DNA of 64,000 nucleotides from Limnochorda pilosa (GTDB lineage: Bacteria; Bacillota; Limnochordia; Limnochordales; Limnochordaceae), in contig NZ_AP014924.1 of NCBI RefSeq assembly GCF_001544015.1, positions 2,976,001 to 3,040,000 of the forward strand, written 5' to 3'. Numbering within the stretch: the stretch's first letter is position 1; every line of letters starts with the position of its first letter. A program made the position numbers and the translations under genes. Shown piece by piece: positions 1-64,000 of this stretch. The notes beneath the pieces were generated by a model. The model was given only the letters and a program-made list of their open reading frames with translations. It was not told the origin of the DNA and searched no databases.

Positions 1-1791
1 CCTTCCCCCGACGGTCGCCGGCTGGTCTTCACCAGCCGCGACGCGCTGGCCACCCGCCTGCTGGAACTGGACCTGGTAGCCTCCCCGCCCGCGGGCCCCG
101 ACAGCCCCGCCCTGCGGGAAGTCGCTCCAGCTGAGGGAGAGCGCCAGCTCCTGGCCTCGGGCTGGGCCCCCGACGGGAGCTGGATCCTGGTGACCAGCCA
201 CGAGACCGGCGGCGGTTCGGACCTGCTGCGGCTCGACCCGGCCTCGGGGCAACTCGAGCCCCTGGTGGTGGGAAGCCGCGCCCGCGGCGGGGCCGGGGTG
301 GTTCACGAGAACGCCCAGTTCACCCCCGACGGCCGCTTCATCCTCTTCGACTCGGACCGCTCCGGCGTGTACGCGCTCTACGCCTACGAGCCCGCTTCGG
401 GGCGGACCTTCCAGGTCGCCCGAACCCTCACGGGCCTTTTCGACCCCACCTTGGTCCGGGACGACGTGGGCCCCTCGCTGGTAGCCATGGAATACACCTC
501 GCGCGGATACCGGTTGAGCCGCCTCCCTTATGATCCGTCCCGATGGCAGCCGGTCGATCCGGCGGCGCCCCGGGTCGCGGTGTCCCTGAGCCCGGCGGCC
601 CTGTCCTCAGACCCCACCGGAGACGCCTCCGCCCGCCCGGCCTCCCGCGCCGCTTCGGCTGCTGGGGCGGAGTCCGTCCAGGGGGAGGTCCGGCCCTACA
701 GCCCCTGGAGCTCGCTCCGGCCCCGGTTCTGGCTGCCGCTGATGGGCATGGACGAAGCGGGGCCCCAGCCGGGCGCCCTCACCTTCGGCTACGACGCCTA
801 CCAGGAGCACGCCTACACGCTGATGGCCGGCTACGGCATCACCAGCGGCCGTCCCACCTTCCTGGCGGACTACGCGGGACCCCTCTGGGGAAGCCGGCAG
901 GCGTTCTGGGGCATCGGGGGCGGCCAGCAGACGCTGCTGGACCCCGACGGCACCCAGGGCACCGTGCGGCGCGACCTGTACCTCGACGCCGGCTACTCCT
1001 GGCCCGGCATCGTGGCCGCCACCTCGTTTTCGGCCCGGGCCGAGATCTGGGAGGAGCAGCCGGTCTCGAGCGGCGGCGCGCCAGGCCCGATGGAGCCGGG
1101 GCAGGCGCTGACCGTGGGGGTGAACCGCCTGCGGACCTGGCCGGTGGACGCCCGGTCCTTCGACCTGGAGAGCGGTCTCACGATGACGGGTTTGCGCACA
1201 GGGGCAGGCTGGAACCGGCAGGGGGTTCTCGCCACCCTGCGGGAAAAGGCCGCGCTCCGCTGGAACCTGGGCCGCCAGAGCGTGGACGCGGACCTGGCCC
1301 TGGGCACCTCGACCCTCAGCGACGGCTTCACGGTGGGCGCCTCCTCGGACTGGCTCCGGGGGACGGACGGCGCCTGGACCCTGAACGCCGCCGGGCCCGC
1401 GCTCGAGGGGCGCCACGCGGCCCGGTTCACCGTGGGGCTCAACGGCCAGCTCCTGCGCATCACCCGGGGGATGGGCACCTCGCAGCTCTTCTTCGACGAC
1501 GTGGGCGGGCGGCTCTACCTGGAGGGCGGCGCGGCGTGGGCGTCGCTCGACGGGGCTCCGCAGGCCCGATACGGGATCGGGGCCGAGACCAGCCTCACCG
1601 CGTACGTGCAGTACGCGATCCCCCTGACCCTCTCGGTGGGCGTGGCGGTGCCGGTGAACACCCCGGACGCCTCGACCTCCGTCTACCTGCGGCTCGACGT
1701 GTCGGACCTGCTGGGAGCAGCCGGGAGGCTCCTCCAGGGGACGCGGCCGGGCGGGCCGTCGATCCTGGGGGCCAGCCCCCAGGGCCGCTGA
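1..1791 (+). CDS. Beta-propeller plus outer-membrane barrel protein, 5' truncated
   Basis: The frame is open from base 1, so the gene starts upstream. The first about 190 residues hold WD40/TolB-like propeller blades, seen as repeats of the type PDGRRLVFTSRD, APDGSWILVTS and TPDGRFILFDSDRSG. A Pro/Ala-rich linker follows. From about residue 235 a long series of alternating amphipathic strands (TFGYDAYQEHAYTLMAGYG onward) has the look of a barrel of the surface-antigen class. Such proteins sit in the outer membrane with the propeller in the periplasm. Propeller-plus-barrel is also the plan of the large protein at 40545-44735, though the two are not obviously similar in sequence. It is convergent with the his operon. 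A role in proteolysis or transport cannot be judged without the N-terminus. Confidence 0.7.
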   Translation, partial: PSPDGRRLVFTSRDALATRLLELDLVASPPAGPDSPALREVAPAEGERQLLASGWAPDGSWILVTSHETGGGSDLLRLDPASGQLEPLVVGSRARGGAGVVHENAQFTPDGRFILFDSDRSGVYALYAYEPASGRTFQVARTLTGLFDPTLVRDDVGPSLVAMEYTSRGYRLSRLPYDPSRWQPVDPAAPRVAVSLSPAALSSDPTGDASARPASRAASAAGAESVQGEVRPYSPWSSLRPRFWLPLMGMDEAGPQPGALTFGYDAYQEHAYTLMAGYGITSGRPTFLADYAGPLWGSRQAFWGIGGGQQTLLDPDGTQGTVRRDLYLDAGYSWPGIVAATSFSARAEIWEEQPVSSGGAPGPMEPGQALTVGVNRLRTWPVDARSFDLESGLTMTGLRTGAGWNRQGVLATLREKAALRWNLGRQSVDADLALGTSTLSDGFTVGASSDWLRGTDGAWTLNAAGPALEGRHAARFTVGLNGQLLRITRGMGTSQLFFDDVGGRLYLEGGAAWASLDGAPQARYGIGAETSLTAYVQYAIPLTLSVGVAVPVNTPDASTSVYLRLDVSDLLGAAGRLLQGTRPGGPSILGASPQGR

Positions 1792-1816
1792 CCGGCGGTC
1801 GGAGCAGGGCCTTCCT

Positions 1817-3367
1817 TCACACGGGGCGCGGCGGCCGCGGCGGGCGATCCGGCCGGTGCCGCCGCGTCAGCTCCTCCTCGACCTGCGAGAGGTCGATGCC
1901 GCGCTCGGCCATGAGCACGGCCAGGTGGTAGAGGAGGTCCCCCACCTCGCCTACCAGAGCGGTCTCGTCCCCGTTCTTGGCGGCCACCACCACCTCGGTC
2001 GTCTCCTCGCCCAGCTTCTTCAGGATCTTGTCCAGGCCCTGGTCGAAGAGGTAGCGGGTGTAGGAGCCCGCCCGGGGATGGTCCCTGCGGTGGCGCACCA
2101 GCTCCAGGAGCCGCTCGAAGGTGACGGAGGCGGGCCCGGCCGCCCCGGCGCCGGCCAGAGCGCCGGGTGCGGGGGCTGGCGGGGCGCCCCAGCCGGCTCC
2201 GGCAAGGGGAGCTTCTTCCGGCGCAGGGGGTGCGCCCGCCTCCGGAGCGCCCCCCAGCGGGTTGTGGAAGCAGCTCCAGGTCCCCTCGTGGCAGGCGCCG
2301 CTCCCTTCCTGCTCCACCCGCACCAGGAGGGCGTCGCCGTCGCAGTCGGCCACCAGCTCCACCACCCGCTGGCGGTTGCCCGAGGTGGCCCCCTTGGGCC
2401 AGAGTTCCTGGCGGGAGCGGCTCCAGAACCAGGTGGTCCCCGTGGTCAGGGTGCGCTCCAGCGCCTCCCGGTTCATGTAGGCCAGCATCAGGAGCGAGCG
2501 GTCCTCCCCGGCGGACTGGACCACCGCCGGGATGAGCCCGTCGGGCCCGAACCGGAGGCGTACCCAGTCGATGGGGGCGGCCGGGAGGCGTACGGGCAGC
2601 CCGGCCGCGGCCAGGTGTGCCTTGGCCTCGGCCACGGTGTGACGCCCGTCGTGGAAGATGGAGGCGGCCAAGGCCGCGTCCGCCTCACCCTCCTGCAGCA
2701 CCGCCCGCAGGTGGTCCAGGTTCCCGGCACCCCCCGAGGCGATGACCGGGATCCGCACCGCTTGGGCCACGGCCCGGGTCAGCTCCAGGTCGTAGCCCGC
2801 CTGGGTGCCGTCGGCGTCCATGCTGGTGAGCAGGATCTCGCCTGCCCCCAGGGCTTCCACCCGTCGAGCCCACTCGAGCGCGTCCCACCCCGCGGGCCGG
2901 CGACCGCCGTGGGTGAAGACCTCCCAGCGGGGAACCGCTCCAGGGGCGGCCCCCGGCTCGGCCGCCAGCCGCCGGGCGTCGATGGCCACCACGATGCACT
3001 GGCTGCCGAAGCGCTCGGCGGCCCGTCGCACCAGGGACGGATCCTGAACCGCCGCCGTGTTGAGCGAGACCTTGTCGGCCCCTGCGAGCAGGAGCTCCCG
3101 GATCGCCTCCACGTCCGAAATCCCGCCCCCCACCGTGAAGGGGATGGTGAGGTGCTGGGCCACGGCCCGCACCCAGTCGAGGCGGGTCGCCCGGGCCTCG
3201 TGGGAGGCGGAAATGTCCAGGAAGACCAGCTCGTCGGCCCCGGCCTGGTCGTAGCGGACGGCGAGCTCCACAGGGTCCCCCGCGTCCCGCAGGTTGACGA
3301 AGTGGACGCCCTTCACCACCCGGCCGTCGCGCACGTCCAGGCAGGGAATCACCCGCTTAGCCAGCAC
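1817..3367 (-). CDS. hisFIE: HisF-HisI-HisE trifunctional fusion (imidazole-glycerol-phosphate synthase cyclase / phosphoribosyl-AMP cyclohydrolase / phosphoribosyl-ATP pyrophosphatase)
   Basis: A single 516-residue frame joins three histidine enzymes. Residues 1 to about 257 are HisF, a TIM barrel, with both catalytic aspartates at the expected places (D11 in IPCLDVRDG and D130 in VVAIDARR). Residues about 262-375 are HisI, with [15 protein letters not shown] and the zinc-site cysteine regions DCDGDALL and GACHEG. A Pro/Ala/Gly-rich linker of about 45 residues leads to HisE (about 418-505), with [14 protein letters not shown] and [10 protein letters not shown]. HisIE fusions are common; joining HisF to them is not, as far as I know. 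The protein would do steps 2, 3 and, with HisH, the ring-forming step. The start overlaps hisA by 11 bases, so it is the last gene of the operon. Confidence 0.95.
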
Positions 3368-4121
3368 CGGCTGCCACCTCCAGCGCCTCCTCCAGGGTGA
3401 AGCGCTCCTCGTAGAGGGCCCGGCCCACGATGGCGCCCGCGAGCCCCTGGGGCTCCAGGTCCCGCAGGCGGCGCAGGTGGTCCAGGTGGCCTACCCCACC
3501 CGCGGCCAGCACGGGTACGCCCAGGCCCAGGAAGGGGCGAAGGGCGTCCAGGTCCGGCCCCGCCAGGGTGCCGTCCCGGCCCACGGCGGTCACCACCAGC
3601 CCGCCCGCGCCCTGCTCCGCCGCCCGCTGGGCCGTGACCGCCACGCCGGCGCCGTCCTCCTCCTCCCAGCCCGCCACGGCCAGGCGACCGTCGCGCAGGT
3701 CCAGGGAGACCCACGCACGGCCGCCCTCGGCCCTAAGGATGCGCTCGGCCTCGCCGGGGTCACGCACCACCACCGTGCCCAGGATCACCCGGTCCACCCC
3801 CAGGGCGTGGGCGGCCTCCACCGCCTCCAGGCTCCGCAGGCCCCCGCCAAGCTGGACGGGGACGGGCACCGCCCGGCAGACCTCGGCCACCGCTCGGGCG
3901 TTGGGGGTGAGCCCGCCTGCACCCTCGGGTGCGCGCCCAGAGGGCACCCGGGCGCGGGCCCCATCCAGGTCCACCAGGTGGATCCGCCGGGCGCCGGCGG
4001 CCACCCACCGGCGGGCGGCCTCGACAGGGTCCAGCGGGTAGCGGTGCTCGCGGTCGAAGACGCCCTGCTCCAGACGCACCACCCGGCCCTCCCGGAGGTC
4101 CACCGCGGGGATCAGTTCCAC
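3357..4121 (-). CDS. hisA: Phosphoribosylformimino-5-aminoimidazole carboxamide ribotide isomerase HisA
   Basis: HisA is the TIM-barrel isomerase feeding PRFAR to HisF-HisH. The GTG start at 4121 gives [15 protein letters not shown], the canonical N-terminus with the catalytic aspartate, and a normal length of 254 residues. The frame is open further upstream but only inside hisH. A second conserved half-barrel motif, [15 protein letters not shown], carries the other catalytic aspartate. The start overlaps the hisH stop by 10 bases and the stop overlaps the hisF start, so translation is probably coupled through hisH-hisA-hisFIE. Confidence 0.95.
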
Positions 4122-4837
4122 GGCCGGTCGCCTCCCGCGGATCCAGCCCCGGAACCCGGCGGCGGTGCGTTGACCAGAGCTTCCCTGGAGGAGACCGGCG
4201 CGGGCGCGCCCGTCTCGACCCAACGCACGAAGTTGGCCAGGAGCCGCAGCCCCGCCGCGCCGCTCTTCTCGGGGTGGAACTGGACCGCGGCCAAGCGGCC
4301 TCGCCCGGCCGCGGAGGTGAAGCGCTCGCCGTACTCGGTCCGCGCCAGCGCGTCCTCGGCGCGATCGGGCCGCACGTAGTAGGAGTGAACGAAGTAGAAG
4401 AACTCGCCTGGCGGGATGCCTTCCCAGAGGGGGTGGAGCCGGGCCGGCTCCACCTGGTTCCAGCCCATCTGGGGAACCTTCAAGCCCGGGGCGAAGCGCA
4501 CCACCCGGCCGGGCAAGATGCCGAGCCCCCGGGGCTCCTCCCGGCCGAAGCGTTCCTCGCTCGCGTCGAAGAGGAGCTGGAGCCCCAGGCAGATGCCCAG
4601 CAGGGGCCGGTCCGCAGCGACCCAGGCCCGGAGCGCCTCCACCCAGCCCTGCTCGGCCAGGCGGGCCATCGCCTCCCCGAAGGCGCCGTCGCCGGGCAGC
4701 ACCAGGGCGGCGTAGCGGCGCTCCAGGTCCTCGCCCCGCCCCGGACGGTCCACCAGCTCCGCCTGGGCTCCGGCCCGGGCCAGCCCCCGCAGGACACTTC
4801 CCAGGTTGCTCATGCCGTAGTCCACCACGCCGATCAC
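4112..4837 (-). CDS. hisH: Imidazole-glycerol-phosphate synthase glutamine amidotransferase subunit HisH
   Basis: This 241-residue class-I glutamine amidotransferase supplies ammonia to HisF. The nucleophile C83 lies in GICLGLQLLF, and the catalytic pair H188 and E190 in AVQFHPEKSG. The N-terminal VVDYGMSNLGSV motif is typical of HisH. The C-terminal about 30 residues after the NFVRWVE helix are a Pro/Gly-rich extension not needed for the fold. GTG is the start; the GTGA overlaps the hisB stop by four bases. Confidence 0.95.
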   Translation of the reverse strand: MIGVVDYGMSNLGSVLRGLARAGAQAELVDRPGRGEDLERRYAALVLPGDGAFGEAMARLAEQGWVEALRAWVAADRPLLGICLGLQLLFDASEERFGREEPRGLGILPGRVVRFAPGLKVPQMGWNQVEPARLHPLWEGIPPGEFFYFVHSYYVRPDRAEDALARTEYGERFTSAAGRGRLAAVQFHPEKSGAAGLRLLANFVRWVETGAPAPVSSREALVNAPPPGSGAGSAGGDRPWN

Positions 4838-5523
4838 GGCCTGGGAACCTCCCCGGGCGGCGCCGCCGGGCTCCCCGTGGGTCCCGGCGCGCTGGCCTCG
4901 TCCAACAGCCGCCCCTTGGTGGAGGGCACCCCCTGGACCCTGGGATCGAGCGCCGTCGCCTGGTCCAGCGCCCGGGCCACCGCCTTGAAGGCGGCCTCCA
5001 CCACGTGGTGGTCGTTCTCTCCCTCCAGCTGGTGCACGTGCAGGGTCAGGGCGCCCCGGGTGGCCAGGGCCCGGAAGAACTCGGAAACGAGCTGCACGTC
5101 CATGGTTCCCAGGCGGGGTCCGGCCAGCTGGAGGCGGCAGACCAGGTACGGCCGCCCCGACAGGTCCACCGACGCCCGCACCAGTGCTTCGTCCATGGGC
5201 ACGGTGGCCTCGCCGAAACGCCGGACGCCCCGCCCTTCGCCCAGGGCCCGCCGGAACGCCTCGCCCAGGCAGAGCCCCACGTCCTCCACGGTGTGGTGGG
5301 CGTCCACTTGGAGGTCACCCCGGGCCTCCACGGCCAGGTCGAAGAGGCCGTGGCGGGCGAAGCTCTCCAGCATGTGGTCCAGGAAGCCCACGCCTGTCTG
5401 CACCGTGGCGTCGCCGTGTCCGTCCAGGGTCAGCGTCACCCGCACCTGGGTCTCCCGCGTGGAGCGCTCGTAGCGGGCCTGGCGGGCGCCGGGCGCGCCC
5501 GCAGCGAAATCGCCGCCGCTCAT
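4834..5523 (-). CDS. hisB: Imidazoleglycerol-phosphate dehydratase HisB
   Basis: This is the monofunctional dehydratase (229 residues) that removes water from imidazole-glycerol phosphate. The two manganese-binding His-rich motifs are present: GFLDHMLESFARHG and VDAHHTVEDVG in the first half, with VHQLEGENDHHVVEAAFKA in the second. N- and C-terminal tails of about 15 and 30 residues are low-complexity additions. It lacks a HisN-type phosphatase domain, and neither histidinol-phosphatase nor hisC is found anywhere in the window. The ATG start overlaps the hisD stop by four bases. Confidence 0.95.
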   Translation of the reverse strand: MSGGDFAAGAPGARQARYERSTRETQVRVTLTLDGHGDATVQTGVGFLDHMLESFARHGLFDLAVEARGDLQVDAHHTVEDVGLCLGEAFRRALGEGRGVRRFGEATVPMDEALVRASVDLSGRPYLVCRLQLAGPRLGTMDVQLVSEFFRALATRGALTLHVHQLEGENDHHVVEAAFKAVARALDQATALDPRVQGVPSTKGRLLDEASAPGPTGSPAAPPGEVPRP

Positions 5524-6932
5524 GCTTCGCCCTCCTTCCCTGGGGCCGGGCCCTCGTCGGCCCCGCCCGGCCCGCCGGCTTCCAGGCGGATCTCCACCGC
5601 CCGGGCGTGGGCCTCCAGCCCTTCCGCCCGGGCCATGCGCACCGCGGCGGGCCCATCCCGCCGCAGCGCCTCGTCGCTGTACCCGATGAGGCTCGAGCGG
5701 ATCAGGAAGGTCTCGACGCTCAGGCCCGAGCTGAAGCGTGCGGCGCCGTTGGTGGGCAGGATGTGGTCCGGGCCGGCCAGGTAGTCGCCCAGGGGCTCGC
5801 TGGCCGCATGGCCCAGGAAGATCGCGCCGGCGGCGCCCACCCGGCCCACCCAGCGCCAGGGATCCTCCACCGCCAGCTCCAGGTGCTCAGGCGCCAGCCG
5901 CCCCGCCCAGGCCACCGCCTCCGCCAGGTCCCGGCAGAGGAGGGCCTTGCCCCATCGCTCCAGCGAACGGCGGGCCACCCCGTCGCCTTGCGGGTCCAGC
6001 CGCTGGAGCTGGCGGGCCAGGGCAGCCTCCACCGCCTGGAGCAGCCCCTCGCTGGCCGTCACCAGCACCGCCGAGGCGTCGGGATCGTGCTCGGCCTGGG
6101 CCAGCAGGTCCGCGGCCACCCACTCGGGGTTCGCGGTCGCGTCGGCCACCACCAGCACCTCGCTGGGGCCGGGGAGTCCGTCGATCCCCACCTGGCCGAA
6201 GACCTCCCGCTTGGCCAGGGTGACGAAGAGGTTGCCGGGTCCCACGATCTTCTCCACGGGCTCCAGAACCCCTTCCAGCCCGTAAGCCAGGGCAGCCACC
6301 GCCTGGGCTCCCCCCGCCCGCAACACCCGGGCCACACCCGCTTCGGCCGCGGCCGCCAGGATCGCGGGGGGCACGGAGCCGTCGCGGCGCGGGGGCGTGG
6401 CCACCACGACCTCGCCCACGCCGGCCACCCGGGCGGGGACCGCCCCCATCAGGAGGCTCGAGAAGAGGGGAGCCCGGCCGCCCGGCACGTAGAGGCCCAC
6501 CCGGCGCAGGGGGCGCACCTCCTGGCCGAGCACCAGCCCGTCTGAGTCCACCCGGTGCCAGGCGTGGGGCACCGGCTCCGCACGATGGAAGGCCTCGATC
6601 CGCTCCCGGGCCCGCCGGATGCTGGCCAGAAGGGCGGGGTCCACCCGCTCCCGGGCGGCCTCCATCTCTTCGGGCCCTACCCAGAGGTCCTCGGCACCCA
6701 GCGCCGCGCCGTCCAGAGTCCGGGTCCAGCGCAGGAGGGCCGGCACGCCGCCCTCGCGCACCGAGGCCAGGATCTCCCGCACCCCTTCCAGGGCGGTGAG
6801 CGGCCGCCCGAAGAGGGTCTCGGCGCCCGGAAGCTCCTGCCGGGCCAGCACGTCCAAAGGCGGGCGCCGAAGCGAGGCCAGGATCGCCTCGGGCGTCGCG
6901 TTCCGGGTTTCCCAGCGTTCCAAGTGGCTCAC
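5520..6932 (-). CDS. hisD: Histidinol dehydrogenase HisD
   Basis: This NAD-dependent, zinc-dependent enzyme catalyses the last two steps, histidinol to histidine. The GTG start at 6932 overlaps the hisG stop by four bases and gives 470 residues, slightly longer than the usual about 430. Family motifs are clear: GLYVPGGRAP, KIVGPGN, AEHDPDASA (zinc/base histidine) and AGPDHILPT with the second active-site histidine, then GLSVETFL. The upstream continuation of the open frame is a hisG shadow. Confidence 0.95.
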   Translation of the reverse strand: MSHLERWETRNATPEAILASLRRPPLDVLARQELPGAETLFGRPLTALEGVREILASVREGGVPALLRWTRTLDGAALGAEDLWVGPEEMEAARERVDPALLASIRRARERIEAFHRAEPVPHAWHRVDSDGLVLGQEVRPLRRVGLYVPGGRAPLFSSLLMGAVPARVAGVGEVVVATPPRRDGSVPPAILAAAAEAGVARVLRAGGAQAVAALAYGLEGVLEPVEKIVGPGNLFVTLAKREVFGQVGIDGLPGPSEVLVVADATANPEWVAADLLAQAEHDPDASAVLVTASEGLLQAVEAALARQLQRLDPQGDGVARRSLERWGKALLCRDLAEAVAWAGRLAPEHLELAVEDPWRWVGRVGAAGAIFLGHAASEPLGDYLAGPDHILPTNGAARFSSGLSVETFLIRSSLIGYSDEALRRDGPAAVRMARAEGLEAHARAVEIRLEAGGPGGADEGPAPGKEGEA

Positions 6933-7633
6933 GGGGTGCCCCCTCCTTCGTTCGCCGCGGCAAGCAGGCGGTCGAGCCAGGGTGCCAGCGCCTCCTCCCG
7001 CAGGCGCAGGCGCACGGGGTTGGCGATGAGGCGGGCGCTGCTCCGGGCCACCTCGGCGATGACCCGCAGGCGGTTCTCTTCCAGGGTCCGGCCCGTCTGG
7101 GTCAGGTCGAGGATCGCCTCGGCCAGCCCCATGGCCGGGGCAAGCTCGATGGAACCCTTGAGCGTCACCAGCTCGATGGAGAGCCCCTGCTCCTGGAAGA
7201 AGCGCTCGGCGACCCGGGGGTACTTGGTGGCCACCCGGGAGTGGAAGTCCAGCTCGTCCACCTCCTGGATGGCGGAACTCCCGGGGACGGCCACCACCAG
7301 CCGGCAGGCGCCGAAGCCCAGGTCGGCCAGCTCGGCCACCGAAGGCTCCTGCTCCAGGAGCACGTCCTTGCCCACCAGGCCCACGTCGGCCGCGCCGTAC
7401 TCCACGTAGGTGGGCACGTCCGAAGGGCGCACCAGCAGGTACCGCCAACCCCCTTCCTCCACCAGCAGGCGCCGGTCCGAGCCGTTCAAGGGCGGCAGCG
7501 GGAAGCCCGCCCGTCCCAGGAGCGGGAGGGCCTCGTCCAGGAGCCGTCCCTTGGGGAGCGCCAGGGTCAGGGGCCGGGTCCGCAGGTGGGCAGTCCGAGC
7601 GTTCGCGCCACCGGGCGGCGCCTCACCGGTCAC
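6929..7633 (-). CDS. hisG: ATP phosphoribosyltransferase, short form HisG
   Basis: First enzyme of histidine synthesis, joining ATP and PRPP. At 234 residues it is the short form (HisGS), which lacks the C-terminal allosteric domain and needs HisZ, encoded just upstream. Motifs seen are ALPKGRLLDEALPLL, DVGLVGKDVL and, near the C-terminus, the PRPP-binding loop in AILDLTQTGRTLEENRL. The first about 20 residues are a non-conserved extension, so a GTG or CTG start nearer LTLALPKGR cannot be excluded. It overlaps hisZ by 11 bases. Confidence 0.93.
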   Translation of the reverse strand: MTGEAPPGGANARTAHLRTRPLTLALPKGRLLDEALPLLGRAGFPLPPLNGSDRRLLVEEGGWRYLLVRPSDVPTYVEYGAADVGLVGKDVLLEQEPSVAELADLGFGACRLVVAVPGSSAIQEVDELDFHSRVATKYPRVAERFFQEQGLSIELVTLKGSIELAPAMGLAEAILDLTQTGRTLEENRLRVIAEVARSSARLIANPVRLRLREEALAPWLDRLLAAANEGGGTP

Positions 7634-8987
7634 GGGCAGCCACCTCCTCCGCCGGGCCGCCGAGCTCCCGGGCGAGCCACGCCTCGACGGGCAGCACCTC
7701 CACCCGGGCCCCCCGGAACCGTTCGGCCGCGGGCGCCTGCACGTCCGGGTGCTCCAGGCGGACGGCGCCCGGGTGAGGGTCCAGGAGGCGGGCCCAGAGG
7801 CGGGCTTGTCGCCGGCCGGCGTAGATCCTGAGGGCCGCCTCGGTGCGGCGGGCCACCTCCACCTCCACCGCGTGGCCGCCCTCTCGCAGCCGGGCGGCCA
7901 CGGCCAGCGCCTCTTCCCGCCGGACGGGGTCGAAGGTGACCAGCACGGGTCCCGGCGGGGCGACGGCCGGCCACGCGCCCTGCCGCTCCAGGGCCAGCAG
8001 CAGCCGCTCGAGCCCGAGGGCGAAGCCGGTGGCCGGCACGGTCCGGCCGAAACGGCCCACCAGCTCGTCGTAGCGGCCCCCGCTCACCAGCAGGTAGCCC
8101 ACGTCCTCCACCAGGCCCTCCAGCACCATGCCCGTGTAGTAACTCATGTCGCGCAGCATGGCCAGGTCCAGGCGCACCCGTCCCTGCACCCCGTGGGGGT
8201 CCAGGAGCCGCCACACCTCCGACAGGTTCTCCAGGGCCGCCTCGGCCCGAGGGGTGGCGGCCAGGCCCGCCGCCTCGTTCAGAACGTCCCCCCCGCCCCG
8301 GAGGGTGGGCAGCGCGAGCAGTCGCTCCCGGGCGCCGGCCGGCAGGGGGGCCTCGGCCACCTGGCGCCGGTAGGCCACGTAGTCGCGCCGGCGCAAGGCC
8401 TCCCGGAGCCCCCGCTCCTGGTCAGGGCCCAGGGCGAACCCCTCCAGCACCCCCCGGACGAAGTCCACGTGGCCCACCTCCAGCCGGAAGCCCTGGAGGC
8501 CCAGGGTCTCCAGCAGCCGCACCGCCAGCGCCACCACCTCCGCGTCCGCCTCGGGAAACCGGCTTCCCAGGAGCTCGATCCCGGCCTGGCGGAACTCGCG
8601 GCTCCGCCCTGCCTGGGGCTCCTCGTAGCGAAAGACGTCCTCCACGTAGCAGAGGCGGAGCGGCAGGGGCGCCCGCCGGAGGCGGCCGGCCACCAGGCGG
8701 GCGATGGGCGTGGTCATGTCGGCCCGCAGGGCGAGGGCGTTCCCTTCGCGGTCGAAAAAGCGGAAGAGCCGCTGGTGCCAGGCGGCCAGGTCGTCGCGCG
8801 GGGCCGCCCGCAGGAGCACGTCCTCGTATTCATACGAAGGGGTTCGCACGGGGTCGTAGCCCCAGCAGGCAAAGACCTGGGCCACCCGGTCTTCCAGCTC
8901 CGACAGGCGTCGAACCTCGCCGGGCAGCAGGTCCCGAACGCCCCGGGGCGTCCCGGGCCGGTTGAGCGCCTTCTCCTCGTTCCCCAT
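7623..8987 (-). CDS. hisZ: ATP phosphoribosyltransferase regulatory subunit HisZ
   Basis: A histidyl-tRNA-synthetase-like protein of 454 residues that activates short HisG. The class-II fold is visible: PRGVRDLLPGE, YEYEDVLL, LRADMTTPIARL, and the motif 3-like GFALGLERLLLAL. The ADMT motif in place of the synthetase PEGT, and the position directly before hisG, favour HisZ over HisS. The ATG at 8987 is six bases from the end of guaA; the frame stays open upstream only as a guaA shadow. The C-terminal about 100 residues form an anticodon-domain-like region. Confidence 0.92.
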   Translation of the reverse strand: MGNEEKALNRPGTPRGVRDLLPGEVRRLSELEDRVAQVFACWGYDPVRTPSYEYEDVLLRAAPRDDLAAWHQRLFRFFDREGNALALRADMTTPIARLVAGRLRRAPLPLRLCYVEDVFRYEEPQAGRSREFRQAGIELLGSRFPEADAEVVALAVRLLETLGLQGFRLEVGHVDFVRGVLEGFALGPDQERGLREALRRRDYVAYRRQVAEAPLPAGARERLLALPTLRGGGDVLNEAAGLAATPRAEAALENLSEVWRLLDPHGVQGRVRLDLAMLRDMSYYTGMVLEGLVEDVGYLLVSGGRYDELVGRFGRTVPATGFALGLERLLLALERQGAWPAVAPPGPVLVTFDPVRREEALAVAARLREGGHAVEVEVARRTEAALRIYAGRRQARLWARLLDPHPGAVRLEHPDVQAPAAERFRGARVEVLPVEAWLARELGGPAEEVAARDR

Positions 8988-8992
8988 GGATG

Positions 8993-10624
8993 CTACTCCC
9001 ACTCGATGGTGCCGGGCGGCTTGGAGGTGATGTCGTAGACCACCCGGTTCACCTCGGCGATCTCGCCCGTGATGCGGCTCGCCATGCGCTCCAGCACCGG
9101 GTGAGGCAGGCGGGCCCAATCGGCGGTCATGCCGTCCACGCTGGTGACCGCCCGCACCGCCACCAGGTACCCGTAGGTGCGGCCGTCGCCCATCACCCCC
9201 ACGGTGCGCAGCGGCGTGAGGACGGCGAAGGCCTGCCAGACCTCATCGTGGAGCCCGGCACGCTCCAGCTCCTCCCGGACGATGGCGTCGGCCCGTCGGA
9301 CGATCTGGAGGCTCTGGGGCTCCACCGGCCCCAGGATCCGCACCGCCAGCCCCGGCCCCGGGAAGGGGTGCCGCCCGATGAGCCGCTGGGGCAGGCCCAG
9401 CTCCCGGGCCAGCTCGCGCACCTCGTCCTTGAAGAGCTCCCGCAGCGGCTCCACCAGCTCCATGGCCATGTCGGCCGGGAGGCCCCCCACGTTGTGGTGG
9501 CTCTTGATCACCGAGGCCGCCGGCGCCGGCCCCCCCGCCTGGCCGGGGTCGCCGCTCTCGATGACGTCGGGGTAGAGGGTGCCCTGGGCCAGGAAACGGA
9601 CGGGTCCCAGCTTCCGGGCCTCCTCCTCGAAGACGCGGATGAACGCGTTCCCGATGCGCCGCCGCTTCTCCTCGGGGTCCACCACGCCCTCCAGGCCGGC
9701 CAGGAAGCGTTCCCGGGCATCCACCACCACCAGCCGGTCGCCGAGGAAGGCGAAGGCCTCCCGGACCTCCTCCACCTCACCCTCGCGCAGCAGGCCGTGG
9801 TCCACGAAGATGCAGGTGAGCCGGTCGCCCACGGCCCGATCGAGCAGGGCTGCGGTGACGCTCGAATCCACCCCGCCGCTCAGCCCCAGTACCACACGCT
9901 CTTGCCCGATGCGCCTGCGCAGCGCCTCCACCTGGTTCTCCAGGAAGGTGCTCATCTGCCAGAGGCCGTGCACGCCGCACACCCGGTAGAGGAAGTTCCG
10001 GATCACGGCCGTCCCCTGGGGCGTGTGGCTCACCTCGGGGTGGAACTGGACCCCGTAGAGGGGCCGCTCCCGGTGGCGGACGGCCGCGACGGGGGCCGCC
10101 TCGGTGGAGGCGATCACCTCGAACCCCTGGGGCGGCTCCACCACGTGGTCGCCGTGGCTCATCCAGACCTCCAGCGGCCCCGACGCCTCCAGGCCCGCGA
10201 AGAGGTCGCTCCAGTCCCGCACCTCCAGCTTCCGCCCGCCGTACTCCCGCTGCCCCGCCGCCTCCACCCGCCCCCCGAACTGGTAGGCCATCACCTGGAG
10301 GCCGTAGCAGATCCCCAGGATGGGCACACCCGAGCGATAGAGCTCGGGGTCGGGCCGTGGGGCCCCAGGCGCGTAGACACTGGCCGGCCCGCCCGAGAAG
10401 ATGATGCCCCTGGGGTTGCGGGCCAGCACCTCCGCGGCCGGGGTCGCGGCGGGCAGCACCTCGCAGTAGACGTGGGCCTCCCGCACACGCCGGGCGATGA
10501 GCTGCCGGTACTGGGCGCCGAAGTCCAGGACGACGATGCGCTCCTCGCGGGCGTCGGCGACGGGGCGGGCTCCCGGCGTGACGGCGGCGGCCGCCTGCGC
10601 CTCGGCGGAAGACCGGGGCGTCAC
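8993..10624 (-). CDS. guaA: GMP synthase (glutamine-hydrolysing)
   Basis: Amidates XMP to GMP. The N-terminal class-I amidotransferase (about residues 28-215) shows C106 in GICYGLQ and H195/E197 in VQFHPEVSH. The central ATP-pyrophosphatase has the PP-loop SGGVDSS at 249-255. The C-terminal dimerisation domain ends in the standard [10 protein letters not shown]. At 543 residues it is full length with a 25-residue nonconserved N-terminal tail. GTG is the start; GTGA overlaps the hpt stop. Purine genes leading a his operon make sense metabolically, because ATP and PRPP are shared substrates. Confidence 0.97.
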
Positions 10625-11169
10625 CGGCGGGCCTCCGAGTAGACCCCAGGGCGGAGGATGCCCACGTAGGGAAGGTTCCGGTACTTCTCGGCGTAGTCCA
10701 GGCCGTAGCCCACCACGAAGGCATCGGGGATGGTGAAACCAGTGTAGCGCACGGGGAGCTCCACCTGCCTGGGAACCTGCTTGTCCAGGAGCACGCAGAT
10801 CTCCAGCGAGTTGGGTCGCCGGGAGCGCAGGTTCTCCAGGAGGTAGGCCAGGGTGAGGCCCGAGTCGATGATGTCCTCCACGATCAGGACGTCCTTCCCC
10901 TCGATGGGGTCGTCCAGGTCTTTGAGGATGCGCACCACACCGCTGCTGTGCGCCTCGTTGCCGTAGCTCGAGATGGCCATGAAGTCGATGGTGACGGGAA
11001 CCCGGATGGCGCGCAGCAGGTCGGCGACGAAGAGGACCGCGCCCCGCAGGATGCAGATGAGGGCCAGCGGGCGGCCTGCGTAGTCCCGGCTGATCTGCTC
11101 ACCGAGCTCGGCCACCCGGCGGGCGATCTGCTGCTCGTCGATCAGGATCTCCTGGATGTCCGGATCCAA
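10621..11169 (-). CDS. hpt: Hypoxanthine phosphoribosyltransferase
   Basis: A 182-residue purine salvage enzyme making IMP or GMP from the base and PRPP. The PRPP-binding loop [14 protein letters not shown] is intact, as is the flexible-loop region [14 protein letters not shown]. Translation most likely starts at TTG (11169), which follows a GGAGGG ribosome-binding site by six bases. It is the first gene of the hpt-guaA-his operon and sits about 20 bases after the predicted transcription start. Confidence 0.95.
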
Positions 11170-11196
11170 GCCGATCCCTCCAAAAAGGTTGCTCCC

Positions 11197-11225
11197 ATTC
11201 TAGCACAGGGGCGAAGGGCGGGCAA
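11197..11225 (-). promoter_or_regulatory. Sigma-A promoter of the hpt-guaA-his operon
   Basis: On the minus strand TTGCCC (11225-11220) and TAGAAT (11202-11197) are 17 bases apart. This gives a leader of about 20 bases before the hpt TTG. I saw no attenuator, T-box or leader peptide, so histidine-specific control at this promoter is not evident. Confidence 0.7.
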
Positions 11226-11410
11226 CGAAGCGAGACGTCGGGGCGCGGCGCAGGCTCGGAGAAGGGCGGCCCGCCCTTCGTGCGGGCAGGAGATAGGACC
11301 AGCGGCGAATCGCGGCGACCGGCAGGGGACATGGCGCCGACGGCGAATCGGCTATGGGTGTACGGCGCCCTTCCGCGGGGAGGGTGCGCAGAGACGGCCC
11401 TGAGCGGCGT

Positions 11411-12019
11411 ATGGCGGTGGTGAGCGTGATGACCTTCATCAACTTGCGGGACTATGCCGGCGATGGCGGCGCGCCCACGGAGGGACCGGTGGGCCGGTTC
11501 GCCGAGTACCTGGGACGGATCGTGGCCGCCGGCCTGGCCTACCCCGCGGGGCCCACGATCCCCACGGCCATCCGCTGCCGGCGCCGGCCGGGGCACCGCC
11601 GCTGCTCAGGCTACCTCGACGTGACCCGCCTGGACATCCCGCGCGAGATCCGCTGGCAGTGCCCCGAGTGCGGGGATCAGGGCGTCATCCGCGACTGGCA
11701 GGGAACCCCCTGGGATAGGCGCTTCCCCCAGCACCCCCTGCCCGAGGAAGCCTCCTTCTGGCTCGTGGTCGACGACGAGGAGATCCAGGCGCTGGCCCGG
11801 CTGATCCCCGACATGGCCCGGGAGGGCGCCCGGATGGTGGCCGCCGGCCTTCGCACGCCCGAAGGGATCACCCTCGCGGGCGACGTGGAGGCGTTCATGG
11901 CCGTGGCCGACGCGATCCGCCTGGCCCTCCTGGACGGCTCCTCCTCCGCCACCCGGCGGCTCCTGGTAGGCCTTCTCGAGCGGCTCGCCATGGTCGTGGC
12001 CGACAGCGACTGGAGCTGA
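11411..12019 (+). CDS. Unknown protein with CxxC zinc-ribbon-like centre
   Basis: About 202 residues from the ATG at 11411; ATG codons at 11354 and 11429 are alternative starts and no ribosome-binding site decides between them. The middle holds IRCRRRPGHRRCSG followed about 25 residues later by WQCPECGDQGVI, four cysteines that could bind one zinc, then WQGTPWD. The C-terminal half is helical with a leucine-rich end. I recognise no enzyme motif. It points away from hpt and converges on degV. The composition matches its neighbours, so there is no sign of transfer. Confidence 0.6.
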   Translation: MAVVSVMTFINLRDYAGDGGAPTEGPVGRFAEYLGRIVAAGLAYPAGPTIPTAIRCRRRPGHRRCSGYLDVTRLDIPREIRWQCPECGDQGVIRDWQGTPWDRRFPQHPLPEEASFWLVVDDEEIQALARLIPDMAREGARMVAAGLRTPEGITLAGDVEAFMAVADAIRLALLDGSSSATRRLLVGLLERLAMVVADSDWS

Positions 12020-12035
12020 CCCGCCCGGCCGCACG

Positions 12036-12869
12036 TCAGTAGTAGGCGACGGCCACCGCACCCGGCCCCCCGTAGGTTCCGAGGACCGGGGAGAGGCCGG
12101 CGAGGATGGCCTCCTTCGGCTGCACCCGTTCCACCACGGTTGCCAGAAGGCTGCGGCCCTCCTCGAGGGCGTCACCGTGCATCACCGCCAGGTGGCCCTC
12201 GCCGGTCCGGAGCTCCTCCACCACCCGCTCCGCGACGAACTCGAGGGCGCGGCGCCAGGTGCGCTGCCGTGTCACCGGCACCACCACGCCATCGTCCACG
12301 GTCACCACCGGTTTCATCTGGAGGAGCGTTCCCGCCCAGGCCGCCGCCTTGCCGATGCGTCCACCCCTTCGGAGGTACTCCAGGGTGGGAATGGCCGCGA
12401 GGATCCGGGCCCGGTTCAGCACCCGGCGGGCTTCCGCGAGGACCTCGTCCAGGCTGGCGGCGGCCCGGGCCGCCCGCGCCGCCGCCAGGGCGGCGAAGCC
12501 CTGGGCCATGATGCCGGTGCGGGTGTCGATCACCTCCACCACCCGTTCGGTCCACTGCCGGGCCGCCTGGACGGCCGACTGGAAGGTCCCGCTCAGCTCG
12601 CTGCTCAGGGTGAGGACCACGATGCCGGTGGCGCCTTTGCCCGCCAGGCGCTCGAAGGTGCGGGCGAAGTCGCCGGGGGTGGGTTGCGCCGTGGTGGGCA
12701 GGCGGTCGGTGGTGCGCAACTGGCTGAAGAAGGCCTTGGGTGTCAGATCCACCCCGTCGCGGTAGGTGCGGCCGCCCAGGGTGACGTAGAGGGGCACGAC
12801 CTCGATGCCCTCGGCCTGAGCCAGGTCCGGGGGGAGGTCTGCGACGCTGTCGGTGACCACGCGGATCAC
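12036..12869 (-). CDS. DegV family fatty-acid-binding protein
   Basis: 277 residues. DegV (FakB) proteins bind a fatty acid and present it to the FakA kinase. The N-terminus IRVVTDSVADLPPDLA, TTAQPTPGDFARTFE, the lipid-pocket motif TLSSELSGTFQSA and the C-terminal RTWRRALEF and MHGDALEE segments are typical. GTG at 12869 lies eight bases after GGAGG, and the open frame upstream of it is not conserved. No dak/FakA gene is in the window. Confidence 0.9.
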   Translation of the reverse strand: MIRVVTDSVADLPPDLAQAEGIEVVPLYVTLGGRTYRDGVDLTPKAFFSQLRTTDRLPTTAQPTPGDFARTFERLAGKGATGIVVLTLSSELSGTFQSAVQAARQWTERVVEVIDTRTGIMAQGFAALAAARAARAAASLDEVLAEARRVLNRARILAAIPTLEYLRRGGRIGKAAAWAGTLLQMKPVVTVDDGVVVPVTRQRTWRRALEFVAERVVEELRTGEGHLAVMHGDALEEGRSLLATVVERVQPKEAILAGLSPVLGTYGGPGAVAVAYY

Positions 12870-12949
12870 AGGTTGTCCTCCGTTCGGCGGCTCCGTTCGC
12901 CGGGGTCCGCCGAGGAGCAGGCGATGAGGGGTGGGGTCAGGGGTGCGGG

Positions 12950-13483
12950 TCAGGGCGTCTCGCCCGGTGCCTCGCCGAGCCTTCGGTAGAGACCGCTCTT
13001 GCCGCCCGACTTCTCCACCAGGCGGACCCGGTCTACGACCATGGCGGGGTCCAGGGCCTTGCACATGTCGTAGACGGTCAGGCAGGCCACGCTCACCGCG
13101 GTGAGCGCCTCCATCTCCACGCCCGTCCGGTCGGTGGTCTGCACCCGAGCCTCCACCTGAACGGCCCCCTCCCCCTCGTCGACCCAGAGGTCCATCTCCA
13201 GGCCGGTGAGGGCGATGGGGTGCGCCAAGGGGATCAGGTGCGGAACCGCCTTGGCCGCCAGGATGCCGCCCACCCGGGCCACCGCCAGCACGTCGCCCTT
13301 GGGCACCCGCCCTTCAGCCACGGCCTTCAGGCATGCCCGGTCCATGCGCACCATGCCCCGCGCCACGGCCCGCCTCAGGGTGGCCGCCTTTCCCCCGACC
13401 TCCACCATCCGGGCGGCGCCGGCCCCGCGAACCTCACCGGGCGCGCCGGACTCCCCGTTGCCGGGCTTGCCGGCTCCTTCCAT
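12950..13483 (-). CDS. moaC: Cyclic pyranopterin monophosphate synthase MoaC
   Basis: Acts in molybdenum cofactor synthesis, converting the MoaA product to cyclic pyranopterin monophosphate. The family landmarks are MVEVGGKAATLRRAVA, KGDVLAVARVGGILAAK, the catalytic LIPLAHPIALTG, TGVEMEALTAVSVA and MCKALDPAM. The start at 13483 is chosen for the GGGAGGAGG six bases upstream; a 25-residue low-complexity leader precedes the conserved part. It follows moeA, with a gap of about 100 bases. Confidence 0.93.
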   Translation of the reverse strand: MEGAGKPGNGESGAPGEVRGAGAARMVEVGGKAATLRRAVARGMVRMDRACLKAVAEGRVPKGDVLAVARVGGILAAKAVPHLIPLAHPIALTGLEMDLWVDEGEGAVQVEARVQTTDRTGVEMEALTAVSVACLTVYDMCKALDPAMVVDRVRLVEKSGGKSGLYRRLGEAPGETP

Positions 13484-13590
13484 GCCGCTCCTCCTCCCTG
13501 TAGTACGAGAGAGCCCCGCATCGGGTTCTCCGGCGGACGCTCCTCTTCCCTCGCACCCCGCGGACCGGCGCCGGCCCACCTCAACCGCCC

Positions 13591-14895
13591 TCAGGCGCCC
13601 GCCCAGAAAGCGAAGGGCTCCACCTCCACCCAGGCGCCCTCGGGCAGCTCCCCCACCCCCGCCGGCACCCGGAAGAGCCCGTCGCCCTTCACCATGGACG
13701 AGATGGCGCCGGACTTGGAGACGATCGGCTCGGCCACCCAGCCCCGCTCATCCTGGAGGAGCTGGGCCCGCCAGTAGTCCTCCCGCCGGCCCGCGGTGCG
13801 GATCGACCGGGTGAGCCGCGCCCGCACGGGCGGCAGCCCGGGCCCGAAGTGCTGCACCCCCAGCAGGTGCTCCAGGGCCGGGCGCACGAAGAGGTGGAAG
13901 ATGACCATGGCCGACACCGGGTGGCCTGGAAGGCCGTACAGAAGCTTGCCGCCGGCCAGCGCGACCAGGGTGGGCTTGCCTGGCCGCACGGCCACACCGT
14001 GCACCACCACGCGGGCGCCGGGGAGCGCCTCCACCGCCTCCCGGGCGTGGTCGCGCTCGCCCACCGAGCTGCCCCCCGAGATCAGCACCAGGTCGGCCGA
14101 GCGCCAGGCCTGGGCCACCGCGGCGTCCAGCGCCTCTCGGGTGTCGGGTACGATGCCCATGGCAACCGGCTTCGCCCCCGCCTGCCGGCAGAGGGCGGCC
14201 AGGGTGGTACCGTTCATGTCCCGCACCTGGCCGGGGCCGAGTTCGGCCGCGGGGGGCACCAGCTCGTCCCCCGTGGAGAGGAGCGCCACCGTCGGCCGGC
14301 GGCGCACCCAAGGCTCCAGCTCCCCCAGGGCGGCCAGCAGCCCCAGATCCTGGGGCCGCAACCGGCGGCCCGGCAGCAGCAGCCGCTCCCCAGGCCGCAC
14401 GTCTTCCTGGGCTCCCATGCGATTCGCACCCGCGGGCACGGCCTCCAGGACCTCCACCCACGTCTCGCGAGGGGCCGGATCCTGCCCGGGGGCACCCCCA
14501 CCCTCGGAGATCTCTGGCCGCCGCGTCTCCTCGTACATCACCACCGCGTCGGCCCCGGGCGGCAACACCCCTCCCGTGGGAACCTCCACCGCCTGGCCGG
14601 GACCCACCGCGACCCGGGCCGGCTCCCCCATGGCCACGCCCCCCACCCGGCGAAGACGCGCGGGGTTCTCGGGGGTCGCGGCGGCCACGTCCGCCGATCG
14701 CACCGCGTAGCCATCCACCGTGGAGCGGTCGAAGCCGGGAAGGGCCCGGCGGGCCTCCACCACCCGGCTGAGCACCCGACCCAGGGCCTCGTCCAGGGGC
14801 ACCTGCTCCTCCCCAGGCCGCGCGGCCTCGGGGAAGAGGGCCTCCAGCCGCCGGCGGGCCTCCTCCACGGACACCAGCTCCCACGTACGCCTCAC
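13591..14895 (-). CDS. moeA: Molybdopterin molybdenumtransferase MoeA
   Basis: Inserts molybdate into adenylylated molybdopterin. 434 residues from the GTG at 14895, whose GTGA overlaps the comB stop. Landmarks: ALPGFDRSTVDGYAVRSAD in domain I/II, PTGGVLPPGADAVV, and in the MPT-binding domain LISGGSSVGERD and VRPGKPTLVA, then YGLPGHPVSAM. The frame continues open for another 660 bases upstream, but that is a comB shadow. With moaC it implies a molybdenum enzyme in the host. Confidence 0.95.
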   Translation of the reverse strand: MRRTWELVSVEEARRRLEALFPEAARPGEEQVPLDEALGRVLSRVVEARRALPGFDRSTVDGYAVRSADVAAATPENPARLRRVGGVAMGEPARVAVGPGQAVEVPTGGVLPPGADAVVMYEETRRPEISEGGGAPGQDPAPRETWVEVLEAVPAGANRMGAQEDVRPGERLLLPGRRLRPQDLGLLAALGELEPWVRRRPTVALLSTGDELVPPAAELGPGQVRDMNGTTLAALCRQAGAKPVAMGIVPDTREALDAAVAQAWRSADLVLISGGSSVGERDHAREAVEALPGARVVVHGVAVRPGKPTLVALAGGKLLYGLPGHPVSAMVIFHLFVRPALEHLLGVQHFGPGLPPVRARLTRSIRTAGRREDYWRAQLLQDERGWVAEPIVSKSGAISSMVKGDGLFRVPAGVGELPEGAWVEVEPFAFWAGA

Positions 14896-15650
14896 CTGCC
14901 AGCCACCTCCGGCATCGTCCCCCCCGCCCCCACCGGTCGGAGCCAGCCGTCCTCGAGCCGAACCGGCCGGTCCCACGCGTCCTTCCGGGCGGCCATCTCC
15001 AGGTCCGCCCCGAAGCCCAAATCCAGCAGGCGCCGCCCGTGCTCCGCCGCCCGCAGCGCCTCCAGCTCCCGGCCCTCCCAGGCTGCCGCGACCGCCTCCG
15101 CCACCCGGGCCCCGTCCGAGCGGTCGAGGCCCTCGCACGCCTCGCGCAGCCGGCGCACCAGCCACCCGGCGGCCAGGACGTCCTCCAGGGAAAGACGGCC
15201 CCGGGTGCCCGCGCAGACCACGTGCACGTCGCGCCGGGCCGCAGCCAGGTAGAGCGCCGTCGCCCCCGCGTTCCGCAGCGAGGCGACCAGCACCTCGCCG
15301 GCGGAGGCCACCTGGCCCAGGGCCCGGGTGCCGTTGGTGGTGGTCAGCACCAGGCGGCGACCGGCCACGTCCCTCTGGGTCAGCTCGGCGGGCGAGTTGC
15401 CCAGGTCGAAGCCGGGCAGGGGCAGGCCGCCCCGCTCGCCGGCCAGGAGCACGGCGTGGCCCTGCTCGCGCAGGGCGGCCGCAAGCCGGAAGGCCTCGTC
15501 CACCTCGGGCACCGGCCGCACCCCCCAGGCCCCCCGCTCCAGGGCGGTGGCCACCCACGTGGTGGCACGCAGGACGTCCACCACCACCGCCACCGCTTCC
15601 GGGTCGGGCTCACCCGCCTCCTCGGCCCGCAGCGCCACCTCCGTCTTCAT
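14892..15650 (-). CDS. comB: 2-phosphosulfolactate phosphatase (ComB family)
   Basis: 252 residues. The DVLRATTW motif near the N-terminus and LTTTNGTRAL in the centre are signatures of ComB, which dephosphorylates 2-phosphosulfolactate in sulfolactate or coenzyme M synthesis. The ATG at 15650 overlaps the stop of the parA-like gene (ATGA). No comA or comC is near, so the substrate in this organism is uncertain. Confidence 0.85.
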   Translation of the reverse strand: MKTEVALRAEEAGEPDPEAVAVVVDVLRATTWVATALERGAWGVRPVPEVDEAFRLAAALREQGHAVLLAGERGGLPLPGFDLGNSPAELTQRDVAGRRLVLTTTNGTRALGQVASAGEVLVASLRNAGATALYLAAARRDVHVVCAGTRGRLSLEDVLAAGWLVRRLREACEGLDRSDGARVAEAVAAAWEGRELEALRAAEHGRRLLDLGFGADLEMAARKDAWDRPVRLEDGWLRPVGAGGTMPEVAGR

Positions 15651-16636
15651 TCCGATCCTCCTTCCGGGAGACCTCCGCCTTCCCCGCCCGCGGTCGACGA
15701 CCCGGGAGCCCGGGACGGCCGCAGCGGGAGGTTGCGCATGGGCCCCACCGTTCCCCACACCCGCTCCCTCCACGCCCGCGCCCGATCCTCCCGCCCGCCG
15801 GGAGGCGGAGGGCCGGTCGCCGGGCCCAGCCGCCGCAGGGCGCCGGGAGCCGCGCCTTCCTCCGGGGTGCCGGGGGCCCGTCGCTTCAGCTCCAGGGCCA
15901 CTTCCCGGTAGACCTCGGTCCCAGGGCTCCCGGGTGAGAAGGCCAGGATGGGCAGGCCGGCCTGGGCCGCCTCCGAGAAGCGGATGCTCCGGGGCACCAC
16001 CTGAGGCAGCACCGGGTACTCCCGGCCGAAGTGCTGCTGCACGGCCTCCAGGCTCTCCCGGGCGTGCCGGGTGCGCGTGTCGTAGAGGGTGGGCAGGATC
16101 CCCACCACCCGCAGGCGGCTGTTCAACCGCACCCGTACCTTTCCCATGGTGCGGATCAGAACCTCCACCCCCCGCAGGGAGAGGAACTCGCAGGCCACGG
16201 GAATGAGCACCTGGTCGCAGGAGGCGAGGGCATTGACGGTGAGGAGCCCCAGGCTCGGCTGTGAGTCGATGAGGATCCACCCGTAGCGGTCCAGCAGCGG
16301 CGCCAGCATGGCCCCGATCCGCCGCTCCCGGGCCACCATGTTCATCAGCTCCATCTCGGCCAGGGAGAGATCCATGTTGGACGGCAGCAGGTCCACCCCG
16401 AACCGGGTGGAGAGCAGGAAGCGCTCGGCGGCGGCGTCCTTCATGAGCCCGTCGTAGACGCTCGCCTCCAGGTCGTCGGGGGCGAAGCCCGACGCCAGGG
16501 TGAGGGAGCCCTGGGGGTCCAGGTCCACCATGAGCACCCGCTCGCCCATCTCCGCCAGGGCCGCCGCCACGTTGAGGACCGTGGTGGTCTTGGCCACGCC
16601 GCCCTTCTGATTGGCCACCGTGAGCACCCGGACCAT
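15647..16636 (-). CDS. ParA/Soj-type ATPase without ParB
   Basis: 329 residues, of which about 250 are the ATPase. The deviant Walker A KGGVAKTTT, the Walker A' LMVDLDPQGS and the Walker B-like ILIDSQPSLGLLTVNAL put it in the ParA/MinD superfamily. The ATG at 16636 follows GGGGGAG. The C-terminal 80 residues are Pro/Gly/Arg-rich and specific to this protein. No ParB or parS is evident. As first gene of a run with comB and moeA it may be an orphan positioning ATPase rather than the chromosome ParA. Confidence 0.85.
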   Translation of the reverse strand: MVRVLTVANQKGGVAKTTTVLNVAAALAEMGERVLMVDLDPQGSLTLASGFAPDDLEASVYDGLMKDAAAERFLLSTRFGVDLLPSNMDLSLAEMELMNMVARERRIGAMLAPLLDRYGWILIDSQPSLGLLTVNALASCDQVLIPVACEFLSLRGVEVLIRTMGKVRVRLNSRLRVVGILPTLYDTRTRHARESLEAVQQHFGREYPVLPQVVPRSIRFSEAAQAGLPILAFSPGSPGTEVYREVALELKRRAPGTPEEGAAPGALRRLGPATGPPPPGGREDRARAWRERVWGTVGPMRNLPLRPSRAPGSSTAGGEGGGLPEGGSE

Positions 16637-16798
16637 GGGCTCCCCCCTCTCGCCGGGAACGACCGACCCCACCGGGAAAGACACCCAGCTTTGCCTCTGC
16701 GTGCGTGAGAACGGCTGAGCTTGGGGCTCCTGCCGTCTCCCGGCTCCTGAGGGGGTTCCAGGAAGGCTCACAGGTTCCAGCGAGCGTTTCCAGCCCAG

Positions 16799-16824
16799 AC
16801 GGAACGGGTTCCGTCGGCTATACT
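16799..16824 (+). promoter_or_regulatory. Probable promoter with embedded 16-base perfect palindrome
   Basis: ACGGAAC-GG-GTTCCGT (16799-16814) is a perfect dyad directly before a TATACT -10 box (16819-16824). It therefore occupies the -35/-10 spacer of the promoter that would serve the LysM hydrolase at 16900. A dyad in the spacer is the usual place for a repressor or MerR-type operator. No convincing -35 is seen. Confidence 0.5.
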
Positions 16825-16899
16825 GCTGCCGGGCCTGTCCCCCGCCCCCGTGCGGAGCGGGCATGCCGCCGCACACCACACACAAGAGGAGATGAATTC

Positions 16900-17481
16900 A
16901 TGCAACGCAGCATCCTTCGCCGCGTCGCCCTTGGCGCCCTCCTCTTCCTTGCCGCGGCCCTCCCGGCCTCTGCGGCCACCTACACCGTCCAGCCGGGCGA
17001 CTCGCTCTGGCTCATCGCGCAGAGGACGGGCTCCAGCGTGGGCCAGCTCCAGCAGATGAACGGGGTGTGGTCCGGGGTCATCTACCCCGGACAGCGCCTG
17101 ACGGTGCCCCGGCCTGCCGGGCCGAGCCCGGCGGATCAGGAGCTCCTGGCCCGTCTGGTGGCGGCCGAAGCCCAGGGCGAGCCCTACGCCGGCATGGTGG
17201 GCGTGGCTTCGGTGGTGCTCAACCGGGTCAAGGACGCCCGCTTCCCAGGCACCATCCCCGGGACCATCTACCAGAGGGGCGCCTTCGAGTCGGTCTCCAA
17301 CGGGCTCATCTGGCGTCGCCAGCCCACCACCACGGCCTACAAGGCAGCTCAGGACGCGGTGGCCGGCTGGGATCCCACCTGGGGCGCCCTCTTCTTCTGG
17401 AACCCCTCGGTTCCCGTCAACCCCTGGATGTGGACCCGGCCGGTGACCACCCAGATCGGGAACCACCTCTTCGCCCGCTGA
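16900..17481 (+). CDS. LysM-domain cell-wall hydrolase, SleB/CwlJ type
   Basis: 193 residues from ATG with AGGAGA upstream. A signal peptide (RRVALGALLFLAAALPASA) is followed by one LysM module (YTVQPGDSLWLIAQRTG ... IYPGQRLTVP), which binds peptidoglycan. The C-terminal hydrolase domain (about residues 80-193) has LVAAEAQGEPYAGMVGVASVVLNRV and ALFFWNP. This family includes spore cortex-lytic transglycosylases but also vegetative enzymes. The gene is alone, with a dyad-containing promoter and a strong hairpin after it. Confidence 0.9.
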   Translation: MQRSILRRVALGALLFLAAALPASAATYTVQPGDSLWLIAQRTGSSVGQLQQMNGVWSGVIYPGQRLTVPRPAGPSPADQELLARLVAAEAQGEPYAGMVGVASVVLNRVKDARFPGTIPGTIYQRGAFESVSNGLIWRRQPTTTAYKAAQDAVAGWDPTWGALFFWNPSVPVNPWMWTRPVTTQIGNHLFAR

Positions 17482-17490
17482 TCCCGTGCT

Positions 17491-17515
17491 GGGGCGGGGC
17501 CTGAGGCCCCGCCCC
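17491..17515. terminator. GC-rich hairpin between convergent genes
   Basis: An 11-base perfect stem (GGGGCGGGGCC / GGCCCCGCCCC) with a TGA loop lies ten bases after the LysM hydrolase and eight before the end of the aminotransferase. There is no clear U-tract on either strand, so it is best called a bidirectional, possibly weak, terminator. Confidence 0.55.
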
Positions 17516-17522
17516 GGCGGTC

Positions 17523-18746
17523 TCATTCAGGCCAGGCCCGCCCGCCCGGCCGCCCCGCCCCGCCCCGTGCGTACGCCTCCAGCCGGCGCAGGCCCTCGTC
17601 GATCTGCTCCAGGGAGGTGGCGTAGCTCAGGCGGACGTACTGCTGATCCTCGTCGCCGGCGGGGGTCCCGAAGGCGCTGCGGCTCAAGACCGCGACGCCG
17701 GCCTCGGTGAGGAGCGCCTCCTGGAGCTCGCGCGCCGAGGCGAGCCCTCGCGCCTGCACCAGCCCCGTCACGTTGGGGAAGACGTAGAAGGCGCCCTGGG
17801 GCCTCAGGCAGCGGATGCCGGGGATGGCGTTCAACCCCTCCACGATCCGGTCCCGCCGCGCCCGGAACGCCTCCACCATCCGCCGGGCGGGCTCCTGGTC
17901 CCCGGTCAGGGCCGCGAGGGCCGCGTGCTGGGTGAAGGTGGCCGTGCACGACTCGGCGTTCGTCACCAAGCGGGCGACGTCCCCGGCCAGGGTCCTGGGC
18001 ATCACGCCGTACCCGATGCGCCAGCCGGTCATCGCGTAGGTCTTGGAGAAGCCGTCCACCACGATGGTCCGCTCCTTCGCCCCCGGCAGGGCGTGGGGCG
18101 AGCGGTGCTCCCCCTCGTAGAGGATGCGGCTGTAGATCTCGTCGCTCAGGATCCAGAAGTCGTGGCGCCGGGCCAGGCGCACCAGCTCCGCCAGGGCTTC
18201 GGGCGAGGCCACGCTGCCCGTGGGGTTGTGGGGCGAGTTCACGATCACCATGGCCGTGCGGGGCCCCACGCGGGTGGCCAGGTCTTCGGCGGTGAAGGAG
18301 AAGGCCGCCTCCTCCCGCAGGGGCAGCGGCACCGGCGTGGCCCCTGCGAGCCGGATGACCGACTCGTAGATGGGGAAGCCCGGGTTGGGGTAGACCACCT
18401 CGTCGCCCGGCCCGGCGATGGCCATGAGGCTGTGGAAGAGGATGGGCTTCGCCCCGGGGGCGATCACCACCTCCTCCGGATCGGTGGGAACCCCACGGGT
18501 ACGGGCGATCTCGGCCGCCACCGCCTCGCGCAGGGGCCGGATCCCCGCCGACGGGCTGTAGTGGGTCTCGTTCCGGCGGATCGCCTCGATCCCCGCCTCC
18601 TTGACCGCCTCGGGGGTGGGGAAGTCCGGCTCGCCGATGCAGAAGCTCACGATCCGGCGTCCCCGGCGCTCCTCCTCGGCCACCCGAGCCAGGACCTCGA
18701 AGGCCGTCTCCGTACCGACCACCGCCATACGCGCTGCTCGCCTCAC
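17523..18746 (-). CDS. Class-I PLP-dependent aminotransferase (AspC/PatA type)
   Basis: 407 residues, fold-type I. The PLP lysine is K235 in DGFSKTYAMTGWRIGYG; N174 in SPHNPTG and D202 in SDEIYS bind the cofactor. IGEPDFPTP and HYSPSAGIRPLREA are typical of the aspartate aminotransferase group Igamma. Substrate could be aspartate or an aromatic amino acid. It could stand in for the missing HisC, but nothing proves this. GTG at 18746 is used; the ATG at 18728 is an alternative. Confidence 0.88.
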   Translation of the reverse strand: MRRAARMAVVGTETAFEVLARVAEEERRGRRIVSFCIGEPDFPTPEAVKEAGIEAIRRNETHYSPSAGIRPLREAVAAEIARTRGVPTDPEEVVIAPGAKPILFHSLMAIAGPGDEVVYPNPGFPIYESVIRLAGATPVPLPLREEAAFSFTAEDLATRVGPRTAMVIVNSPHNPTGSVASPEALAELVRLARRHDFWILSDEIYSRILYEGEHRSPHALPGAKERTIVVDGFSKTYAMTGWRIGYGVMPRTLAGDVARLVTNAESCTATFTQHAALAALTGDQEPARRMVEAFRARRDRIVEGLNAIPGIRCLRPQGAFYVFPNVTGLVQARGLASARELQEALLTEAGVAVLSRSAFGTPAGDEDQQYVRLSYATSLEQIDEGLRRLEAYARGGAGRPGGRAWPE

Positions 18747-18770
18747 GCACGACCCGCCTCCCAGAACACG

Positions 18771-18790
18771 ATCGATGCACGCAATCGATG
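18771..18790 (-). repeat. Direct repeat ATCGATG, candidate operator
   Basis: Two copies of ATCGATG (18771-18777 and 18784-18790), each containing the palindrome ATCGAT, start 13 bases apart and lie 25-45 bases before the aminotransferase start. This is a plausible regulator site; no partner protein is identified. Confidence 0.3.
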
Positions 18791-18922
18791 CCCCTGGTAG
18801 CTACGACGCGCGCCGGCCTCGCGCCTTCCGGCCATGGTCTCTCGCGACTCCTTCCGGATCCGCGCGCAGCTTCACGCACGGACCCGGCTCAAAGGCGGCC
18901 ATCATGCTCGCTTGTGTCCGAA

Positions 18923-18952
18923 TTGACGCGCAGCAGGAGAGGCTGCTATAAT
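18923..18952 (+). promoter_or_regulatory. Strong sigma-A promoter
   Basis: TTGACG (18923-18928), an 18-base spacer and a perfect TATAAT (18947-18952). It is the closest match to consensus I saw in the window and lies about 55 bases before the small gene at 19015. Confidence 0.75.
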
Positions 18953-19014
18953 GAGGGACACACTACGGGCGGTGCCCGGCGATCCCACGAGACCCAAGGG
19001 AGCGAGCGATCGTC

Positions 19015-19275
19015 ATGAGGAAGAAGGTCTCCTCGTTGCCCACCCAGAGGACGGCGCCCCGCCGGCTTCGGCGGGTCCCCGTCAAGCTCGGTGCCCGGAC
19101 CTTGCTCTTCTATCGCCCCGTTTTCCGCCTGGGGCCTTTCCGGCTCATGCGGGGCGCCGACGGCAGCCTCTTCTGGCGCTGGAAACAGGGTCGCCACCAC
19201 CGCCTCACCCCCGCCTCCGCCCCCTCCCCTGAATCGCCCCCGTACCGCGAGCAGCCGGCCAACGGCTCCGAGTAG
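19015..19275 (+). CDS. Small basic protein of unknown function
   Basis: 86 residues from the ATG after GGGAGCGAG. The first half is strongly basic (RRLRRVPVKLGAR), the centre has the pattern YRPVFRLGPFRLMRG followed by FWRWKQG, and the C-terminus is Pro/Ser-rich. No signal peptide or membrane segment. The near-consensus promoter just upstream supports it being expressed. It converges on tsaD. Function unknown. Confidence 0.55.
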   Translation: MRKKVSSLPTQRTAPRRLRRVPVKLGARTLLFYRPVFRLGPFRLMRGADGSLFWRWKQGRHHRLTPASAPSPESPPYREQPANGSE

Positions 19276-19361
19276 GCTGGGCGAACGCCGCGCCCTTCCC
19301 GACCGTACCCGCCGAAGACGACCATCCCCGGACGCTCGGCCCTGCGCGCCGGCATCGGGGT

Positions 19362-20453
19362 TCAGCCGGCGTCTCCCGGGGGGTCCTCCAGGGAGAGAGC
19401 GGGAGCCGCGTTCAGGTCCAGGCCTGCCCGCTCGCCCCGTTGCCACCGGACCCAGCCTGCTGCGGCGATCATGGCCGCGTTGTCGGTGCAGAAGGCGGGC
19501 CGCGGCACGTAAAGCACGCGCCCCTCGGCCGCGGCCGCCTCCGCCAGGAGCTCCCGCAGCCGGCTGTTGGCGGCCACACCCCCTGCCAGGGCGATGCGCC
19601 CCGCCCCCACGGCCCGGGCCGCGGCCAGGGCCTTCTCGGCCAGCACCCCCACCACCGCCTCCTGGAAGCTGGCCGCCAGGTCCGCCACGGGAAGCGGGCC
19701 CCGAGCCTGGAGGCGGCGGATCTCGTTCAACGCCGCGGTCTTGAGGCCGCTGAAGCTGAAGTCGAAGCCCTCGCCCCGCAAGGCTCGGGGGAAGGGGAAG
19801 GCCGAAGGGTCGCCCTCCCGGGCCAGGCGGTCCATCTCGGCCCCCGCCGGGTAGGGCAGGCCCAGGACACGCCCAATCTTGTCAATGGCCTCGCCCGCCG
19901 CGTCGTCGCGCGTGCGCCCCAGGCGCCGGTACGCGCCCCAGGCGGGCACCTCCAGCAGCTCGGTGTGGCCTCCCGAGGCGATCAGGCAGAGGAAGGGCGG
20001 CTCGAGCTCCGGGTGCTCGAGGCGGTTGGCGTAGAGGTGCCCCTCGATGTGGTTCACCGCCACCAGAGGCAGGCCCGAGGCGTAGGCCAGGGCCTTGGCG
20101 CCGGCGATCCCCACCAGCAGCGCCCCCACCAGGCCCGGCCCCTGGGTGACCGCCACCGCGTCCAGGTCCTTCAGCTCCAGGCCGGCGTCGTCAAGCGCCT
20201 GGCGCACCACGGGCAGGAGCGCTTCCACGTGCCGCCTGGAGGCGATCTCGGGTACCACGCCGCCGAAGCGCCGGTGCACCTCCACCTGGGAGGCCACCAC
20301 GTTGCTCAGAAGCCGCGTGCCGCCTGCGACCACCGCAGCGGCCGTCTCGTCGCAGCTGGTCTCGATGCCGAGGACGAGCCCCCCCGGGGCGCCAGGGGGC
20401 CGTCCCTCACGCGCCGGCGGGGCCGCCCCCCGCTCGCGGGCCGCAGGTGTCAC
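19362..20453 (-). CDS. tsaD: tRNA N6-adenosine threonylcarbamoyltransferase TsaD
   Basis: Transfers threonylcarbamoyl to A37 of ANN-decoding tRNAs, with TsaB and TsaE. About 363 residues. The ASKHA ATPase motifs are LGIETSCDETAAAVV, the metal-binding H135 and H139 in NHIEGHLYAN, GGHTEL and GGVAANSRLR. GTG at 20453 is preferred because GGAAGGA lies upstream; about 25 low-complexity residues precede the conserved region. It follows rimI by 20 bases in the tsaE-tsaB-rimI-tsaD operon. Confidence 0.95.
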   Translation of the reverse strand: MTPAARERGAAPPAREGRPPGAPGGLVLGIETSCDETAAAVVAGGTRLLSNVVASQVEVHRRFGGVVPEIASRRHVEALLPVVRQALDDAGLELKDLDAVAVTQGPGLVGALLVGIAGAKALAYASGLPLVAVNHIEGHLYANRLEHPELEPPFLCLIASGGHTELLEVPAWGAYRRLGRTRDDAAGEAIDKIGRVLGLPYPAGAEMDRLAREGDPSAFPFPRALRGEGFDFSFSGLKTAALNEIRRLQARGPLPVADLAASFQEAVVGVLAEKALAAARAVGAGRIALAGGVAANSRLRELLAEAAAAEGRVLYVPRPAFCTDNAAMIAAAGWVRWQRGERAGLDLNAAPALSLEDPPGDAG

Positions 20454-20473
20454 GGGTCCGGTTCCTTCCACCG

Positions 20474-20968
20474 TCAGAGATCCTTCCACATGATGAAGGC
20501 GTCCTCGTTGTTGTCCCGGTAGTACCCGCGGCGGACGCCGGCGCTCTTGTAGCCCAGGGAGCGGTAGAGGGTCTGGGCCACCAGGTTGGTGCGGCGGACC
20601 TCGAGGGTCATGCGCTTGCCGCCCTTCTCCCGCACCAGGTCCTCCACCGCCTCCATCAGCGTGCGGCCGATGCCGTACCCGCGAAAGTCGGGGTGGACCG
20701 CCACGTTGGTGACGTGCCCCTCGTCCAGCACCAGCCACACCCCCGCATAGCCCACCGGGCGGGCCCGCCGCGGCCGGGGCTGCCCCACGGGGAAGGCCCG
20801 GGCCACCAGGTAGTAGGCCCGGTCGTTCTCCAGGAGCTCGGACAGGAACGCGTACCGCGACCAGGGCGTCGGGAACGAGAGCCGCTCGATCTTGAGGATG
20901 TCCCCCAGATCGCGCAGGCGCATGGGTTCCACGGCGACGTCGAACTGCTCCCTTGCTTCAGTGGCCAT
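20474..20968 (-). CDS. rimI: Ribosomal protein S18 alanine N-acetyltransferase RimI
   Basis: 164-residue GNAT acetyltransferase. The substrate-proximal ERLSFPTPWSRYAF motif, the acetyl-CoA loop HPDFRGYGIGRTLM and LEVRRTNLVAQTLYRSLGY with the terminal YYRDNNEDAFIMWKDL are diagnostic of RimI. The position between tsaB and tsaD is a common gene order in Firmicutes. A GTG at 21073 overlapping the tsaB stop would add about 35 unconserved residues; the ATG is preferred. Confidence 0.93.
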   Translation of the reverse strand: MATEAREQFDVAVEPMRLRDLGDILKIERLSFPTPWSRYAFLSELLENDRAYYLVARAFPVGQPRPRRARPVGYAGVWLVLDEGHVTNVAVHPDFRGYGIGRTLMEAVEDLVREKGGKRMTLEVRRTNLVAQTLYRSLGYKSAGVRRGYYRDNNEDAFIMWKDL

Positions 20969-21069
20969 CTTCGGCCCGGCGGGCCGGCTTCGTGCCTGGT
21001 CCGCCGCTCCGGGTCGCCCCGGGGGCGGCACCTCCCGGCCGCCGGTCCCTCCCTCCGGCATCCTCCCGA

Positions 21070-21951
21070 TCACCCGACGACGCCGCTCTTCCCCCCGTCG
21101 TGCGCTTCCAGACCCGCCGCCCTGCGCTCGGCCTCGGTCTCCCGCAGGTAGACGGGTTCCACCTCCATCGGCTTCGCCGCCTGCCCGGCCGCCAGGCGGA
21201 CCGCCCCCAGCAAGGCCACCGCCCCCGGCCGCAGGTGCCCCAGGGTCCAGTACTCCGGCACCACACGGGCCTGGAAGGCCGCACCCGCCCCGGTCTCCAG
21301 CCACCGGTGGAAACCCTCCGCCCCTTCGCCCACGAGGCAGAAGCGGCCCTCGGCTCCAGGCCCGGCCAGCGGCCGCAACAGCTCTTCGGGCGTCCACCGG
21401 CCCGGCGGCACCGGCTGCTCCCAGCCGGCCGGGTCGCCCTGCCGTCCAGCCCGGTAGAGGGCGCCGAAGTAGGCGCCCCGCCGGGCCGGCAGCACCGGAA
21501 CGACCCAGTCGGCCACAGCGCCGGCCTGCCAGGCCAGGGCGTCCAGGGTGAGCACGGGCACCAGGGGCAGGCCCCACCCGAAGGCGAGCGCCTTGGCCGT
21601 CATGACACCGATGCGGATCCCCGTGTAGGAGCCGGGCCCGGCGGTCACGGCCACCGCCGCGACCTCTCCCCGGTCCACGCCCGCCGCCTCCATGGCCCGC
21701 TCCAGCGCCGGCATCAGGCGCTCGGAGTGGGTCGCCTCCACGCCCGCCAGGTGCTCGGCCCGCAGGGCCGGGGCCGCCCCGGGCCGGAGCTCCGCCACCG
21801 CCGTGCCGCCCAAGCGCCCCGAGCTTTCCAGCCCCAGCACGAACCGGCGCGCAGGCGGCTGGACGTCCCAGCTCACCCCCACGGGCGTGGGGACCCTGAA
21901 GGGGCCGGATCGTCGCCGGAGCAAACATGCGATTCCTTCGTCATCCCTCAT
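21070..21951 (-). CDS. tsaB: tRNA threonylcarbamoyladenosine biosynthesis protein TsaB
   Basis: About 293 residues. TsaB is an inactive TsaD paralogue that scaffolds t6A synthesis. FVLGLESSGRLGGTAV, THSERLMPALERAM and the VTAGPGSYTGIRIGVMTAKAL motif are typical. The ATG at 21951 overlaps tsaE by 11 bases and has GGAGG close upstream; the extra 33 N-terminal residues are unusual, so a start nearer the conserved RRFVLGLE is possible. Confidence 0.93.
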   Translation of the reverse strand: MRDDEGIACLLRRRSGPFRVPTPVGVSWDVQPPARRFVLGLESSGRLGGTAVAELRPGAAPALRAEHLAGVEATHSERLMPALERAMEAAGVDRGEVAAVAVTAGPGSYTGIRIGVMTAKALAFGWGLPLVPVLTLDALAWQAGAVADWVVPVLPARRGAYFGALYRAGRQGDPAGWEQPVPPGRWTPEELLRPLAGPGAEGRFCLVGEGAEGFHRWLETGAGAAFQARVVPEYWTLGHLRPGAVALLGAVRLAAGQAAKPMEVEPVYLRETEAERRAAGLEAHDGGKSGVVG

Positions 21952-22474
21952 CCGCCTCCTTCCCCGCCCGTCCGGCCCAGACCTGCGCGAGCTCCTCCAG
22001 CAGCGCTTCCATACGATCACCGGCCGCCTGGAGGCGGAAGCGCCGGCGGTCCTCGCCGCCGGCCTCGATCCAGACCCAGAGAGCTCCCTCAGGCCGCAGG
22101 GAGCCGGGCAGGCGCGACGCCCACTCGACCGCCGCCACGCCATCGCCCTCCAGGAGCTCCTCCAGGCCCAGCGCCTCGATCTCCGCCGCGTCCTCCAACC
22201 GGTAGAGGTCCACGTGGTAGAGGGGGATCCGGCCCCGGTGCACCTGCACCAGGGTGAAGCTGGGGCTCGTCACCCGGTCGGGGTCGATGCCCAGGCCCGC
22301 CGCCAGGCCCTTGGTGAGGAGGGTCTTCCCCGCGCCCAGCTCGCCCTCCAGGAGGAGGACGTCACCCGGGAGGACCCGCTTGCCGAGCCACCGCCCCAGC
22401 TCCAGGCTCTCCGCCGGGCTCCCGCTGGTCCAGGTCAGGTCTATGACCAGGAACCTCCTTCCTCCCAAGGGCAT
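21941..22474 (-). CDS. tsaE: tRNA threonylcarbamoyladenosine biosynthesis ATPase TsaE
   Basis: 177 residues. The P-loop GELGAGKTLLTKGLA, the TSPSFTLV motif, YHVDLYRL and VAAVEWASR identify TsaE, the ATPase that drives turnover of the TsaBD complex. The start at 22474 has GGGGAAGA upstream. First gene of the t6A operon. Confidence 0.94.
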   Translation of the reverse strand: MPLGGRRFLVIDLTWTSGSPAESLELGRWLGKRVLPGDVLLLEGELGAGKTLLTKGLAAGLGIDPDRVTSPSFTLVQVHRGRIPLYHVDLYRLEDAAEIEALGLEELLEGDGVAAVEWASRLPGSLRPEGALWVWIEAGGEDRRRFRLQAAGDRMEALLEELAQVWAGRAGKEADEG

Positions 22475-22537
22475 TCTTCCCCGCAGCCGCCAGGTGAAAC
22501 GCCCCACGTGGGCGGGCGTGCTCGCAGGCGCACCGCC

Positions 22538-23299
22538 CTAGCGCGCCACCGCCAGCCGCCGGGACGTGCGGGCGGCCTCCACCAGGGCCCGGAAGAGCCC
22601 CCGCTGGGCGGGCCAGCGCTTCACCATGTGCTCGGGGTGCCACTGGACACCCAGGCAGAAGGCCGCCGATCCATCGGCCTCGATGGCCTCCACCAGGCCG
22701 TCCGCCGCCTCCGCGACCGCCCGGAAGCCGGGGGCCACCCGCCGGACCGCCTGGTGGTGGAAGCTGTTCACCCGCAGGCTGCCCCCGCCCTCCAGGCCCA
22801 GGACCCGGGCCAGGACCGACCCCGGCCGGACCGTGATCGCGTGGCTGGCGTGCCAGCGGGGCGCCTGCTGGCGGTGCTGCAGCGCGCCGGGGTGCTGGGC
22901 GAGGTCTTGGTAGACGTCGCCGCCGGCGGCCACGTTCAGCACCTGGATCCCCCGGCAGATGGCCAGAATGGGACGTCCCTCCTGCAGGGCGGCCCGGGCC
23001 AGAGCGACCTCGAGGCCGTCGCGGTCAGGGTCCACCCATCCCAGACGGGGGTCGGGCTCTTCCCCGAAGAGGGCCGGGTCGACGTCGTCGCCGCCCGACA
23101 GGAGGAGCCCGTCCACCCTGGCGAGCAGGGCACCCGCCCGCCTGGCCGTCTCCTCGGGAGGATCGCCCGCCGTCACGGGCGCCAGGGCGACGGGCAGGCC
23201 GCCGGCGTCCACCACCGCCTCCAGGTAGGGCACGTTCAGGAAGACCCTTGCCTGATCCTCCGTCCGACCGCACGTGATCCCGATGACGGGTTGCTCCAC
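22538..23299 (-). CDS. Class-I glutamine amidotransferase, gamma-glutamyl-GABA hydrolase (PuuD) type
   Basis: 253 residues. IGITCGR at the N-terminus, LLLSGGDDVDPALFGE, nucleophile C115 in AICRGIQVLN, and H221/E223 in VQWHPEHM define the peptidase C26 / PuuD-like family, which hydrolyses gamma-glutamyl amides in polyamine breakdown. VNSFHHQAVRRVAPG is also typical. GTG at 23299 lies eight bases after GGAGGG. No puuABC genes are adjacent, so the substrate is open. Confidence 0.85.
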   Translation of the reverse strand: MEQPVIGITCGRTEDQARVFLNVPYLEAVVDAGGLPVALAPVTAGDPPEETARRAGALLARVDGLLLSGGDDVDPALFGEEPDPRLGWVDPDRDGLEVALARAALQEGRPILAICRGIQVLNVAAGGDVYQDLAQHPGALQHRQQAPRWHASHAITVRPGSVLARVLGLEGGGSLRVNSFHHQAVRRVAPGFRAVAEAADGLVEAIEADGSAAFCLGVQWHPEHMVKRWPAQRGLFRALVEAARTSRRLAVAR

Positions 23300-23623
23300 C
23301 GCCTGAGTCCCTCCTCGCCTACCGTGGGGCCGGGGCGCTCCGCCCGGCGCCCCGGGGAGGCCCGCCTCTCCCCCCGCCTCCGGGGGAGAACACCCCACGC
23401 GCTGCTTCGCCCTCGTACAGATCTTCCCTGCTTCGCCAGGAACCCCCGGCAGGAGGCCCTTTCGTTCCAGGAGAAGGCGTCTGTACCTTCGATCCGAAGG
23501 CGCCTGGCGGTATCGCGCCGGGGGCCCGCCGGGCGCGAGCGCCCGGCGCGGTGCACCCGATCGTCGCACCAAGGACCGAGTCGACGATCCATCCATCCTC
23601 GCAGCAAAGGGGTGTGCCCTTCC
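23300..23623. other. Intergenic region between divergent genes, with two dyads
   Basis: No gene is seen. It holds CCTTCG-ATC-CGAAGG (23486-23500) and a GC-only perfect dyad GCCGGGCGC-GA-GCGCCCGGC (23528-23547). It must contain promoters for both the amidotransferase and the outer-membrane protein at 23624, but I find no convincing -35/-10 pair. Confidence 0.4.
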
Positions 23624-24322
23624 ATGCGTCGTGTACTCTACGCCATCGTCGCCCTCGCTCTCGCCATCGCCCTGCGGGCCCCCGCGGCCCTCGCTTTCAG
23701 CCCCGAGCTCTCCCTGGAGGGCTGGTGGTCCCGCATCGCCCGGGAAGACCGGGCGGGCGACCAGATCTCCCGCAGCAGCCGCTCCCTGCCTCAGGCCGCC
23801 CTCCAGTTGGACCTGGACCTCACGTCGCGCTTCGGGCTCGAAGGTGAGCTCGTGGCGCCTCCCGAGCGCCTGGCCGGCATCGTCGACCGGGTCACGGGTG
23901 ACGCCGACTCGTGGCCGCCGCTCGGGTACCGGGTGGACGCCACGTACCGGCTTCCCATCATCGGCGTGGGTGTGGGCCCCACCTACGTCCACTCGGTGCT
24001 GGCGCCCAAGGCCGACGAGCCCGTGGTGGAGGTGGGTGGGCTGGGCGGTGTGGCCACCGGCAGCGCCTCCCTCTCGGACCGGCTGCGGCTGACGGGCTCG
24101 GTCCGCCACCTCCCCGATGCGGTGGTGCGCGAGGCCGGCGAGGCCCAAAAGGCTACCTACACCGGCTACCGGGTGGGGGCGGGCCTCACCGTCTGGCACG
24201 GGCTCGAGGCCCAGGTCACCTACCGCCAGGAACGGGTGGCCGTTCCCAACCCTATGCCAGGGGTCCAGGAGCGGACCTACCAGCAGGGCGGGTACACCCT
24301 GGGCGTGGGCTACCGGTTCTGA
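23624..24322 (+). CDS. Small outer-membrane beta-barrel protein
   Basis: 232 residues from the ATG after AAAGGGG. The signal peptide (LYAIVALALAIALRAPAALA) ends before residue 25. The mature protein is a run of alternating hydrophobic and polar residues with turns (for example LPIIGVGVGPTYVHSVL, YRVGAGLTVWHGLEAQVTYRQ) and ends in GYTLGVGYRF. A last strand with terminal Phe is the outer-membrane protein assembly signal. No specific family recognised. The tail overlaps the convergent mazF by 13 bases. Confidence 0.7.
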   Translation: MRRVLYAIVALALAIALRAPAALAFSPELSLEGWWSRIAREDRAGDQISRSSRSLPQAALQLDLDLTSRFGLEGELVAPPERLAGIVDRVTGDADSWPPLGYRVDATYRLPIIGVGVGPTYVHSVLAPKADEPVVEVGGLGGVATGSASLSDRLRLTGSVRHLPDAVVREAGEAQKATYTGYRVGAGLTVWHGLEAQVTYRQERVAVPNPMPGVQERTYQQGGYTLGVGYRF

Positions 24323-24732
24323 GGGCCCGAGTGATCAGGGCCCGTGCCGGGAGGGACCGGGGACGCAAGCTTCAGGCCCAGGCTGATCCCCAGGGCTCGG
24401 TCCACCTCCTGCAGGGTGGCGGCGTCCACCGCCCCCACCCTGCCCTTGAGCCGGCCCCGGGCAAGGGTGCGGATCTGCTCGAGGAGGATCACCGAGTCCT
24501 TCTCCAGGCCCAGGCCGCTGGCCGGAAGGACGACGTGGGTGGGAAGCCGCGCCTTGCCGAGCCGGGACGTGACCGGCGCGACGATGACCGTGGCGCTGCG
24601 CCGGTTGCCCGCGTCGTTCTGGACGACGAGCACCGGACGCACGCCGCCCTGCTCGGATCCGAGCACGGGGTTCAGGTTGGCGAAGTAGACCTCGCCGCGG
24701 CGGACGCGGCGACCGGGCTCAGCAGGTGGCAT
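24310..24732 (-). CDS. MazF/PemK family mRNA interferase-like toxin
   Basis: 140 residues. RRGEVYFANLNPVLGSEQGGVRPVLVVQNDAGN, TVIVAPVTS, and VILLEQIRTL are the family core; the basic residues of the RNA-binding cleft are retained. The last about 20 residues, beyond the fold, are Pro/Gly-rich and overlap the neighbouring gene. No mazE-like antitoxin precedes it: the 80 bases upstream contain no frame. It may be a chromosomal MazF whose antitoxin lies elsewhere. Confidence 0.88.
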   Translation of the reverse strand: MPPAEPGRRVRRGEVYFANLNPVLGSEQGGVRPVLVVQNDAGNRRSATVIVAPVTSRLGKARLPTHVVLPASGLGLEKDSVILLEQIRTLARGRLKGRVGAVDAATLQEVDRALGISLGLKLASPVPPGTGPDHSGPQNR

Positions 24733-24815
24733 GACGGGCGTCCCCCGGGGGAAGTGTTGCCCTACCCGGGGTCATTCACGACGCCCACGAGACGATCCTC
24801 GGTACGAGGAGGCGC

Positions 24816-25529
24816 ATGGCGATGAGACGACTCCTGACAGCCGCCCTGGCCGCGGCGACGCTCCTGGCCGGATCCCTCGCCCCTCCCGCGGCGGCGGTGG
24901 GGCTGTCGGCGGAAGTGAACCAGAGCAGCACCCGGCTCAGCGACGCCACCCGTTCCCACACCGATGGCCTGGCGGTGGTCTTCGACGTCCCCGTGGAGGC
25001 GCAGGAGGTGGAGGCCGCCCTGAGCCTCTGGCCGGGCACCGAGTTCCGGCTGATGCACGTGGCGGGCCGGATCCCCGAGGGCCGCGATCCCACTCAGCCC
25101 CGCAGCAGCCTCTGGAGGGGCGAGGCATGGCTTGGCCTGCCCCCCTGGCCACTGGCCGTGGGCGTGATGCACCAATCGGTCACCTGGCGGTGGGCCACCG
25201 ACGGGGCAGAAGAGCAGATCCCCTTCGAGGCGGCCGGCTGGGGCGTGGGGGCGGAGACCCGCATGGCCGTGACGCCCCGCCTGGTGGTGGGGGCCGAGCT
25301 GCGCGCCACCCCCTGGGCCCGGTGGACGAACGACGCCATGGAGGCGCTGCCCCCGCACCGGCTCTTCTTCCTGGGGTACGACGTGGGCGCCCGCTACTTC
25401 CTCACCCCGAACGTCGCCACCCGGGTCGGGTACCGCTGGGACGCCCTCCGGGCTGTCTTCGACGACGGGCGGATGGTGCGGGACGTGGCCCAGTCGGGCC
25501 TCTACTGGGGCCTGGCCGTGGGCTTCTGA
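24816..25529 (+). CDS. Small outer-membrane beta-barrel protein
   Basis: 237 residues; ATG follows GAGGAGG. Signal peptide LLTAALAAATLLAGSLAPPAAA. The mature part is strand-rich (GWGVGAETRMAVTPRLVVGAELRA; YDVGARYFLTPNVATRVGYRW) and ends GLYWGLAVGF with terminal Phe. It resembles the 23624 protein in size and layout but not clearly in sequence. Probably a porin-like or lipid-modifying barrel; function unknown. Confidence 0.68.
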   Translation: MAMRRLLTAALAAATLLAGSLAPPAAAVGLSAEVNQSSTRLSDATRSHTDGLAVVFDVPVEAQEVEAALSLWPGTEFRLMHVAGRIPEGRDPTQPRSSLWRGEAWLGLPPWPLAVGVMHQSVTWRWATDGAEEQIPFEAAGWGVGAETRMAVTPRLVVGAELRATPWARWTNDAMEALPPHRLFFLGYDVGARYFLTPNVATRVGYRWDALRAVFDDGRMVRDVAQSGLYWGLAVGF

Positions 25530-25608
25530 GGCGACGCGGGCGAGTCAGGCCCCGAGGCGCCGCCACTGGGGTGGCCTCGACGGGGTCGGACCCGCCCGCG
25601 GGCCCCGC

Positions 25609-26097
25609 TCACCGCACCTCCACCCAGCCGTAGGCGACCAGGGGCTGCGGCGAGGCGGTGACCCGTCCCTCCAGGCGGTAGCGGCCAGGGGGGAGCGGAC
25701 GCCCGTCGCTTCCGGTGCCGTCCCAGGCGGCGGCGAAGAGGTAGAGCCGCTCGCCCTCGTAGGTCTCCTGGCCGATGACCTGGGCGAACATGCGGCCCGC
25801 GGACCAGCGCCAGGCTGGCTCGCGGTCGGTCTTGGCGTCGGGAGCGTAGACGGCGAAGTCGAAGCGCTGCGCGGTGCTGAAGCGCAGCGTCGTCTCCTGC
25901 CGGGGCATCAACCCCACGGAGAGCGAGTACCAGGCCCGCTCGCCCTCCCGGATCGGCGTCGAGCTCACGCTCAGGGCCACCTCGGGCTCGGCCACCACCT
26001 TCGCCTCCTCTCCTGCACCGCCCCTCAGGAGGGCGGCCAGCATGCCGCCCCCCACCACGGCCACCAGCAGCACCACGATCCACCAAGGCCTGCGCAC
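25609..26097 (-). CDS. Membrane-anchored BsuPI-domain protein
   Basis: 162 residues from GTG, eight bases after GGAGG. One N-terminal transmembrane segment (WWIVVLLVAVVGGGMLAALL) anchors a BsuPI fold: TLRFSTAQRFDFAVYAPD, WRWSAGRMFAQ, and WDGTGSDGRPLPPGRYRLEGRV, the signature of the intracellular proteinase inhibitor family. In most genomes these are extracytoplasmic proteins of unknown role. Transcribed away from the cargo locus at 26378. Confidence 0.78.
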   Translation of the reverse strand: MRRPWWIVVLLVAVVGGGMLAALLRGGAGEEAKVVAEPEVALSVSSTPIREGERAWYSLSVGLMPRQETTLRFSTAQRFDFAVYAPDAKTDREPAWRWSAGRMFAQVIGQETYEGERLYLFAAAWDGTGSDGRPLPPGRYRLEGRVTASPQPLVAYGWVEVR

Positions 26098-26269
26098 GGA
26101 GATCGCCTCCCCTCTCCTGGAACCGAGAGCGGGCCTGGGAGCGTCCTTACCCGTAGGCCCGTCCGGCCCGATCCGACCTCAGCCTGCGGCGTCACCGGCG
26201 GACTCCGATGCCCCTTTTCCACCAAAGGCCGGTCTCTTCCTGGCACCGGCGCGGGGAAGGAGGACATCT

Positions 26270-26287
26270 ATGCTTGCCGTCGTATGA
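26270..26287 (+). promoter_or_regulatory. Possible five-codon leader ORF (MLAVV) before the cargo gene
   Basis: AAGGAGG six bases before ATG CTT GCC GTC GTA TGA is one of the best ribosome-binding sites in the region, yet the frame stops after five codons, 90 bases before the cargo gene. It could be a translated leader acting on the downstream message, or chance. Confidence 0.25.
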
Positions 26288-26377
26288 GTCTTTCTGTACT
26301 CCCTCGAAGGTCCCCTCGGGGTGGCTCGTGGTCTCCGGCCCGGCTCCTGGCCGTCTCGGTCCAGGAGGTGGATTCCG

Positions 26378-28132
26378 ATGCCGTTCTCGTGTTGCGCCCG
26401 CTCGCCGCGCCCTGCGGCGGTGCTGCTGTTCGCCGCCACCCTGCTGGCGAACCCGGCCTCAGCCCAGGCCCGCTGGGCGCGCACGGTGGTGATCAGCGAG
26501 GTCTACGGCGGCGGCGGGAACCGCGGCGCCACCTACACCCACGACTTCATCGAGCTCTACAACCCCACGGCCGAGCCCGTCTCGCTGGAGGGGTGGTCGG
26601 TGCAGTACGCCGCGGCCAGCGGGGCCTTCTCGGCCACGAAGCTCACGTCGCTTGAAGGGAGCATCCCGGCCTTCGGCTCCTTCCTGATCGAGGGCGCCGC
26701 CGGATCGGCCGGAGACGGGGCGCCCCTGCCCTCGGCGGACGTGGAAGGCTCCCTCAGCCTGGCCGCCGACAGCGGCCAGGTGGCCCTGGCCCGGAGTGCC
26801 GAGCCCGTGACCGGCCTGGATGATCCGAACCTCGTGGACTTGGTGGGGTACGGCGCGGCCAGCGTGTTCGAAGGGGAGGAGCCGGCCCCGAGGGGGTCCA
26901 ACGCCCGCAGCCTCCAGCGCCGGGCCGACGGGGGCGCCGAGCCGGGTTCAGGCACCGGGAGCGGCTGGGATACCGATCAGAACGGGCAGGACTTCGTGGC
27001 AGCCTCGCCCACCCCCCGAACCAGGCGCGACCCCCCCGAACCGCCCGCGCCCCCCGTGGCCGTGATCGGAGCCCCCCACGTGGTCCCACCGGGCACCCAG
27101 GTGGATCTGGACGGATCCGGATCGTGGGACCCCGGCGGCGATCCGCTGGCCTACCGGTGGCGCCTGGTGGAGGTTCCAGCGGGAAGCGTCGCCATACTCG
27201 AAGACCCCACTGCACCCCGAGCCGCCTTCGTGGCCGACCGGGCCGGAACCTACCTGGTGGAGCTCACGGTGAGCGACGGCCTGCGCGAGAGTGCCCCGGC
27301 CCGGGCGGAGGCGGTGGCGTCCGAGGTCCCCATCGCCGAGGCAGGTGAGGACCAGCTCGTGCCCGCAGGCGCCACCGTGCGCCTGGACGGCTCCAAGTCC
27401 CGTGATCCTTCCGGCGCCCGCCTGAGCTACCGGTGGTCCCTGGTGGACCTCCCTCAGGGGAGCGGCGCCACCCTCGCGGAGCCCGAGAGGGTCGACCCGG
27501 CCTTCACCGCCGACCTGCCCGGCGACTACCGGGTGCGGCTGGTGGTGACCAACCGCGCCGGCCTCACGGCCACCGACGAGCTTCAGGTCCACGCTGCCCC
27601 CTTGCCCGAGGCATCCTTCTCCTTCGAGCCCGCAGAGGCGATCACGCCCGAGACCGAGGTCCGCTTCTCGGACGGTTCCCGCAGCGCCGAACGCCCGCTG
27701 GTGGCCTGGCACTGGCGCTTCGGCGACGGGGCTGAGAGCCGTGCGCAGAACCCCGTGCACCGGTACGCGGCCGCCGGCCGCTACGTGGTGGAGCTGCAGG
27801 CGACCGACGACCTGGGCGGGGAGAGCCCGCCGACCCAACTCGCCCTCCAGGTGCGGCCGGCTGGCAGCGGCTCCCTGGTCACCCACGGGCCGAACCCGGC
27901 CCGGGAGCAGGTCGCCTTCTTCTACCGGGGCGAGGAAGCCGCCACCCTGCTCGTCTACGACGTCTCGGGGCGGCTCGTCCACCAGGCCCAGCTGGATCCC
28001 GGCCCCTCCGAGCACGGGTGGGACCTGACCACCGGCGGCGGGCGTCCCGTGGCCCCGGGTCTCTACCTGTACGTCGTGGTACGGGTAGGGGGCGGGCGGT
28101 CTCCGGTGGAGCGGCTGGTGGTGGAGCGGTGA
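26378..28132 (+). CDS. Secreted lamin-tail / PKD-domain protein with type-IX-like C-terminal sorting domain
   Basis: 584 residues; ATG eight bases after AGGAGG. Signal peptide to PASAQA (about residue 30). Residues 33-220: lamin-tail domain (VVISEVYGGGGNRGATYTHD, FIELYNPTAEPVSLEGWSVQYA). Residues about 230-405: two REJ/PKD-like repeats (VDLDGSGSWDPGGDPLAYRWRL; VRLDGSKSRDPSGARLSYRW). Residues about 410-495: classical PKD (WRFGDGAESRAQNPVHRYAAAG). The last 83 residues are a FlgD/T9SS-type domain: VTHGPNPAREQ, LLVYDVSGRLVH, GLYLYVVV and terminal VERLVVER. It matches the C-terminus of the protease at 59211. A surface adhesin or wall protein is likely. Confidence 0.82.
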   Translation: MPFSCCARSPRPAAVLLFAATLLANPASAQARWARTVVISEVYGGGGNRGATYTHDFIELYNPTAEPVSLEGWSVQYAAASGAFSATKLTSLEGSIPAFGSFLIEGAAGSAGDGAPLPSADVEGSLSLAADSGQVALARSAEPVTGLDDPNLVDLVGYGAASVFEGEEPAPRGSNARSLQRRADGGAEPGSGTGSGWDTDQNGQDFVAASPTPRTRRDPPEPPAPPVAVIGAPHVVPPGTQVDLDGSGSWDPGGDPLAYRWRLVEVPAGSVAILEDPTAPRAAFVADRAGTYLVELTVSDGLRESAPARAEAVASEVPIAEAGEDQLVPAGATVRLDGSKSRDPSGARLSYRWSLVDLPQGSGATLAEPERVDPAFTADLPGDYRVRLVVTNRAGLTATDELQVHAAPLPEASFSFEPAEAITPETEVRFSDGSRSAERPLVAWHWRFGDGAESRAQNPVHRYAAAGRYVVELQATDDLGGESPPTQLALQVRPAGSGSLVTHGPNPAREQVAFFYRGEEAATLLVYDVSGRLVHQAQLDPGPSEHGWDLTTGGGRPVAPGLYLYVVVRVGGGRSPVERLVVER

Positions 28133-28138
28133 GGGGGC

Positions 28139-28395
28139 GTGCGGCGTTGCTGCGAGCGGACGGCTGCTCTGGGGACGACGACCCACACCTACGCCGACCC
28201 CGGCGGCTATGTGGCCACTCTGACCCTCTCCGGCGGCATGACGATCACCCTCAGCCCGCCCTCGGACGATGCCGACGCCCTCGAACCAGCCCCCGAGGCG
28301 TACCCGCTCTTCACCAAAGCGGCCTCTACCTCTATGTGGTGGTGCTGGAGGACGGCACCCGCTCCCTGGTGCAGAGGCTGGTGATCGAGCGATGA
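28139..28395 (+). pseudogene. Relic of a third PKD plus sorting-domain cargo gene
   Basis: Between cargo and PorV-like genes lie two frames that together spell the end of another cargo. Frame 2 gives a PKD end (THTYADPGGYVATLTLSGG) to about 28310; after a shift to frame 1, the last 24 residues of the sorting domain follow (GLYLYVVVLEDGTRS, then LVQRLVIER and stop at 28395). Most of the sorting domain is deleted. The tail and the following bases ATGAAGGGAGGA are nearly the same as at the end of the protease gene at 61043, so it once belonged to that type. Confidence 0.75.
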
Positions 28396-28412
28396 AGGGA
28401 GGAGCACGCAGG

Positions 28413-29285
28413 ATGAAGACCGTGATGCGGCTTCCGTCCCTCCTCGCGCTCTGCTTGGGTCTGGGCCTGCTGGCCCAGGCCCCGGCGGGGGCCCAGGAGG
28501 ACGACGCCGGGACCGCCGCCCACCTCCAGATCGGCATGGGCGCCCGCGCCCTGGCCATGGGCGGGGCCTTCGTGGCCGTGGCCGACGACGCCACCGCCCT
28601 CCACTACAACCCCGCGGGCCTCGCTACCCTTCAAGGGCTCGAGCTCACCTCCTTCTACTCAAGCGAGTACGGGGCCTCGAGCTACGGGGCCCTGGGGGTG
28701 GCCGGTCCGGGGCTGGGGGCGGGCGTGCAGTGGCTGGGCTCGCCGGGGATCGAGGCCCGCGACCCCTACGCCAACCCCACGGGCTCCTTCGACCTCACCC
28801 TGGCCGCCGCCCGGCTCGCCTACGCCCGGCGGCTGGGGCCGGTGGCCGCGGGCCTGGAGCTGACCTACGTGAGCGAGAGTCTCGCCTCGGTGACGGGCAA
28901 CGGCCTCACCGGCGACGTGGGGGTGCTCGCCCCATTGGGCCAGGTGCGTCTGGGGCTGGCCGCCCGAAACCTCTGGGGCACACTCGGGTACACCTCGGGC
29001 ACCTCGGACCCCTTCGACCCCGTCTACGTGGTGGGGACGGCCTGGCAGCCGGGCCGCCTCACCCTGGCCCTGGACTACGAGCTGGAGGGCCCCGTCCGCC
29101 TGGGGGCGGAGTTCCGGGTGCTCCCGGCCTTCGCCCTGAGGGCCGGGGCGTCGAGCCTGGAGGAGGAGGTCACCCTGAGCGGTGGCTTCGGCCTCGCCCT
29201 GGGCAGGCTCCGCCTGGACTACGCGTACCTGCAGCCCAAGGTGCTCCCAGGGACCCACCGGCTCTCGCTGGGGTACCGGTTCTGA
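28413..29285 (+). CDS. PorV/PorQ-like outer-membrane protein
   Basis: 290 residues from the ATG at 28413, after GGGAGGA; an in-frame ATG at 28392 overlaps the relic stop. Signal peptide LALCLGLGLLAQAPAGA. The N-terminus of the mature protein carries the family motif LQIGMGARALAMGGAFVAVADDA then NPAGLATL and FYSSEYGASSYG; the rest is barrel strands to HRLSLGYRF. PorV in Bacteroidetes is the shuttle and docking protein for type-IX cargo; the wider UPF0164 family is found in other diderms. A paralogue is at 61058, also directly behind a cargo gene. Confidence 0.82.
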   Translation: MKTVMRLPSLLALCLGLGLLAQAPAGAQEDDAGTAAHLQIGMGARALAMGGAFVAVADDATALHYNPAGLATLQGLELTSFYSSEYGASSYGALGVAGPGLGAGVQWLGSPGIEARDPYANPTGSFDLTLAAARLAYARRLGPVAAGLELTYVSESLASVTGNGLTGDVGVLAPLGQVRLGLAARNLWGTLGYTSGTSDPFDPVYVVGTAWQPGRLTLALDYELEGPVRLGAEFRVLPAFALRAGASSLEEEVTLSGGFGLALGRLRLDYAYLQPKVLPGTHRLSLGYRF

Positions 29286-29408
29286 GGCGCGGAGGCATCA
29301 AGGAGCATCCAGATTGAGACGGGTTTGAGACGCTTTCTCAGCTCGCGTGTCGTATCATCATCTTCGATGGTGCGCGACTCATGCCGTGCAAGCCGGGTGA
29401 TCCACGCT

Positions 29409-30104
29409 ATGGTCCTGCAGTTTGCTCCCACGTCCGGCCTCCCCGCGAGCCGGTCCACACGGGTCCTGGTGGTGGAACGCGATCCCCTCGCGCGCCAGGC
29501 TTACCACGCGCTGCTGGAAGGGCTGGCCCCCGAGGTGGAGCGGGCGGGCGACGCGGCGGATCCCGAGGAGGCCGTGGAGCTGATCCTCGCCCGTCAACCC
29601 GACGTGGTGGTCTCGGATCTCCGCCTGGGAACTACGAGCGGCCTCGCCCTCATCCAGGCCCTGGTCCAGCGCGGGTTCACCGGAGGCATCCTGGTGGTGA
29701 GCGTGATGCCCGAGGATCCGTACGCGCTGAGGGCCCTGGAGGCGGGCGCTTCGGGGTACCTGCACAAGGAGCGCGTCGGGCACCACCTGCGGGAGGCGAT
29801 CACCGCCGTGGCCCAGGGGAGGACCTACCTCCACCCGGAGACGGCCCCGCACCTGCTCCGCCGGCTCCTTGAACCGCGGGGGCCCAAGCCCCGTCGCCCG
29901 TCCCTGACGCCCCGGGAGCGGGAGACCCTCGAGCTCGTGGCGCACGGGCTCAGCAACAAGGAGATCGCCGCCAGGCTCCGGTGCACGACCCGAACCGTCA
30001 AGGCCCACGTCTCGCGCATCCTCCAGAAACTGGGCGTCGAAGACCGCACCCAGGCCGCCATCCTGGCCGTCCGCTTCGGCCTGGTGACGACGGAGCCCTG
30101 GTAG
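29409..30104 (+). CDS. NarL/LuxR-type response regulator
   Basis: About 231 residues from the ATG at 29409 (ATG 29367 is an alternative, nearly leaderless, start). Receiver domain: [16 protein letters not shown] with the phospho-acceptor Asp in VVVSDLRLG, and Lys in GASGYLHKE. The C-terminal GerE helix-turn-helix is [25 protein letters not shown] ending [15 protein letters not shown]. It is a close paralogue of the regulators at 31127 and 39705. A TATCAT at 29353-29358 could be its -10. Confidence 0.9.
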
Positions 30105-30122
30105 CGAGGTCCGGCCTTGCGG

Positions 30123-30830
30123 TCAATCCTTCCCTGGTTGCCGGCCCAGGTAGAGAAGCACCGCCTGGACGCGGGGCTGCAACTCCCCCGATCGACCGAT
30201 ACCGAGCTCCTGGTACAGAAGATTGACCTGGTTCTCCACAGATTTCCGTGAGATTCCCAAGTACTCGGCGATGGCCCCGTTGGAGTACCCTCGGGCCATC
30301 CGGTCCAGGATCTCCCGCCGCCGTGGGGTGAGACGGGGTAGCTCGCGGCTCGCCCTCCGGGGTCTGTGGAGCCCGAGGCTAGCGCCGAGCGCCGGGTCGA
30401 GGACCAGGAGCCCCGCAGCCGCTCCCTCCACCGCCCGGCGCAAGATCTCCCCATCGATCGCGGGCGACTTCACCAGGCAGGACCACCCGGCCCGCTTCTC
30501 GAGGAGGAGCTCGGCCAGGCAGACCGGGTCCCGCTGGGTCGCGAGGAGCACCATGCCCATCTCGGGCCGAGCCCGCTGAAGCCTGAGCCCCAGCTCCACG
30601 CCGGTCACCGATCCGGCCAGGCCGGCGTCCACAACGGCCACGTCCGGACGCGTGCGGTGCGCCAGGCGCAGCGCCGCCTGCGCGCGGGCCGCAGCGGCCA
30701 CCACGTCGATGCGGTCGTAGCGCGCGAGACAGGTCTGGAGCGCGTCGCGGTATCGATCGTCGCTCTCCACGATCAGCACTCGGACAGGCGACGTGGGAGC
30801 TCCAGCATCTGGACATCCTGGCTGTGACAT
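30123..30830 (-). CDS. NarL/LuxR-type response regulator, divergent subtype
   Basis: 235 residues from the ATG at 30830. Receiver: VRVLIVESDDRYRDALQ with acceptor Asp in VAVVDAGLAGS; the usual Lys sits in CLVKSPA. HTH: LTPRRREILDRMARGYSNGAIAEYLGISRKSVENQVNLLYQELGI. It is less similar to the other three regulators, lies on the opposite strand and is divergent from the one at 31127, so the two probably share a control region (30831-31126). Confidence 0.88.
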   Translation of the reverse strand: MSQPGCPDAGAPTSPVRVLIVESDDRYRDALQTCLARYDRIDVVAAAARAQAALRLAHRTRPDVAVVDAGLAGSVTGVELGLRLQRARPEMGMVLLATQRDPVCLAELLLEKRAGWSCLVKSPAIDGEILRRAVEGAAAGLLVLDPALGASLGLHRPRRASRELPRLTPRRREILDRMARGYSNGAIAEYLGISRKSVENQVNLLYQELGIGRSGELQPRVQAVLLYLGRQPGKD

Positions 30831-31126
30831 GGCCTCGGCTCCGAAACCGTTTGTGATGCGATGGTCGCGCCGCAAGGTCAAGGGGGAGTCAAGGAGGCGT
30901 CAGAGCGGTGGCTCCGGCTCGAGAGCGCACCCGGTGACCTGCTGCAGCCGCGTCGCATTATGGCAACTCCCTCATCATTCAGGGGGTCCACACCCTGTTC
31001 CCTTCCATCGCGCTCCAGTACAATGACCCTTGCACGAGACCCACAGGTATCCGGCGCGGGCGGGAGAGCACGCGGAGCGCGTCAGGACCTCGGACACCAT
31101 TCCGCGCAACCACGGGGGTGACCGGC

Positions 31127-31849
31127 ATGGCTCGCGGTCTTTCAGACGCGTCACCGCTTTCACACACGGAGCGCCAGCCCGCTCGTGCGCCGGTTCCACC
31201 CACCCGCGTGGTGGTGGTGGACGACGATCCGCTCGCCCGGCACGTGTACCGCTCGCTCCTGGACGGGATGGCCCCGGCGATGGAGCACGCAGGGGCCGCG
31301 GCCAGCGCCCGGGAGGCCATGGAGCTCGTCCTGACCCGCCTGCCCGACGTCGTGCTCGTGGATCTTCTCCTGGGGGACGAGAGCGGCCTTGACCTCGTCC
31401 GGGCGCTGATCCAGCAGGGGTTCGCCGGGAGCATCCTCGCGGTGAGCGTCCTGCCTGAGGATCCCTACGCGTCGCGGGCCCTCGAGGCCGGCGCCTCGGG
31501 ATACCTGCGCAAGGAGGACGTCGGGCGCCGCCTGCCGGAGGCCATTGCGACCGTGGTCCAGGGCAAGACCTACCTGGACCCCCAGACCGCCGCGCACCTG
31601 TTGCGCCAGCTCCTACGAGCACGCGGGCCGAGGCCGCAGCGTCCCGCCCTGACGCCTCGGGAGCACGAGACCCTGGAACTCCTGGCGCGCGGGCTCAGCA
31701 ACAAGGAGATCTCCGCCAGCCTCCGCTGCACGACCCGAACCGCGAAGGCCCACGTCTCCCGAGTCCTCCAGAAGCTCGGCGTCGAGGACCGCACCCAGGC
31801 CGCTGTTCTCGCCATCCGCTTTGGCCTGGTGGACCGCGGCGCCTCCTGA
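31127..31849 (+). CDS. NarL/LuxR-type response regulator
   Basis: 240 residues; the ATG has GGGGGTG upstream (GTG at 31118 is an alternative). Receiver: RVVVVDDDPLARHVYRSLLDG, acceptor Asp in VVLVDLLLGDESG, Lys in SGYLRKEDVG; HTH LTPREHETLELLARGLSNKEISASL. Very close to the 29409 protein across its whole length. TACAAT at 31019-31024 is a possible -10, preceded by TTCC-N12 as in the promoter at 39615. It directly precedes the surface-subunit genes and is their likely regulator. Confidence 0.9.
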   Translation: MARGLSDASPLSHTERQPARAPVPPTRVVVVDDDPLARHVYRSLLDGMAPAMEHAGAAASAREAMELVLTRLPDVVLVDLLLGDESGLDLVRALIQQGFAGSILAVSVLPEDPYASRALEAGASGYLRKEDVGRRLPEAIATVVQGKTYLDPQTAAHLLRQLLRARGPRPQRPALTPREHETLELLARGLSNKEISASLRCTTRTAKAHVSRVLQKLGVEDRTQAAVLAIRFGLVDRGAS

Positions 31850-31880
31850 CACCCCGCGTCCTCACACGGAGCGATCGGAC

Positions 31881-31906
31881 GTTCGTTGTCCTCCCGGACA
31901 GTGGTC
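31881..31906 (+). promoter_or_regulatory. Conserved upstream element, copy A
   Basis: GTTCGTTGTCC then TCCC then GGACAGTGG, followed by TCC. The core GTCC-N4-GGAC is a dyad. An almost identical element lies at 39535-39560 (24 of 26 bases the same). The end of the element is 57 bases before the -10 at 31963 here and 55 before the -10 at 39615 there. Likely binding site of one of the NarL-type regulators. Confidence 0.65.
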
Positions 31907-31938
31907 CGCCGCGCGAGCACCCTCCTCCCCCTGACCGA

Positions 31939-31968
31939 TTGTTGAGCCTTCCGCCCCTTCTCTATACT
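31939..31968 (+). promoter_or_regulatory. Promoter of the subunit operon
   Basis: TTGTTG (31939-31944), 18-base spacer, TATACT (31963-31968). The -35 is imperfect, in line with activator dependence. Transcription would start about 35 bases before the first subunit gene. Confidence 0.6.
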
Positions 31969-32006
31969 GCCAGCGGTGGCAATGCTGGGGAGAGGATGGA
32001 TCTCGC

Positions 32007-33005
32007 ATGCTGGGGACCGGTCGCCGCAACGACTGGACGCGTCCTGGCGCGCTCCTCGCGGGCACGCTCCTTCTCACCCTCCTGCTTTCCGCCCCGGGTG
32101 CCACCCAGGCTTCACCCCTGTCCATCTCCTACGACATCCACGCCCTCACCGACAACGCCACCCGCCAGCCCGACGGCAGCTGGCTCGTACCCGTGGGCGA
32201 GCGCGTCGAGTGGCAGGTCGTCTGGTCGGTCGCGAACACCTCGTCGCTCCCGGTTGAGAGTCTGGGCCTTCGAAACCACTACAGCAGCGAGATCGAGGTT
32301 GATCCCCGTTCGATCAGCGGGTCCATGGGCGACGCGGACGTCTTCCGCACCGGGGGCGCGAACAGCTCCACCACCGTCCTGTGGAGCATCGGAGACCTGC
32401 CGGCGGCGAGCTCGGCCACGCTCACCTTCCGCATCGCCACGGGCACCAACCCCCAGGGAAAGCAGCTTTACGGCGACCCGGGCGACTACTGCCTCGACTC
32501 CGCGCTCACCATCAAGTGGCGCGGCGGCAGCACGAGCTTCGACTGCGTGGCCGTGCACGCCCAGGAGTTCGCGTGGATGCGCCTCGAGCTCCCGGCCACC
32601 CGGAAGGACTGGCGGGTGCGGAAACCAGGTGACTACACCTCCCTGGCCCTGCAGGTGCGCATCTCGAGCAACAGCTCGGTCATCGTCCAGTTTCAGGATT
32701 TCGGGGACCTGACCTCGCAGGGTCCGGTGCCTGAGGGTTCGAGTTCCGCCATCGCCACCTGGTACGCGGCGGGCGACACCCTGGGCGAGGCCTCCGCGGC
32801 CGGCTGGTGGCCTTCGGGCCAGCTGAACGACCAGGCTTTCACCTTTGCCTCATCCGAGACCCTGCGACAGGGCGTCGACTGGTTCCTCTGGGAACGCCTG
32901 GACGTGGGGCCCGAGCATGCGCCTGGCGAGTATCAGTCAGAGGGAGTTGTCCGTTTCGTCCTCGCCAACGCCGCCGTCCTGGTGGTGGGCGGGGAGACCC
33001 CTTGA
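32007..33005 (+). CDS. Secreted two-domain protein sharing a new C-terminal module with its neighbour
   Basis: 332 residues; GGAGAGG upstream. Signal peptide LLAGTLLLTLLLSAPGATQA. The first half (about 37-180) looks like a DUF11-type immunoglobulin-like domain (VEWQVVWSVANTSSLPVESLGLRN, TVLWSIGDLPAASSATLTFRI) with two cysteines. The second half aligns by eye with the next gene: ATRKDWRVRKPGDY, VRISSNSSVIVQFQDFGDL, a turn with an aromatic Y, then VDWFLWERLDV and VRFVLANAAVLVVGG. A minor or tip component of a surface filament or layer is a reasonable guess; no known family name. Confidence 0.7.
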   Translation: MLGTGRRNDWTRPGALLAGTLLLTLLLSAPGATQASPLSISYDIHALTDNATRQPDGSWLVPVGERVEWQVVWSVANTSSLPVESLGLRNHYSSEIEVDPRSISGSMGDADVFRTGGANSSTTVLWSIGDLPAASSATLTFRIATGTNPQGKQLYGDPGDYCLDSALTIKWRGGSTSFDCVAVHAQEFAWMRLELPATRKDWRVRKPGDYTSLALQVRISSNSSVIVQFQDFGDLTSQGPVPEGSSSAIATWYAAGDTLGEASAAGWWPSGQLNDQAFTFASSETLRQGVDWFLWERLDVGPEHAPGEYQSEGVVRFVLANAAVLVVGGETP

Positions 33006-33215
33006 CGGTGCGGCGCCCATCCGGGAAAGGGACGAAACCGGGTACGGCATCCACCGTACGACCCTTGGAGGAGGTGGTTCGGGAGGATCGAGGGAAGGCG
33101 GCGTGGGCCGCCACAGGCTCGTGACCTGATGCTCGTGCACCCCCGCGGGCCGATGAGGAGGGCGCGGGGGGCAGAGGTCATCGATCAACTACCTTGAGGA
33201 GAGGAGCAGGATACG

Positions 33216-33989
33216 ATGTCGCGCAAGCTCGCGTTCTTCCTGACGGGCGTGCTCTTCCTGGCCCTCGCGGCAGGGGCGTCCGCCCAGTACAACCCCAACG
33301 GCGAGGCGCTGCCTCCCGGTGCCCAGGAGCAGGAGGTCTTCTGGTTCAACGGAGACACCCAGGCCTGGGAGTCCATCGGCAGCGGCGGCGCCGCCCAACT
33401 GGCCCGCAGCTGGAACTCTGGTCCCACGTTCGGCAACTGCAACAAGGCGTACTGGGACATCACCTTCACCAGCCACGCCTCCGTCGCCCAGTGGCTCGAC
33501 TGGACGCTGCAGACCACCCGCAAGGACTGGCGGATCCGCAAGCCCGGCCAGTACGCGTCCGACTCCATCGACTTCAGCATCGCGAGCAACAACGCGGTGC
33601 TGGTGAGCTTCGACGGCTTCGACGACCTCCAGTACCTGAACCCCGATGCGCCCGAGGATACCACCAACTACATCGAGACCTACTACGGTGTCGGCAACAG
33701 CTTCGATGCGGCCAACGCCAACGGGTGGGTACGTGCCGCGGATCTGAACGAGGCTACGTACACCTTCCCGAACACCGATGACCTCCACCACGGCATGCAG
33801 TTCAAGTTCTGGCAGAAGATCAACGTCGTCGAGTCCAACAGCTCGTCCGAGTACGAGAACGTCGGCACGGTGCGCCTGGCCCTGACCAACCTGAAGTACT
33901 GGATCGACGGCCAGACGGGCGGCTACCTGCCCAACCAGACCGGGCTCGGCCAGCCTCCGACGGAGCCTTACGTCCCGCCCACCATCTAG
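33216..33989 (+). CDS. Secreted surface-subunit-like protein, paralogue of the preceding gene
   Basis: 257 residues; GAGGAG before ATG. Signal peptide FFLTGVLFLALAAGASA. The mature protein is rich in Asn, Ser, Tyr and Trp and shows TTRKDWRIRKPGQY, SIASNNAVLVSFDGFDDL, MQFKFWQKINVVESNSS and VRLALTNLKYWIDGQTGG, matching the C-terminal half of the 32007 protein. A Pro-rich tail ends it. Low-charge, Asn-rich composition, small size and a strong hairpin just after the gene suggest an abundant structural subunit. Function is inferred from context only. Confidence 0.7.
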   Translation: MSRKLAFFLTGVLFLALAAGASAQYNPNGEALPPGAQEQEVFWFNGDTQAWESIGSGGAAQLARSWNSGPTFGNCNKAYWDITFTSHASVAQWLDWTLQTTRKDWRIRKPGQYASDSIDFSIASNNAVLVSFDGFDDLQYLNPDAPEDTTNYIETYYGVGNSFDAANANGWVRAADLNEATYTFPNTDDLHHGMQFKFWQKINVVESNSSSEYENVGTVRLALTNLKYWIDGQTGGYLPNQTGLGQPPTEPYVPPTI

Positions 33990-34029
33990 CCGGCGGCAAG
34001 CAGAGCCGGGTACCACCGACCGGGGACCA

Positions 34030-34062
34030 TGCGGGGAAGGCCGCGTGCCGGCCTTCCCCGCA
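34030..34062 (+). terminator. Perfect 14-base intercistronic hairpin
   Basis: TGCGGGGAAGGCCG pairs perfectly with CGGCCTTCCCCGCA across a five-base loop (CGTGC). No U-tract follows, so it is either a partial terminator or a 3' stabiliser that lets the subunit message accumulate over the chaperone and secretin genes downstream. Confidence 0.65.
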
Positions 34063-34116
34063 CCCCGCGTCCGACGGTCGCGAACCCAAGACCCATGAGC
34101 GAAGGTGGCTTGCCTG

Positions 34117-35865
34117 ATGGAGAAAGCGCGAGAGGGTACCCGCCGTCGTTGCGCAGGACGCACCCTGCTGGCTCGATGGAGCATGATCTTGCTGCTGCTG
34201 ACGTTGGCCGCGGCCCCCGCGACCGCGCAGGGCTACTCCTTCAACGTGAGCCCCCTGCTCATCGAGCTGGAGGGGCCGCCGGGGAGCTCCCTGCCGTTCG
34301 AGATCAGCATCAGCAACGAGAGCGCCGACCGGACCGGCGAGTTCACCGTCCTCGCCGTGCCTTTGCAGCAAGACCGGGGCGGCAACTATCGGGTGGCCTC
34401 CGAGCCCGGCGGGCACTCGGCGGACGGCTGGATCCAGGTTTCACCGGAGGCGTTCACCCTGCCTCCGGGAGGCGGTCAGGTCATTCAGGGCCAGCTCACC
34501 TTCCCCCGCAGCTTCCGGGGGGGCGCCTACGCGGGCGTGGTGCTCCGGCTCAAGCCCGAGGAAGGCCCGCGCGAGGGCCCCCAGCAGGTCTTCCGGAACG
34601 AGCTGGTCGTCATCGTCGAGGCGGTGGCCGTCACGCCGGGCGTGCGACCGGACCTCTACATCTCCAAGCTGGCGGTCCTCTCCGCGGGCCAGCCGGGCCT
34701 CGAGCAGGTGGCCCGCCAGTTCGGTCCCGAGGCGCTTCTCTTCTCCGCTGAGCTGACGAACGAGGGCAACGTGCACGGGTTCGCCCGGGGGCAGCTGAGC
34801 CTCTGGGACGCGTCGGGACGGAAGATCCGCGAGATCCCCCTGGGCGCAGGCAGGGGCGCCGTCCTGCCCGGTGCCACGGTGCAGCTCACCTCTGTCCTCC
34901 CCACCGGCCTGCCTCCCGGCGAGTACACCCTTCAGGCGGTCGTCTACTACGGCGGGCCGCGTCCGGCCATCACCCGCCAGAGCTTCACCGTGGGCGAGCA
35001 GCTGCTGCAGGCCGCTCAGGGGGGACGAGGCGCCCGCATCGCCGTGGAACCCGAGACGGTTTCGTTCGAGCTGGTCCCCGGGGCTGCCCGCTTCGCGGCG
35101 CTCCGCATCCGCAACCTGGACCGGGTGCCCGTCACCGTCACCGGGCGCGTCATCTCCTTGGTCTACGACGCAGCGGGGAACCCCAACGTGGAGGACGTCC
35201 CCGCCGACGGATCCGCGGCCGGCTGGACCCTCCTCCGGCCCGAGAGCGTCACCCTCGCGCCGGGGCAGACCCGCAGCCTCCAGGTGGGGGTGCGGACCCC
35301 GCGCGGGGCGGGGTTGGGTGCCCGCTACGCCCAGGTGCTCCTCACCGCGACCCCCGAGATCGGCAAGGAAGGGTTCGTGGAGACTCAGGTCAACGTCCCG
35401 ATCTACGCGCTGCTCGGCGAGGAGCTGGCGCCCGCGGGCGAGCTCAGCGCGCTTGCGGTCGAGGCGTCCGAGGACGGGCGCTTCCTGGTGGTGAGCACCG
35501 AGTTCTCCAACCACGGCACCGTGCACACCACCCCCAGCGCCCAGGTGCTGATGGAACTGAAGACCCTTCCCGAGCCCGTGGAAGGCGCCGAGTACGTGGG
35601 AGACCCGATCTGGGTGGAGACGGCGAAGATCGAGGTCCCACCCGCCGGCACACCGGTACTCCCTGGGGGGACGCGGAACCTGGGAGCCCTCCTGTCCAGA
35701 CCGGAGACGCCCGGCGAGTACCGGATTCGGGTCACCGTCCGCTATCCGGGCGGAACCCCGCTGGTTCAGGAGCGGCTGGTGACCCTCTCGAACGACGGGG
35801 TGGACGCGGCCGCCACGCCGCCTGCCTCGTCACCCGACAGCCCAGGGGAGGCAGGACAACCGTGA
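34117..35865 (+). CDS. Secreted chaperone-like protein with tandem immunoglobulin-like domains
   Basis: 582 residues; ATG after GAAGGTGG. Signal peptide WSMILLLLTLAAAPATA. The start of the mature protein, YSFNVSPLLIELEGPPGSSLPFEISISN, and a second copy at about residue 305 (ARIAVEPETVSFELVPGAARFAALRIRN) are the pattern of PapD/DUF916-type chaperone domains, each followed by a VRLKP/VLLTA-like strand and another Ig-like segment (FSAELTNEGNVHG; VSTEFSNHGTVHT). There are thus two repeats of a two-Ig unit. Likely role: periplasmic handling of the upstream subunits. The stop overlaps an in-frame start of the secretin gene (GTGA). Confidence 0.72.
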   Translation: MEKAREGTRRRCAGRTLLARWSMILLLLTLAAAPATAQGYSFNVSPLLIELEGPPGSSLPFEISISNESADRTGEFTVLAVPLQQDRGGNYRVASEPGGHSADGWIQVSPEAFTLPPGGGQVIQGQLTFPRSFRGGAYAGVVLRLKPEEGPREGPQQVFRNELVVIVEAVAVTPGVRPDLYISKLAVLSAGQPGLEQVARQFGPEALLFSAELTNEGNVHGFARGQLSLWDASGRKIREIPLGAGRGAVLPGATVQLTSVLPTGLPPGEYTLQAVVYYGGPRPAITRQSFTVGEQLLQAAQGGRGARIAVEPETVSFELVPGAARFAALRIRNLDRVPVTVTGRVISLVYDAAGNPNVEDVPADGSAAGWTLLRPESVTLAPGQTRSLQVGVRTPRGAGLGARYAQVLLTATPEIGKEGFVETQVNVPIYALLGEELAPAGELSALAVEASEDGRFLVVSTEFSNHGTVHTTPSAQVLMELKTLPEPVEGAEYVGDPIWVETAKIEVPPAGTPVLPGGTRNLGALLSRPETPGEYRIRVTVRYPGGTPLVQERLVTLSNDGVDAAATPPASSPDSPGEAGQP

Positions 35866-35933
35866 GTCATCTGTGGGGCAGGTTCCGGCGTCGAGGTTGC
35901 GAGGGCGCCGAGGTCGACGGGGGTGGAACGCTC

Positions 35934-37211
35934 ATGCCACTCGGGCGACGCACGTGGATGGGACCGTGGGCGGTGGCTGGCCTCTGCCTGGCGCTCGGCC
36001 TCGGTACCGAGGCTGCGCCGATCCGGGCCCAGGACGCACTGCAGGCGCCGGCACCTGCGCCGCAAGCCTCCAAGGAGGAGGAAGACCCGCAGCCCCTGGT
36101 CTCGAACGTCTTCGTGGAGACCTTCATCACCCAGGCCCTCCAGGACATCGGCCTGCAGGCCGGCGTGAACATCCTGGCGGATCCGGGCGTTCAGGGCTTC
36201 GTGACCCTGGAGCTGAACGAGGTTCCCTTCGAGAAGGCTCTGCGCCTGATTCTGGCTCCCGGAGGCTTCACGTACGTCAAGCTCGACGAGACCACGTACC
36301 TGGTGGGGAAAGCGGACCGCACCAGCCCGGTCTTCCACGCGCTCACCCGGACGCAGCGCGTTCCCCTGAGCTACGTGACCGCGGACCAAGCTCGCCGGCT
36401 CCTCTCGGAGTACTACACCAACTACGTCCGCTTCGACGCCGAGACCAACACGGCCCTGATCACGGCCCCGCCGGAGCTCCTGGAGCGCATCGCCTCCGAC
36501 CTGGCCCGCGTCGACCGGCCGCCGGCCCAGGTGGCCATCGAGGCGGTCGTCACCGAGGTCTCGGAGGAGGGACGGAAGGAGCTGGGCCTCGATTGGACCG
36601 TCGAGACACCCGACCGACCGGAAACGTATAGCGCGGGCTTCAGCCAGCTGCAGGGACTGACCCAGCTCATGCTACAGACTCCATACACCAAGCTCATGAC
36701 CAACCTTCGCCGCCTGGTGAGCGACGGAAAGGCCACGATCCGGGCCAATCCACGGCTCACGGTCCTCGACGGCGGCACGGCGGACATCTTCGTGGGCGAG
36801 GACCGCTACTTCAAGATCGTCACCGGCAGCGAGGCCACCCCCTTCACCCGCCTGGAGGCCATCAACGTGGGCGTGAGCCTCAGCATCTCGCCGCGGGTGG
36901 CTCAGAACGGCGAGATCACCCTGACCGTCAAGCCCACGGTCAGCGACGTGACAGGCCAGGTGGGCGACGACCTGCCCGTGGTGAGCCGGCGCCAGATCAC
37001 CACCACCGTTCGGGTCCGGAACGGTGAGACCCTTGCCCTGGGAGGTCTGGTCCAGGAGAGCGAGGAGACGGTGACCAACCGCGTGCCCGTCCTCGGGGAC
37101 CTGCCGGTCCTGCGCTTCCTCTTTTCGAGCACGAAGGAGCGCCGGGTCTCGTCCGAGGTCGTGGTGCTCATCACGCCCCGGCTGGTCGACATGGGGGGTC
37201 ACGGATCATGA
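35934..37211 (+). CDS. Outer-membrane secretin (type II/III/pilus superfamily)
   Basis: About 425 residues from the ATG at 35934, which follows GGGGGTGG and gives a good signal peptide (WAVAGLCLALGLGTEAAPIRA); a GTG at 35862 overlapping the upstream stop is the alternative. An N0/STN-like domain (VETFITQALQDIGLQAGVNILAD, VTLELNEVPFEKALRLIL) and an N1-type domain (VPLSYVTADQARRLL) are followed by the secretin core: QVAIEAVVTEVSEEGRKELGLDW, ATIRANPRLTVLDGG, VGVSLSISPRVAQNGEITLTVKP, and the C-terminal GGLVQESEETVTNRVPVLGDLPVLRFLF, EVVVLITPRLV. It forms a gated pore in the outer membrane. No GspE/PilB ATPase or pilin is nearby. Confidence 0.92.
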   Translation: MPLGRRTWMGPWAVAGLCLALGLGTEAAPIRAQDALQAPAPAPQASKEEEDPQPLVSNVFVETFITQALQDIGLQAGVNILADPGVQGFVTLELNEVPFEKALRLILAPGGFTYVKLDETTYLVGKADRTSPVFHALTRTQRVPLSYVTADQARRLLSEYYTNYVRFDAETNTALITAPPELLERIASDLARVDRPPAQVAIEAVVTEVSEEGRKELGLDWTVETPDRPETYSAGFSQLQGLTQLMLQTPYTKLMTNLRRLVSDGKATIRANPRLTVLDGGTADIFVGEDRYFKIVTGSEATPFTRLEAINVGVSLSISPRVAQNGEITLTVKPTVSDVTGQVGDDLPVVSRRQITTTVRVRNGETLALGGLVQESEETVTNRVPVLGDLPVLRFLFSSTKERRVSSEVVVLITPRLVDMGGHGS

Positions 37212-38128
37212 AGGACGCTCTGATCAAGACGGAATCCAGAGGGCCGGTACGTCGCAGGCTCGCACCAGGTGCCGCACGCCCGAAAGCTGCAGGCCGGCTC
37301 GTCCTCGCCGCACTCCTGATCCTCGGGCTCCTGGGGGTGGGGACGGCCGCGGCGGCAGCAGCGGCCTCCCGGCCCGGCGACGTCCCCCCACCCGGCTTTC
37401 CCGACGCGACCGGCGCGTCGGGCGAGATCCAGGCCGTCTTCCTCAACCCGGCCGCGGCCGCGGGTCTCCCAGCGGCCTCCGCCAGCTTCTGGGCCGTGGT
37501 GGCCAGCCCCAAGCAGCCCGGCAGGCCCCCGGGGTACACCGTGGCCCTTCTGGATCCCGGGGGGCGCCTGGCCGGCGGGTTCGTCGCGACCCTCGCGGGC
37601 AGCGAGGCGGTGCAGCCGTTGTCGCTCAGCTACGCCGTCGCAGGGAGACTCGGGCCTGTGGCCCTCGGCCTGCGCCCCGTGTGGACCCGCGTCGAGCTTG
37701 CCGAGGGTCTCTGGACCCTTGACGCCGGCATCGCCTGGAGGCTTCGCGCCTGGGCGAGCCTGGGCCTCGCCGGCCTCGACCTGCCCATCGCCGATGGCCC
37801 GGGGTCGGATCGACCTCCGGCCAGGGGCCTGGCCGGGCTCACCTTCACCGCGACGCCCCTCACGGGAACGCTCCTGGAGGGAACCCAGTTCTCGCTTGGG
37901 CTCTCCGATCCAAACCTGGACGCCCCCGACGACTCCGTGGCCCGGGCGGGCCTGCGCGTGCCCATTGGTCAGCGATTCCGGCTTTCCCTGGGCTACGAGC
38001 ACGATAAGCGGCCAGGGCTCGCCCCGAGGTGGACCGGGGGTTTCGCCGCTCGCGCGGGATCCCTTCGACTGGATCTGACCTTCCAGACCGACGACGTCTA
38101 CCGCGCGGGAATCGAAGTGGGCTGGTAG
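37208..38128 (+). CDS. Outer-membrane barrel protein, distantly PorV-like
   Basis: 306 residues; the ATG overlaps the secretin stop (ATGA). After a basic leader a signal or membrane segment (LVLAALLILGLLGVGTAAAAAAA) precedes strand-rich sequence. IQAVFLNPAAAAGLPAASASFWAV near the N-terminus echoes the NPAGL motif of PorV/UPF0164 proteins. The last strand, DDVYRAGIEVGW, ends in Trp. Translational coupling to the secretin suggests the two work together. Confidence 0.7.
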   Translation: MKDALIKTESRGPVRRRLAPGAARPKAAGRLVLAALLILGLLGVGTAAAAAAASRPGDVPPPGFPDATGASGEIQAVFLNPAAAAGLPAASASFWAVVASPKQPGRPPGYTVALLDPGGRLAGGFVATLAGSEAVQPLSLSYAVAGRLGPVALGLRPVWTRVELAEGLWTLDAGIAWRLRAWASLGLAGLDLPIADGPGSDRPPARGLAGLTFTATPLTGTLLEGTQFSLGLSDPNLDAPDDSVARAGLRVPIGQRFRLSLGYEHDKRPGLAPRWTGGFAARAGSLRLDLTFQTDDVYRAGIEVGW

Positions 38129-38176
38129 CTCACCCCGGGGAGACGGTAGGAAAGGAGGTGGCAAGCAATTCCATCC

Positions 38177-38389
38177 ATGGGATCCACACCCTCGCGGGAG
38201 ACCCGGCTGGCCGAGGAACAGGCCCTTCTCCTCCTGGAGCGCGTGATCGACGGCCCGCGGGAGGGCCTGCAAGCACTTTATGCCTTCTTGGTCCAGTACC
38301 CGGAGGCGGCGCGGCTGGTGGCCGTGGAAGCGGCGCGCCGGGCTCACGACCTGGCCGGCGAGGTGCGTCTCCTCAAGAGGTTCCGGTAA
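38177..38389 (+). CDS. Small helical protein, 70 residues
   Basis: The peptide is almost entirely helical: EEQALLLLERVIDGPREGLQALYAFLVQYPEAARLVAVEAARRAH, with a basic C-terminus. No signal peptide. A perfect AAAGGAGGTG (38151-38160) is 18 bases before the ATG but nine before an in-frame ATT at 38168, so translation may begin at ATT. Function unknown; it may bind the kinase encoded next. Confidence 0.55.
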   Translation: MGSTPSRETRLAEEQALLLLERVIDGPREGLQALYAFLVQYPEAARLVAVEAARRAHDLAGEVRLLKRFR

Positions 38390-38398
38390 AGGCCGTCC

Positions 38399-38725
38399 GA
38401 ACCGCCGATCGCTCCGGTGCCCCCGAAAGGGGGTACCGGGGCGTCGTCGCGTGCCGTGGGCGGTAAGGAACCCCCGGGCCGGTTGCAGGAAACCGACGCC
38501 GTTCCTAGAAACTCGTGGATGTCTGCTGGGGAGCATCGGGTGGCCGTGCCGGTACGGTCTCTTGCGCCGACCCTGCATCCTGCGCACCGGATCTCTGTTG
38601 GCCCATATCCTTTCTCTGCCGCGAAAACCTCGTGCCCCATTCGTTTCCCACAGCGGACGCCGCTCCCGCGGCGAGCCGAGCCCGACGAACACGGATTGCG
38701 AGGTCGCCAGAGGAGGAATGCATCT
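38399..38725 (+). other. Untranslated, probably structured leader of the kinase gene
   Basis: No gene is supported here. Bases 38415-38436 form a nine-pair stem (GGTGCCCCC-GAAA-GGGGGTACC, one G-U pair) with a GNRA loop. A second fold is nested within GGAAC (38467-38471) and GTTCC (38501-38505), with GGTT...AACC inside. No U-tract follows either. The kinase GTG and its AGGAGG are at the end. I compared it from memory with common riboswitches and found no match. Confidence 0.4.
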
Positions 38726-39490
38726 GTGGGCGTGCGGACCGCTCCTTTGCCCGTCATCCGGTTTCAGGACGTCTTCAGGGACCATGGAAACCCCGAGCGT
38801 ACCTATGTCCTCGGCCGTGTCATGCTCTACGCGGCCCACGAGGTCAAGACGGCCCTCACCGTCATCGACCTCATCCTCGACGCCGTCAGGCGCCAGGCAG
38901 CCAGCGGGCACGCGCCGGATCCGTCCGACGTGGAGATCGCTCAGGCGGCGCTCCGCCGCGCCGGTGCCCTGCTCGAGGAGATCCTCGCCTACGGCAGCGG
39001 CCGGACCCTGCGCCGCGCCCGTCTCGACCTGGCCGAAGTGGTCCGGTCGGTTGCGGACATGCTCCGCGTGGTGGCTCGGGGGAACGCCGAAACGGGTCAC
39101 CCCGTGCAGATCGTTGAGCGATCCGCCGGCCCCGGCCCCGTGATCCAGGGGGATCGCGCCCTTCTAGAGGCTTCCCTGGTGAACCTGAGCTTCAACAGCC
39201 TCCAGGCGCTCGGGACCCGAGGCGGTACCGTCTGGTTGGAGGTCACGTGCGACGCGGGTGTCGCGGAGGTTCGGATCCGGGACACCGGTCCAGGCCTGGG
39301 CGACCTCGCACCCGAGGAGGTCTTCCGCCCCTACCGGAGCAGCCGGGAGGGCGGGACGGGACTGGGCCTTTCCATCGCCCGAGCCGGCATCGAGGCCCAC
39401 GGGGGCACCCTGACCCTTCGAAACGTCGCGGAGGGTGGAGCCGAGGCCGTCCTGCGGCTCCCTCTCTCCGGGGCGGATCGGAACCCCTGA
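38726..39490 (+). CDS. Soluble histidine kinase
   Basis: 254 residues; GTG nine bases after AGGAGG. It has no transmembrane segment. The dimerisation helix has the phospho-acceptor H38 in LYAAHEVKTALTVIDLI. The ATPase domain has N157 in SLVNLSFNSLQAL, the G1 box D186 in IRDTGPGLG and the G2 box GTGLGLSIA at 210-218. With only about 30 residues before the acceptor helix, sensing must come from a partner, perhaps the 70-residue protein before it. Its likely target is the regulator that follows at 39705. Confidence 0.9.
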   Translation: MGVRTAPLPVIRFQDVFRDHGNPERTYVLGRVMLYAAHEVKTALTVIDLILDAVRRQAASGHAPDPSDVEIAQAALRRAGALLEEILAYGSGRTLRRARLDLAEVVRSVADMLRVVARGNAETGHPVQIVERSAGPGPVIQGDRALLEASLVNLSFNSLQALGTRGGTVWLEVTCDAGVAEVRIRDTGPGLGDLAPEEVFRPYRSSREGGTGLGLSIARAGIEAHGGTLTLRNVAEGGAEAVLRLPLSGADRNP

Positions 39491-39534
39491 CGCCCTGCCC
39501 GCGTCTCCCACCCCGGCCCTCGGACCGCACCCCT

Positions 39535-39560
39535 GTTCGTCGTCCTCCAGGACAGTGGCC
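39535..39560 (+). promoter_or_regulatory. Conserved upstream element, copy B
   Basis: GTTCGTCGTCC then TCCA then GGACAGTGG and CC, almost the same as copy A at 31881. Downstream are CCGTTCCCCAC (39573-39583), GGACAATGG (39585-39593) and a TACACT -10 (39615-39620), 55 bases from the element. It precedes the third regulator gene. Confidence 0.65.
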
Positions 39561-39704
39561 CTGTTGACCAGCCCGTTCCCCACAGGACAATGGCAGCTTT
39601 CCGGGCGCGTCCGGTACACTGAGCCCGGGAAACGGATGTCCAGGCCGCCGGCTCCGGGTGCAGCCGAACTCCCCGTGGCGCCTGGGCTTCGGGTGAGGTG
39701 CGCC

Positions 39705-40418
39705 ATGGCATCGACGGAGTCCCGGGGACACGAAGTGGCCATTCTGCTGGTAGACGACGACCCTCTTTCGCGCGGGGCCCTTCGCCGGCTGATCGGCCTG
39801 GTGGAGGGGGTCGTCGTGGCAGGCGAGGCGGCGGGTCCCGAGGAGGCCCGCGAGGGGGTCCGCCGGTTCCACCCGGACGCGGTGTTGATGGACGTCCACA
39901 TGGGTCACGTGAACGGCTTTCAGGTCACGCGCGACCTGGTGCGCGAGCACCCTGGGCTGCGCGTGCTGGTGGTCAGCGTCCTCCCCGAGAACCCCTACGC
40001 GGTGGAAGCCTTCCGGGCGGGTGCTTCGGGCTTCCTCCGAAAAGAGGATGCCCCCCGCCGCTTGGCCGAGGCCATTCGGACCGTGGTGCAGGGAGAAACC
40101 TACCTCTCGCCGGCCGTGGCTCCCGAGCTGGTGCGGGAGCTCGTGCGGTCGAGGGCCTCGGGACTGGACTTCCCATCCCTGACACCCCGGGAGCAGGAGA
40201 TCCTGGAGCTGCTGGCCCAAGGGCTGAGCAACAAGGAGATCGCCGCAGTCCTGCATTCCACGGTGCGCACCGTGAAAGCCCACGTCTCCCACGTCCTGGA
40301 GAAGCTCAACGTGGACGATCGCACCCAGGCAGCCGTGCTGGCCCTCCGCTTGGGACTGGTGCGCTCACAGGATGCCCCTTACCGCGAGCCCCGCTCCGCC
40401 CCGAATGAGGGGCGGTGA
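39705..40418 (+). CDS. NarL/LuxR-type response regulator paired with the kinase
   Basis: 237 residues from ATG 39705 (ATG 39636 is possible). Receiver: VAILLVDDDPLSRGALRRL, acceptor Asp in AVLMDVHMGHVNG, Lys in [37 protein letters not shown] ending [16 protein letters not shown]. It is the third member of the paralogous set at 29409 and 31127 and the only one next to a kinase. The giant barrel gene follows 126 bases on. Confidence 0.9.
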   Translation: MASTESRGHEVAILLVDDDPLSRGALRRLIGLVEGVVVAGEAAGPEEAREGVRRFHPDAVLMDVHMGHVNGFQVTRDLVREHPGLRVLVVSVLPENPYAVEAFRAGASGFLRKEDAPRRLAEAIRTVVQGETYLSPAVAPELVRELVRSRASGLDFPSLTPREQEILELLAQGLSNKEIAAVLHSTVRTVKAHVSHVLEKLNVDDRTQAAVLALRLGLVRSQDAPYREPRSAPNEGR

Positions 40419-40544
40419 GGCGCGACGGCAGCGGTCCGGTGCCTACCGGTCCGGCCCGCTCGCCCCGGCCGCGGAGAAGACGTGCCCGAAGGCCATGTAG
40501 GTCACCATGGAGGAACCGCGCCGGTCCCTCCGAAGCAAACGGGG

Positions 40545-43500
40545 ATGAGCCGACCGCCCGCCGGAGAAACCGCCTCAGAGACCGCGTTCCGTCGCGTTGC
40601 CGTCCTTCTCCTGCTCCTCGCGCTCGTCGTCGCACCCCCGAGCGCGTCGGCCCAGTCTCTCCGCATCTCGGGCGACGCCACCTGGAGCCTGTCGGCAGGC
40701 TTCAGTGATCCGGAGGGCCTGGATGGGACGGACTACTCCCTGGGGGTGCCGGAGATCTCCCAGCGGCTCCGGCTGAAGCTCTCGGGCGAGGTCGTGGCCG
40801 GGCTCGCCATCGAGGCGGACCTGGACAACCTCCAGTCGGACAACCTCCAGCTCCTCTCCCTCACCTTCACCCGGGACGATTGGACCGCCCGCTTCGGCGA
40901 CTTCCGCTTCCAGCCCGAGAACCCGTCCACCGCCTCGTCGCTGAGCCTCAAGGGCGTGGCGGCTGAGGGACCGCTGGGACCGGCCACCGTGGGCCTCACC
41001 TTCGCCCGGGCCCAGGGGATCCCGGCCGTGAAGGAGTTCACCGGCCAGAGCGGCTCCGACACCGTCCGGTACCTTCGGGACGGGCCCTACGCCCCCACCC
41101 GGGTGGGAGGCCACCTGGAAGCGAGCCTGGAGGGGGCGTTCTTCTTCGACCTTGGCCTACCTTTTGACCCGGACTTCGTGGATGCCTTCATCGTCTGGGT
41201 GGACGGTGAGCCTGAAGGGGGCCGTTCCCTTGCAGACGTCCTCACCGCCAACGACCTCGGGGATCTGGCGCGACCGAAGGAGGGCACCCCACCGCTTGGA
41301 GTGCTCGAGGCGGGACAGGCCGTGCTCTTGGACCGTGGCGCCTACCTCACGCCCCCCGCGGGCCAAGATCTCCTCATCCTGGCCCGCGAGCCCAGGCAGA
41401 TCCTCCGGGACCAGCTTCAGGAGCTGATCCGGCTCTACAACCACATCAACGACCTCGAGGGCGACCAGCGCCTGACCTACCCCTACTCGCCCGGGACCGC
41501 GAGCGACGAGGCCATGCTGGAGGAGATCTACCGGTACGACACGCAGGTCGCGGTGGGCTCCGGCTCGCCTGACAGCACCCCGCAGGACTTCGACCTGGGC
41601 CAGAGGCGACGTTACTACGACCTCGGCCACCGCGAGCTCGACCCGGAGTCGGTGAAGGTGACGGTGGTCAAGGCGGGCCAGCGCCTGGATCCCGCTGCCG
41701 TCGGGCTCGACGTGGCGATCCACTACGACGAGGGGATCCTGGAGCTGCCCGGTGGCCCGGCCAGCATCCTGGACGAACTCAACGCCATCGAAGTCTCCTA
41801 CCGCTACCGGGTGGAGTCCAACATCTACACCCTGGGGCTCTCCCTCGCCGTCGACAGCGAGCGGGTCTTCCTCAACGGGAGGCGCCTCGCGCGCAACGTG
41901 GACTACACCATCGACTACGAGGCGGGCATCCTCATCGTTCTGGTACCTGTCGGTCCGGAGGACACGCTCCGGGTGGAGTACGAGACCTTCCGGGGAGGCC
42001 TGGGCGGGGGCGGTGATTACCAGCGGAACTTCTACGGCGGCCGGGTGGGCTTCGAGATGCGGCCGGGCTGGACCCTGGGCCTGGACCTGCTCCGGGGCGC
42101 CGACGTGCCGGTACCCGCGGAAGATGCCGCCACCCTGGGGACCATGCCCAACACCCAGACGGTGGCGGGGCTGCGGAGCCGTTTCCTCAACGACCTGTGG
42201 GACGTGGACCTGCAGGTCGCTCGGAGCCACGACCAGTTCCCCTTCGACGACAACCAGAAGCCCCACCAGCCCAACCAGGTCACGGCGCTGGCCGGGTCGG
42301 ACCCGTCGGGGACGACTCCGTTCCTGGCCGCGGGCCATCAGAACGGGCTCAGCGTGCTGGCGTCGGACACCGGCACCGAATGGCATCACTACGGCATCGG
42401 CCAGGGGCCCGCAGGCGTACCCGTCCACGGCATCGCCGTGGCCGAGGGCTGGTGGTTCCTCGCCACGGGGGGCGGGCTCACGGCGGTCGACGTCACAGAG
42501 GGTCTCCCAGCCGCTCTCGACTCCGTAGCCAACTGGCAACGCTACTACGAGAACGACGGCCTTCCCTCCAACGACGTCCGCGCCGTGGCCATCGACAACG
42601 AGACCGTCTGGGTGGGGACCGCCGACGGCCTCGTCTCCGCCCCGCGCGACAGCTTTCCCGGAACCAAGGACGACCCCGTACCATGGACCGCCCACGACCC
42701 TGGCGTGGGCCCCGAGATCACGGCCATCGCCGTCGACCCCGGCGGCGCCGTCTACGTGGCGGGGGCTGGCGGGCTCGCGCGGGCGCCCGAGGGCAACGCC
42801 TTCGAGACCCTCCGTTCCGGCGAGCGGTTTGAGAGCATCGCTGTGCCGCCCGGGGGATCCGGGTTGCCCGTCTACGCCGGCGGGCCGGAGGGTCTCTACT
42901 ACCTCCCTCAAGCAGGAGGCGGCGACCTTCTCCGCGTCCCAGACGTCTCCGGGACCCGCGCGCTGGCCTACTGGGGGAGCAACCTCTGGATCGCCACCGA
43001 CGACGGGCTCTACGTTGTTCAGGATCCCGAAGCCAACCCTCGCCAGGCGACGCCCGCAGGCCTTGAGGGGACACCCCTGACCTCTATCGGCATCGGTCCG
43101 AACCCGGACGACCCGCCGACGCAAGCCCTCTGGATCGGCACGGGCCGTCAGCCCGGCGGGGACACCGCCTTCTGGACCGTAACGGCCCCGGCGGACCCGC
43201 CCCCGAGTCCCATCACCTTCGACGAGGCCTCCATCGACCCCGAAGACCAGTACCGCTACCAGGACCTCGCCGCCAGCGAGCACACGGCGGAAGGGTGGAA
43301 AGGCAGCCTGGCCGTGGCCCGCCGCTTCGACTGGGGTCGCCTCTACCTGAATGCCCTCCGGCAGGAGGCGGACTTCCTCCCTCTGGGCTCCACGGAGCGG
43401 CAGGATCTCTTCGCCTGGGAGGCGGGCGCCCGGTGGGACGCCTCGGACCGGCTGAGCCTGGCCCTCAGCCACCGCCAGGAGGACCGTACTCCCATGCCCC

Positions 43501-44735
43501 GGCCCGCCGGCGACGAGGCAGGCGGGTCGACGCCGGAGACCCCCTACCGGCTCTGGACGGAGCGGGCCTCCCTCACCTGGCGGCTGGGCCCCGAGCTGGA
43601 GCTAGCCTACCAGACCACCCGCCGGGACGACCTGGACGCCCCGGGCGACGACAGCCAGGAGGACCGGTACTCTGCCACGGTACGAGAGGGGTTTCTCGAC
43701 GACCGGCTCACCCTGGGCGCGGGACTCGAGCAGGTGGTCTTGCGGCACTGGACGGACCCCGCGCAGAGCTACCGGGCTCAGAACCTCCTGGGCGAGCTGG
43801 ACGCCCGTTTCTGGGAGAGCCTCACGCTGCGGGTCCGGTACCGCCGCCCGCTACGGGTGAAGGGACCCGAGGAGCGGCCGGCACAGCTCTCGGAGACCGT
43901 GAGCTACGGCCTCGCCTGGAACGGGGGCGTTGGGCCCGTCCGCCTGCGGGCCTCCTACGACGACGAGCGCTCCCAGGACCAGGTGCCCCAGGCTCGCGGC
44001 GTGCATACCCAGCGGGCCAGCACCCGCGCGGACACCTCTCCCTTCCGGGCGGGGCCCTTCGCCCTCACCCCCAACCTCTTCGCCTCCTGGCGGGACCTGT
44101 CGGGCTGGTACCTGTTGGACCAGGTGCGGACCGAGGCCGGCGGGGGGATGGACGTGGGCTGGTCCGCCCTTCGGCTGGGAAGCACCGTGAGCACGGCCCG
44201 AACCGACTACAGCAAGACGGGAAAGCGCGACGATGAGCTCCGCTACGGCCTCACTGCCCGCTGGGAGGCCTGGCCCCAGCTCACCCCCAGCCTCGAGTGG
44301 AGGCGCACCGATCGGGTGGCGAGCCTACCCGGAGTGCAGCCCCAGTCCTCCAAGGAGGGCCGGGCTCGGGCGATCCTCCAGTGGCGGCCGCTGTCGGGGC
44401 TCTCCGCCACCACCTCCGTCACCCGCACGGACCGGGAGGACCGAACAGGCAAGAGCTACCGGAGCGGCCTCGAAAACCGCGTGAGCTACGCCCTCTCCGC
44501 CACCACCTCGCTGGGGGGGCTGGTGGAGCTCGCGCAGGGGACAGCCACGGACCTGAGCGTGCTTCCGGACCAGGCGCCGCCCCTGGAGCAGCACGTCAAG
44601 GTGGAGCTCTCAGGGGACCATCGCTTCAGCGAAAGGTGGAGCGCGGAGGTTCTGGCCGGCGGCGTATGGGGCGAGAAGGACCAGGACCCCTTCACCTCCT
44701 ACTACACCCGGCTCTCCGCCCGGCTCACCTTCTGA
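40545..44735 (+). CDS. Giant outer-membrane barrel with inserted beta-propeller, SprA-like segment
   Basis: 1396 residues from ATG 40545 (weak GGGG site; GTG 40482 would spoil the signal peptide RRVAVLLLLLALVVAPPSASA). Residues 37-430: strand-rich barrel-like sequence (LRLKLSGEVVAGLAIEADLDN, WTARFGDFRF). Residues about 434-482, SLAVDSERVFLNGRRLARN then VDYTIDYEAGILIVL, resemble the repeated motif of SprA/Sov, the type-IX translocon. Residues about 579-880 are a propeller with Reg_prop-like blades (NETVWVGTADGLVSAP, NLWIATDDGLYVVQD). Residues about 900-1396 are barrel strands ending YYTRLSARLTF. SprA proper is far longer and lacks a propeller, so this is at best a distant relative. Confidence 0.75.
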   Translation: MSRPPAGETASETAFRRVAVLLLLLALVVAPPSASAQSLRISGDATWSLSAGFSDPEGLDGTDYSLGVPEISQRLRLKLSGEVVAGLAIEADLDNLQSDNLQLLSLTFTRDDWTARFGDFRFQPENPSTASSLSLKGVAAEGPLGPATVGLTFARAQGIPAVKEFTGQSGSDTVRYLRDGPYAPTRVGGHLEASLEGAFFFDLGLPFDPDFVDAFIVWVDGEPEGGRSLADVLTANDLGDLARPKEGTPPLGVLEAGQAVLLDRGAYLTPPAGQDLLILAREPRQILRDQLQELIRLYNHINDLEGDQRLTYPYSPGTASDEAMLEEIYRYDTQVAVGSGSPDSTPQDFDLGQRRRYYDLGHRELDPESVKVTVVKAGQRLDPAAVGLDVAIHYDEGILELPGGPASILDELNAIEVSYRYRVESNIYTLGLSLAVDSERVFLNGRRLARNVDYTIDYEAGILIVLVPVGPEDTLRVEYETFRGGLGGGGDYQRNFYGGRVGFEMRPGWTLGLDLLRGADVPVPAEDAATLGTMPNTQTVAGLRSRFLNDLWDVDLQVARSHDQFPFDDNQKPHQPNQVTALAGSDPSGTTPFLAAGHQNGLSVLASDTGTEWHHYGIGQGPAGVPVHGIAVAEGWWFLATGGGLTAVDVTEGLPAALDSVANWQRYYENDGLPSNDVRAVAIDNETVWVGTADGLVSAPRDSFPGTKDDPVPWTAHDPGVGPEITAIAVDPGGAVYVAGAGGLARAPEGNAFETLRSGERFESIAVPPGGSGLPVYAGGPEGLYYLPQAGGGDLLRVPDVSGTRALAYWGSNLWIATDDGLYVVQDPEANPRQATPAGLEGTPLTSIGIGPNPDDPPTQALWIGTGRQPGGDTAFWTVTAPADPPPSPITFDEASIDPEDQYRYQDLAASEHTAEGWKGSLAVARRFDWGRLYLNALRQEADFLPLGSTERQDLFAWEAGARWDASDRLSLALSHRQEDRTPMPRPAGDEAGGSTPETPYRLWTERASLTWRLGPELELAYQTTRRDDLDAPGDDSQEDRYSATVREGFLDDRLTLGAGLEQVVLRHWTDPAQSYRAQNLLGELDARFWESLTLRVRYRRPLRVKGPEERPAQLSETVSYGLAWNGGVGPVRLRASYDDERSQDQVPQARGVHTQRASTRADTSPFRAGPFALTPNLFASWRDLSGWYLLDQVRTEAGGGMDVGWSALRLGSTVSTARTDYSKTGKRDDELRYGLTARWEAWPQLTPSLEWRRTDRVASLPGVQPQSSKEGRARAILQWRPLSGLSATTSVTRTDREDRTGKSYRSGLENRVSYALSATTSLGGLVELAQGTATDLSVLPDQAPPLEQHVKVELSGDHRFSERWSAEVLAGGVWGEKDQDPFTSYYTRLSARLTF

Positions 44736-44926
44736 CGGCCCCGCCTGCCCTTCTACGCCCACCCTTTCCCGCATAAGCGTGAAGGGGCCGGTGCGCCCGC
44801 GAGGCGCTCGACACCGGTTCGCACAGCTCGGCGGTGCCCGCGTCGGGCGGTGCGCCCTGCGAACCGATGCGCCCGACAGCAGGCGCGTCCCTGCGGGGAA
44901 TCTCCACCGGGAAAGGCGGCGAAGCG

Positions 44927-45559
44927 ATGGCGTCGGGGCTGATCGTGCTCGTCTCCAGGCGGCGGGCCTGGGGGATTGCGGCGGCGGTCGTGGTGGCTGC
45001 AGCCGTCGCCGGCTGGCGGCTGGGGTGGTGGCCCGGCACGGCCGGAGCCACGGCGATCTACATCTACGACCCAGCAGGCTTTACGGCCGACGAGCGGTTG
45101 CAGGGCTCGTGCTGGACGGGCTCGCTGGCCGCGCCGCGAGAGGGCGCCTTTCGCTGCGCCTCGGGGAACGCGATCTTCGATCCCTGCTTTGCGATGGACG
45201 GTGCGGTCGCTTGCCCCCGGGGGAACCCGGCCGAGAACCGGGGTGTCCTCCTGGAGCTGACCGAGCCCCTCCCCCAGCCGCCCGACGCCTGGACGAACCC
45301 CCCGGACCCCGCCCACCCATCGCCCTGGTTCGTGCGCCTGGCCGGGGGCGGCGAGTGCGGCGTCCTCACGGGAACCCGCCCGCCCGAGTACCCGCTGGGG
45401 TGCACGCTCCCGGATAGGCCCCAGGGCGTCTCCTGCAGCATGCCGGCGCCTCTGGCGGGCAACCCCCGTCTCTACGCGAGCCTCTGCGGCGTGTGGAACC
45501 CCTCGGAGCAGCGCCTGGAAGGCCCGGAAGTCCACCCGGTCGCGGAGATGTGGCTCTAG
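44927..45559 (+). CDS. Exported cysteine-rich protein of unknown function
   Basis: About 210 residues from ATG 44927 (ATG 44867 possible). One N-terminal membrane or signal segment (AWGIAAAVVVAAAVAGWRLGW). The outside part has eight cysteines in SCWTGSLAAP, FRCASGNAIFDPCF, VACPRGNP, GECGVLTG, LGCTLPD, VSCSMP and SLCGVW, probably four disulfides. The CWTGSLA...RCASGNAIFDPCF pattern recalls an unnamed family in actinobacteria and cyanobacteria. Function unknown; follows the giant barrel. Confidence 0.65.
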   Translation: MASGLIVLVSRRRAWGIAAAVVVAAAVAGWRLGWWPGTAGATAIYIYDPAGFTADERLQGSCWTGSLAAPREGAFRCASGNAIFDPCFAMDGAVACPRGNPAENRGVLLELTEPLPQPPDAWTNPPDPAHPSPWFVRLAGGGECGVLTGTRPPEYPLGCTLPDRPQGVSCSMPAPLAGNPRLYASLCGVWNPSEQRLEGPEVHPVAEMWL

Positions 45560-45755
45560 GGGCGACGTCGCGGCACCCGTGGACGGGAGGCACGGGGACG
45601 CACGTCCGAAACGAGTCACTTCCCCGCCTTCCTCGATGGTCATCGAAGAAGCACCAGGAATCGCTGGGGTTCGAAGCGAACGGGTGACCAGAGTCGCAGC
45701 CGTGGCGCGGGCCTCAGAGCCACGCCCGTCGGCCTCGCATCGCGGAGGGATCGCC

Positions 45756-46526
45756 GTGGAGATTCCGGCACTGGACGTGAGGGATCAGGTGGCGCTGGTG
45801 ACGGGGGCTGCCAGGGGCATCGGGCGGAGCCTGGCCGTGGGGCTGGCCCACTACGGTGCGGACGTCGCGGTGGCGGACCTACCCGGCTCGATGGCGGAGG
45901 CTGAGGAGGTCGCGGCGGAGGTGCGGTCCCTCGGCCGGCGCTCCGTGGCCGTGCCCGTGGATGTGAGGGACCTGGGACGGATCGACGGGATGGTGGCCCA
46001 GACCGTGGCTGCCCTGGGCCGTATCGACATCCTGGTGAACAACGCCGGAGTCCAGGTGGCCAAGCCCGCGCTGGAGGTGACCGAAGCCGACTGGGACGCG
46101 GTTCTGGACGTAGACCTGAAGGGCGTCTTCTTCTGCTCGCAGCGGGTGGGTCGGGTCATGAAGGAGCAGGGCCGGGGGAGCATCGTGAGCATCGCGAGCC
46201 AGAACGGCGTCATCGGGTACTACAACCGGGCAGCATACTGCTCGGCCAAGGCTGGCGTCGTCAATCTTACCCGCGTCCTGGCGCTGGAGTGGGCCCCTTA
46301 CGGGATCCGGGTGAACGCGGTGGGCCCCACCTTCGTCCGTACCGCTCTCGGGGAACAGACCCTCTCGAACCCCGAGTTCCGGCGCGACATCCTGTCCAGG
46401 ATCCCGTTGGGGAGGGTGGCAGAACCCGAGGAGATCATCGGCGCGGTGGTCTTCCTCGCCTCACCGGCCGCGTCCATGGTGACAGGGCAGACGCTCCTCG
46501 TGGACGGCGGCTGGACCGCGCAGTAG
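45756..46526 (+). CDS. Short-chain dehydrogenase/reductase
   Basis: 256 residues from GTG six bases after GGAGGG. Classical SDR: cofactor loop VTGAARGIG, NNAG in ILVNNAGVQVAKP, the catalytic Ser in IVSIASQNG, and YxxxK in AAYCSAKAG; C-terminal GQTLLVDGGW. Asp in VAVADLPG after strand 2 favours NAD(H). The substrate is not predictable. Its 3' end overlaps the convergent membrane gene by 92 bases. Confidence 0.92.
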   Translation: MEIPALDVRDQVALVTGAARGIGRSLAVGLAHYGADVAVADLPGSMAEAEEVAAEVRSLGRRSVAVPVDVRDLGRIDGMVAQTVAALGRIDILVNNAGVQVAKPALEVTEADWDAVLDVDLKGVFFCSQRVGRVMKEQGRGSIVSIASQNGVIGYYNRAAYCSAKAGVVNLTRVLALEWAPYGIRVNAVGPTFVRTALGEQTLSNPEFRRDILSRIPLGRVAEPEEIIGAVVFLASPAASMVTGQTLLVDGGWTAQ

Positions 46527-48924
46527 TGGACACGACGAGATAGCATCCCGACGCGAGGAGCAGCACCTCACGGAAGCCGAGGCTCATCGCAGCGACGATC
46601 GCGGCGACCGACCCAAAGACAGAGCTGGCCCCGTTCACGCCCCACATCCACGGCACCTGCCACCCCGCGCCCCTCTCGCCGAGCCGCCGGACACCCAGGG
46701 GAAACGGAAAGCCCATGGCGAATCCGAGCGGCATCACGAGACCCGCCGAGGCGAGGATCCGTACAGGAAGGCTGTAGCTCAGAAGGTGGTCCACCATCGC
46801 GGGCAGGGCGAGCGCGAAGACCAGTACCCCCAGGGCGACGGAGAGAGTCGCACCGGCTACCGTGGGCTCGATCTTGCCGGGGGCTACCCGCGCGCTCAGC
46901 AAGCTCCCGCCGCCGGCTCCTACCAGGAGAGAGAAGAGAAGGACGGCCAGAGCGAGCGTCGGCTTCCCGATAAGGAGCGTGAATTGCTGGGAGAGGGCGA
47001 TCTCGACCAGCATGAACCCTATCCCGATCATCGCGAAGAGGAGGACGGTCCGTACTTCCACACGTGCGTGGTCCGTGCTGCCCGGTTCGACCGCACCAGC
47101 CGCGAATCCCTTTCGCATCAGCAGGGGCAGCAGGGCGATGGTCACGAGGAGCACGAGAGAGAAACCGAAGACAGCCAGCACCTGCTTGGGCAGTCCGGTC
47201 TCGAGTTTGAAGAAGAACGGGCGGTCGTCCGTCACCGGAGAGATGTCGTACCCCATGGCGGAGACCATCGCCTCCAGGTCGCGAAGCTGGAGACCGCCTC
47301 GGGCGAGTGCGAGGAGGATCTGATTCAGGTCGGTTGCGCCTTCGAGATAGGGAAAGTAGGACGACCGGGGCGAGTACCCGAACCGGTGCATGGCACGGTA
47401 CATCGTCGCCGAAGTGTCCGGGTCGAACGCTGAGTTTCTCAGCACGAACACCGGAAAGGGGAACGATCCCAGGACGTAGACCTGCTTCATGGACTCAGGG
47501 ACGGTACGCCCGCGGTCTTCCAGCGCAACCAGCGAGATGACCAGGGCCCTCAGGATCTCCGCTTCGTCATGAGCCACTACGACCAGCTGGCCCTCCTCTG
47601 TGAGCGCTTCCAGGTAATCCCTCACGGAGTCCGTCGTCAGCAGGAAGTTCTCCGTGAGCGCATACCCCTCGGGACTGCGGCTCGTGTTGGTGACGGGGAG
47701 GGAGAGCATGATCACGTCGTACTTCTCAGGCGTCCGTTTGAGGAAGTGCCTCCCCTCCTGCACGATCACCTCCACACCCCCCGTGCCGGTGTAGATGCCG
47801 CCGTTGTACCACTCATAGCTGCGCACCAGGTCCACGAGATCCGGGTTGACTTCCACCGCCGTGATGCGCTGGATTCCTGCCATCCTCGCAAGGAGGACGT
47901 CCCGGCCCCCGCCCGGACCGATGATGAGAGCGTTCCTTCGCTGCTCACCCAGGAAGAAGAACGGGAAATAGCCTGGGAACTCCAGCCTGAGGGATGCGAC
48001 CGCCTCGTCGGGTTCCGTGGTCTCCCCGTTGAATCGGTACATGGGAGTCCCTGCGGTGCCGTCAAGGTAAAGGTCCATGTAACCCGTGTCCTCGCGATAT
48101 CGCACGACGTCGGTGCGCCCGAACGAACTCCACCTCGTCTCGACGATCTCGCCGCCCAACGGCCCGTGAAGCGCATCGTGGATCTCCTTCTCAGGGTTGG
48201 TCCCCATGGAGATGGCCGGCCGATACGCTCCGGAGGCGCTCACTCCAAGAAGGACCGCCACGACGAGAGCCAGCACCGCGGACGCTACCGTCGCTCCCGC
48301 CGGCCTGGACGCCGATCGAACGGCAAAGAGCAGGGCCGCCACCGAGGCCATGAGCGCAGCGAGGAAGGCAGCTCCCACCGGACCGAGGGCATCGAGGGCG
48401 AGAATCGCGCCCACGCTGCCAGCAGCCGATCCGACCAGATCGGCTGCGTAGAGACGAGCACTGGCACGTGGGAACGAGCGAAAGATCTGCGCCATGAGGG
48501 CACCACCGACGAGGAACGGCAAGCTGAGGAGGACGAAGTAAGAGACGGGTGGCACCCGGGAAGGATCCACGCGGGCGATCCCTGTGACGAGGAAGACGGA
48601 GCCAGCGGTGAAGAGCGAAAGGAGGAATGCCAGAGACGTCGGCGATGCCACCTCGAGGTGTCCGCCGGACCGCCGGGCCCCGAGAAAGTGGGTCAGGATG
48701 CCTCCCGCGCCTAGACCCAACAGCGAGAGGGAGATGACCGCGAAGACGTAGTGATAGGACAAGACGACCGAAAGCAGCCGGGTCAGACTGATCTGCAGGA
48801 GAAGCAGGCTGCAGGAGGTAAGGAAGACGCCGACCACCAGGCTCCGCTGCGGGTGCTCAGCCGTGGGGCGCCGTTTCGAGAGGTCACTGGTGGGGTGCGT
48901 TCCACCGCCCGGCGTCTTCTTCAC
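46435..48924 (-). CDS. Integral-membrane spermidine synthase-like protein
   Basis: 829 residues. About seven transmembrane helices come first (for example SLVVGVFLTSCSLLLLQISL, VFAVISLSLLGLGAGGIL). A cytosolic aminopropyltransferase-like Rossmann domain at about 265-600 has NALIIGPGGGRDVL, VEVNPDLVDL and KYDVIMLSLP. Further helices close the protein (QVLAVFGFSLVLLVTIALLP; TVLLFAMIGIGFMLVEIAL). In polyamine synthases the acidic residue after YDVI is essential; here it is MLSLP, so aminopropyl transfer is doubtful. The last about 30 residues, rich in Arg and Pro, overlap the SDR gene. Confidence 0.82.
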   Translation of the reverse strand: MKKTPGGGTHPTSDLSKRRPTAEHPQRSLVVGVFLTSCSLLLLQISLTRLLSVVLSYHYVFAVISLSLLGLGAGGILTHFLGARRSGGHLEVASPTSLAFLLSLFTAGSVFLVTGIARVDPSRVPPVSYFVLLSLPFLVGGALMAQIFRSFPRASARLYAADLVGSAAGSVGAILALDALGPVGAAFLAALMASVAALLFAVRSASRPAGATVASAVLALVVAVLLGVSASGAYRPAISMGTNPEKEIHDALHGPLGGEIVETRWSSFGRTDVVRYREDTGYMDLYLDGTAGTPMYRFNGETTEPDEAVASLRLEFPGYFPFFFLGEQRRNALIIGPGGGRDVLLARMAGIQRITAVEVNPDLVDLVRSYEWYNGGIYTGTGGVEVIVQEGRHFLKRTPEKYDVIMLSLPVTNTSRSPEGYALTENFLLTTDSVRDYLEALTEEGQLVVVAHDEAEILRALVISLVALEDRGRTVPESMKQVYVLGSFPFPVFVLRNSAFDPDTSATMYRAMHRFGYSPRSSYFPYLEGATDLNQILLALARGGLQLRDLEAMVSAMGYDISPVTDDRPFFFKLETGLPKQVLAVFGFSLVLLVTIALLPLLMRKGFAAGAVEPGSTDHARVEVRTVLLFAMIGIGFMLVEIALSQQFTLLIGKPTLALAVLLFSLLVGAGGGSLLSARVAPGKIEPTVAGATLSVALGVLVFALALPAMVDHLLSYSLPVRILASAGLVMPLGFAMGFPFPLGVRRLGERGAGWQVPWMWGVNGASSVFGSVAAIVAAMSLGFREVLLLASGCYLVVSTTARSSRRPRGASALSPWTRPVRRGRPPRR

Positions 48925-48927
48925 CCC

Positions 48928-50028
48928 TCAGTCCATGACGACGATGGCGCGTCCGACGATCTCGCCTCGGTCGAGAGCTCTGTACGCTTCGTCCGCGTCA
49001 CGAAGGCTGTACCGGCGGGTGATGGGTTGAGAGACGCTGATCTGGCCTCGTTCCACCAGCCGCAGAATCTCCGGAACGTCGGTCCGGACCCGGGCGCCGT
49101 ACGATCCGCTCAACTGGATGCCGCGACGGACGAGTCGGGTGATCTCGATGGGCGCAGCGGTCGAACCGGATCCGATGCCGATGACGACGGTCCGTCCTCC
49201 GTCACGGGTCATCATGAAGGCGTTCACCACGGTCTCGGGCCGGCCCAGTGCCTCGATGGCCACGTCCGCTCCCCGTCCGGCGGTCAGTTCCATGACGCGT
49301 GCCACCGGGTCGGTCTGAGCTGCGTTGACCACCTGCGTAGCCCCCAGCGAACGAGCCGCTCGGAGCTTGTCGTCTCGTATGTCGACAGCGATGACTTCCG
49401 TGGCTCCGAACGCCCGTGCGATCTGAATGACGTTCGACCCGACGCCACCGGTTCCGATCACCGCGACGGTCTCACCGGGTGCCACGCGCGCCTGGTTCTT
49501 CACGGCTCCGTAGGCGGTCATGATCGCGCATCCCAGGATGGAAGCGTCCTCCAGCGGCAGGTTGGTGGGAGCCGGGAAGACGTCGGTCGCCGGTACCACT
49601 GCGTACTCGGCGAGCCCGCCCATGCTGTACATCGCCAGGGGCGTACCGTCTCTGCGGAAGAGCCGCGTGGTGTCATCGTAGAGCACGCCGCGTAGCCGAT
49701 TCTTTTCGAAGAAGTTCTCACACAGGTCGTCACGACCGCGCGCGCAATAGTGGCAGTGGCCGCAGGGCATGATGAAGGAGGAGATCACCCGATCACCTAC
49801 CTGGATCCCCTCGACGTCGTCGCCGATCTCCGCCACGACTCCTGAAATCTCGTGTCCTAGCACCGCGGGCAGCGGAAACTTGACCTCACCTTTCAGGACG
49901 TGGAGGTCGGTGTGACAGACGCCGCACGCCGCCACGTCGACAAGGACCTCCCCGCGCCGGGGTTTGGGGTCGGCTATCTCTTCCAGGACCAGGCTGCCGC
50001 CGACCTCTGAGAGTACGGCTGCCTCCAT
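48928..50028 (-). CDS. Zinc-dependent alcohol dehydrogenase (MDR family)
   Basis: 366 residues. Catalytic zinc ligands are C38 in CGVCHTDLH and H59/E60 in VLGHEISG; the structural zinc lobe is CGHCHYCARGRDDLC. The NAD-binding motif is VIGTGGVGSNVIQ followed by VIAVDIRDDK (Asp, so NAD). Probably oxidises an alcohol or reduces an aldehyde in the catabolic island. It is four bases from the start of the spermidine-synthase-like gene and probably co-transcribed with it. Confidence 0.93.
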   Translation of the reverse strand: MEAAVLSEVGGSLVLEEIADPKPRRGEVLVDVAACGVCHTDLHVLKGEVKFPLPAVLGHEISGVVAEIGDDVEGIQVGDRVISSFIMPCGHCHYCARGRDDLCENFFEKNRLRGVLYDDTTRLFRRDGTPLAMYSMGGLAEYAVVPATDVFPAPTNLPLEDASILGCAIMTAYGAVKNQARVAPGETVAVIGTGGVGSNVIQIARAFGATEVIAVDIRDDKLRAARSLGATQVVNAAQTDPVARVMELTAGRGADVAIEALGRPETVVNAFMMTRDGGRTVVIGIGSGSTAAPIEITRLVRRGIQLSGSYGARVRTDVPEILRLVERGQISVSQPITRRYSLRDADEAYRALDRGEIVGRAIVVMD

Positions 50029-50085
50029 CGACGTCCTCCCCTTTCACGTCCCGAGTATCCTTGCGTTTCCTCCCCGACGTCTGCC

Positions 50086-51420
50086 TCAACCACGAGCGAT
50101 CAGGCTCGGGAGCCAGGCTGCAATCGCTGGGAACATAGCCACAACGATGACTCCCAGCACCTGCAATGCCACGAACGGGAACACCCCTCGATAGATGTCG
50201 GCAAGCCTGACACCTGGCGGGACCGTGCCTTTCAAGTAGAAGAGCGCGTACCCGACCGGAGGCGTGAGGAACGAGGCCTGCAGGTTGATCGCCATCATGA
50301 TGACGAACCAGACCGGGTCGAAACCCAACGACGCGGAGATGGGCAGGAAGATGGGGAAGGTGATGAGGATGATGCCGATCCAGTCGACCAGAAAGCCGAG
50401 GAGAAGCACGATCGCCATCATCGCTACGAAGACGCCCCATCGCCCGAGGAAGTCGAAGCTCGTGACGAGATTGGTGACGACGGCTCCGCCTCCTGCCCTC
50501 AAGAAGACTGCCGTGAAGAGCGATGCGCCTATGATCACCCCGATGACCATGGCGCTCGTCCGCGTGGCGCGCCATATGGCGTCGGCCAGCGCTCGCCAGC
50601 TGAACTGTCGATAGGCCACCATCAGCACGAACGCCAGGGCCGCGCCGACGGCAGACGCCTCGGTCGGCGTCGCCACGCCCAGCCAGATCGATCCCAGGAC
50701 GCCGAAGATCAGGACCAGAGGAGGGATGAGGTTCACCAGCAGCATCCGGACGAGTTGCCCTCCGGAGACCGAATCCCTTTCCTCGGCTGACAGTGGGGGA
50801 CCAAACTTCGGCTTGATGTGCGTCAAGATCGCCACGTATCCGAAGTAGAGGAGACCCAGCAGCAGACCCGGCCCCAATGCGCCGGCGAACAGCCTTCCGA
50901 CCGAGATGCCGGACTGGTCGGCCATCAGCACGAGCATGATGCTCGGTGGAATGAGGATGCCCAACGTACCCCCGGCTGCGACGGCTCCTGTGGCGAGCCG
51001 TTTGTCGTAGCCGCGATTCAGCATGGCGGGCATGGCCATGAGCGACATGCTGACCACCGTTGCGCCCATGATACCGGTCGTGGCCGCGAAGATCACCGAA
51101 AGCACGACGACCGCCAGGCCGATGGATCCCGGCATACCTCCAAACACGTGCATCAGCGCCTGAAAGAGCCCCTCGGCTATGCCTGCCCTTTCAAGGAGCG
51201 TTGCCATCAGAATGAAGAGCGGAATGGCGACGTAGATCTCGTTGGTGACGATGTCGTACGTCCTGCCTATGAGGATGGGCCACATCCGCCCCATGCCCCC
51301 GAGGTACCCGAAGAGCACTGCCAAGCCGCCCAGCACGAAGGCGACGGGGTGACCCATGAGCAAGCCGATGATCAGGGCCAGGAACATCAAGGCTATGAAC
51401 AGTTCAGGTGACATGGTCAT
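50086..51420 (-). CDS. dctM: TRAP transporter large permease (DctM family)
   Basis: 444 residues with about twelve transmembrane helices. Family motifs: FLALIIGLLMGHPVAFVLGG, AIPLFILMATLLERAGIAEGLF, TGIMGATVVSMSLMAMPAML, AAGGTLGILIPPSIMLVLMAD and the late GFLVDWIGIILITFPIFLP. It moves the ligand using the sodium gradient, with DctQ and the binding protein DctP encoded upstream in the same direction. Confidence 0.95.
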   Translation of the reverse strand: MTMSPELFIALMFLALIIGLLMGHPVAFVLGGLAVLFGYLGGMGRMWPILIGRTYDIVTNEIYVAIPLFILMATLLERAGIAEGLFQALMHVFGGMPGSIGLAVVVLSVIFAATTGIMGATVVSMSLMAMPAMLNRGYDKRLATGAVAAGGTLGILIPPSIMLVLMADQSGISVGRLFAGALGPGLLLGLLYFGYVAILTHIKPKFGPPLSAEERDSVSGGQLVRMLLVNLIPPLVLIFGVLGSIWLGVATPTEASAVGAALAFVLMVAYRQFSWRALADAIWRATRTSAMVIGVIIGASLFTAVFLRAGGGAVVTNLVTSFDFLGRWGVFVAMMAIVLLLGFLVDWIGIILITFPIFLPISASLGFDPVWFVIMMAINLQASFLTPPVGYALFYLKGTVPPGVRLADIYRGVFPFVALQVLGVIVVAMFPAIAAWLPSLIARG

Positions 51421-51429
51421 GGATGTCTA

Positions 51430-51954
51430 TTACCGCCTTCCCTTGGCAAGGAGAACCGCGTTCCTGAGGATCTCCCCGAATGCTTGCAGGGCCAGCAGAC
51501 CCGCGCCGAGCGGCACGAGCGTCTTGGCCAGATAGACCGGGGAGTTGAAGGCTGACGGGGCTCTCTCGAGGACCGCCCACGATCGCTGCGCGTAGGCATA
51601 CCCCTGGGTCAGAAGCACATAGAGCAAGGGGCCCAGGAAGAGCAGGATCGTGACGATCTCAAGGATCGCTCGGGCCCTGCCCGACACTCGCTCTGTGATG
51701 AAATCCACGTTCACGTGCTCCTTGTGGAACAAGGTGTACCCGAGGGCGAGCATGACGTTGGCGGCAAGCACGTACCCGGTCACCTCGAGGGTCCAGATCG
51801 TGGGCCTCCCGAGAAACCTACGCATGACCACCTCGTAGATGGATAGCCCCGCCATGCCGACGATGGTCCAGCTGAAGACCTTTCCTGTCCACTCCGTGAA
51901 CGTGTCGATGGCCTTGATGAGGTGCGTGATCAGCTCGAGCCCGTTGGAACGCGT
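51430..51954 (-). CDS. dctQ: TRAP transporter small permease (DctQ family), start codon unclear
   Basis: Four helices are expected. The first methionine (51855) would cut helix 1 in half, since VFSWTIVG lies before it and MAGLSIYEVVMRRF after. The frame is open up to a TGA just upstream of ATC at 51960 but has no ATG, GTG or TTG in that stretch. AAAGGGGG (51970-51963) is spaced ideally for ACG at 51954; CTG at 51933 is another option. HKEHVNVDFITERVS and ILEIVTILLFLGPLLYVLL are DctQ features. A non-standard start or a base error is implied. Confidence 0.8.
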   Translation of the reverse strand, partial: TRSNGLELITHLIKAIDTFTEWTGKVFSWTIVGMAGLSIYEVVMRRFLGRPTIWTLEVTGYVLAANVMLALGYTLFHKEHVNVDFITERVSGRARAILEIVTILLFLGPLLYVLLTQGYAYAQRSWAVLERAPSAFNSPVYLAKTLVPLGAGLLALQAFGEILRNAVLLAKGRR

Positions 51955-51974
51955 GAGGATCTCCCCCTTTTTGG

Positions 51975-52005
51975 CCCCCCGGAGGCGTCACCAACCTCCG
52001 GGGGG
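51975..52005 (-). terminator. Stem-loop between dctP and dctQ
   Basis: An 11-base perfect stem (CCCCCCGGAGG / CCTCCGGGGGG) with a nine-base loop and no U-tract on the minus strand. Intercistronic hairpins after a binding-protein gene usually raise its level relative to the permeases. Confidence 0.6.
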
Positions 52006-52030
52006 GCTCGACGGGTTCCGGTAACGCAGC

Positions 52031-53263
52031 CTACGGCATGACGGGGTTCCCGGTGTAGGGCATGGAGGGCGTCCAGAACTCCTGCGCCTTGTTGCGAGCC
52101 CTTACCCTTTCCCGGAGTGTCATGACGTCGTCGTAGACACCGTGCTGCTGGGCAATCGCTCGGAGTTCCTCGTAGAGCTTTTCCAGTGTGGGCGGGGTAC
52201 GACCGAACATGTACGGCTGCTGCGAGTCACGCCAAAGCTGGACGTCCTTCAGGAATTGAACCATCGAGAAGGCAACCTTGGCATGATCCCGATTGGCACG
52301 GGCATCCGCGATAAGGAGCCTGTCGGCGATGGCCTGGAGCTCTGCGATGGCGTCGTCCTCGAGCCGGGTGATGGTTGTGCCTGCTTCGAGGAACTTGTCG
52401 GTGTACTCGCCGGAGCTGTACTCGAAGAACGTCCACGACCACATCATGGTGGCCATGGCGGCCTGCTTGAGGATGAACTTGGCGCGGTCGGGCAGTCGAT
52501 CATACGACTGCTTGTTGATCATGATCCCTGAGACCGGGCCGGGCTGGTGCCATCCGGGCTGGACGTTGTACTTGGTGACCTCCTGCAGGCCCATGCTCCA
52601 GTCGACCTCGGGAACGGAGAACTCCGCCCCATCAAGGACGCCTCGTTGCAGCGAGAGGTAGATCTCGGCGCCGGGGGTGAAGACGGGTGCCGCGCCGAGT
52701 TGCTCGAGGATTCGGGCCTGGTTTCGCCCGCATTGGCGCATCTTGATTCCGGCATAGTCCTGAAGCCTGCGGATAGGAACGTTCGTGCGCTGGCCGGATT
52801 CGGGGCTGGTCACCGAGTGCGGGAGCCACACCATTCCGTACTTGCCGTACATCTCTTGCGCCAGTTCGAAACCGCCGGCCTGCCAGTACCATACCATGTA
52901 GTCTCCCGGGGTGAAGATCATGGGGACCGACGTGAAGAGGGCGAAGACGGTGTTCTTCCCCTCCCAGTAACTGGGCCAGTCGCTGCCCAGGTCGAGCGCC
53001 CCCGTACTCACGGCGTCGAACAGCTCGTCCGAGGTGGTGACGAGTGTGCCTCCGTCGAAGTAGTCGACGTGGACAACCCCATCGGCGAGGACGTTAACCA
53101 GGTCTGCGAAGTACTTGTCCGGCCGCCATAGGGTGATCGAAGGCGCCCAGATGCTCTGCATGGTCAACCGAGCCGGTCGCTGCGCGCTGGCCGCTTCAGA
53201 AGGCGCTGCCGTGACAACGGCAAGGAACGCAACGAACACCATCGCGATGGACAGCTTCCTCAT
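52031..53263 (-). CDS. dctP: TRAP transporter substrate-binding protein (DctP/TakP type)
   Basis: 410 residues from ATG 53263 with GGGGAGG upstream. Signal peptide IAMVFVAFLAVVTAAPSEA. The binding fold shows SIWAPSITLWRPDKYFADLV, GIKMRQCGRNQARILEQLGA with the ligand-anchoring Arg, VLDGAEFSVPEVDW and GWHQPGPVSGIMIN, which places it near the 2-oxoacid (TakP) and mannitol/chloroaromatic branch. An organic acid ligand is likely. Confidence 0.92.
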   Translation of the reverse strand: MRKLSIAMVFVAFLAVVTAAPSEAASAQRPARLTMQSIWAPSITLWRPDKYFADLVNVLADGVVHVDYFDGGTLVTTSDELFDAVSTGALDLGSDWPSYWEGKNTVFALFTSVPMIFTPGDYMVWYWQAGGFELAQEMYGKYGMVWLPHSVTSPESGQRTNVPIRRLQDYAGIKMRQCGRNQARILEQLGAAPVFTPGAEIYLSLQRGVLDGAEFSVPEVDWSMGLQEVTKYNVQPGWHQPGPVSGIMINKQSYDRLPDRAKFILKQAAMATMMWSWTFFEYSSGEYTDKFLEAGTTITRLEDDAIAELQAIADRLLIADARANRDHAKVAFSMVQFLKDVQLWRDSQQPYMFGRTPPTLEKLYEELRAIAQQHGVYDDVMTLRERVRARNKAQEFWTPSMPYTGNPVMP

Positions 53264-53415
53264 GATCTTCGACACCTCCCCACTCGATTCATGGTTTGTC
53301 AGATCTTCCACCTTCGTCTCTCCTAACAGCGCCACGCTCCCCGGGTGCCTTCCGCCGACTTCATGTCTCTCTCCCGATCACACCCCTTCGACGGACTCCT
53401 GGGAGTGTACAGGTC

Positions 53416-54894
53416 TCACCAGCGGCTTATGACGACCTTGGTCTCGGTATAGAAGCGCACCGCGTCCTTGCCTGTGGCGTGCAGGTCCCCATAGAAGGAG
53501 GCCTTCCAGCCGGAGAAGGGAAGCCACGCCATCGGGGCAGCGACGCCGATGTTGACCCCCAGCATCCCAGCCCCGGCCAGATAGCGGAACTCCCGGGCGG
53601 CTGAGCCGCTACGGGTGAAGATGCTCGCAGCGTTTCCGTACTGGGACCGGTTGAGAATCTGTAGGGCTTCGTGCAGATCCGCCACCCGTATTACGGACAA
53701 GACGGGCCCGAAGATCTCCTCCCGGGCAATCACCATGCCCGGGTCCACGTGGTCGAAGATGGACGGTCCGAGATAGAAGCCGGTGGAGGGCCCCGTGATT
53801 CGCTTGTGGCTCCGACCATCCACCACCAGATGGGCACCCTCAGCCTGCCCCTTCTCGATGTATTGGAGAATCCGCTGCTTGTGCTCTGGCCGAATGACGG
53901 GTCCCATCTGGACATCCGCCTTCGAACCGTCGCCTACGACGAGATTCGCCGCCTCCTTGGAGAGACGCTCGACGAGAGGATCCGCCACCTCACCCACCGC
54001 GAGGACGACGCTCGCTGCCAGGCACCGCTCGCCAGCGTTGCCGAAAGCTGAGGCGAGGATGGCGTCCACGGTCCTGTCCAGGTCGGCATCGGGCATGACG
54101 ATCAGGTGGTTCTTGGCACCCGACATCGCCTGGACGCGCTTTCCCTCCCGGGAGGCCTTTTCGTAGACGTACTTCGCCACCGGCTGCGAGCCGACGAACG
54201 AAACCGCCTTCACCGCCGGCGCCTCCATGAGTTGCTCGGCCACTTCTTGCGCGCCGAAGACCACGTTCAAGACTCCCGGCGGCAGCCCGGCCTGCTCCAG
54301 CAGCTCGACCAGCCGCACGGCAGCCAGCGGCGTACGCTCCGAGGGTTTCAAGATGAACGTGTTCCCGCAGGCCAGCGCGATCGGGAACATCCAGAGTGGG
54401 ATCATGACAGGGAAGTTGAACGGGCAGAGGCCAGCCACCACTCCGATGGGCGCCCGAACCATCTCGTTGTCGATTCCCGGCGTCACGTCCTCGCTGAACT
54501 CGCCCAGAAGCAGGGTGGGAGCGCCGGTGGCAAACTCGACGACCTCGATCCCCCTGCGCACCTCGCCTCGTGCCTCGGCAAGCGTCTTACCGTTCTCCAA
54601 GGTGACGATCCGGGCCAGCTCCTCGAGATGGTCTTCCAGGAGCGCCTTGTAGCGAAAGAGCACCCTCGCCCGTTCAATGGCCGGTGTGGCCCGCCAAGCG
54701 TGGAACGCCTCGGCCGCCGCCGCCACCGCCTCGGACACTTCTTCGGATGTGCTGTAGGGCACCCGACCCAACAGCTCGCCGGTGGCCGGGTTGGGAATCT
54801 CGCGCACCTCTTCACTCCGGGACTCTCGCCATCTTCCACCTATGAACACCTTCAGCTTCGCTTCACTCGCACTCTGCAGCTCCATCGCCGCCAT
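53416..54894 (-). CDS. mmsA: CoA-acylating methylmalonate/malonate-semialdehyde dehydrogenase
   Basis: 492 residues. Catalytic C291 in GNAGERCLAAS. AMSGAKNHLIVMPDAD in place of the Glu-containing motif of hydrolytic aldehyde dehydrogenases is the mark of MmsA, as is the C-terminal SFYGDLHATGKDAVRFYTETKVV. The product is acetyl- or propionyl-CoA. Next to a class-III aminotransferase this suits beta-alanine or beta-aminoisobutyrate breakdown. Confidence 0.95.
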   Translation of the reverse strand: MAAMELQSASEAKLKVFIGGRWRESRSEEVREIPNPATGELLGRVPYSTSEEVSEAVAAAAEAFHAWRATPAIERARVLFRYKALLEDHLEELARIVTLENGKTLAEARGEVRRGIEVVEFATGAPTLLLGEFSEDVTPGIDNEMVRAPIGVVAGLCPFNFPVMIPLWMFPIALACGNTFILKPSERTPLAAVRLVELLEQAGLPPGVLNVVFGAQEVAEQLMEAPAVKAVSFVGSQPVAKYVYEKASREGKRVQAMSGAKNHLIVMPDADLDRTVDAILASAFGNAGERCLAASVVLAVGEVADPLVERLSKEAANLVVGDGSKADVQMGPVIRPEHKQRILQYIEKGQAEGAHLVVDGRSHKRITGPSTGFYLGPSIFDHVDPGMVIAREEIFGPVLSVIRVADLHEALQILNRSQYGNAASIFTRSGSAAREFRYLAGAGMLGVNIGVAAPMAWLPFSGWKASFYGDLHATGKDAVRFYTETKVVISRW

Positions 54895-54922
54895 CGCTCT
54901 CCCCCTCCCTCGGGAAGCCTAC

Positions 54923-56260
54923 TCAAGCAACCGCCGCCAGCGCCGAGTCGATGCCGGACACGCCTTCGTCGAGTTCTGCCTCGCTCGCTGTCAGTGGCGG
55001 GGCGACGTAGAGCAGGTTCCACCGGCCGTAGACGTAGACGTCTCGCGCCGCCAGCTGGCCTAACAGCTCTTTCATCCGACCAGGCCCCTTGGTGTTCCAC
55101 GGGACCCACGGCTCCCGGGTCTTGCGATCCGCCACCAGCTCGATGCCCCAGAACATCCCCTTACCTCGGACGTCGCCCACCACGGGATGTCTCTCAGCGA
55201 GGCGTCCCAGCTTCTCTCTCATCGCAACCTCCATCCGCGCTGCCCGCTCGACAAGCCCCTGTTCCTCGTAGACCTCCAGGTTCGCTAGACCGGCTGCGCA
55301 GGCAAGGGGGTGGCCCGAGTACGTGAGCCCGCCCCAGAAGACGTGCTCGTCGAAGTACCGGGCGATGGGCTGGGACATCATCACACCGCCGAGGGGCACG
55401 TAACCCGACGTGACACCTTTGGCGAAGGTGATCATGTCGGGTACGACGTCCCAGTGCTCAGCAGCGAACCACCGGCCCGTTCGGCCAAATCCGGTCATCA
55501 CCTCATCAAGGACCATGAGGATCCCGTGACGGGTGCAAACCTCCCGGACACCCCGCAGGTACCCGTCGGGCGGGACGATCAACCCACCGGATCCGATCAC
55601 CGGCTCCAGAAAGATGGCAGCGACGTTCTCCGGGCCTTCATAGAGGAGCACGTCCTCGAGGTGTTTCAACGCCGCCTCTGTCTCCTGTTCCGGCGGCACC
55701 CCGAAAGGGCTCCGATACGGGTAGGGGGTGAAGAAGTGGACCACCCCGGAGATTCCCGGCTCCACCGCCAGCCGCCGCTGGTCCCCGCTGAGGGTCATGG
55801 CACCTAAGGTAGCTCCGTGGTAAGAGCGGTACGACGCCAGCACCTTGTGGCGGCCCGTGTAAAGGCGGGCTATCTTGATCGCGTTCTCATTCGCCTCTGC
55901 CCCGCCTGAGGTAAAGAGCGTCTTGACCAGAGCCCCGCGAGGAGAGACCCTGCTGAGGGCATCGGCCAGCTGGGCTCGGACATCCGTGGCAAAGTTCGGT
56001 GTGACGTACGTGACCCTTCCCGCCTGACGCCGGATCGCCTCGACGACCTTCGGGTGGTTGTGACCGACGTTCACGCAAATCAAACCGGACGAGAAGTCCA
56101 GGATCCGCCGCCCATCCGGTGTGTAGAGGTAACTGCCCTCCGCGTGGTCGATGACGGTGTGCTTGAGACCGGCCTGGGCGGCCCACGAGACGAGCACTCG
56201 GTGTCGGGTCAGTTCGGCGATCTCTACCTCTCGACCGGGTAGCGCTTCGACCTGTGACAT
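54923..56260 (-). CDS. Class-III omega-aminotransferase (beta-alanine or taurine:pyruvate type)
   Basis: 445 residues; ATG eight bases after AAAGGGGA. PLP lysine K281 in FAKGVTSGYVPLGGV; D252 in LVLDEVMTGFGR; FTSGGAEANENAIKIARL and SYHGATLGAMTLSG bind the cofactor. The group includes beta-alanine:pyruvate and taurine:pyruvate aminotransferases. The adjoining mmsA, which would use malonate semialdehyde, favours beta-alanine; the pair mirrors the bauA arrangement. Twenty-eight bases separate it from mmsA, and PucR lies upstream. Confidence 0.9.
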   Translation of the reverse strand: MSQVEALPGREVEIAELTRHRVLVSWAAQAGLKHTVIDHAEGSYLYTPDGRRILDFSSGLICVNVGHNHPKVVEAIRRQAGRVTYVTPNFATDVRAQLADALSRVSPRGALVKTLFTSGGAEANENAIKIARLYTGRHKVLASYRSYHGATLGAMTLSGDQRRLAVEPGISGVVHFFTPYPYRSPFGVPPEQETEAALKHLEDVLLYEGPENVAAIFLEPVIGSGGLIVPPDGYLRGVREVCTRHGILMVLDEVMTGFGRTGRWFAAEHWDVVPDMITFAKGVTSGYVPLGGVMMSQPIARYFDEHVFWGGLTYSGHPLACAAGLANLEVYEEQGLVERAARMEVAMREKLGRLAERHPVVGDVRGKGMFWGIELVADRKTREPWVPWNTKGPGRMKELLGQLAARDVYVYGRWNLLYVAPPLTASEAELDEGVSGIDSALAAVA

Positions 56261-56624
56261 CCGAAGGTTCCCCTTTCGCTGCCTTCCCGTACCTTTTCGT
56301 TCTTTTTTGTGCCATCTGTTCCTTCCTTCGCCGTCGTGACACTCTGCCACCTTCTTCGTTGACACGGTGTCCCTATCCCAGCAGGGCGTCCATCCCGACT
56401 CGTCATCGACCGCTCCGCGCGTCGAGATGTCCTGATTGCCATCCGGTGTGCTGGGGACCGGAACGGGAGCATGGGGGAAGGAGCTCCAGATCGAGCCGGA
56501 GATCTTCCGAAGAGATGGGTCGAGACGGCCTCGAGAGCATCGAGGAAGAGAGGTCCGGCTCCATCCTGGGGAGAGATGGTCGCCAGCTGGCGACGGACCT
56601 ACGCGGAGATGACCGAACGAGGGG
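56261..56624. other. Control region between pucR and the aminotransferase
   Basis: Not coding as far as I can see. It must hold the promoter for the minus-strand aminotransferase operon. GACAC-G-GTGTC (56361-56371), about 100 bases before the start, is a perfect dyad and a candidate PucR site. No good -10/-35 pair was found. Confidence 0.4.
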
Positions 56625-58304
56625 TCACGTCATCAGCCTCAGGACGTCTTGCGCACGTAAGGCGAGGAGCAGCGCCGTCCGGTGGTCCGGACGCTGGAAG
56701 CCTGCACCCAGGAGCTCCTCCAAGCGCCGCATGCGTCGATAGAGGCTCTGGCGGCGCAGGTAGAGGCGGCGCGCCGCGGCTGAGACGTTCAGGTTCTCCT
56801 CCAGGAGAATCTCCAGGGTCCGCAACAAGGTGCGTCGCGTCTCCGGCGGCAGGGCCAGGATGGGGCCCAACTCGTCCGCGACCAGGCGTTCGATCTCAGG
56901 TCGCGGCGTGTTCAGGAGGAACCTATAGAGACTGATCTCCTCAAAGAACGCACTCTCCGGCGGAAACCCGGATCGAGTCTGGAAGTGCAGCGTGGTGAGG
57001 GCCTCGTCGTAAGCCGTCGCCAGTCCCTGCAGGCTCCTGCGCGCCCGGCCGATCCCGGCTCCAATCCTGAGTCCCGCGAACTTGCTCCTCGCTTCGGATC
57101 GAAGCCATTGAACCACAGCTCGGAACGCGTCCAGGAGACGGTCCGGCTGCTTGCTCGTCAGGATGACCTTCACCAGCTCGCCTCGAATCGAAGCGGCCAC
57201 CAACCAGGCTCCCGCGGCGGGAGCAGACGTGCCGGAAGGGACGTGAAAGGAGCTCTGGAGCATTTGGACGAGCATTCGCTGGCAGGAGGCCACCTCTTCG
57301 ACCGCCTGCTCGTTGGCAGGACCCGCGTGGGTGATTTCGACCACGAAGACCGCAAACCATTCGCCCACGGCCGCCCCACCGAGCCGTAGCCGCTCCCGCA
57401 ACAGCGGCTCGTCGACCTGTCCTGCCAGCAGGTCTTCAGCCAGCTCGCCCTTCACGGCGTGCAGCAACTCTTGCCGCTGCCGGCGGCGGAGCAGCTCGCA
57501 TCCAACGACCAAGGCGACCCGCTGCGCCAGGACTCTGTCGTGCTCGGGGTCCGTCTCTGTACCGAGCCAGATCGTCGCCCTGACCTGACCCGCGACGAAG
57601 ACCGGAACCCCTACGAATGTCCCCCGGTCTCTGGTCTCCACCATCCGATCATCGCCCGGGCTCGACGCAAGGAGCTCGTCAGGGATTCCTCTCTCTGGCT
57701 CGCCCGGTGGGAGGTAGATCCGGCGATCGGCCGTCACCACGTAGACGGGACGCCCCAGCTGGGAGGAGACCAGCCGGAGCATGCTTGAAATCCCACCCTC
57801 CTGCAAGAAGAGGCGCATCAGGTCCTCGGTCAGCCGATCTGCCTTCCTCAAGGGTCCATACCGGCGGTCGTAGATGAGGCGGCTGACCTCTTCCGTGATG
57901 GTACTGAACTTGACCTCGTGGCGAAAGACGATGAGGGGGAACCCAATGGCGTCGCTCACGCTCACCACCGGTTCCGGGGCCGAGGGAAGCCATTGAACCA
58001 GCTCGATCCCCACGCCGGCGGCGCCCGCCTGTGCGAGGGAACGAACGTACTCAGCCTGCTGTTGGGCGGACAGATCGCGAAGTTGCATGCCGGTGGTGAG
58101 CAGCAACTCGCCCCCGTTGAGCAGGCGTCCAATGTCCAACAGTTCGGAAACATGGATCCAGCGGACCTGGCGGTCGAGCCCGCTCACGCCAGCCAGGACC
58201 TCTGCGGTGGCCAACGACGGGAGCCCTAGGATATCCCGGACCGAGACTCCATACACTCTGCTCACTCCCGGGCCGACTGCCTCAGGCGTCACCTCGATCA
58301 CCAC
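56625..58304 (-). CDS. PucR family transcriptional activator
   Basis: About 559 residues from GTG 58304, seven bases after GAGGAG; ATG 58349 is an alternative start. The N-terminal PucR ligand domain begins VYGVSVRDILGLPSL and continues through WIHVSELLDIGRLLNGGELLLTTG. A GGDEF-like linker domain follows, and the C-terminal helix-turn-helix is LLRTLEILLEENLNVSAAARRLYLRRQSLYRRMRRLEELL. PucR proteins sense amines, purines or amino acids. Position ahead of the aminotransferase-mmsA genes suggests it controls them. Confidence 0.92.
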   Translation of the reverse strand: MVIEVTPEAVGPGVSRVYGVSVRDILGLPSLATAEVLAGVSGLDRQVRWIHVSELLDIGRLLNGGELLLTTGMQLRDLSAQQQAEYVRSLAQAGAAGVGIELVQWLPSAPEPVVSVSDAIGFPLIVFRHEVKFSTITEEVSRLIYDRRYGPLRKADRLTEDLMRLFLQEGGISSMLRLVSSQLGRPVYVVTADRRIYLPPGEPERGIPDELLASSPGDDRMVETRDRGTFVGVPVFVAGQVRATIWLGTETDPEHDRVLAQRVALVVGCELLRRRQRQELLHAVKGELAEDLLAGQVDEPLLRERLRLGGAAVGEWFAVFVVEITHAGPANEQAVEEVASCQRMLVQMLQSSFHVPSGTSAPAAGAWLVAASIRGELVKVILTSKQPDRLLDAFRAVVQWLRSEARSKFAGLRIGAGIGRARRSLQGLATAYDEALTTLHFQTRSGFPPESAFFEEISLYRFLLNTPRPEIERLVADELGPILALPPETRRTLLRTLEILLEENLNVSAAARRLYLRRQSLYRRMRRLEELLGAGFQRPDHRTALLLALRAQDVLRLMT

Positions 58305-58533
58305 GGCAAGCTCCTCAGAAACCAGACAGCCATGCTGAGGTAGGCCCATCCCCGGCCATCGCTGCCGCTACGTTAGCACGGCGCGCTCCGGGTCGTCAAC
58401 CTCCGGCGCGCCAAGCTCCGTAGCCTGCCACCGCCTACCGGTCGCTGGATCGCTTCGGCCCACGTCTCTGCCGACAGCCGACGCACGGGACGCGCCGGGC
58501 AGACCGCTGGCCTATCGACCTACCTGAGGGAGC

Positions 58534-59001
58534 TCAGGAGCCGGCCTCCATCAGGGGCCCTGGGTTCACCACCCGGACCGAGAAGAGCCAGAACCGACGG
58601 GAGCGCTCGTCGCCTCGCAGGGTCACCTCGGCGGTGACCCTGCCGCCGAAGAGGGAGAGATCCAGGGGCTCCACGGAGTAGACGTCCACCTGCCGGCCCA
58701 CCCAGGACGCCAGGGGGTCCAGGTCGTAGCCTGGAGCCGGGCGGCTCTCAAGGATCCTCAACCGCAGACGGTAGAGGGGCCGCTCGGGCTCTATCCCCTC
58801 CGCCGAGGCCCAGAGCACCTCGAACGCTTCGACCTCAGCTTCCACCGCACCCCGGTTCGGGGCCGCCGGCACTCCCTGTCCGGGAGCGGAGCCCAGCGGT
58901 CCCCACGTGACCACGGCGACGGTCGCGACGGCAAGCACGACAGTCACGACGAGGCCCTCTCTCCGACGCCACACCCGTGCGGCCACATCCCTCACCCCCA
59001 C
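58534..59001 (-). CDS. Membrane-anchored protein of unknown function
   Basis: 155 residues from GTG. One N-terminal transmembrane segment (GLVVTVVLAVATVAVVTWGPL), then an extracytoplasmic domain of mostly strands (EVEAFEVLWASAEG, LYRLRLRILESRPAPGY, VTAEVTLRGDERSRRFWLFSVRVV). No cysteine and no family recognised. It is divergent from the M6 protease gene. Confidence 0.6.
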   Translation of the reverse strand: MGVRDVAARVWRRREGLVVTVVLAVATVAVVTWGPLGSAPGQGVPAAPNRGAVEAEVEAFEVLWASAEGIEPERPLYRLRLRILESRPAPGYDLDPLASWVGRQVDVYSVEPLDLSLFGGRVTAEVTLRGDERSRRFWLFSVRVVNPGPLMEAGS

Positions 59002-59210
59002 CCGTTCTGCTGAGGCATTTCCCGGTGGCGACCCGCAGTTCCTCTTGGCCCGGCGGGAACGGACGTCCTGCGCCGGCCGCCCTGCACGAGCCTCTCCGTC
59101 GTCGAGGGTCGCCGTCCTGCCTCAACGCTGCGCCCGCGCAAGCCGATAAAGGATACCGCGGTTCGTTCAGCCCATCGGGCCGACCTGCCGGCGATTGCGG
59201 AGGTGTTCGC

Positions 59211-61043
59211 GTGCGACGGTTCACCCGGAACGCGAGATGGGTGCTCGTTCTTCTTGTATGGGTTTTTTCAACGTCGGCAGCCGGTGCCGTACCGGCGGCA
59301 CCCTTCCCGGCCGAGCTCGAACAGCCGGACGGCACCCGCTTCCTCGCCCGCCCATGGGGCGACGAGTGGCTCCACGGCTGGGAGACGGCTCACGGGTACA
59401 CCATCGTCACGGATCAGGCCGGGTGGTGGACGTACGCCCGGCGTTCAGCGTCGGGAGAGCTGGTCCCGTCCTCCGTTCGCGTGAACGGAGCAGCCCCCAC
59501 CCCTGTCGAGAAGCACCTGCGCCCCGCTCCATCGTTACAGCCCGGTGTGCGCGTCCAGGGGCTCGCCTGGTCCCAGCGCGCGGTGCCTCCGACCGGAACC
59601 GCCAACATCCCCGTCATTCTCATCAACTTCACCGACACGACCACGACCAACACCGCGGCCGAGTTCGAGGAGCTCCTCTTCGGGGATCATCCGGCCATCG
59701 CCACCGGCCCCGGCAGCATGAAGGATTACTACGAGGAGATCTCCTACAGAGTCTTCTCGGTGAGCAGCGGACCCGCCGGCATTCCCGACTGGTACACGGC
59801 GGCCCGCGAGGCCGCCTACTACGGGGCCAACGATGCCTCCGGATACGACGACCGTCCCGGCGACTTGGTGAGGGAGGCCGTCCAGCTCGCTGACGGCGCC
59901 ATCGACTTCTCCCGGTACGACAATGACGGCGACGGCCGGGTGGACGTGGTGATGATCGTCCACCAGGGCCGGGGCGAGGAGGCGGGCGGCGGTGCCGACA
60001 CCATCTGGTCACACCGTTGGAACCTTACCTCTGCGACTGGCAGCAGCATGACCCTCGATGGCGTCACCATAGACGACTACATCATCCAGCCCGAGCGCCT
60101 GTACGCCGACATGAGCACCATAGGCGTCTTCGCCCACGAGTTCGGCCACGCGCTGGGCCTGCCCGATCTCTACGACACGGACGGCGGGTCGGAAGGGATC
60201 GGGGAATGGGGTCTTATGGGCGGCGGGTCGTGGAACCAAGTGAGCCGCCCCGGCGACGCGCCCGCCCACATGACGGCCTGGAGCAAGGCCGTGCTCGGAT
60301 GGCTATCCCCCCATCAGATCAACGGCCCCCCGGCGACGTACTCGATCCCCAGCGCCCACGGCTCACCCACGGCCCTCCAGCTCCGCTTCAACGCCGCCGA
60401 GCCTGAGCTCGGGGGAGGCACCGGCGAGTACTTCCTCATCGAGAACCGCCAGAAGCAGGGCTTCGATGCCGGCCTGCCCGGGTCGGGTCTCCTCATCTGG
60501 CACGTCGACGAAAGCCGGACGTCGAACACAGACGAGACCCACCGACTCGTCGATCTGGAGGAAGCAGACGGGCTCGATCACCTGGACGCGAGCTTCAACC
60601 GGGGTGACCCCGGCGACCCCTTCCCCGGCAGCTCCAACAACACCGAGTTCAGCGCAACCACCGTGCCCGGCTCCCTGCTCTACGACGGCAGCGATCCCGG
60701 CTTCGTGGTCACCAGCATCAGCGCCTCGGCCCCCACCATGCAGGCCGAGGTCGGCTTTCCCGGCGCTCCGGTCTCCGAGATCCCGCTCACCCACGGGCCG
60801 AACCCGGCCCGGAGCAGTGCCACCTTCTCCTTCGAGCTGTACGGCCACCCGGCGACGCTCCACGTCTTCGACGTCGCCGGGCGGCTGGTCCACCGGGCGC
60901 CTCTCGCCTCCGACCAGACCGAGCACGTCTGGTCGCTCACGGACACGGCCGGGAGGCCCCTGGCCAACGGCCTCTACCTCTACGTGGTGATCCTTGACGA
61001 CGGAACCCGGTCGGCCGTCGAGAGGCTGGTGATCGAGCGATGA
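59211..61043 (+). CDS. Secreted M6-family metalloprotease with type-IX-like sorting domain
   Basis: 610 residues; GTG seven bases after GGAGGTG. Signal peptide WVLVLLVWVFSTSAAGAVPA. An N-terminal pro-region carries the YTIVTDQAGWWTYA pattern seen in immune-inhibitor-A type proteases. Zinc motif HEFGHALGLPDLYD with H309, E310, H313 and Asp319; a calcium-type loop DNDGDGRVD at 237-245; Met-turn region GEWGLMGGGSW. From about residue 525 the C-terminal domain has LTHGPNPARSS, LHVFDVAGRLVH, GLYLYVVILDDG and ERLVIER, matching the 26378 protein. An exported surface or released protease. The stop overlaps a potential start of the PorV-like gene. Confidence 0.9.
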   Translation: MRRFTRNARWVLVLLVWVFSTSAAGAVPAAPFPAELEQPDGTRFLARPWGDEWLHGWETAHGYTIVTDQAGWWTYARRSASGELVPSSVRVNGAAPTPVEKHLRPAPSLQPGVRVQGLAWSQRAVPPTGTANIPVILINFTDTTTTNTAAEFEELLFGDHPAIATGPGSMKDYYEEISYRVFSVSSGPAGIPDWYTAAREAAYYGANDASGYDDRPGDLVREAVQLADGAIDFSRYDNDGDGRVDVVMIVHQGRGEEAGGGADTIWSHRWNLTSATGSSMTLDGVTIDDYIIQPERLYADMSTIGVFAHEFGHALGLPDLYDTDGGSEGIGEWGLMGGGSWNQVSRPGDAPAHMTAWSKAVLGWLSPHQINGPPATYSIPSAHGSPTALQLRFNAAEPELGGGTGEYFLIENRQKQGFDAGLPGSGLLIWHVDESRTSNTDETHRLVDLEEADGLDHLDASFNRGDPGDPFPGSSNNTEFSATTVPGSLLYDGSDPGFVVTSISASAPTMQAEVGFPGAPVSEIPLTHGPNPARSSATFSFELYGHPATLHVFDVAGRLVHRAPLASDQTEHVWSLTDTAGRPLANGLYLYVVILDDGTRSAVERLVIER

Positions 61044-61057
61044 AGGGAGGAGACCGC

Positions 61058-61996
61058 GTGACGTCCCGCCGAGGCACTCTCGTCCGTGGCCGCAGGCATC
61101 TCGGCCACGCCTGCCGATGGGTGGCGAGGCTCTTCATCGTCGCCCTCGTCGCCGGGTCGCCCACCCGCGTCGCCCTGGCCCAGGACCTTGCTGCCACGGC
61201 CGCCTTCCTCGACCTCGGTCTGGGCGCCCGGACCATGGCCATGGGGGGAGCCTCCGTCGCAGTGGTGGACGGTGCCGCCGCCCTCCGTGACAACCCTGCG
61301 GGCCTGGCGCAGCTCCGGGGCCTTCACTTCACCTCCTTCTACTCGACGGAGTACGGGCTGTCGAGCCTCGGAGCGGCCGCCCTCGCGGCCCCATCCTTCG
61401 GCCTCGGGGCCACCTACTTCCTTTCCCCGGACAACCAGGTGCGTGACGATCCTCCGGCACCCGCGTCGGACACCTTCGACGTCACGAGCCTCGCCGCCAC
61501 CGCTGGCGTGGGGGCCCGGCTGGGGCCGCTCGCCCTCGGGGTGAGCCTCACCCACGTGCGCCACGCGCTCTACCAGACGACCGGCACCGGCCTGACGGGA
61601 AGCGCCGGCCTCCTTCTCCAGGCAGGGCCCTTGCGGGTCGGGGTGGTCGGCCGCCACCTCTTCGGCGAGATGACCTATGCTTCGACCGCGGACCCCTTCG
61701 ACCCCGTCTATGCGGCAGGGTTCGCCCTGATGGGGAGGGAATTCGTGGTCACCGGGGAGTACGAGGTGCCAGGCTCCGAGGATCGGTCCGGCGGCATCGC
61801 CCGGGCGGGCCTGGAGGTGCGCCTGGGGCGTCTCCTCGACCTGAGGGCCGGGGCCGCGTACCAGGTAGCCCAGGACCTCCTGGATCCGAGCGCCGGCATC
61901 GGGATCCACCTGGGCGGGTTGCGGCTCGACTACGCCTACACCCTGCCCGCCGTCCTGCCCGAGACCCACCGGCTGGCCCTGGCGGTTCGCTTCTGA
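61058..61996 (+). CDS. PorV/PorQ-like outer-membrane protein, second copy
   Basis: 312 residues from GTG 61058 after GGGAGGAG; an in-frame ATG at 61040 overlaps the protease stop. Signal peptide ARLFIVALVAGSPTRVALA. The mature start LDLGLGARTMAMGGASVAVVDGA, NPAGLAQLRGLHFTSFYSTEYGLSS and the barrel end YAYTLPAVLPETHRLALAVRF parallel the 28413 protein along the whole length. Same gene order as there: cargo, then PorV-like. Its probable job is export or anchoring of the protease. Confidence 0.85.
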   Translation: MTSRRGTLVRGRRHLGHACRWVARLFIVALVAGSPTRVALAQDLAATAAFLDLGLGARTMAMGGASVAVVDGAAALRDNPAGLAQLRGLHFTSFYSTEYGLSSLGAAALAAPSFGLGATYFLSPDNQVRDDPPAPASDTFDVTSLAATAGVGARLGPLALGVSLTHVRHALYQTTGTGLTGSAGLLLQAGPLRVGVVGRHLFGEMTYASTADPFDPVYAAGFALMGREFVVTGEYEVPGSEDRSGGIARAGLEVRLGRLLDLRAGAAYQVAQDLLDPSAGIGIHLGGLRLDYAYTLPAVLPETHRLALAVRF

Positions 61997-62042
61997 CCAC
62001 GCTGGAGCCGACCGAACCCCCCGCCCCCGAGGAGGCGACGCC

Positions 62043-63044
62043 ATGAGACCTGAAGCGGCTCCTATCCAACAGAGCCACCCTGATGCCGGGTCGACGCCCA
62101 GGCGACCACGTGTGAAGCGGCCTGTTCAGCCCCACCCCCGGGCGGCTGGATCGCGCACCGCCGTTCGCCTGGCGCCGCTCCTGCTTGCGCTGGCCCTCCT
62201 TGCCCTCCTGCCGGGTCAGGCCGCCGCCCAGCCCCTCCCCGAGCTCGCGCCCGTGGGAAGCGGCGTCTTCCTCATCGGCGGATTCGGCTCCAGCCCCCTG
62301 GAGCTGGGGGGCGTTCTCACCACGCCCCTCCTTTCCACCAGCCTGAGCCTGGTGCGGGCGGACGCGAGCGAGAGCGTCACCCGCGTGGTGCTGGCCACCG
62401 GCCCCCACCTGACCGCGGGTCCCCTTCGCCTCTTCGGCAGGCTGGGGGTGGGGTACGAGTGGGCCGGTGCCTCCGGCGGCACCGAGGGGCGCCTCGTGGC
62501 GCGCGCGACGTACGGCGCCGAGGTAGCCCTCCGGGAACCGGTCCTCCTGGTGCTCCAGGGCGGAACGAGCATGGCCTCGGGATCCGCTGGCTGGACGCCA
62601 TCGCCGGATGCCACCCTCAGCCTGGGCATCGAGCTCTTCTTCGGGCGTCCCCGGGCCCAGCTCCGCACCGAGCGGCTCCGCCAGGCCCACCGCGACTGGC
62701 CACCCGAGCTGGCGGACCTGGTGGCGAAGGGGCTGGTCTCCGAGGACCTGGCCGCCGCACGCTTCCCCGACTGGAGCGTGGAGGAGCTGCGCCTCGTCAG
62801 CCAGGGACGAGTGGCCCTCGGCATGACCCCCGAGATGGTGGAGACCGCCCTGGGGCGGCCCGACGAGATGCAGGACGTGCAGGACCCTGAGCTCGGCCCC
62901 GTTCAGGTCTGGCGCTACTACGAGACCGTCGGCGCCTACGATCCCTTCACCGGCAAGCCCCGCTTCCGCCGGGAGCTCCGCCGGACCGTGGTCTTCCGGG
63001 CCGGTGTGGTGGCCCGCATCGAGACGGGGGGCGGGGCGCGGTAG
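62043..63044 (+). CDS. Outer-membrane barrel fused to a BamE/SmpA-like domain
   Basis: 333 residues; AGGAGG before ATG. A basic leader and membrane segment (LAPLLLALALLALLPGQAAA) are followed by strands (FLIGGFGSSPLELGGVL, PLRLFGRLGVGYEWAGA, LSLGIELFFG) enough for a small barrel. The last about 80 residues match the BamE/SmpA pattern: VSQGRVALGMTPEMVETALGRPDE, VWRYYE, VVFRAGVVARIE. BamE is normally a separate lipoprotein of the barrel-assembly machine. The combination is unusual. Confidence 0.68.
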   Translation: MRPEAAPIQQSHPDAGSTPRRPRVKRPVQPHPRAAGSRTAVRLAPLLLALALLALLPGQAAAQPLPELAPVGSGVFLIGGFGSSPLELGGVLTTPLLSTSLSLVRADASESVTRVVLATGPHLTAGPLRLFGRLGVGYEWAGASGGTEGRLVARATYGAEVALREPVLLVLQGGTSMASGSAGWTPSPDATLSLGIELFFGRPRAQLRTERLRQAHRDWPPELADLVAKGLVSEDLAAARFPDWSVEELRLVSQGRVALGMTPEMVETALGRPDEMQDVQDPELGPVQVWRYYETVGAYDPFTGKPRFRRELRRTVVFRAGVVARIETGGGAR

Positions 63045-63070
63045 GCCGGCTCGTGCGGCTATGGCTCTGG

Positions 63071-63154
63071 CCGGACAGTGGCTCTACCCGGACAGTCGTA
63101 GCCCCCGCCCTGCGGCGACAGTCCGGCAGGCGGCCTTCCCGGGCCGTTCCCCAC
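63071..63154 (+). promoter_or_regulatory. Cluster of GGACAGT motifs with CCGTTCCCCAC
   Basis: CCGGACAGTGG (63071-63081), CCGGACAGTCG (63088-63098) and inverted-type CGACAGTCCGG (63116-63126), then CCGTTCCCCAC (63144-63154). The GGACAGTGG and CCGTTCCCCAC blocks also occur together at 39550-39583. It precedes the 47-residue gene and may bring it under the same regulator. Confidence 0.45.
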
Positions 63155-63214
63155 GCATCATGACCCCCGTCGACGGGCAGACTGCTCCTGCCGTCCGGAA
63201 AAGGAGGGCTGCCC

Positions 63215-63358
63215 ATGGCGGGGTCGCAGGACCTGGAGCGTCTCGTGCGGGAGTCTCGGCTCCGGCGTGAGCTCCAGCAAACCGACCTGCCCCACCGTCT
63301 GAAGGCATACCTGCTGGCCACGGCCGCGCTGGCTGAGGCCAACCGGAACGGCCGGTAG
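63215..63358 (+). CDS. 47-residue helical protein
   Basis: AAAGGAGGG lies seven bases before the ATG, an excellent ribosome-binding site. The peptide is a charged helix (LERLVRESRLRRELQQTD) followed by HRLKAYLLATAALAEANRNGR. No signal or membrane segment. Like the 70-residue protein at 38177 it is small, helical and next to GGACAGT elements or the kinase, but the two do not align. Function unknown. Confidence 0.55.
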   Translation: MAGSQDLERLVRESRLRRELQQTDLPHRLKAYLLATAALAEANRNGR

Positions 63359-63789
63359 GCGGGCTGCATGCCCGCCTACCGCCCTGAGGGGCCGGCCCAC
63401 GACCGAGGCCTGCCGAGCAGCGGGTGGACGCGCGCGTCTCGGCGTTGGGGCTCGTGGAGGGCGCGCTAGTCTATAGGTTCTAGTCCCAGTCCCGTGGGTC
63501 GGGTGCGGCGCCCGGAGAGCCCGTGCCCTCGCCGGGGTGGCCTGGTCCGGAGGTGCGATACTCGTACCGATAACCGGATCTGTGGTACGACGATCGCTCC
63601 ACCGGACTAGGCTGTACCACGCCCGCTTCACAGCGTTCCAGAACGGGCCGGGCGCCCTCTCTCGCCCCGGCAGGAATTCGCAGCCCTGTTGCGAATCCCT
63701 CCCAGGAACGGCTCGAGCATGGCGTGCCTCCGTGCGTAGCCCACGCCGCTCCCAGTCCGTCGTTCACCCTTGCCGAGGAGGAGACGCCC
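63359..63789. other. Intergenic stretch, one imperfect dyad
   Basis: No supported gene; a minus-strand frame of 95 codons is present but lacks a ribosome-binding site and has no recognisable content. GGAATTCGCA (63673-63682) and TGCGAATCC (63690-63698) make an imperfect dyad about 90 bases before the next start. Confidence 0.4.
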
Positions 63790-64000
63790 GTGTTTCGACA
63801 GGCGTGGTTCTACGTGACACTGGTGGCCGTGGCCGCCGTCGCATTCCTCTTGTACAGCGAGTTCACCCGGCCCGAGCAGGCCCTGGGCAACGAGCCCGTC
63901 CAGGTGGCCCGGGAACCGGGCGCGTCGGCGCCTGCCGCCCCCGCGGCGCCGGGCCGGCCGTCCACCCAGCCGGCCGAGGGTGGCCCCCAGCCTCAGGAGG
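63790..64000 (+). CDS. Membrane-anchored protein, 3' truncated by the window
   Basis: GTG follows GAGGAGGAGA. The first 70 residues are one transmembrane segment (WFYVTLVAVAAVAFLLYSEF) and the start of a Pro/Ala-rich periplasmic linker. The rest is outside the window. The layout would suit a SPOR, TonB-like or LysM envelope protein, but nothing decides this. Confidence 0.65.
   Translation, partial: MFRQAWFYVTLVAVAAVAFLLYSEFTRPEQALGNEPVQVAREPGASAPAAPAAPGRPSTQPAEGGPQPQE

Follow-up and report, generated by a model that had tools for sequence, protein, structure and literature searches.

In the genome of Limnochorda pilosa, five co-directional genes, SUB1, SUB2, CHAP, SECR and BARREL (32007-38128), form a cassette whose order and strand recur in more than 30 genomes of the Limnochordia and of other families of the phylum. 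We consider it slightly better than an even chance that this cassette specifies a surface-fibre pathway, here termed "chaperone-secretin", that is usher-less, ATPase-free and driven by donor-strand exchange. What the analysis shows is the gene set and how it is conserved, the family or fold to which CHAP, SECR, BARREL and, with moderate assurance, SUB2 belong, the domain layout of SUB1, and that usher and ATPase are missing.

The window analysed is a stretch of 64,000 nucleotides (G000:C1:2976001-3040000) of a host genome that consists of one closed contig of 3,817,036 bases; closed genomes of the Limnochordales number three in total (PMC11456536). Genomes are labelled G### and loci L###, G000 being the L. 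pilosa host. An earlier note on this DNA had described a surface-assembly cluster, and the open reading frames that it listed are all present where it placed them (Table 1); no ATPase, usher or pilin gene was found within the stretch.

Table 1. Features of the cassette and of its surroundings, in window positions
Feature	Position	Strand	Basis or remark
RR_C, LuxR-type response regulator	31118..31849	+	Response_reg 3.7e-18, GerE 4.1e-18; just upstream of the cassette
SUB1, secreted large subunit, putative tip adhesin or cap	32007..33005	+	C-terminal pilin-like domain, residues 182-325
SUB2, secreted small subunit, putative major fibre subunit	33216..33989	+	Probable pilin-like fold; co-occurrence with CHAP
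Stem-loop, long, near-perfect	34030..34062	+	Directly after SUB2; candidate transcript stabiliser or attenuator favouring SUB2
CHAP, exported, chaperone-like, two tandem two-Ig-domain units	34105..35865	+	WxLIP profile match, internal duplication, model
SECR, short secretin (N0-N1-secretin)	35862..37211	+	PF00263 9.8e-44, PF03958, PF07660
BARREL, PorV/UPF0164-like outer-membrane barrel	37208..38128	+	HHalign 99.0% to two PorV/UPF0164-family-type proteins of the window; adjoins SECR in most relatives
70-aa ORF between BARREL and kinase	38177..38389	+	No counterpart at relatives' loci
Soluble histidine kinase	38726..39490 (ORF open from 38417)	+	HATPase_c 3.1e-16
RR_D, LuxR-type response regulator, kinase partner	39705..40418	+	Homologues kinase-paired in L027, L028, L029, L030, L122
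Giant protein, 1396 aa	40545..44735	+	Weakly SprA-like

Conservation of the cassette

Relatives of CHAP were sought in 73 genomes of the class and 398 genomes of the phylum, and the neighbourhoods of the genes found were then read. The earlier note had named beforehand the outcome that would speak against it, homologues scattered with no conserved neighbourhood; what the search returned is a conserved one, and the recurrence of the five-gene order across many genera and families is beyond chance. SUB2 is present in 24 of the 398 phylum genomes and a full-length CHAP in 23, all within those 24 (Fisher p = 2e-36, relatedness uncorrected), and in the sole SUB2 genome that lacks CHAP (G380) a contig of 4,921 bases stops at SUB2. 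SECR lies directly 3' of CHAP in every locus of this kind (type 1) whose contig extends that far, and two loci (L081, L085) carry an extra SUB2-CHAP-SECR set in tandem. The G+C content of the cassette loci has a range that includes 39% to 71%. One copy (L034, in G032) looks degraded, because it has a truncated SECR and the locus yielded no subunit gene. In a metagenome-assembled genome of the same genus (G067; L122, 5983-9366), the order RR-SUB1-SUB2-SECR-BARREL-kinase-RR is retained with only a remnant of CHAP and with an internal gap in SECR, losses that may reflect either decay or an assembly fault.

A second type of cassette is found elsewhere in the L. pilosa genome (L025, 5869-12723, G000:C1 ~2,000,900-2,007,700, given also as ~2,002,000-2,008,000), with similar loci at L035, L038, L039, L042, L043, L089 and L094. 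It comprises an upstream regulator with a BTAD domain, small secreted subunit-like proteins, CHAP2, SECR2 and a 538-aa protein. The small proteins often end in a strand of the form QPAGxYxGxIxxTV; their profile matches SUB2 at 96.7% (HHalign), and its best PDB sequence match, to the CsuE pilin domain (E 0.11), is suggestive only.

CHAP is a duplicated relative of WxLIP

The two PapD/DUF916-like units that the earlier note had seen in CHAP proved to be homologous repeats (HHalign 99.95% between unit 1 and unit 2) with DUF916/WxLIP kinship, and the profile and fold searches that it had proposed place the protein among relatives of WxLIP and of pilus chaperones. A profile of 36 CHAP members matches EfmWxLIP1 of Enterococcus at 4.1e-9, and at E <= 0.1 PF06030 is recognised in four of 21 members of the family and PF11797 in one. 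CHAP is, judging from these profiles, a remote, duplicated relative of WxLIP (DUF916/DUF3324). The structural model (pLDDT 89), which has no C-terminal transmembrane helix, consists of beta structure throughout and can be read as four domains of Ig type. HHalign pairs domain 1 with 3 and domain 2 with 4 and leaves 1 and 2 unpaired, which makes the protein a two-domain module duplicated in tandem. Its fold matches WxLIP (TMt 0.51-0.55) and the pilus chaperone CfaA (TMt 0.54-0.55); long eukaryotic Ig arrays reach better E-values than WxLIP against the model, but at a TM-score near 0.17. Inspection of the alignment for the invariant basic cleft residues of PapD revealed no conserved Arg or Lys in the opening strand of unit 1 or unit 2. 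WxLIP has been predicted to supply a hairpin strand that completes the beta-sandwich of its partner (PMC10599100). Translation of CHAP starts at 34105 or 34183, the signal peptide being best from the latter.

Three loci (L026, 5985-9678; L036; L037) encode a single-unit relative of CHAP beside large secreted proteins; the two of these that were scanned, of 706 and 964 aa, contain SdrD_B and one of them also NPCBM/Ig-type domains. This group is a third, different use of the CHAP fold, and it was set aside as a cassette relative on account of its one unit and the lack of a secretin.

The two subunits

The two secreted proteins described as paralogous in the earlier note have one domain in common, and the profiles and models that it had suggested for establishing what they are point to a pilin-like identity. 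An AlphaFold2 model of SUB2 (pLDDT 74, from an alignment of 11 sequences) returned as its top PDB matches in Foldseek mostly chaperone-usher pilins (CsuE, CsuA/B, FimG/FimF, CfaB, FimA and Caf1), CsuE leading at 7.7e-4, and as a second group the fibre-forming CanA. Because the TM-scores are low (0.25-0.49), this likeness is moderate evidence, and SUB2 may be assigned a pilin-like fold with moderate assurance. SUB2 had no sequence-level match to pilins, and SUB profiles compared with PDB sequences yielded nothing useful. The Pfam WxL domain (PF13731) was matched in none of 20 SUB proteins, and neither SUB1 nor SUB2 matches any NCBIfam model, TIGR04183 included, which argues that they lack a sorting domain.

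In SUB1 the shared domain forms the very C-terminus and is preceded by an N-terminal region that varies. All 22 of 22 orthologues have this C-terminal domain, and their N-terminal parts range from 62 to 501 residues; comparison of SUB1 gave 40% against 60% in the long group, a pattern not found among the four nearest (57% against 54%). Tip adhesins and large WxL proteins have the same layout.

Behind SUB2, a stretch of 46 nt (34022-34067) folds into a hairpin of -38.1 kcal/mol (z -5.4). Of 24 loci, 15-16 have a strong stem-loop (z < -2) after SUB2, and the stem-loop sequence varies from lineage to lineage. The comparison with 98 co-directional gaps gave p = 1e-4 and that with 32 gaps preceding an oppositely oriented gene p = 0.016, values that are optimistic because the loci are related and from which it follows that the hairpin is not general to the gaps of these loci. 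Its position would fit differential expression of the major subunit.

Secretin, barrel and the missing usher and ATPase

The secretin is unambiguous (Secretin at 9.8e-44, with Secretin_N and STN), and the coupled translation that had been claimed for it is visible in the GTGA overlap of CHAP and SECR and the ATGA overlap of SECR and BARREL. The start of SECR overlaps the stop of CHAP by 4 nt and is served by the ribosome-binding site GGGGAGG. Among curated families, SECR comes closest to GspD and PilQ, both below cut-off. The adjoining product had been described simply as a barrel coupled to the secretin; the overlap and the barrel stand, and its type is probably PorV/UPF0164, a relationship found through proteins of the window, BARREL having no direct NCBIfam match. 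None of SUB1, SUB2, CHAP and BARREL matches a curated Pfam or NCBIfam family over its cut-off.

The usher family PF00577 is absent from all 73 class genomes, that of the host included, in a search whose E. coli control was positive, and membership in the chaperone-usher systems was rejected on this ground. PF00437, which covers the ATPases of type II secretion, type IV pili and Tad, scores over cut-off nowhere in the closed host genome (13 of 14 controls match). Of the two weak matches there, one falls, judged by gene order, in a SpoIIIA-like operon and the other in a transposon region. Sub-cut-off matches are likewise all that is found in the cassette-bearing genomes G066, G069, G068, G004 and G006, the best in G066, a single-contig carrier, reaching just 9.4e-4. 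Identification as a type IV pilus or type II system was rejected for want of the ATPase. Other members of the class do have T2SSE, and the cassette is therefore independent of it. A conserved cassette with no usher, in a closed genome with no secretion ATPase, bears out the earlier view of a dedicated subunit-chaperone-secretin module unlike any described system.

The closed genome encodes four secretins. The two besides SECR and SECR2 each lie beside an RHS/YD-repeat protein of more than 1300 aa (L099, 7081-13228, G000:C1 ~1,305,000-1,311,200; L100, 10005-16387, ~1,474,000-1,480,400), a possible secretin-RHS export pair.

Flanking genes and signs of a type IX-like system

Two-component control, as the earlier note had it, holds in part: RR_C keeps its position in a second species of the genus (synteny, L122), and the kinase and RR_D adjoin the cassette only in L027, L028, L029, L030 and L122, a linkage confined to the order, other lineages having no adjacent kinase-regulator pair. 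The 70-aa ORF, with no counterpart in relatives, drops out as a member and may be no cassette gene. The giant protein, also counted as a member at first, was rejected on the strength of a class-wide search and of the sister-species locus, which show it unlinked in relatives. Seven of 73 class genomes have a homologue of it; in G064 and G066 the homologue is remote from the cassette, and cassette-free genomes such as G060 and G061 have one too. At the sensitivity used, the giant is absent from most cassette genomes; its best family hint, SprA/Sov at 1.9e-7, is far below cut-off.

Across the whole host genome, the type A sorting domain (TIGR04183) is recognised over cut-off in seven proteins, each with a same-strand gene of the PorV/PorQ family close by (six within ~0.5 kb, one at ~1.7 kb). 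Within the window, type IX-like signs lie at 26420-29285, at 59211-61996 and in the giant gene, with its weak SprA/Sov match. Together they hint at type IX-like secretion in a member of the Bacillota; a 2016 survey reported that system in Bacteroidetes only (PMC4793230).

Proposed pathway and alternatives

In the chaperone-secretin pathway, Sec would export all five proteins, and CHAP would donate a beta-strand in the periplasm, capping SUB1 and SUB2, whose Ig folds would be incomplete. The capped subunits would then be delivered to SECR, an outer-membrane conduit replacing the usher, with polymerisation and export driven by donor-strand exchange between subunits and not by ATP. SUB1, its pilin domain flush with the C-terminus, would leave first as tip adhesin or cap; SUB2, overproduced by means of the hairpin behind its gene, would form the bulk of the fibre as major subunit, and the PorV-like BARREL would anchor or escort it. 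We infer the donation of a strand by CHAP, the formation of a fibre, its exit by way of SECR, the part played by BARREL and the effect of the hairpin. Several observations speak against the pathway: the middling quality of the SUB2 model and the lack of a pilin match at sequence level, the missing cleft arginine of PapD in CHAP, and the eukaryotic Ig-repeat proteins that outrank WxLIP by E-value, though with poor TM-scores.

The kinship of CHAP with WxLIP also suits a less likely alternative, in which the cassette is the diderm counterpart of a WxL cluster and builds a non-fibrous coat. CHAP, being WxLIP-like, would hold SUB1 and SUB2 as the large and the small protein of WxL type, and the only task of the secretin would be to pass a finished complex or an S-layer protein to the surface. 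Typical WxL clusters do combine a large and a small protein, which have a C-terminal domain in common, with one WxLIP (PMC10599100), and in Carboxydochorda an S-layer has been seen whose gene was not found (PMC11456536). Against such a coat, however, SUB1 and SUB2 lack a WxL domain, the modelled fold of SUB2 is nearest to pilins, and CHAP is duplicated, its model being devoid of the C-terminal transmembrane helix.

We regard ordinary secretin-based secretion as improbable. SUB1 and SUB2 would here be exoproteins that fold before passing through SECR, as folded proteins do through secretins elsewhere, and CHAP would escort them in the periplasm or be another substrate; the nearness of SECR to GspD and PilQ, albeit below cut-offs, speaks for such a system. 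The genome nevertheless lacks the ATPase of type II secretion and type IV pili, and paralogous subunits with a common terminal domain and a dedicated, duplicated chaperone do not make a type II layout. Very improbable indeed is an export centred on PorV, with BARREL and the SprA-like giant as the real, type IX-like conduit and a separate task for the secretin. The PorV likeness of BARREL, the giant's weak SprA match and the sorting-domain proteins beside PorV genes would agree with it, but SUB1 and SUB2 have no sorting domain, the giant is neither linked to the cassette nor, at the sensitivity used, present in most genomes that carry it, and SECR adjoins CHAP in complete type-1 loci.

Somewhat short of an even chance, in our estimate, is the broader proposition that the chaperone-secretin cassettes constitute an undescribed class of fibre biogenesis, combining donor-strand pilins, a tandem chaperone of WxLIP/PapD type and export through a secretin with neither usher nor ATPase. 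This class would have two versions, types 1 and 2, that are deeply separated and spread over lineages of the phylum, and it could link the WxL clusters of Gram-positive bacteria to chaperone-usher pili. Among open-licence papers, none was found that joins DUF916 with a secretin, or a secretin with donor strand and diderm; novel systems, it was noted in 2016, may remain in clades without known ones (PMC4793230). If the proposal is right, double-membrane bacteria would possess a new route for surface fibres that needs neither usher nor ATPase and brings together a secretin pore, as in type II, III and IV machines, and the donor-strand chemistry known from chaperone-usher pili, and secretins would have a role in genomes without any secretion ATPase. 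It would also furnish candidate genes for the envelope filaments and the gene-less S-layer reported in cultured Limnochordia (PMC11456536), and would connect pilus chaperones with the WxLIP proteins found in Gram-positive bacteria, which bears on the loss or change of outer-membrane systems in Bacillota.

Comparison with known systems

The Pyrodictium cannulae resemble the cassette through CanA, an archaeal extracellular fibre subunit; we know of no chaperone-secretin operon associated with it. Type IX secretion probably shares a barrel of the PorV/UPF0164-like kind, whereas the subunits of the cassette have no sorting domain and the cassette no SprA. With type II secretion and with type IV and Tad pili it has in common an outer-membrane secretin with N0, N1 and secretin domains; it differs in a genome without an ATPase of T2SSE/PilB/TadA type and an operon without a pilin-like gene of that sort, and to our knowledge no secretin exports donor-strand fibres.

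The WxL/WxLIP clusters of Gram-positive bacteria likewise place one WxLIP-type protein with a large and a small partner, whereas the cassette has no WxL domain, its WxLIP is duplicated, its host has two membranes and its operon holds a secretin and an outer-membrane barrel. Chaperone-usher pili, above all the archaic Csu, are alike in the probable pilin-like fold of the subunits, the chaperone of two Ig domains, the combination of a large two-domain and a small subunit in one operon, and the lack of an ATP-driven motor; in contrast, the cassette has a secretin in the place of the usher, which is missing from genome and class, and its WxLIP-related chaperone is duplicated in tandem. The parts each resemble known things, and the secretin that takes the usher's place without a motor sets the whole apart from every system tested.
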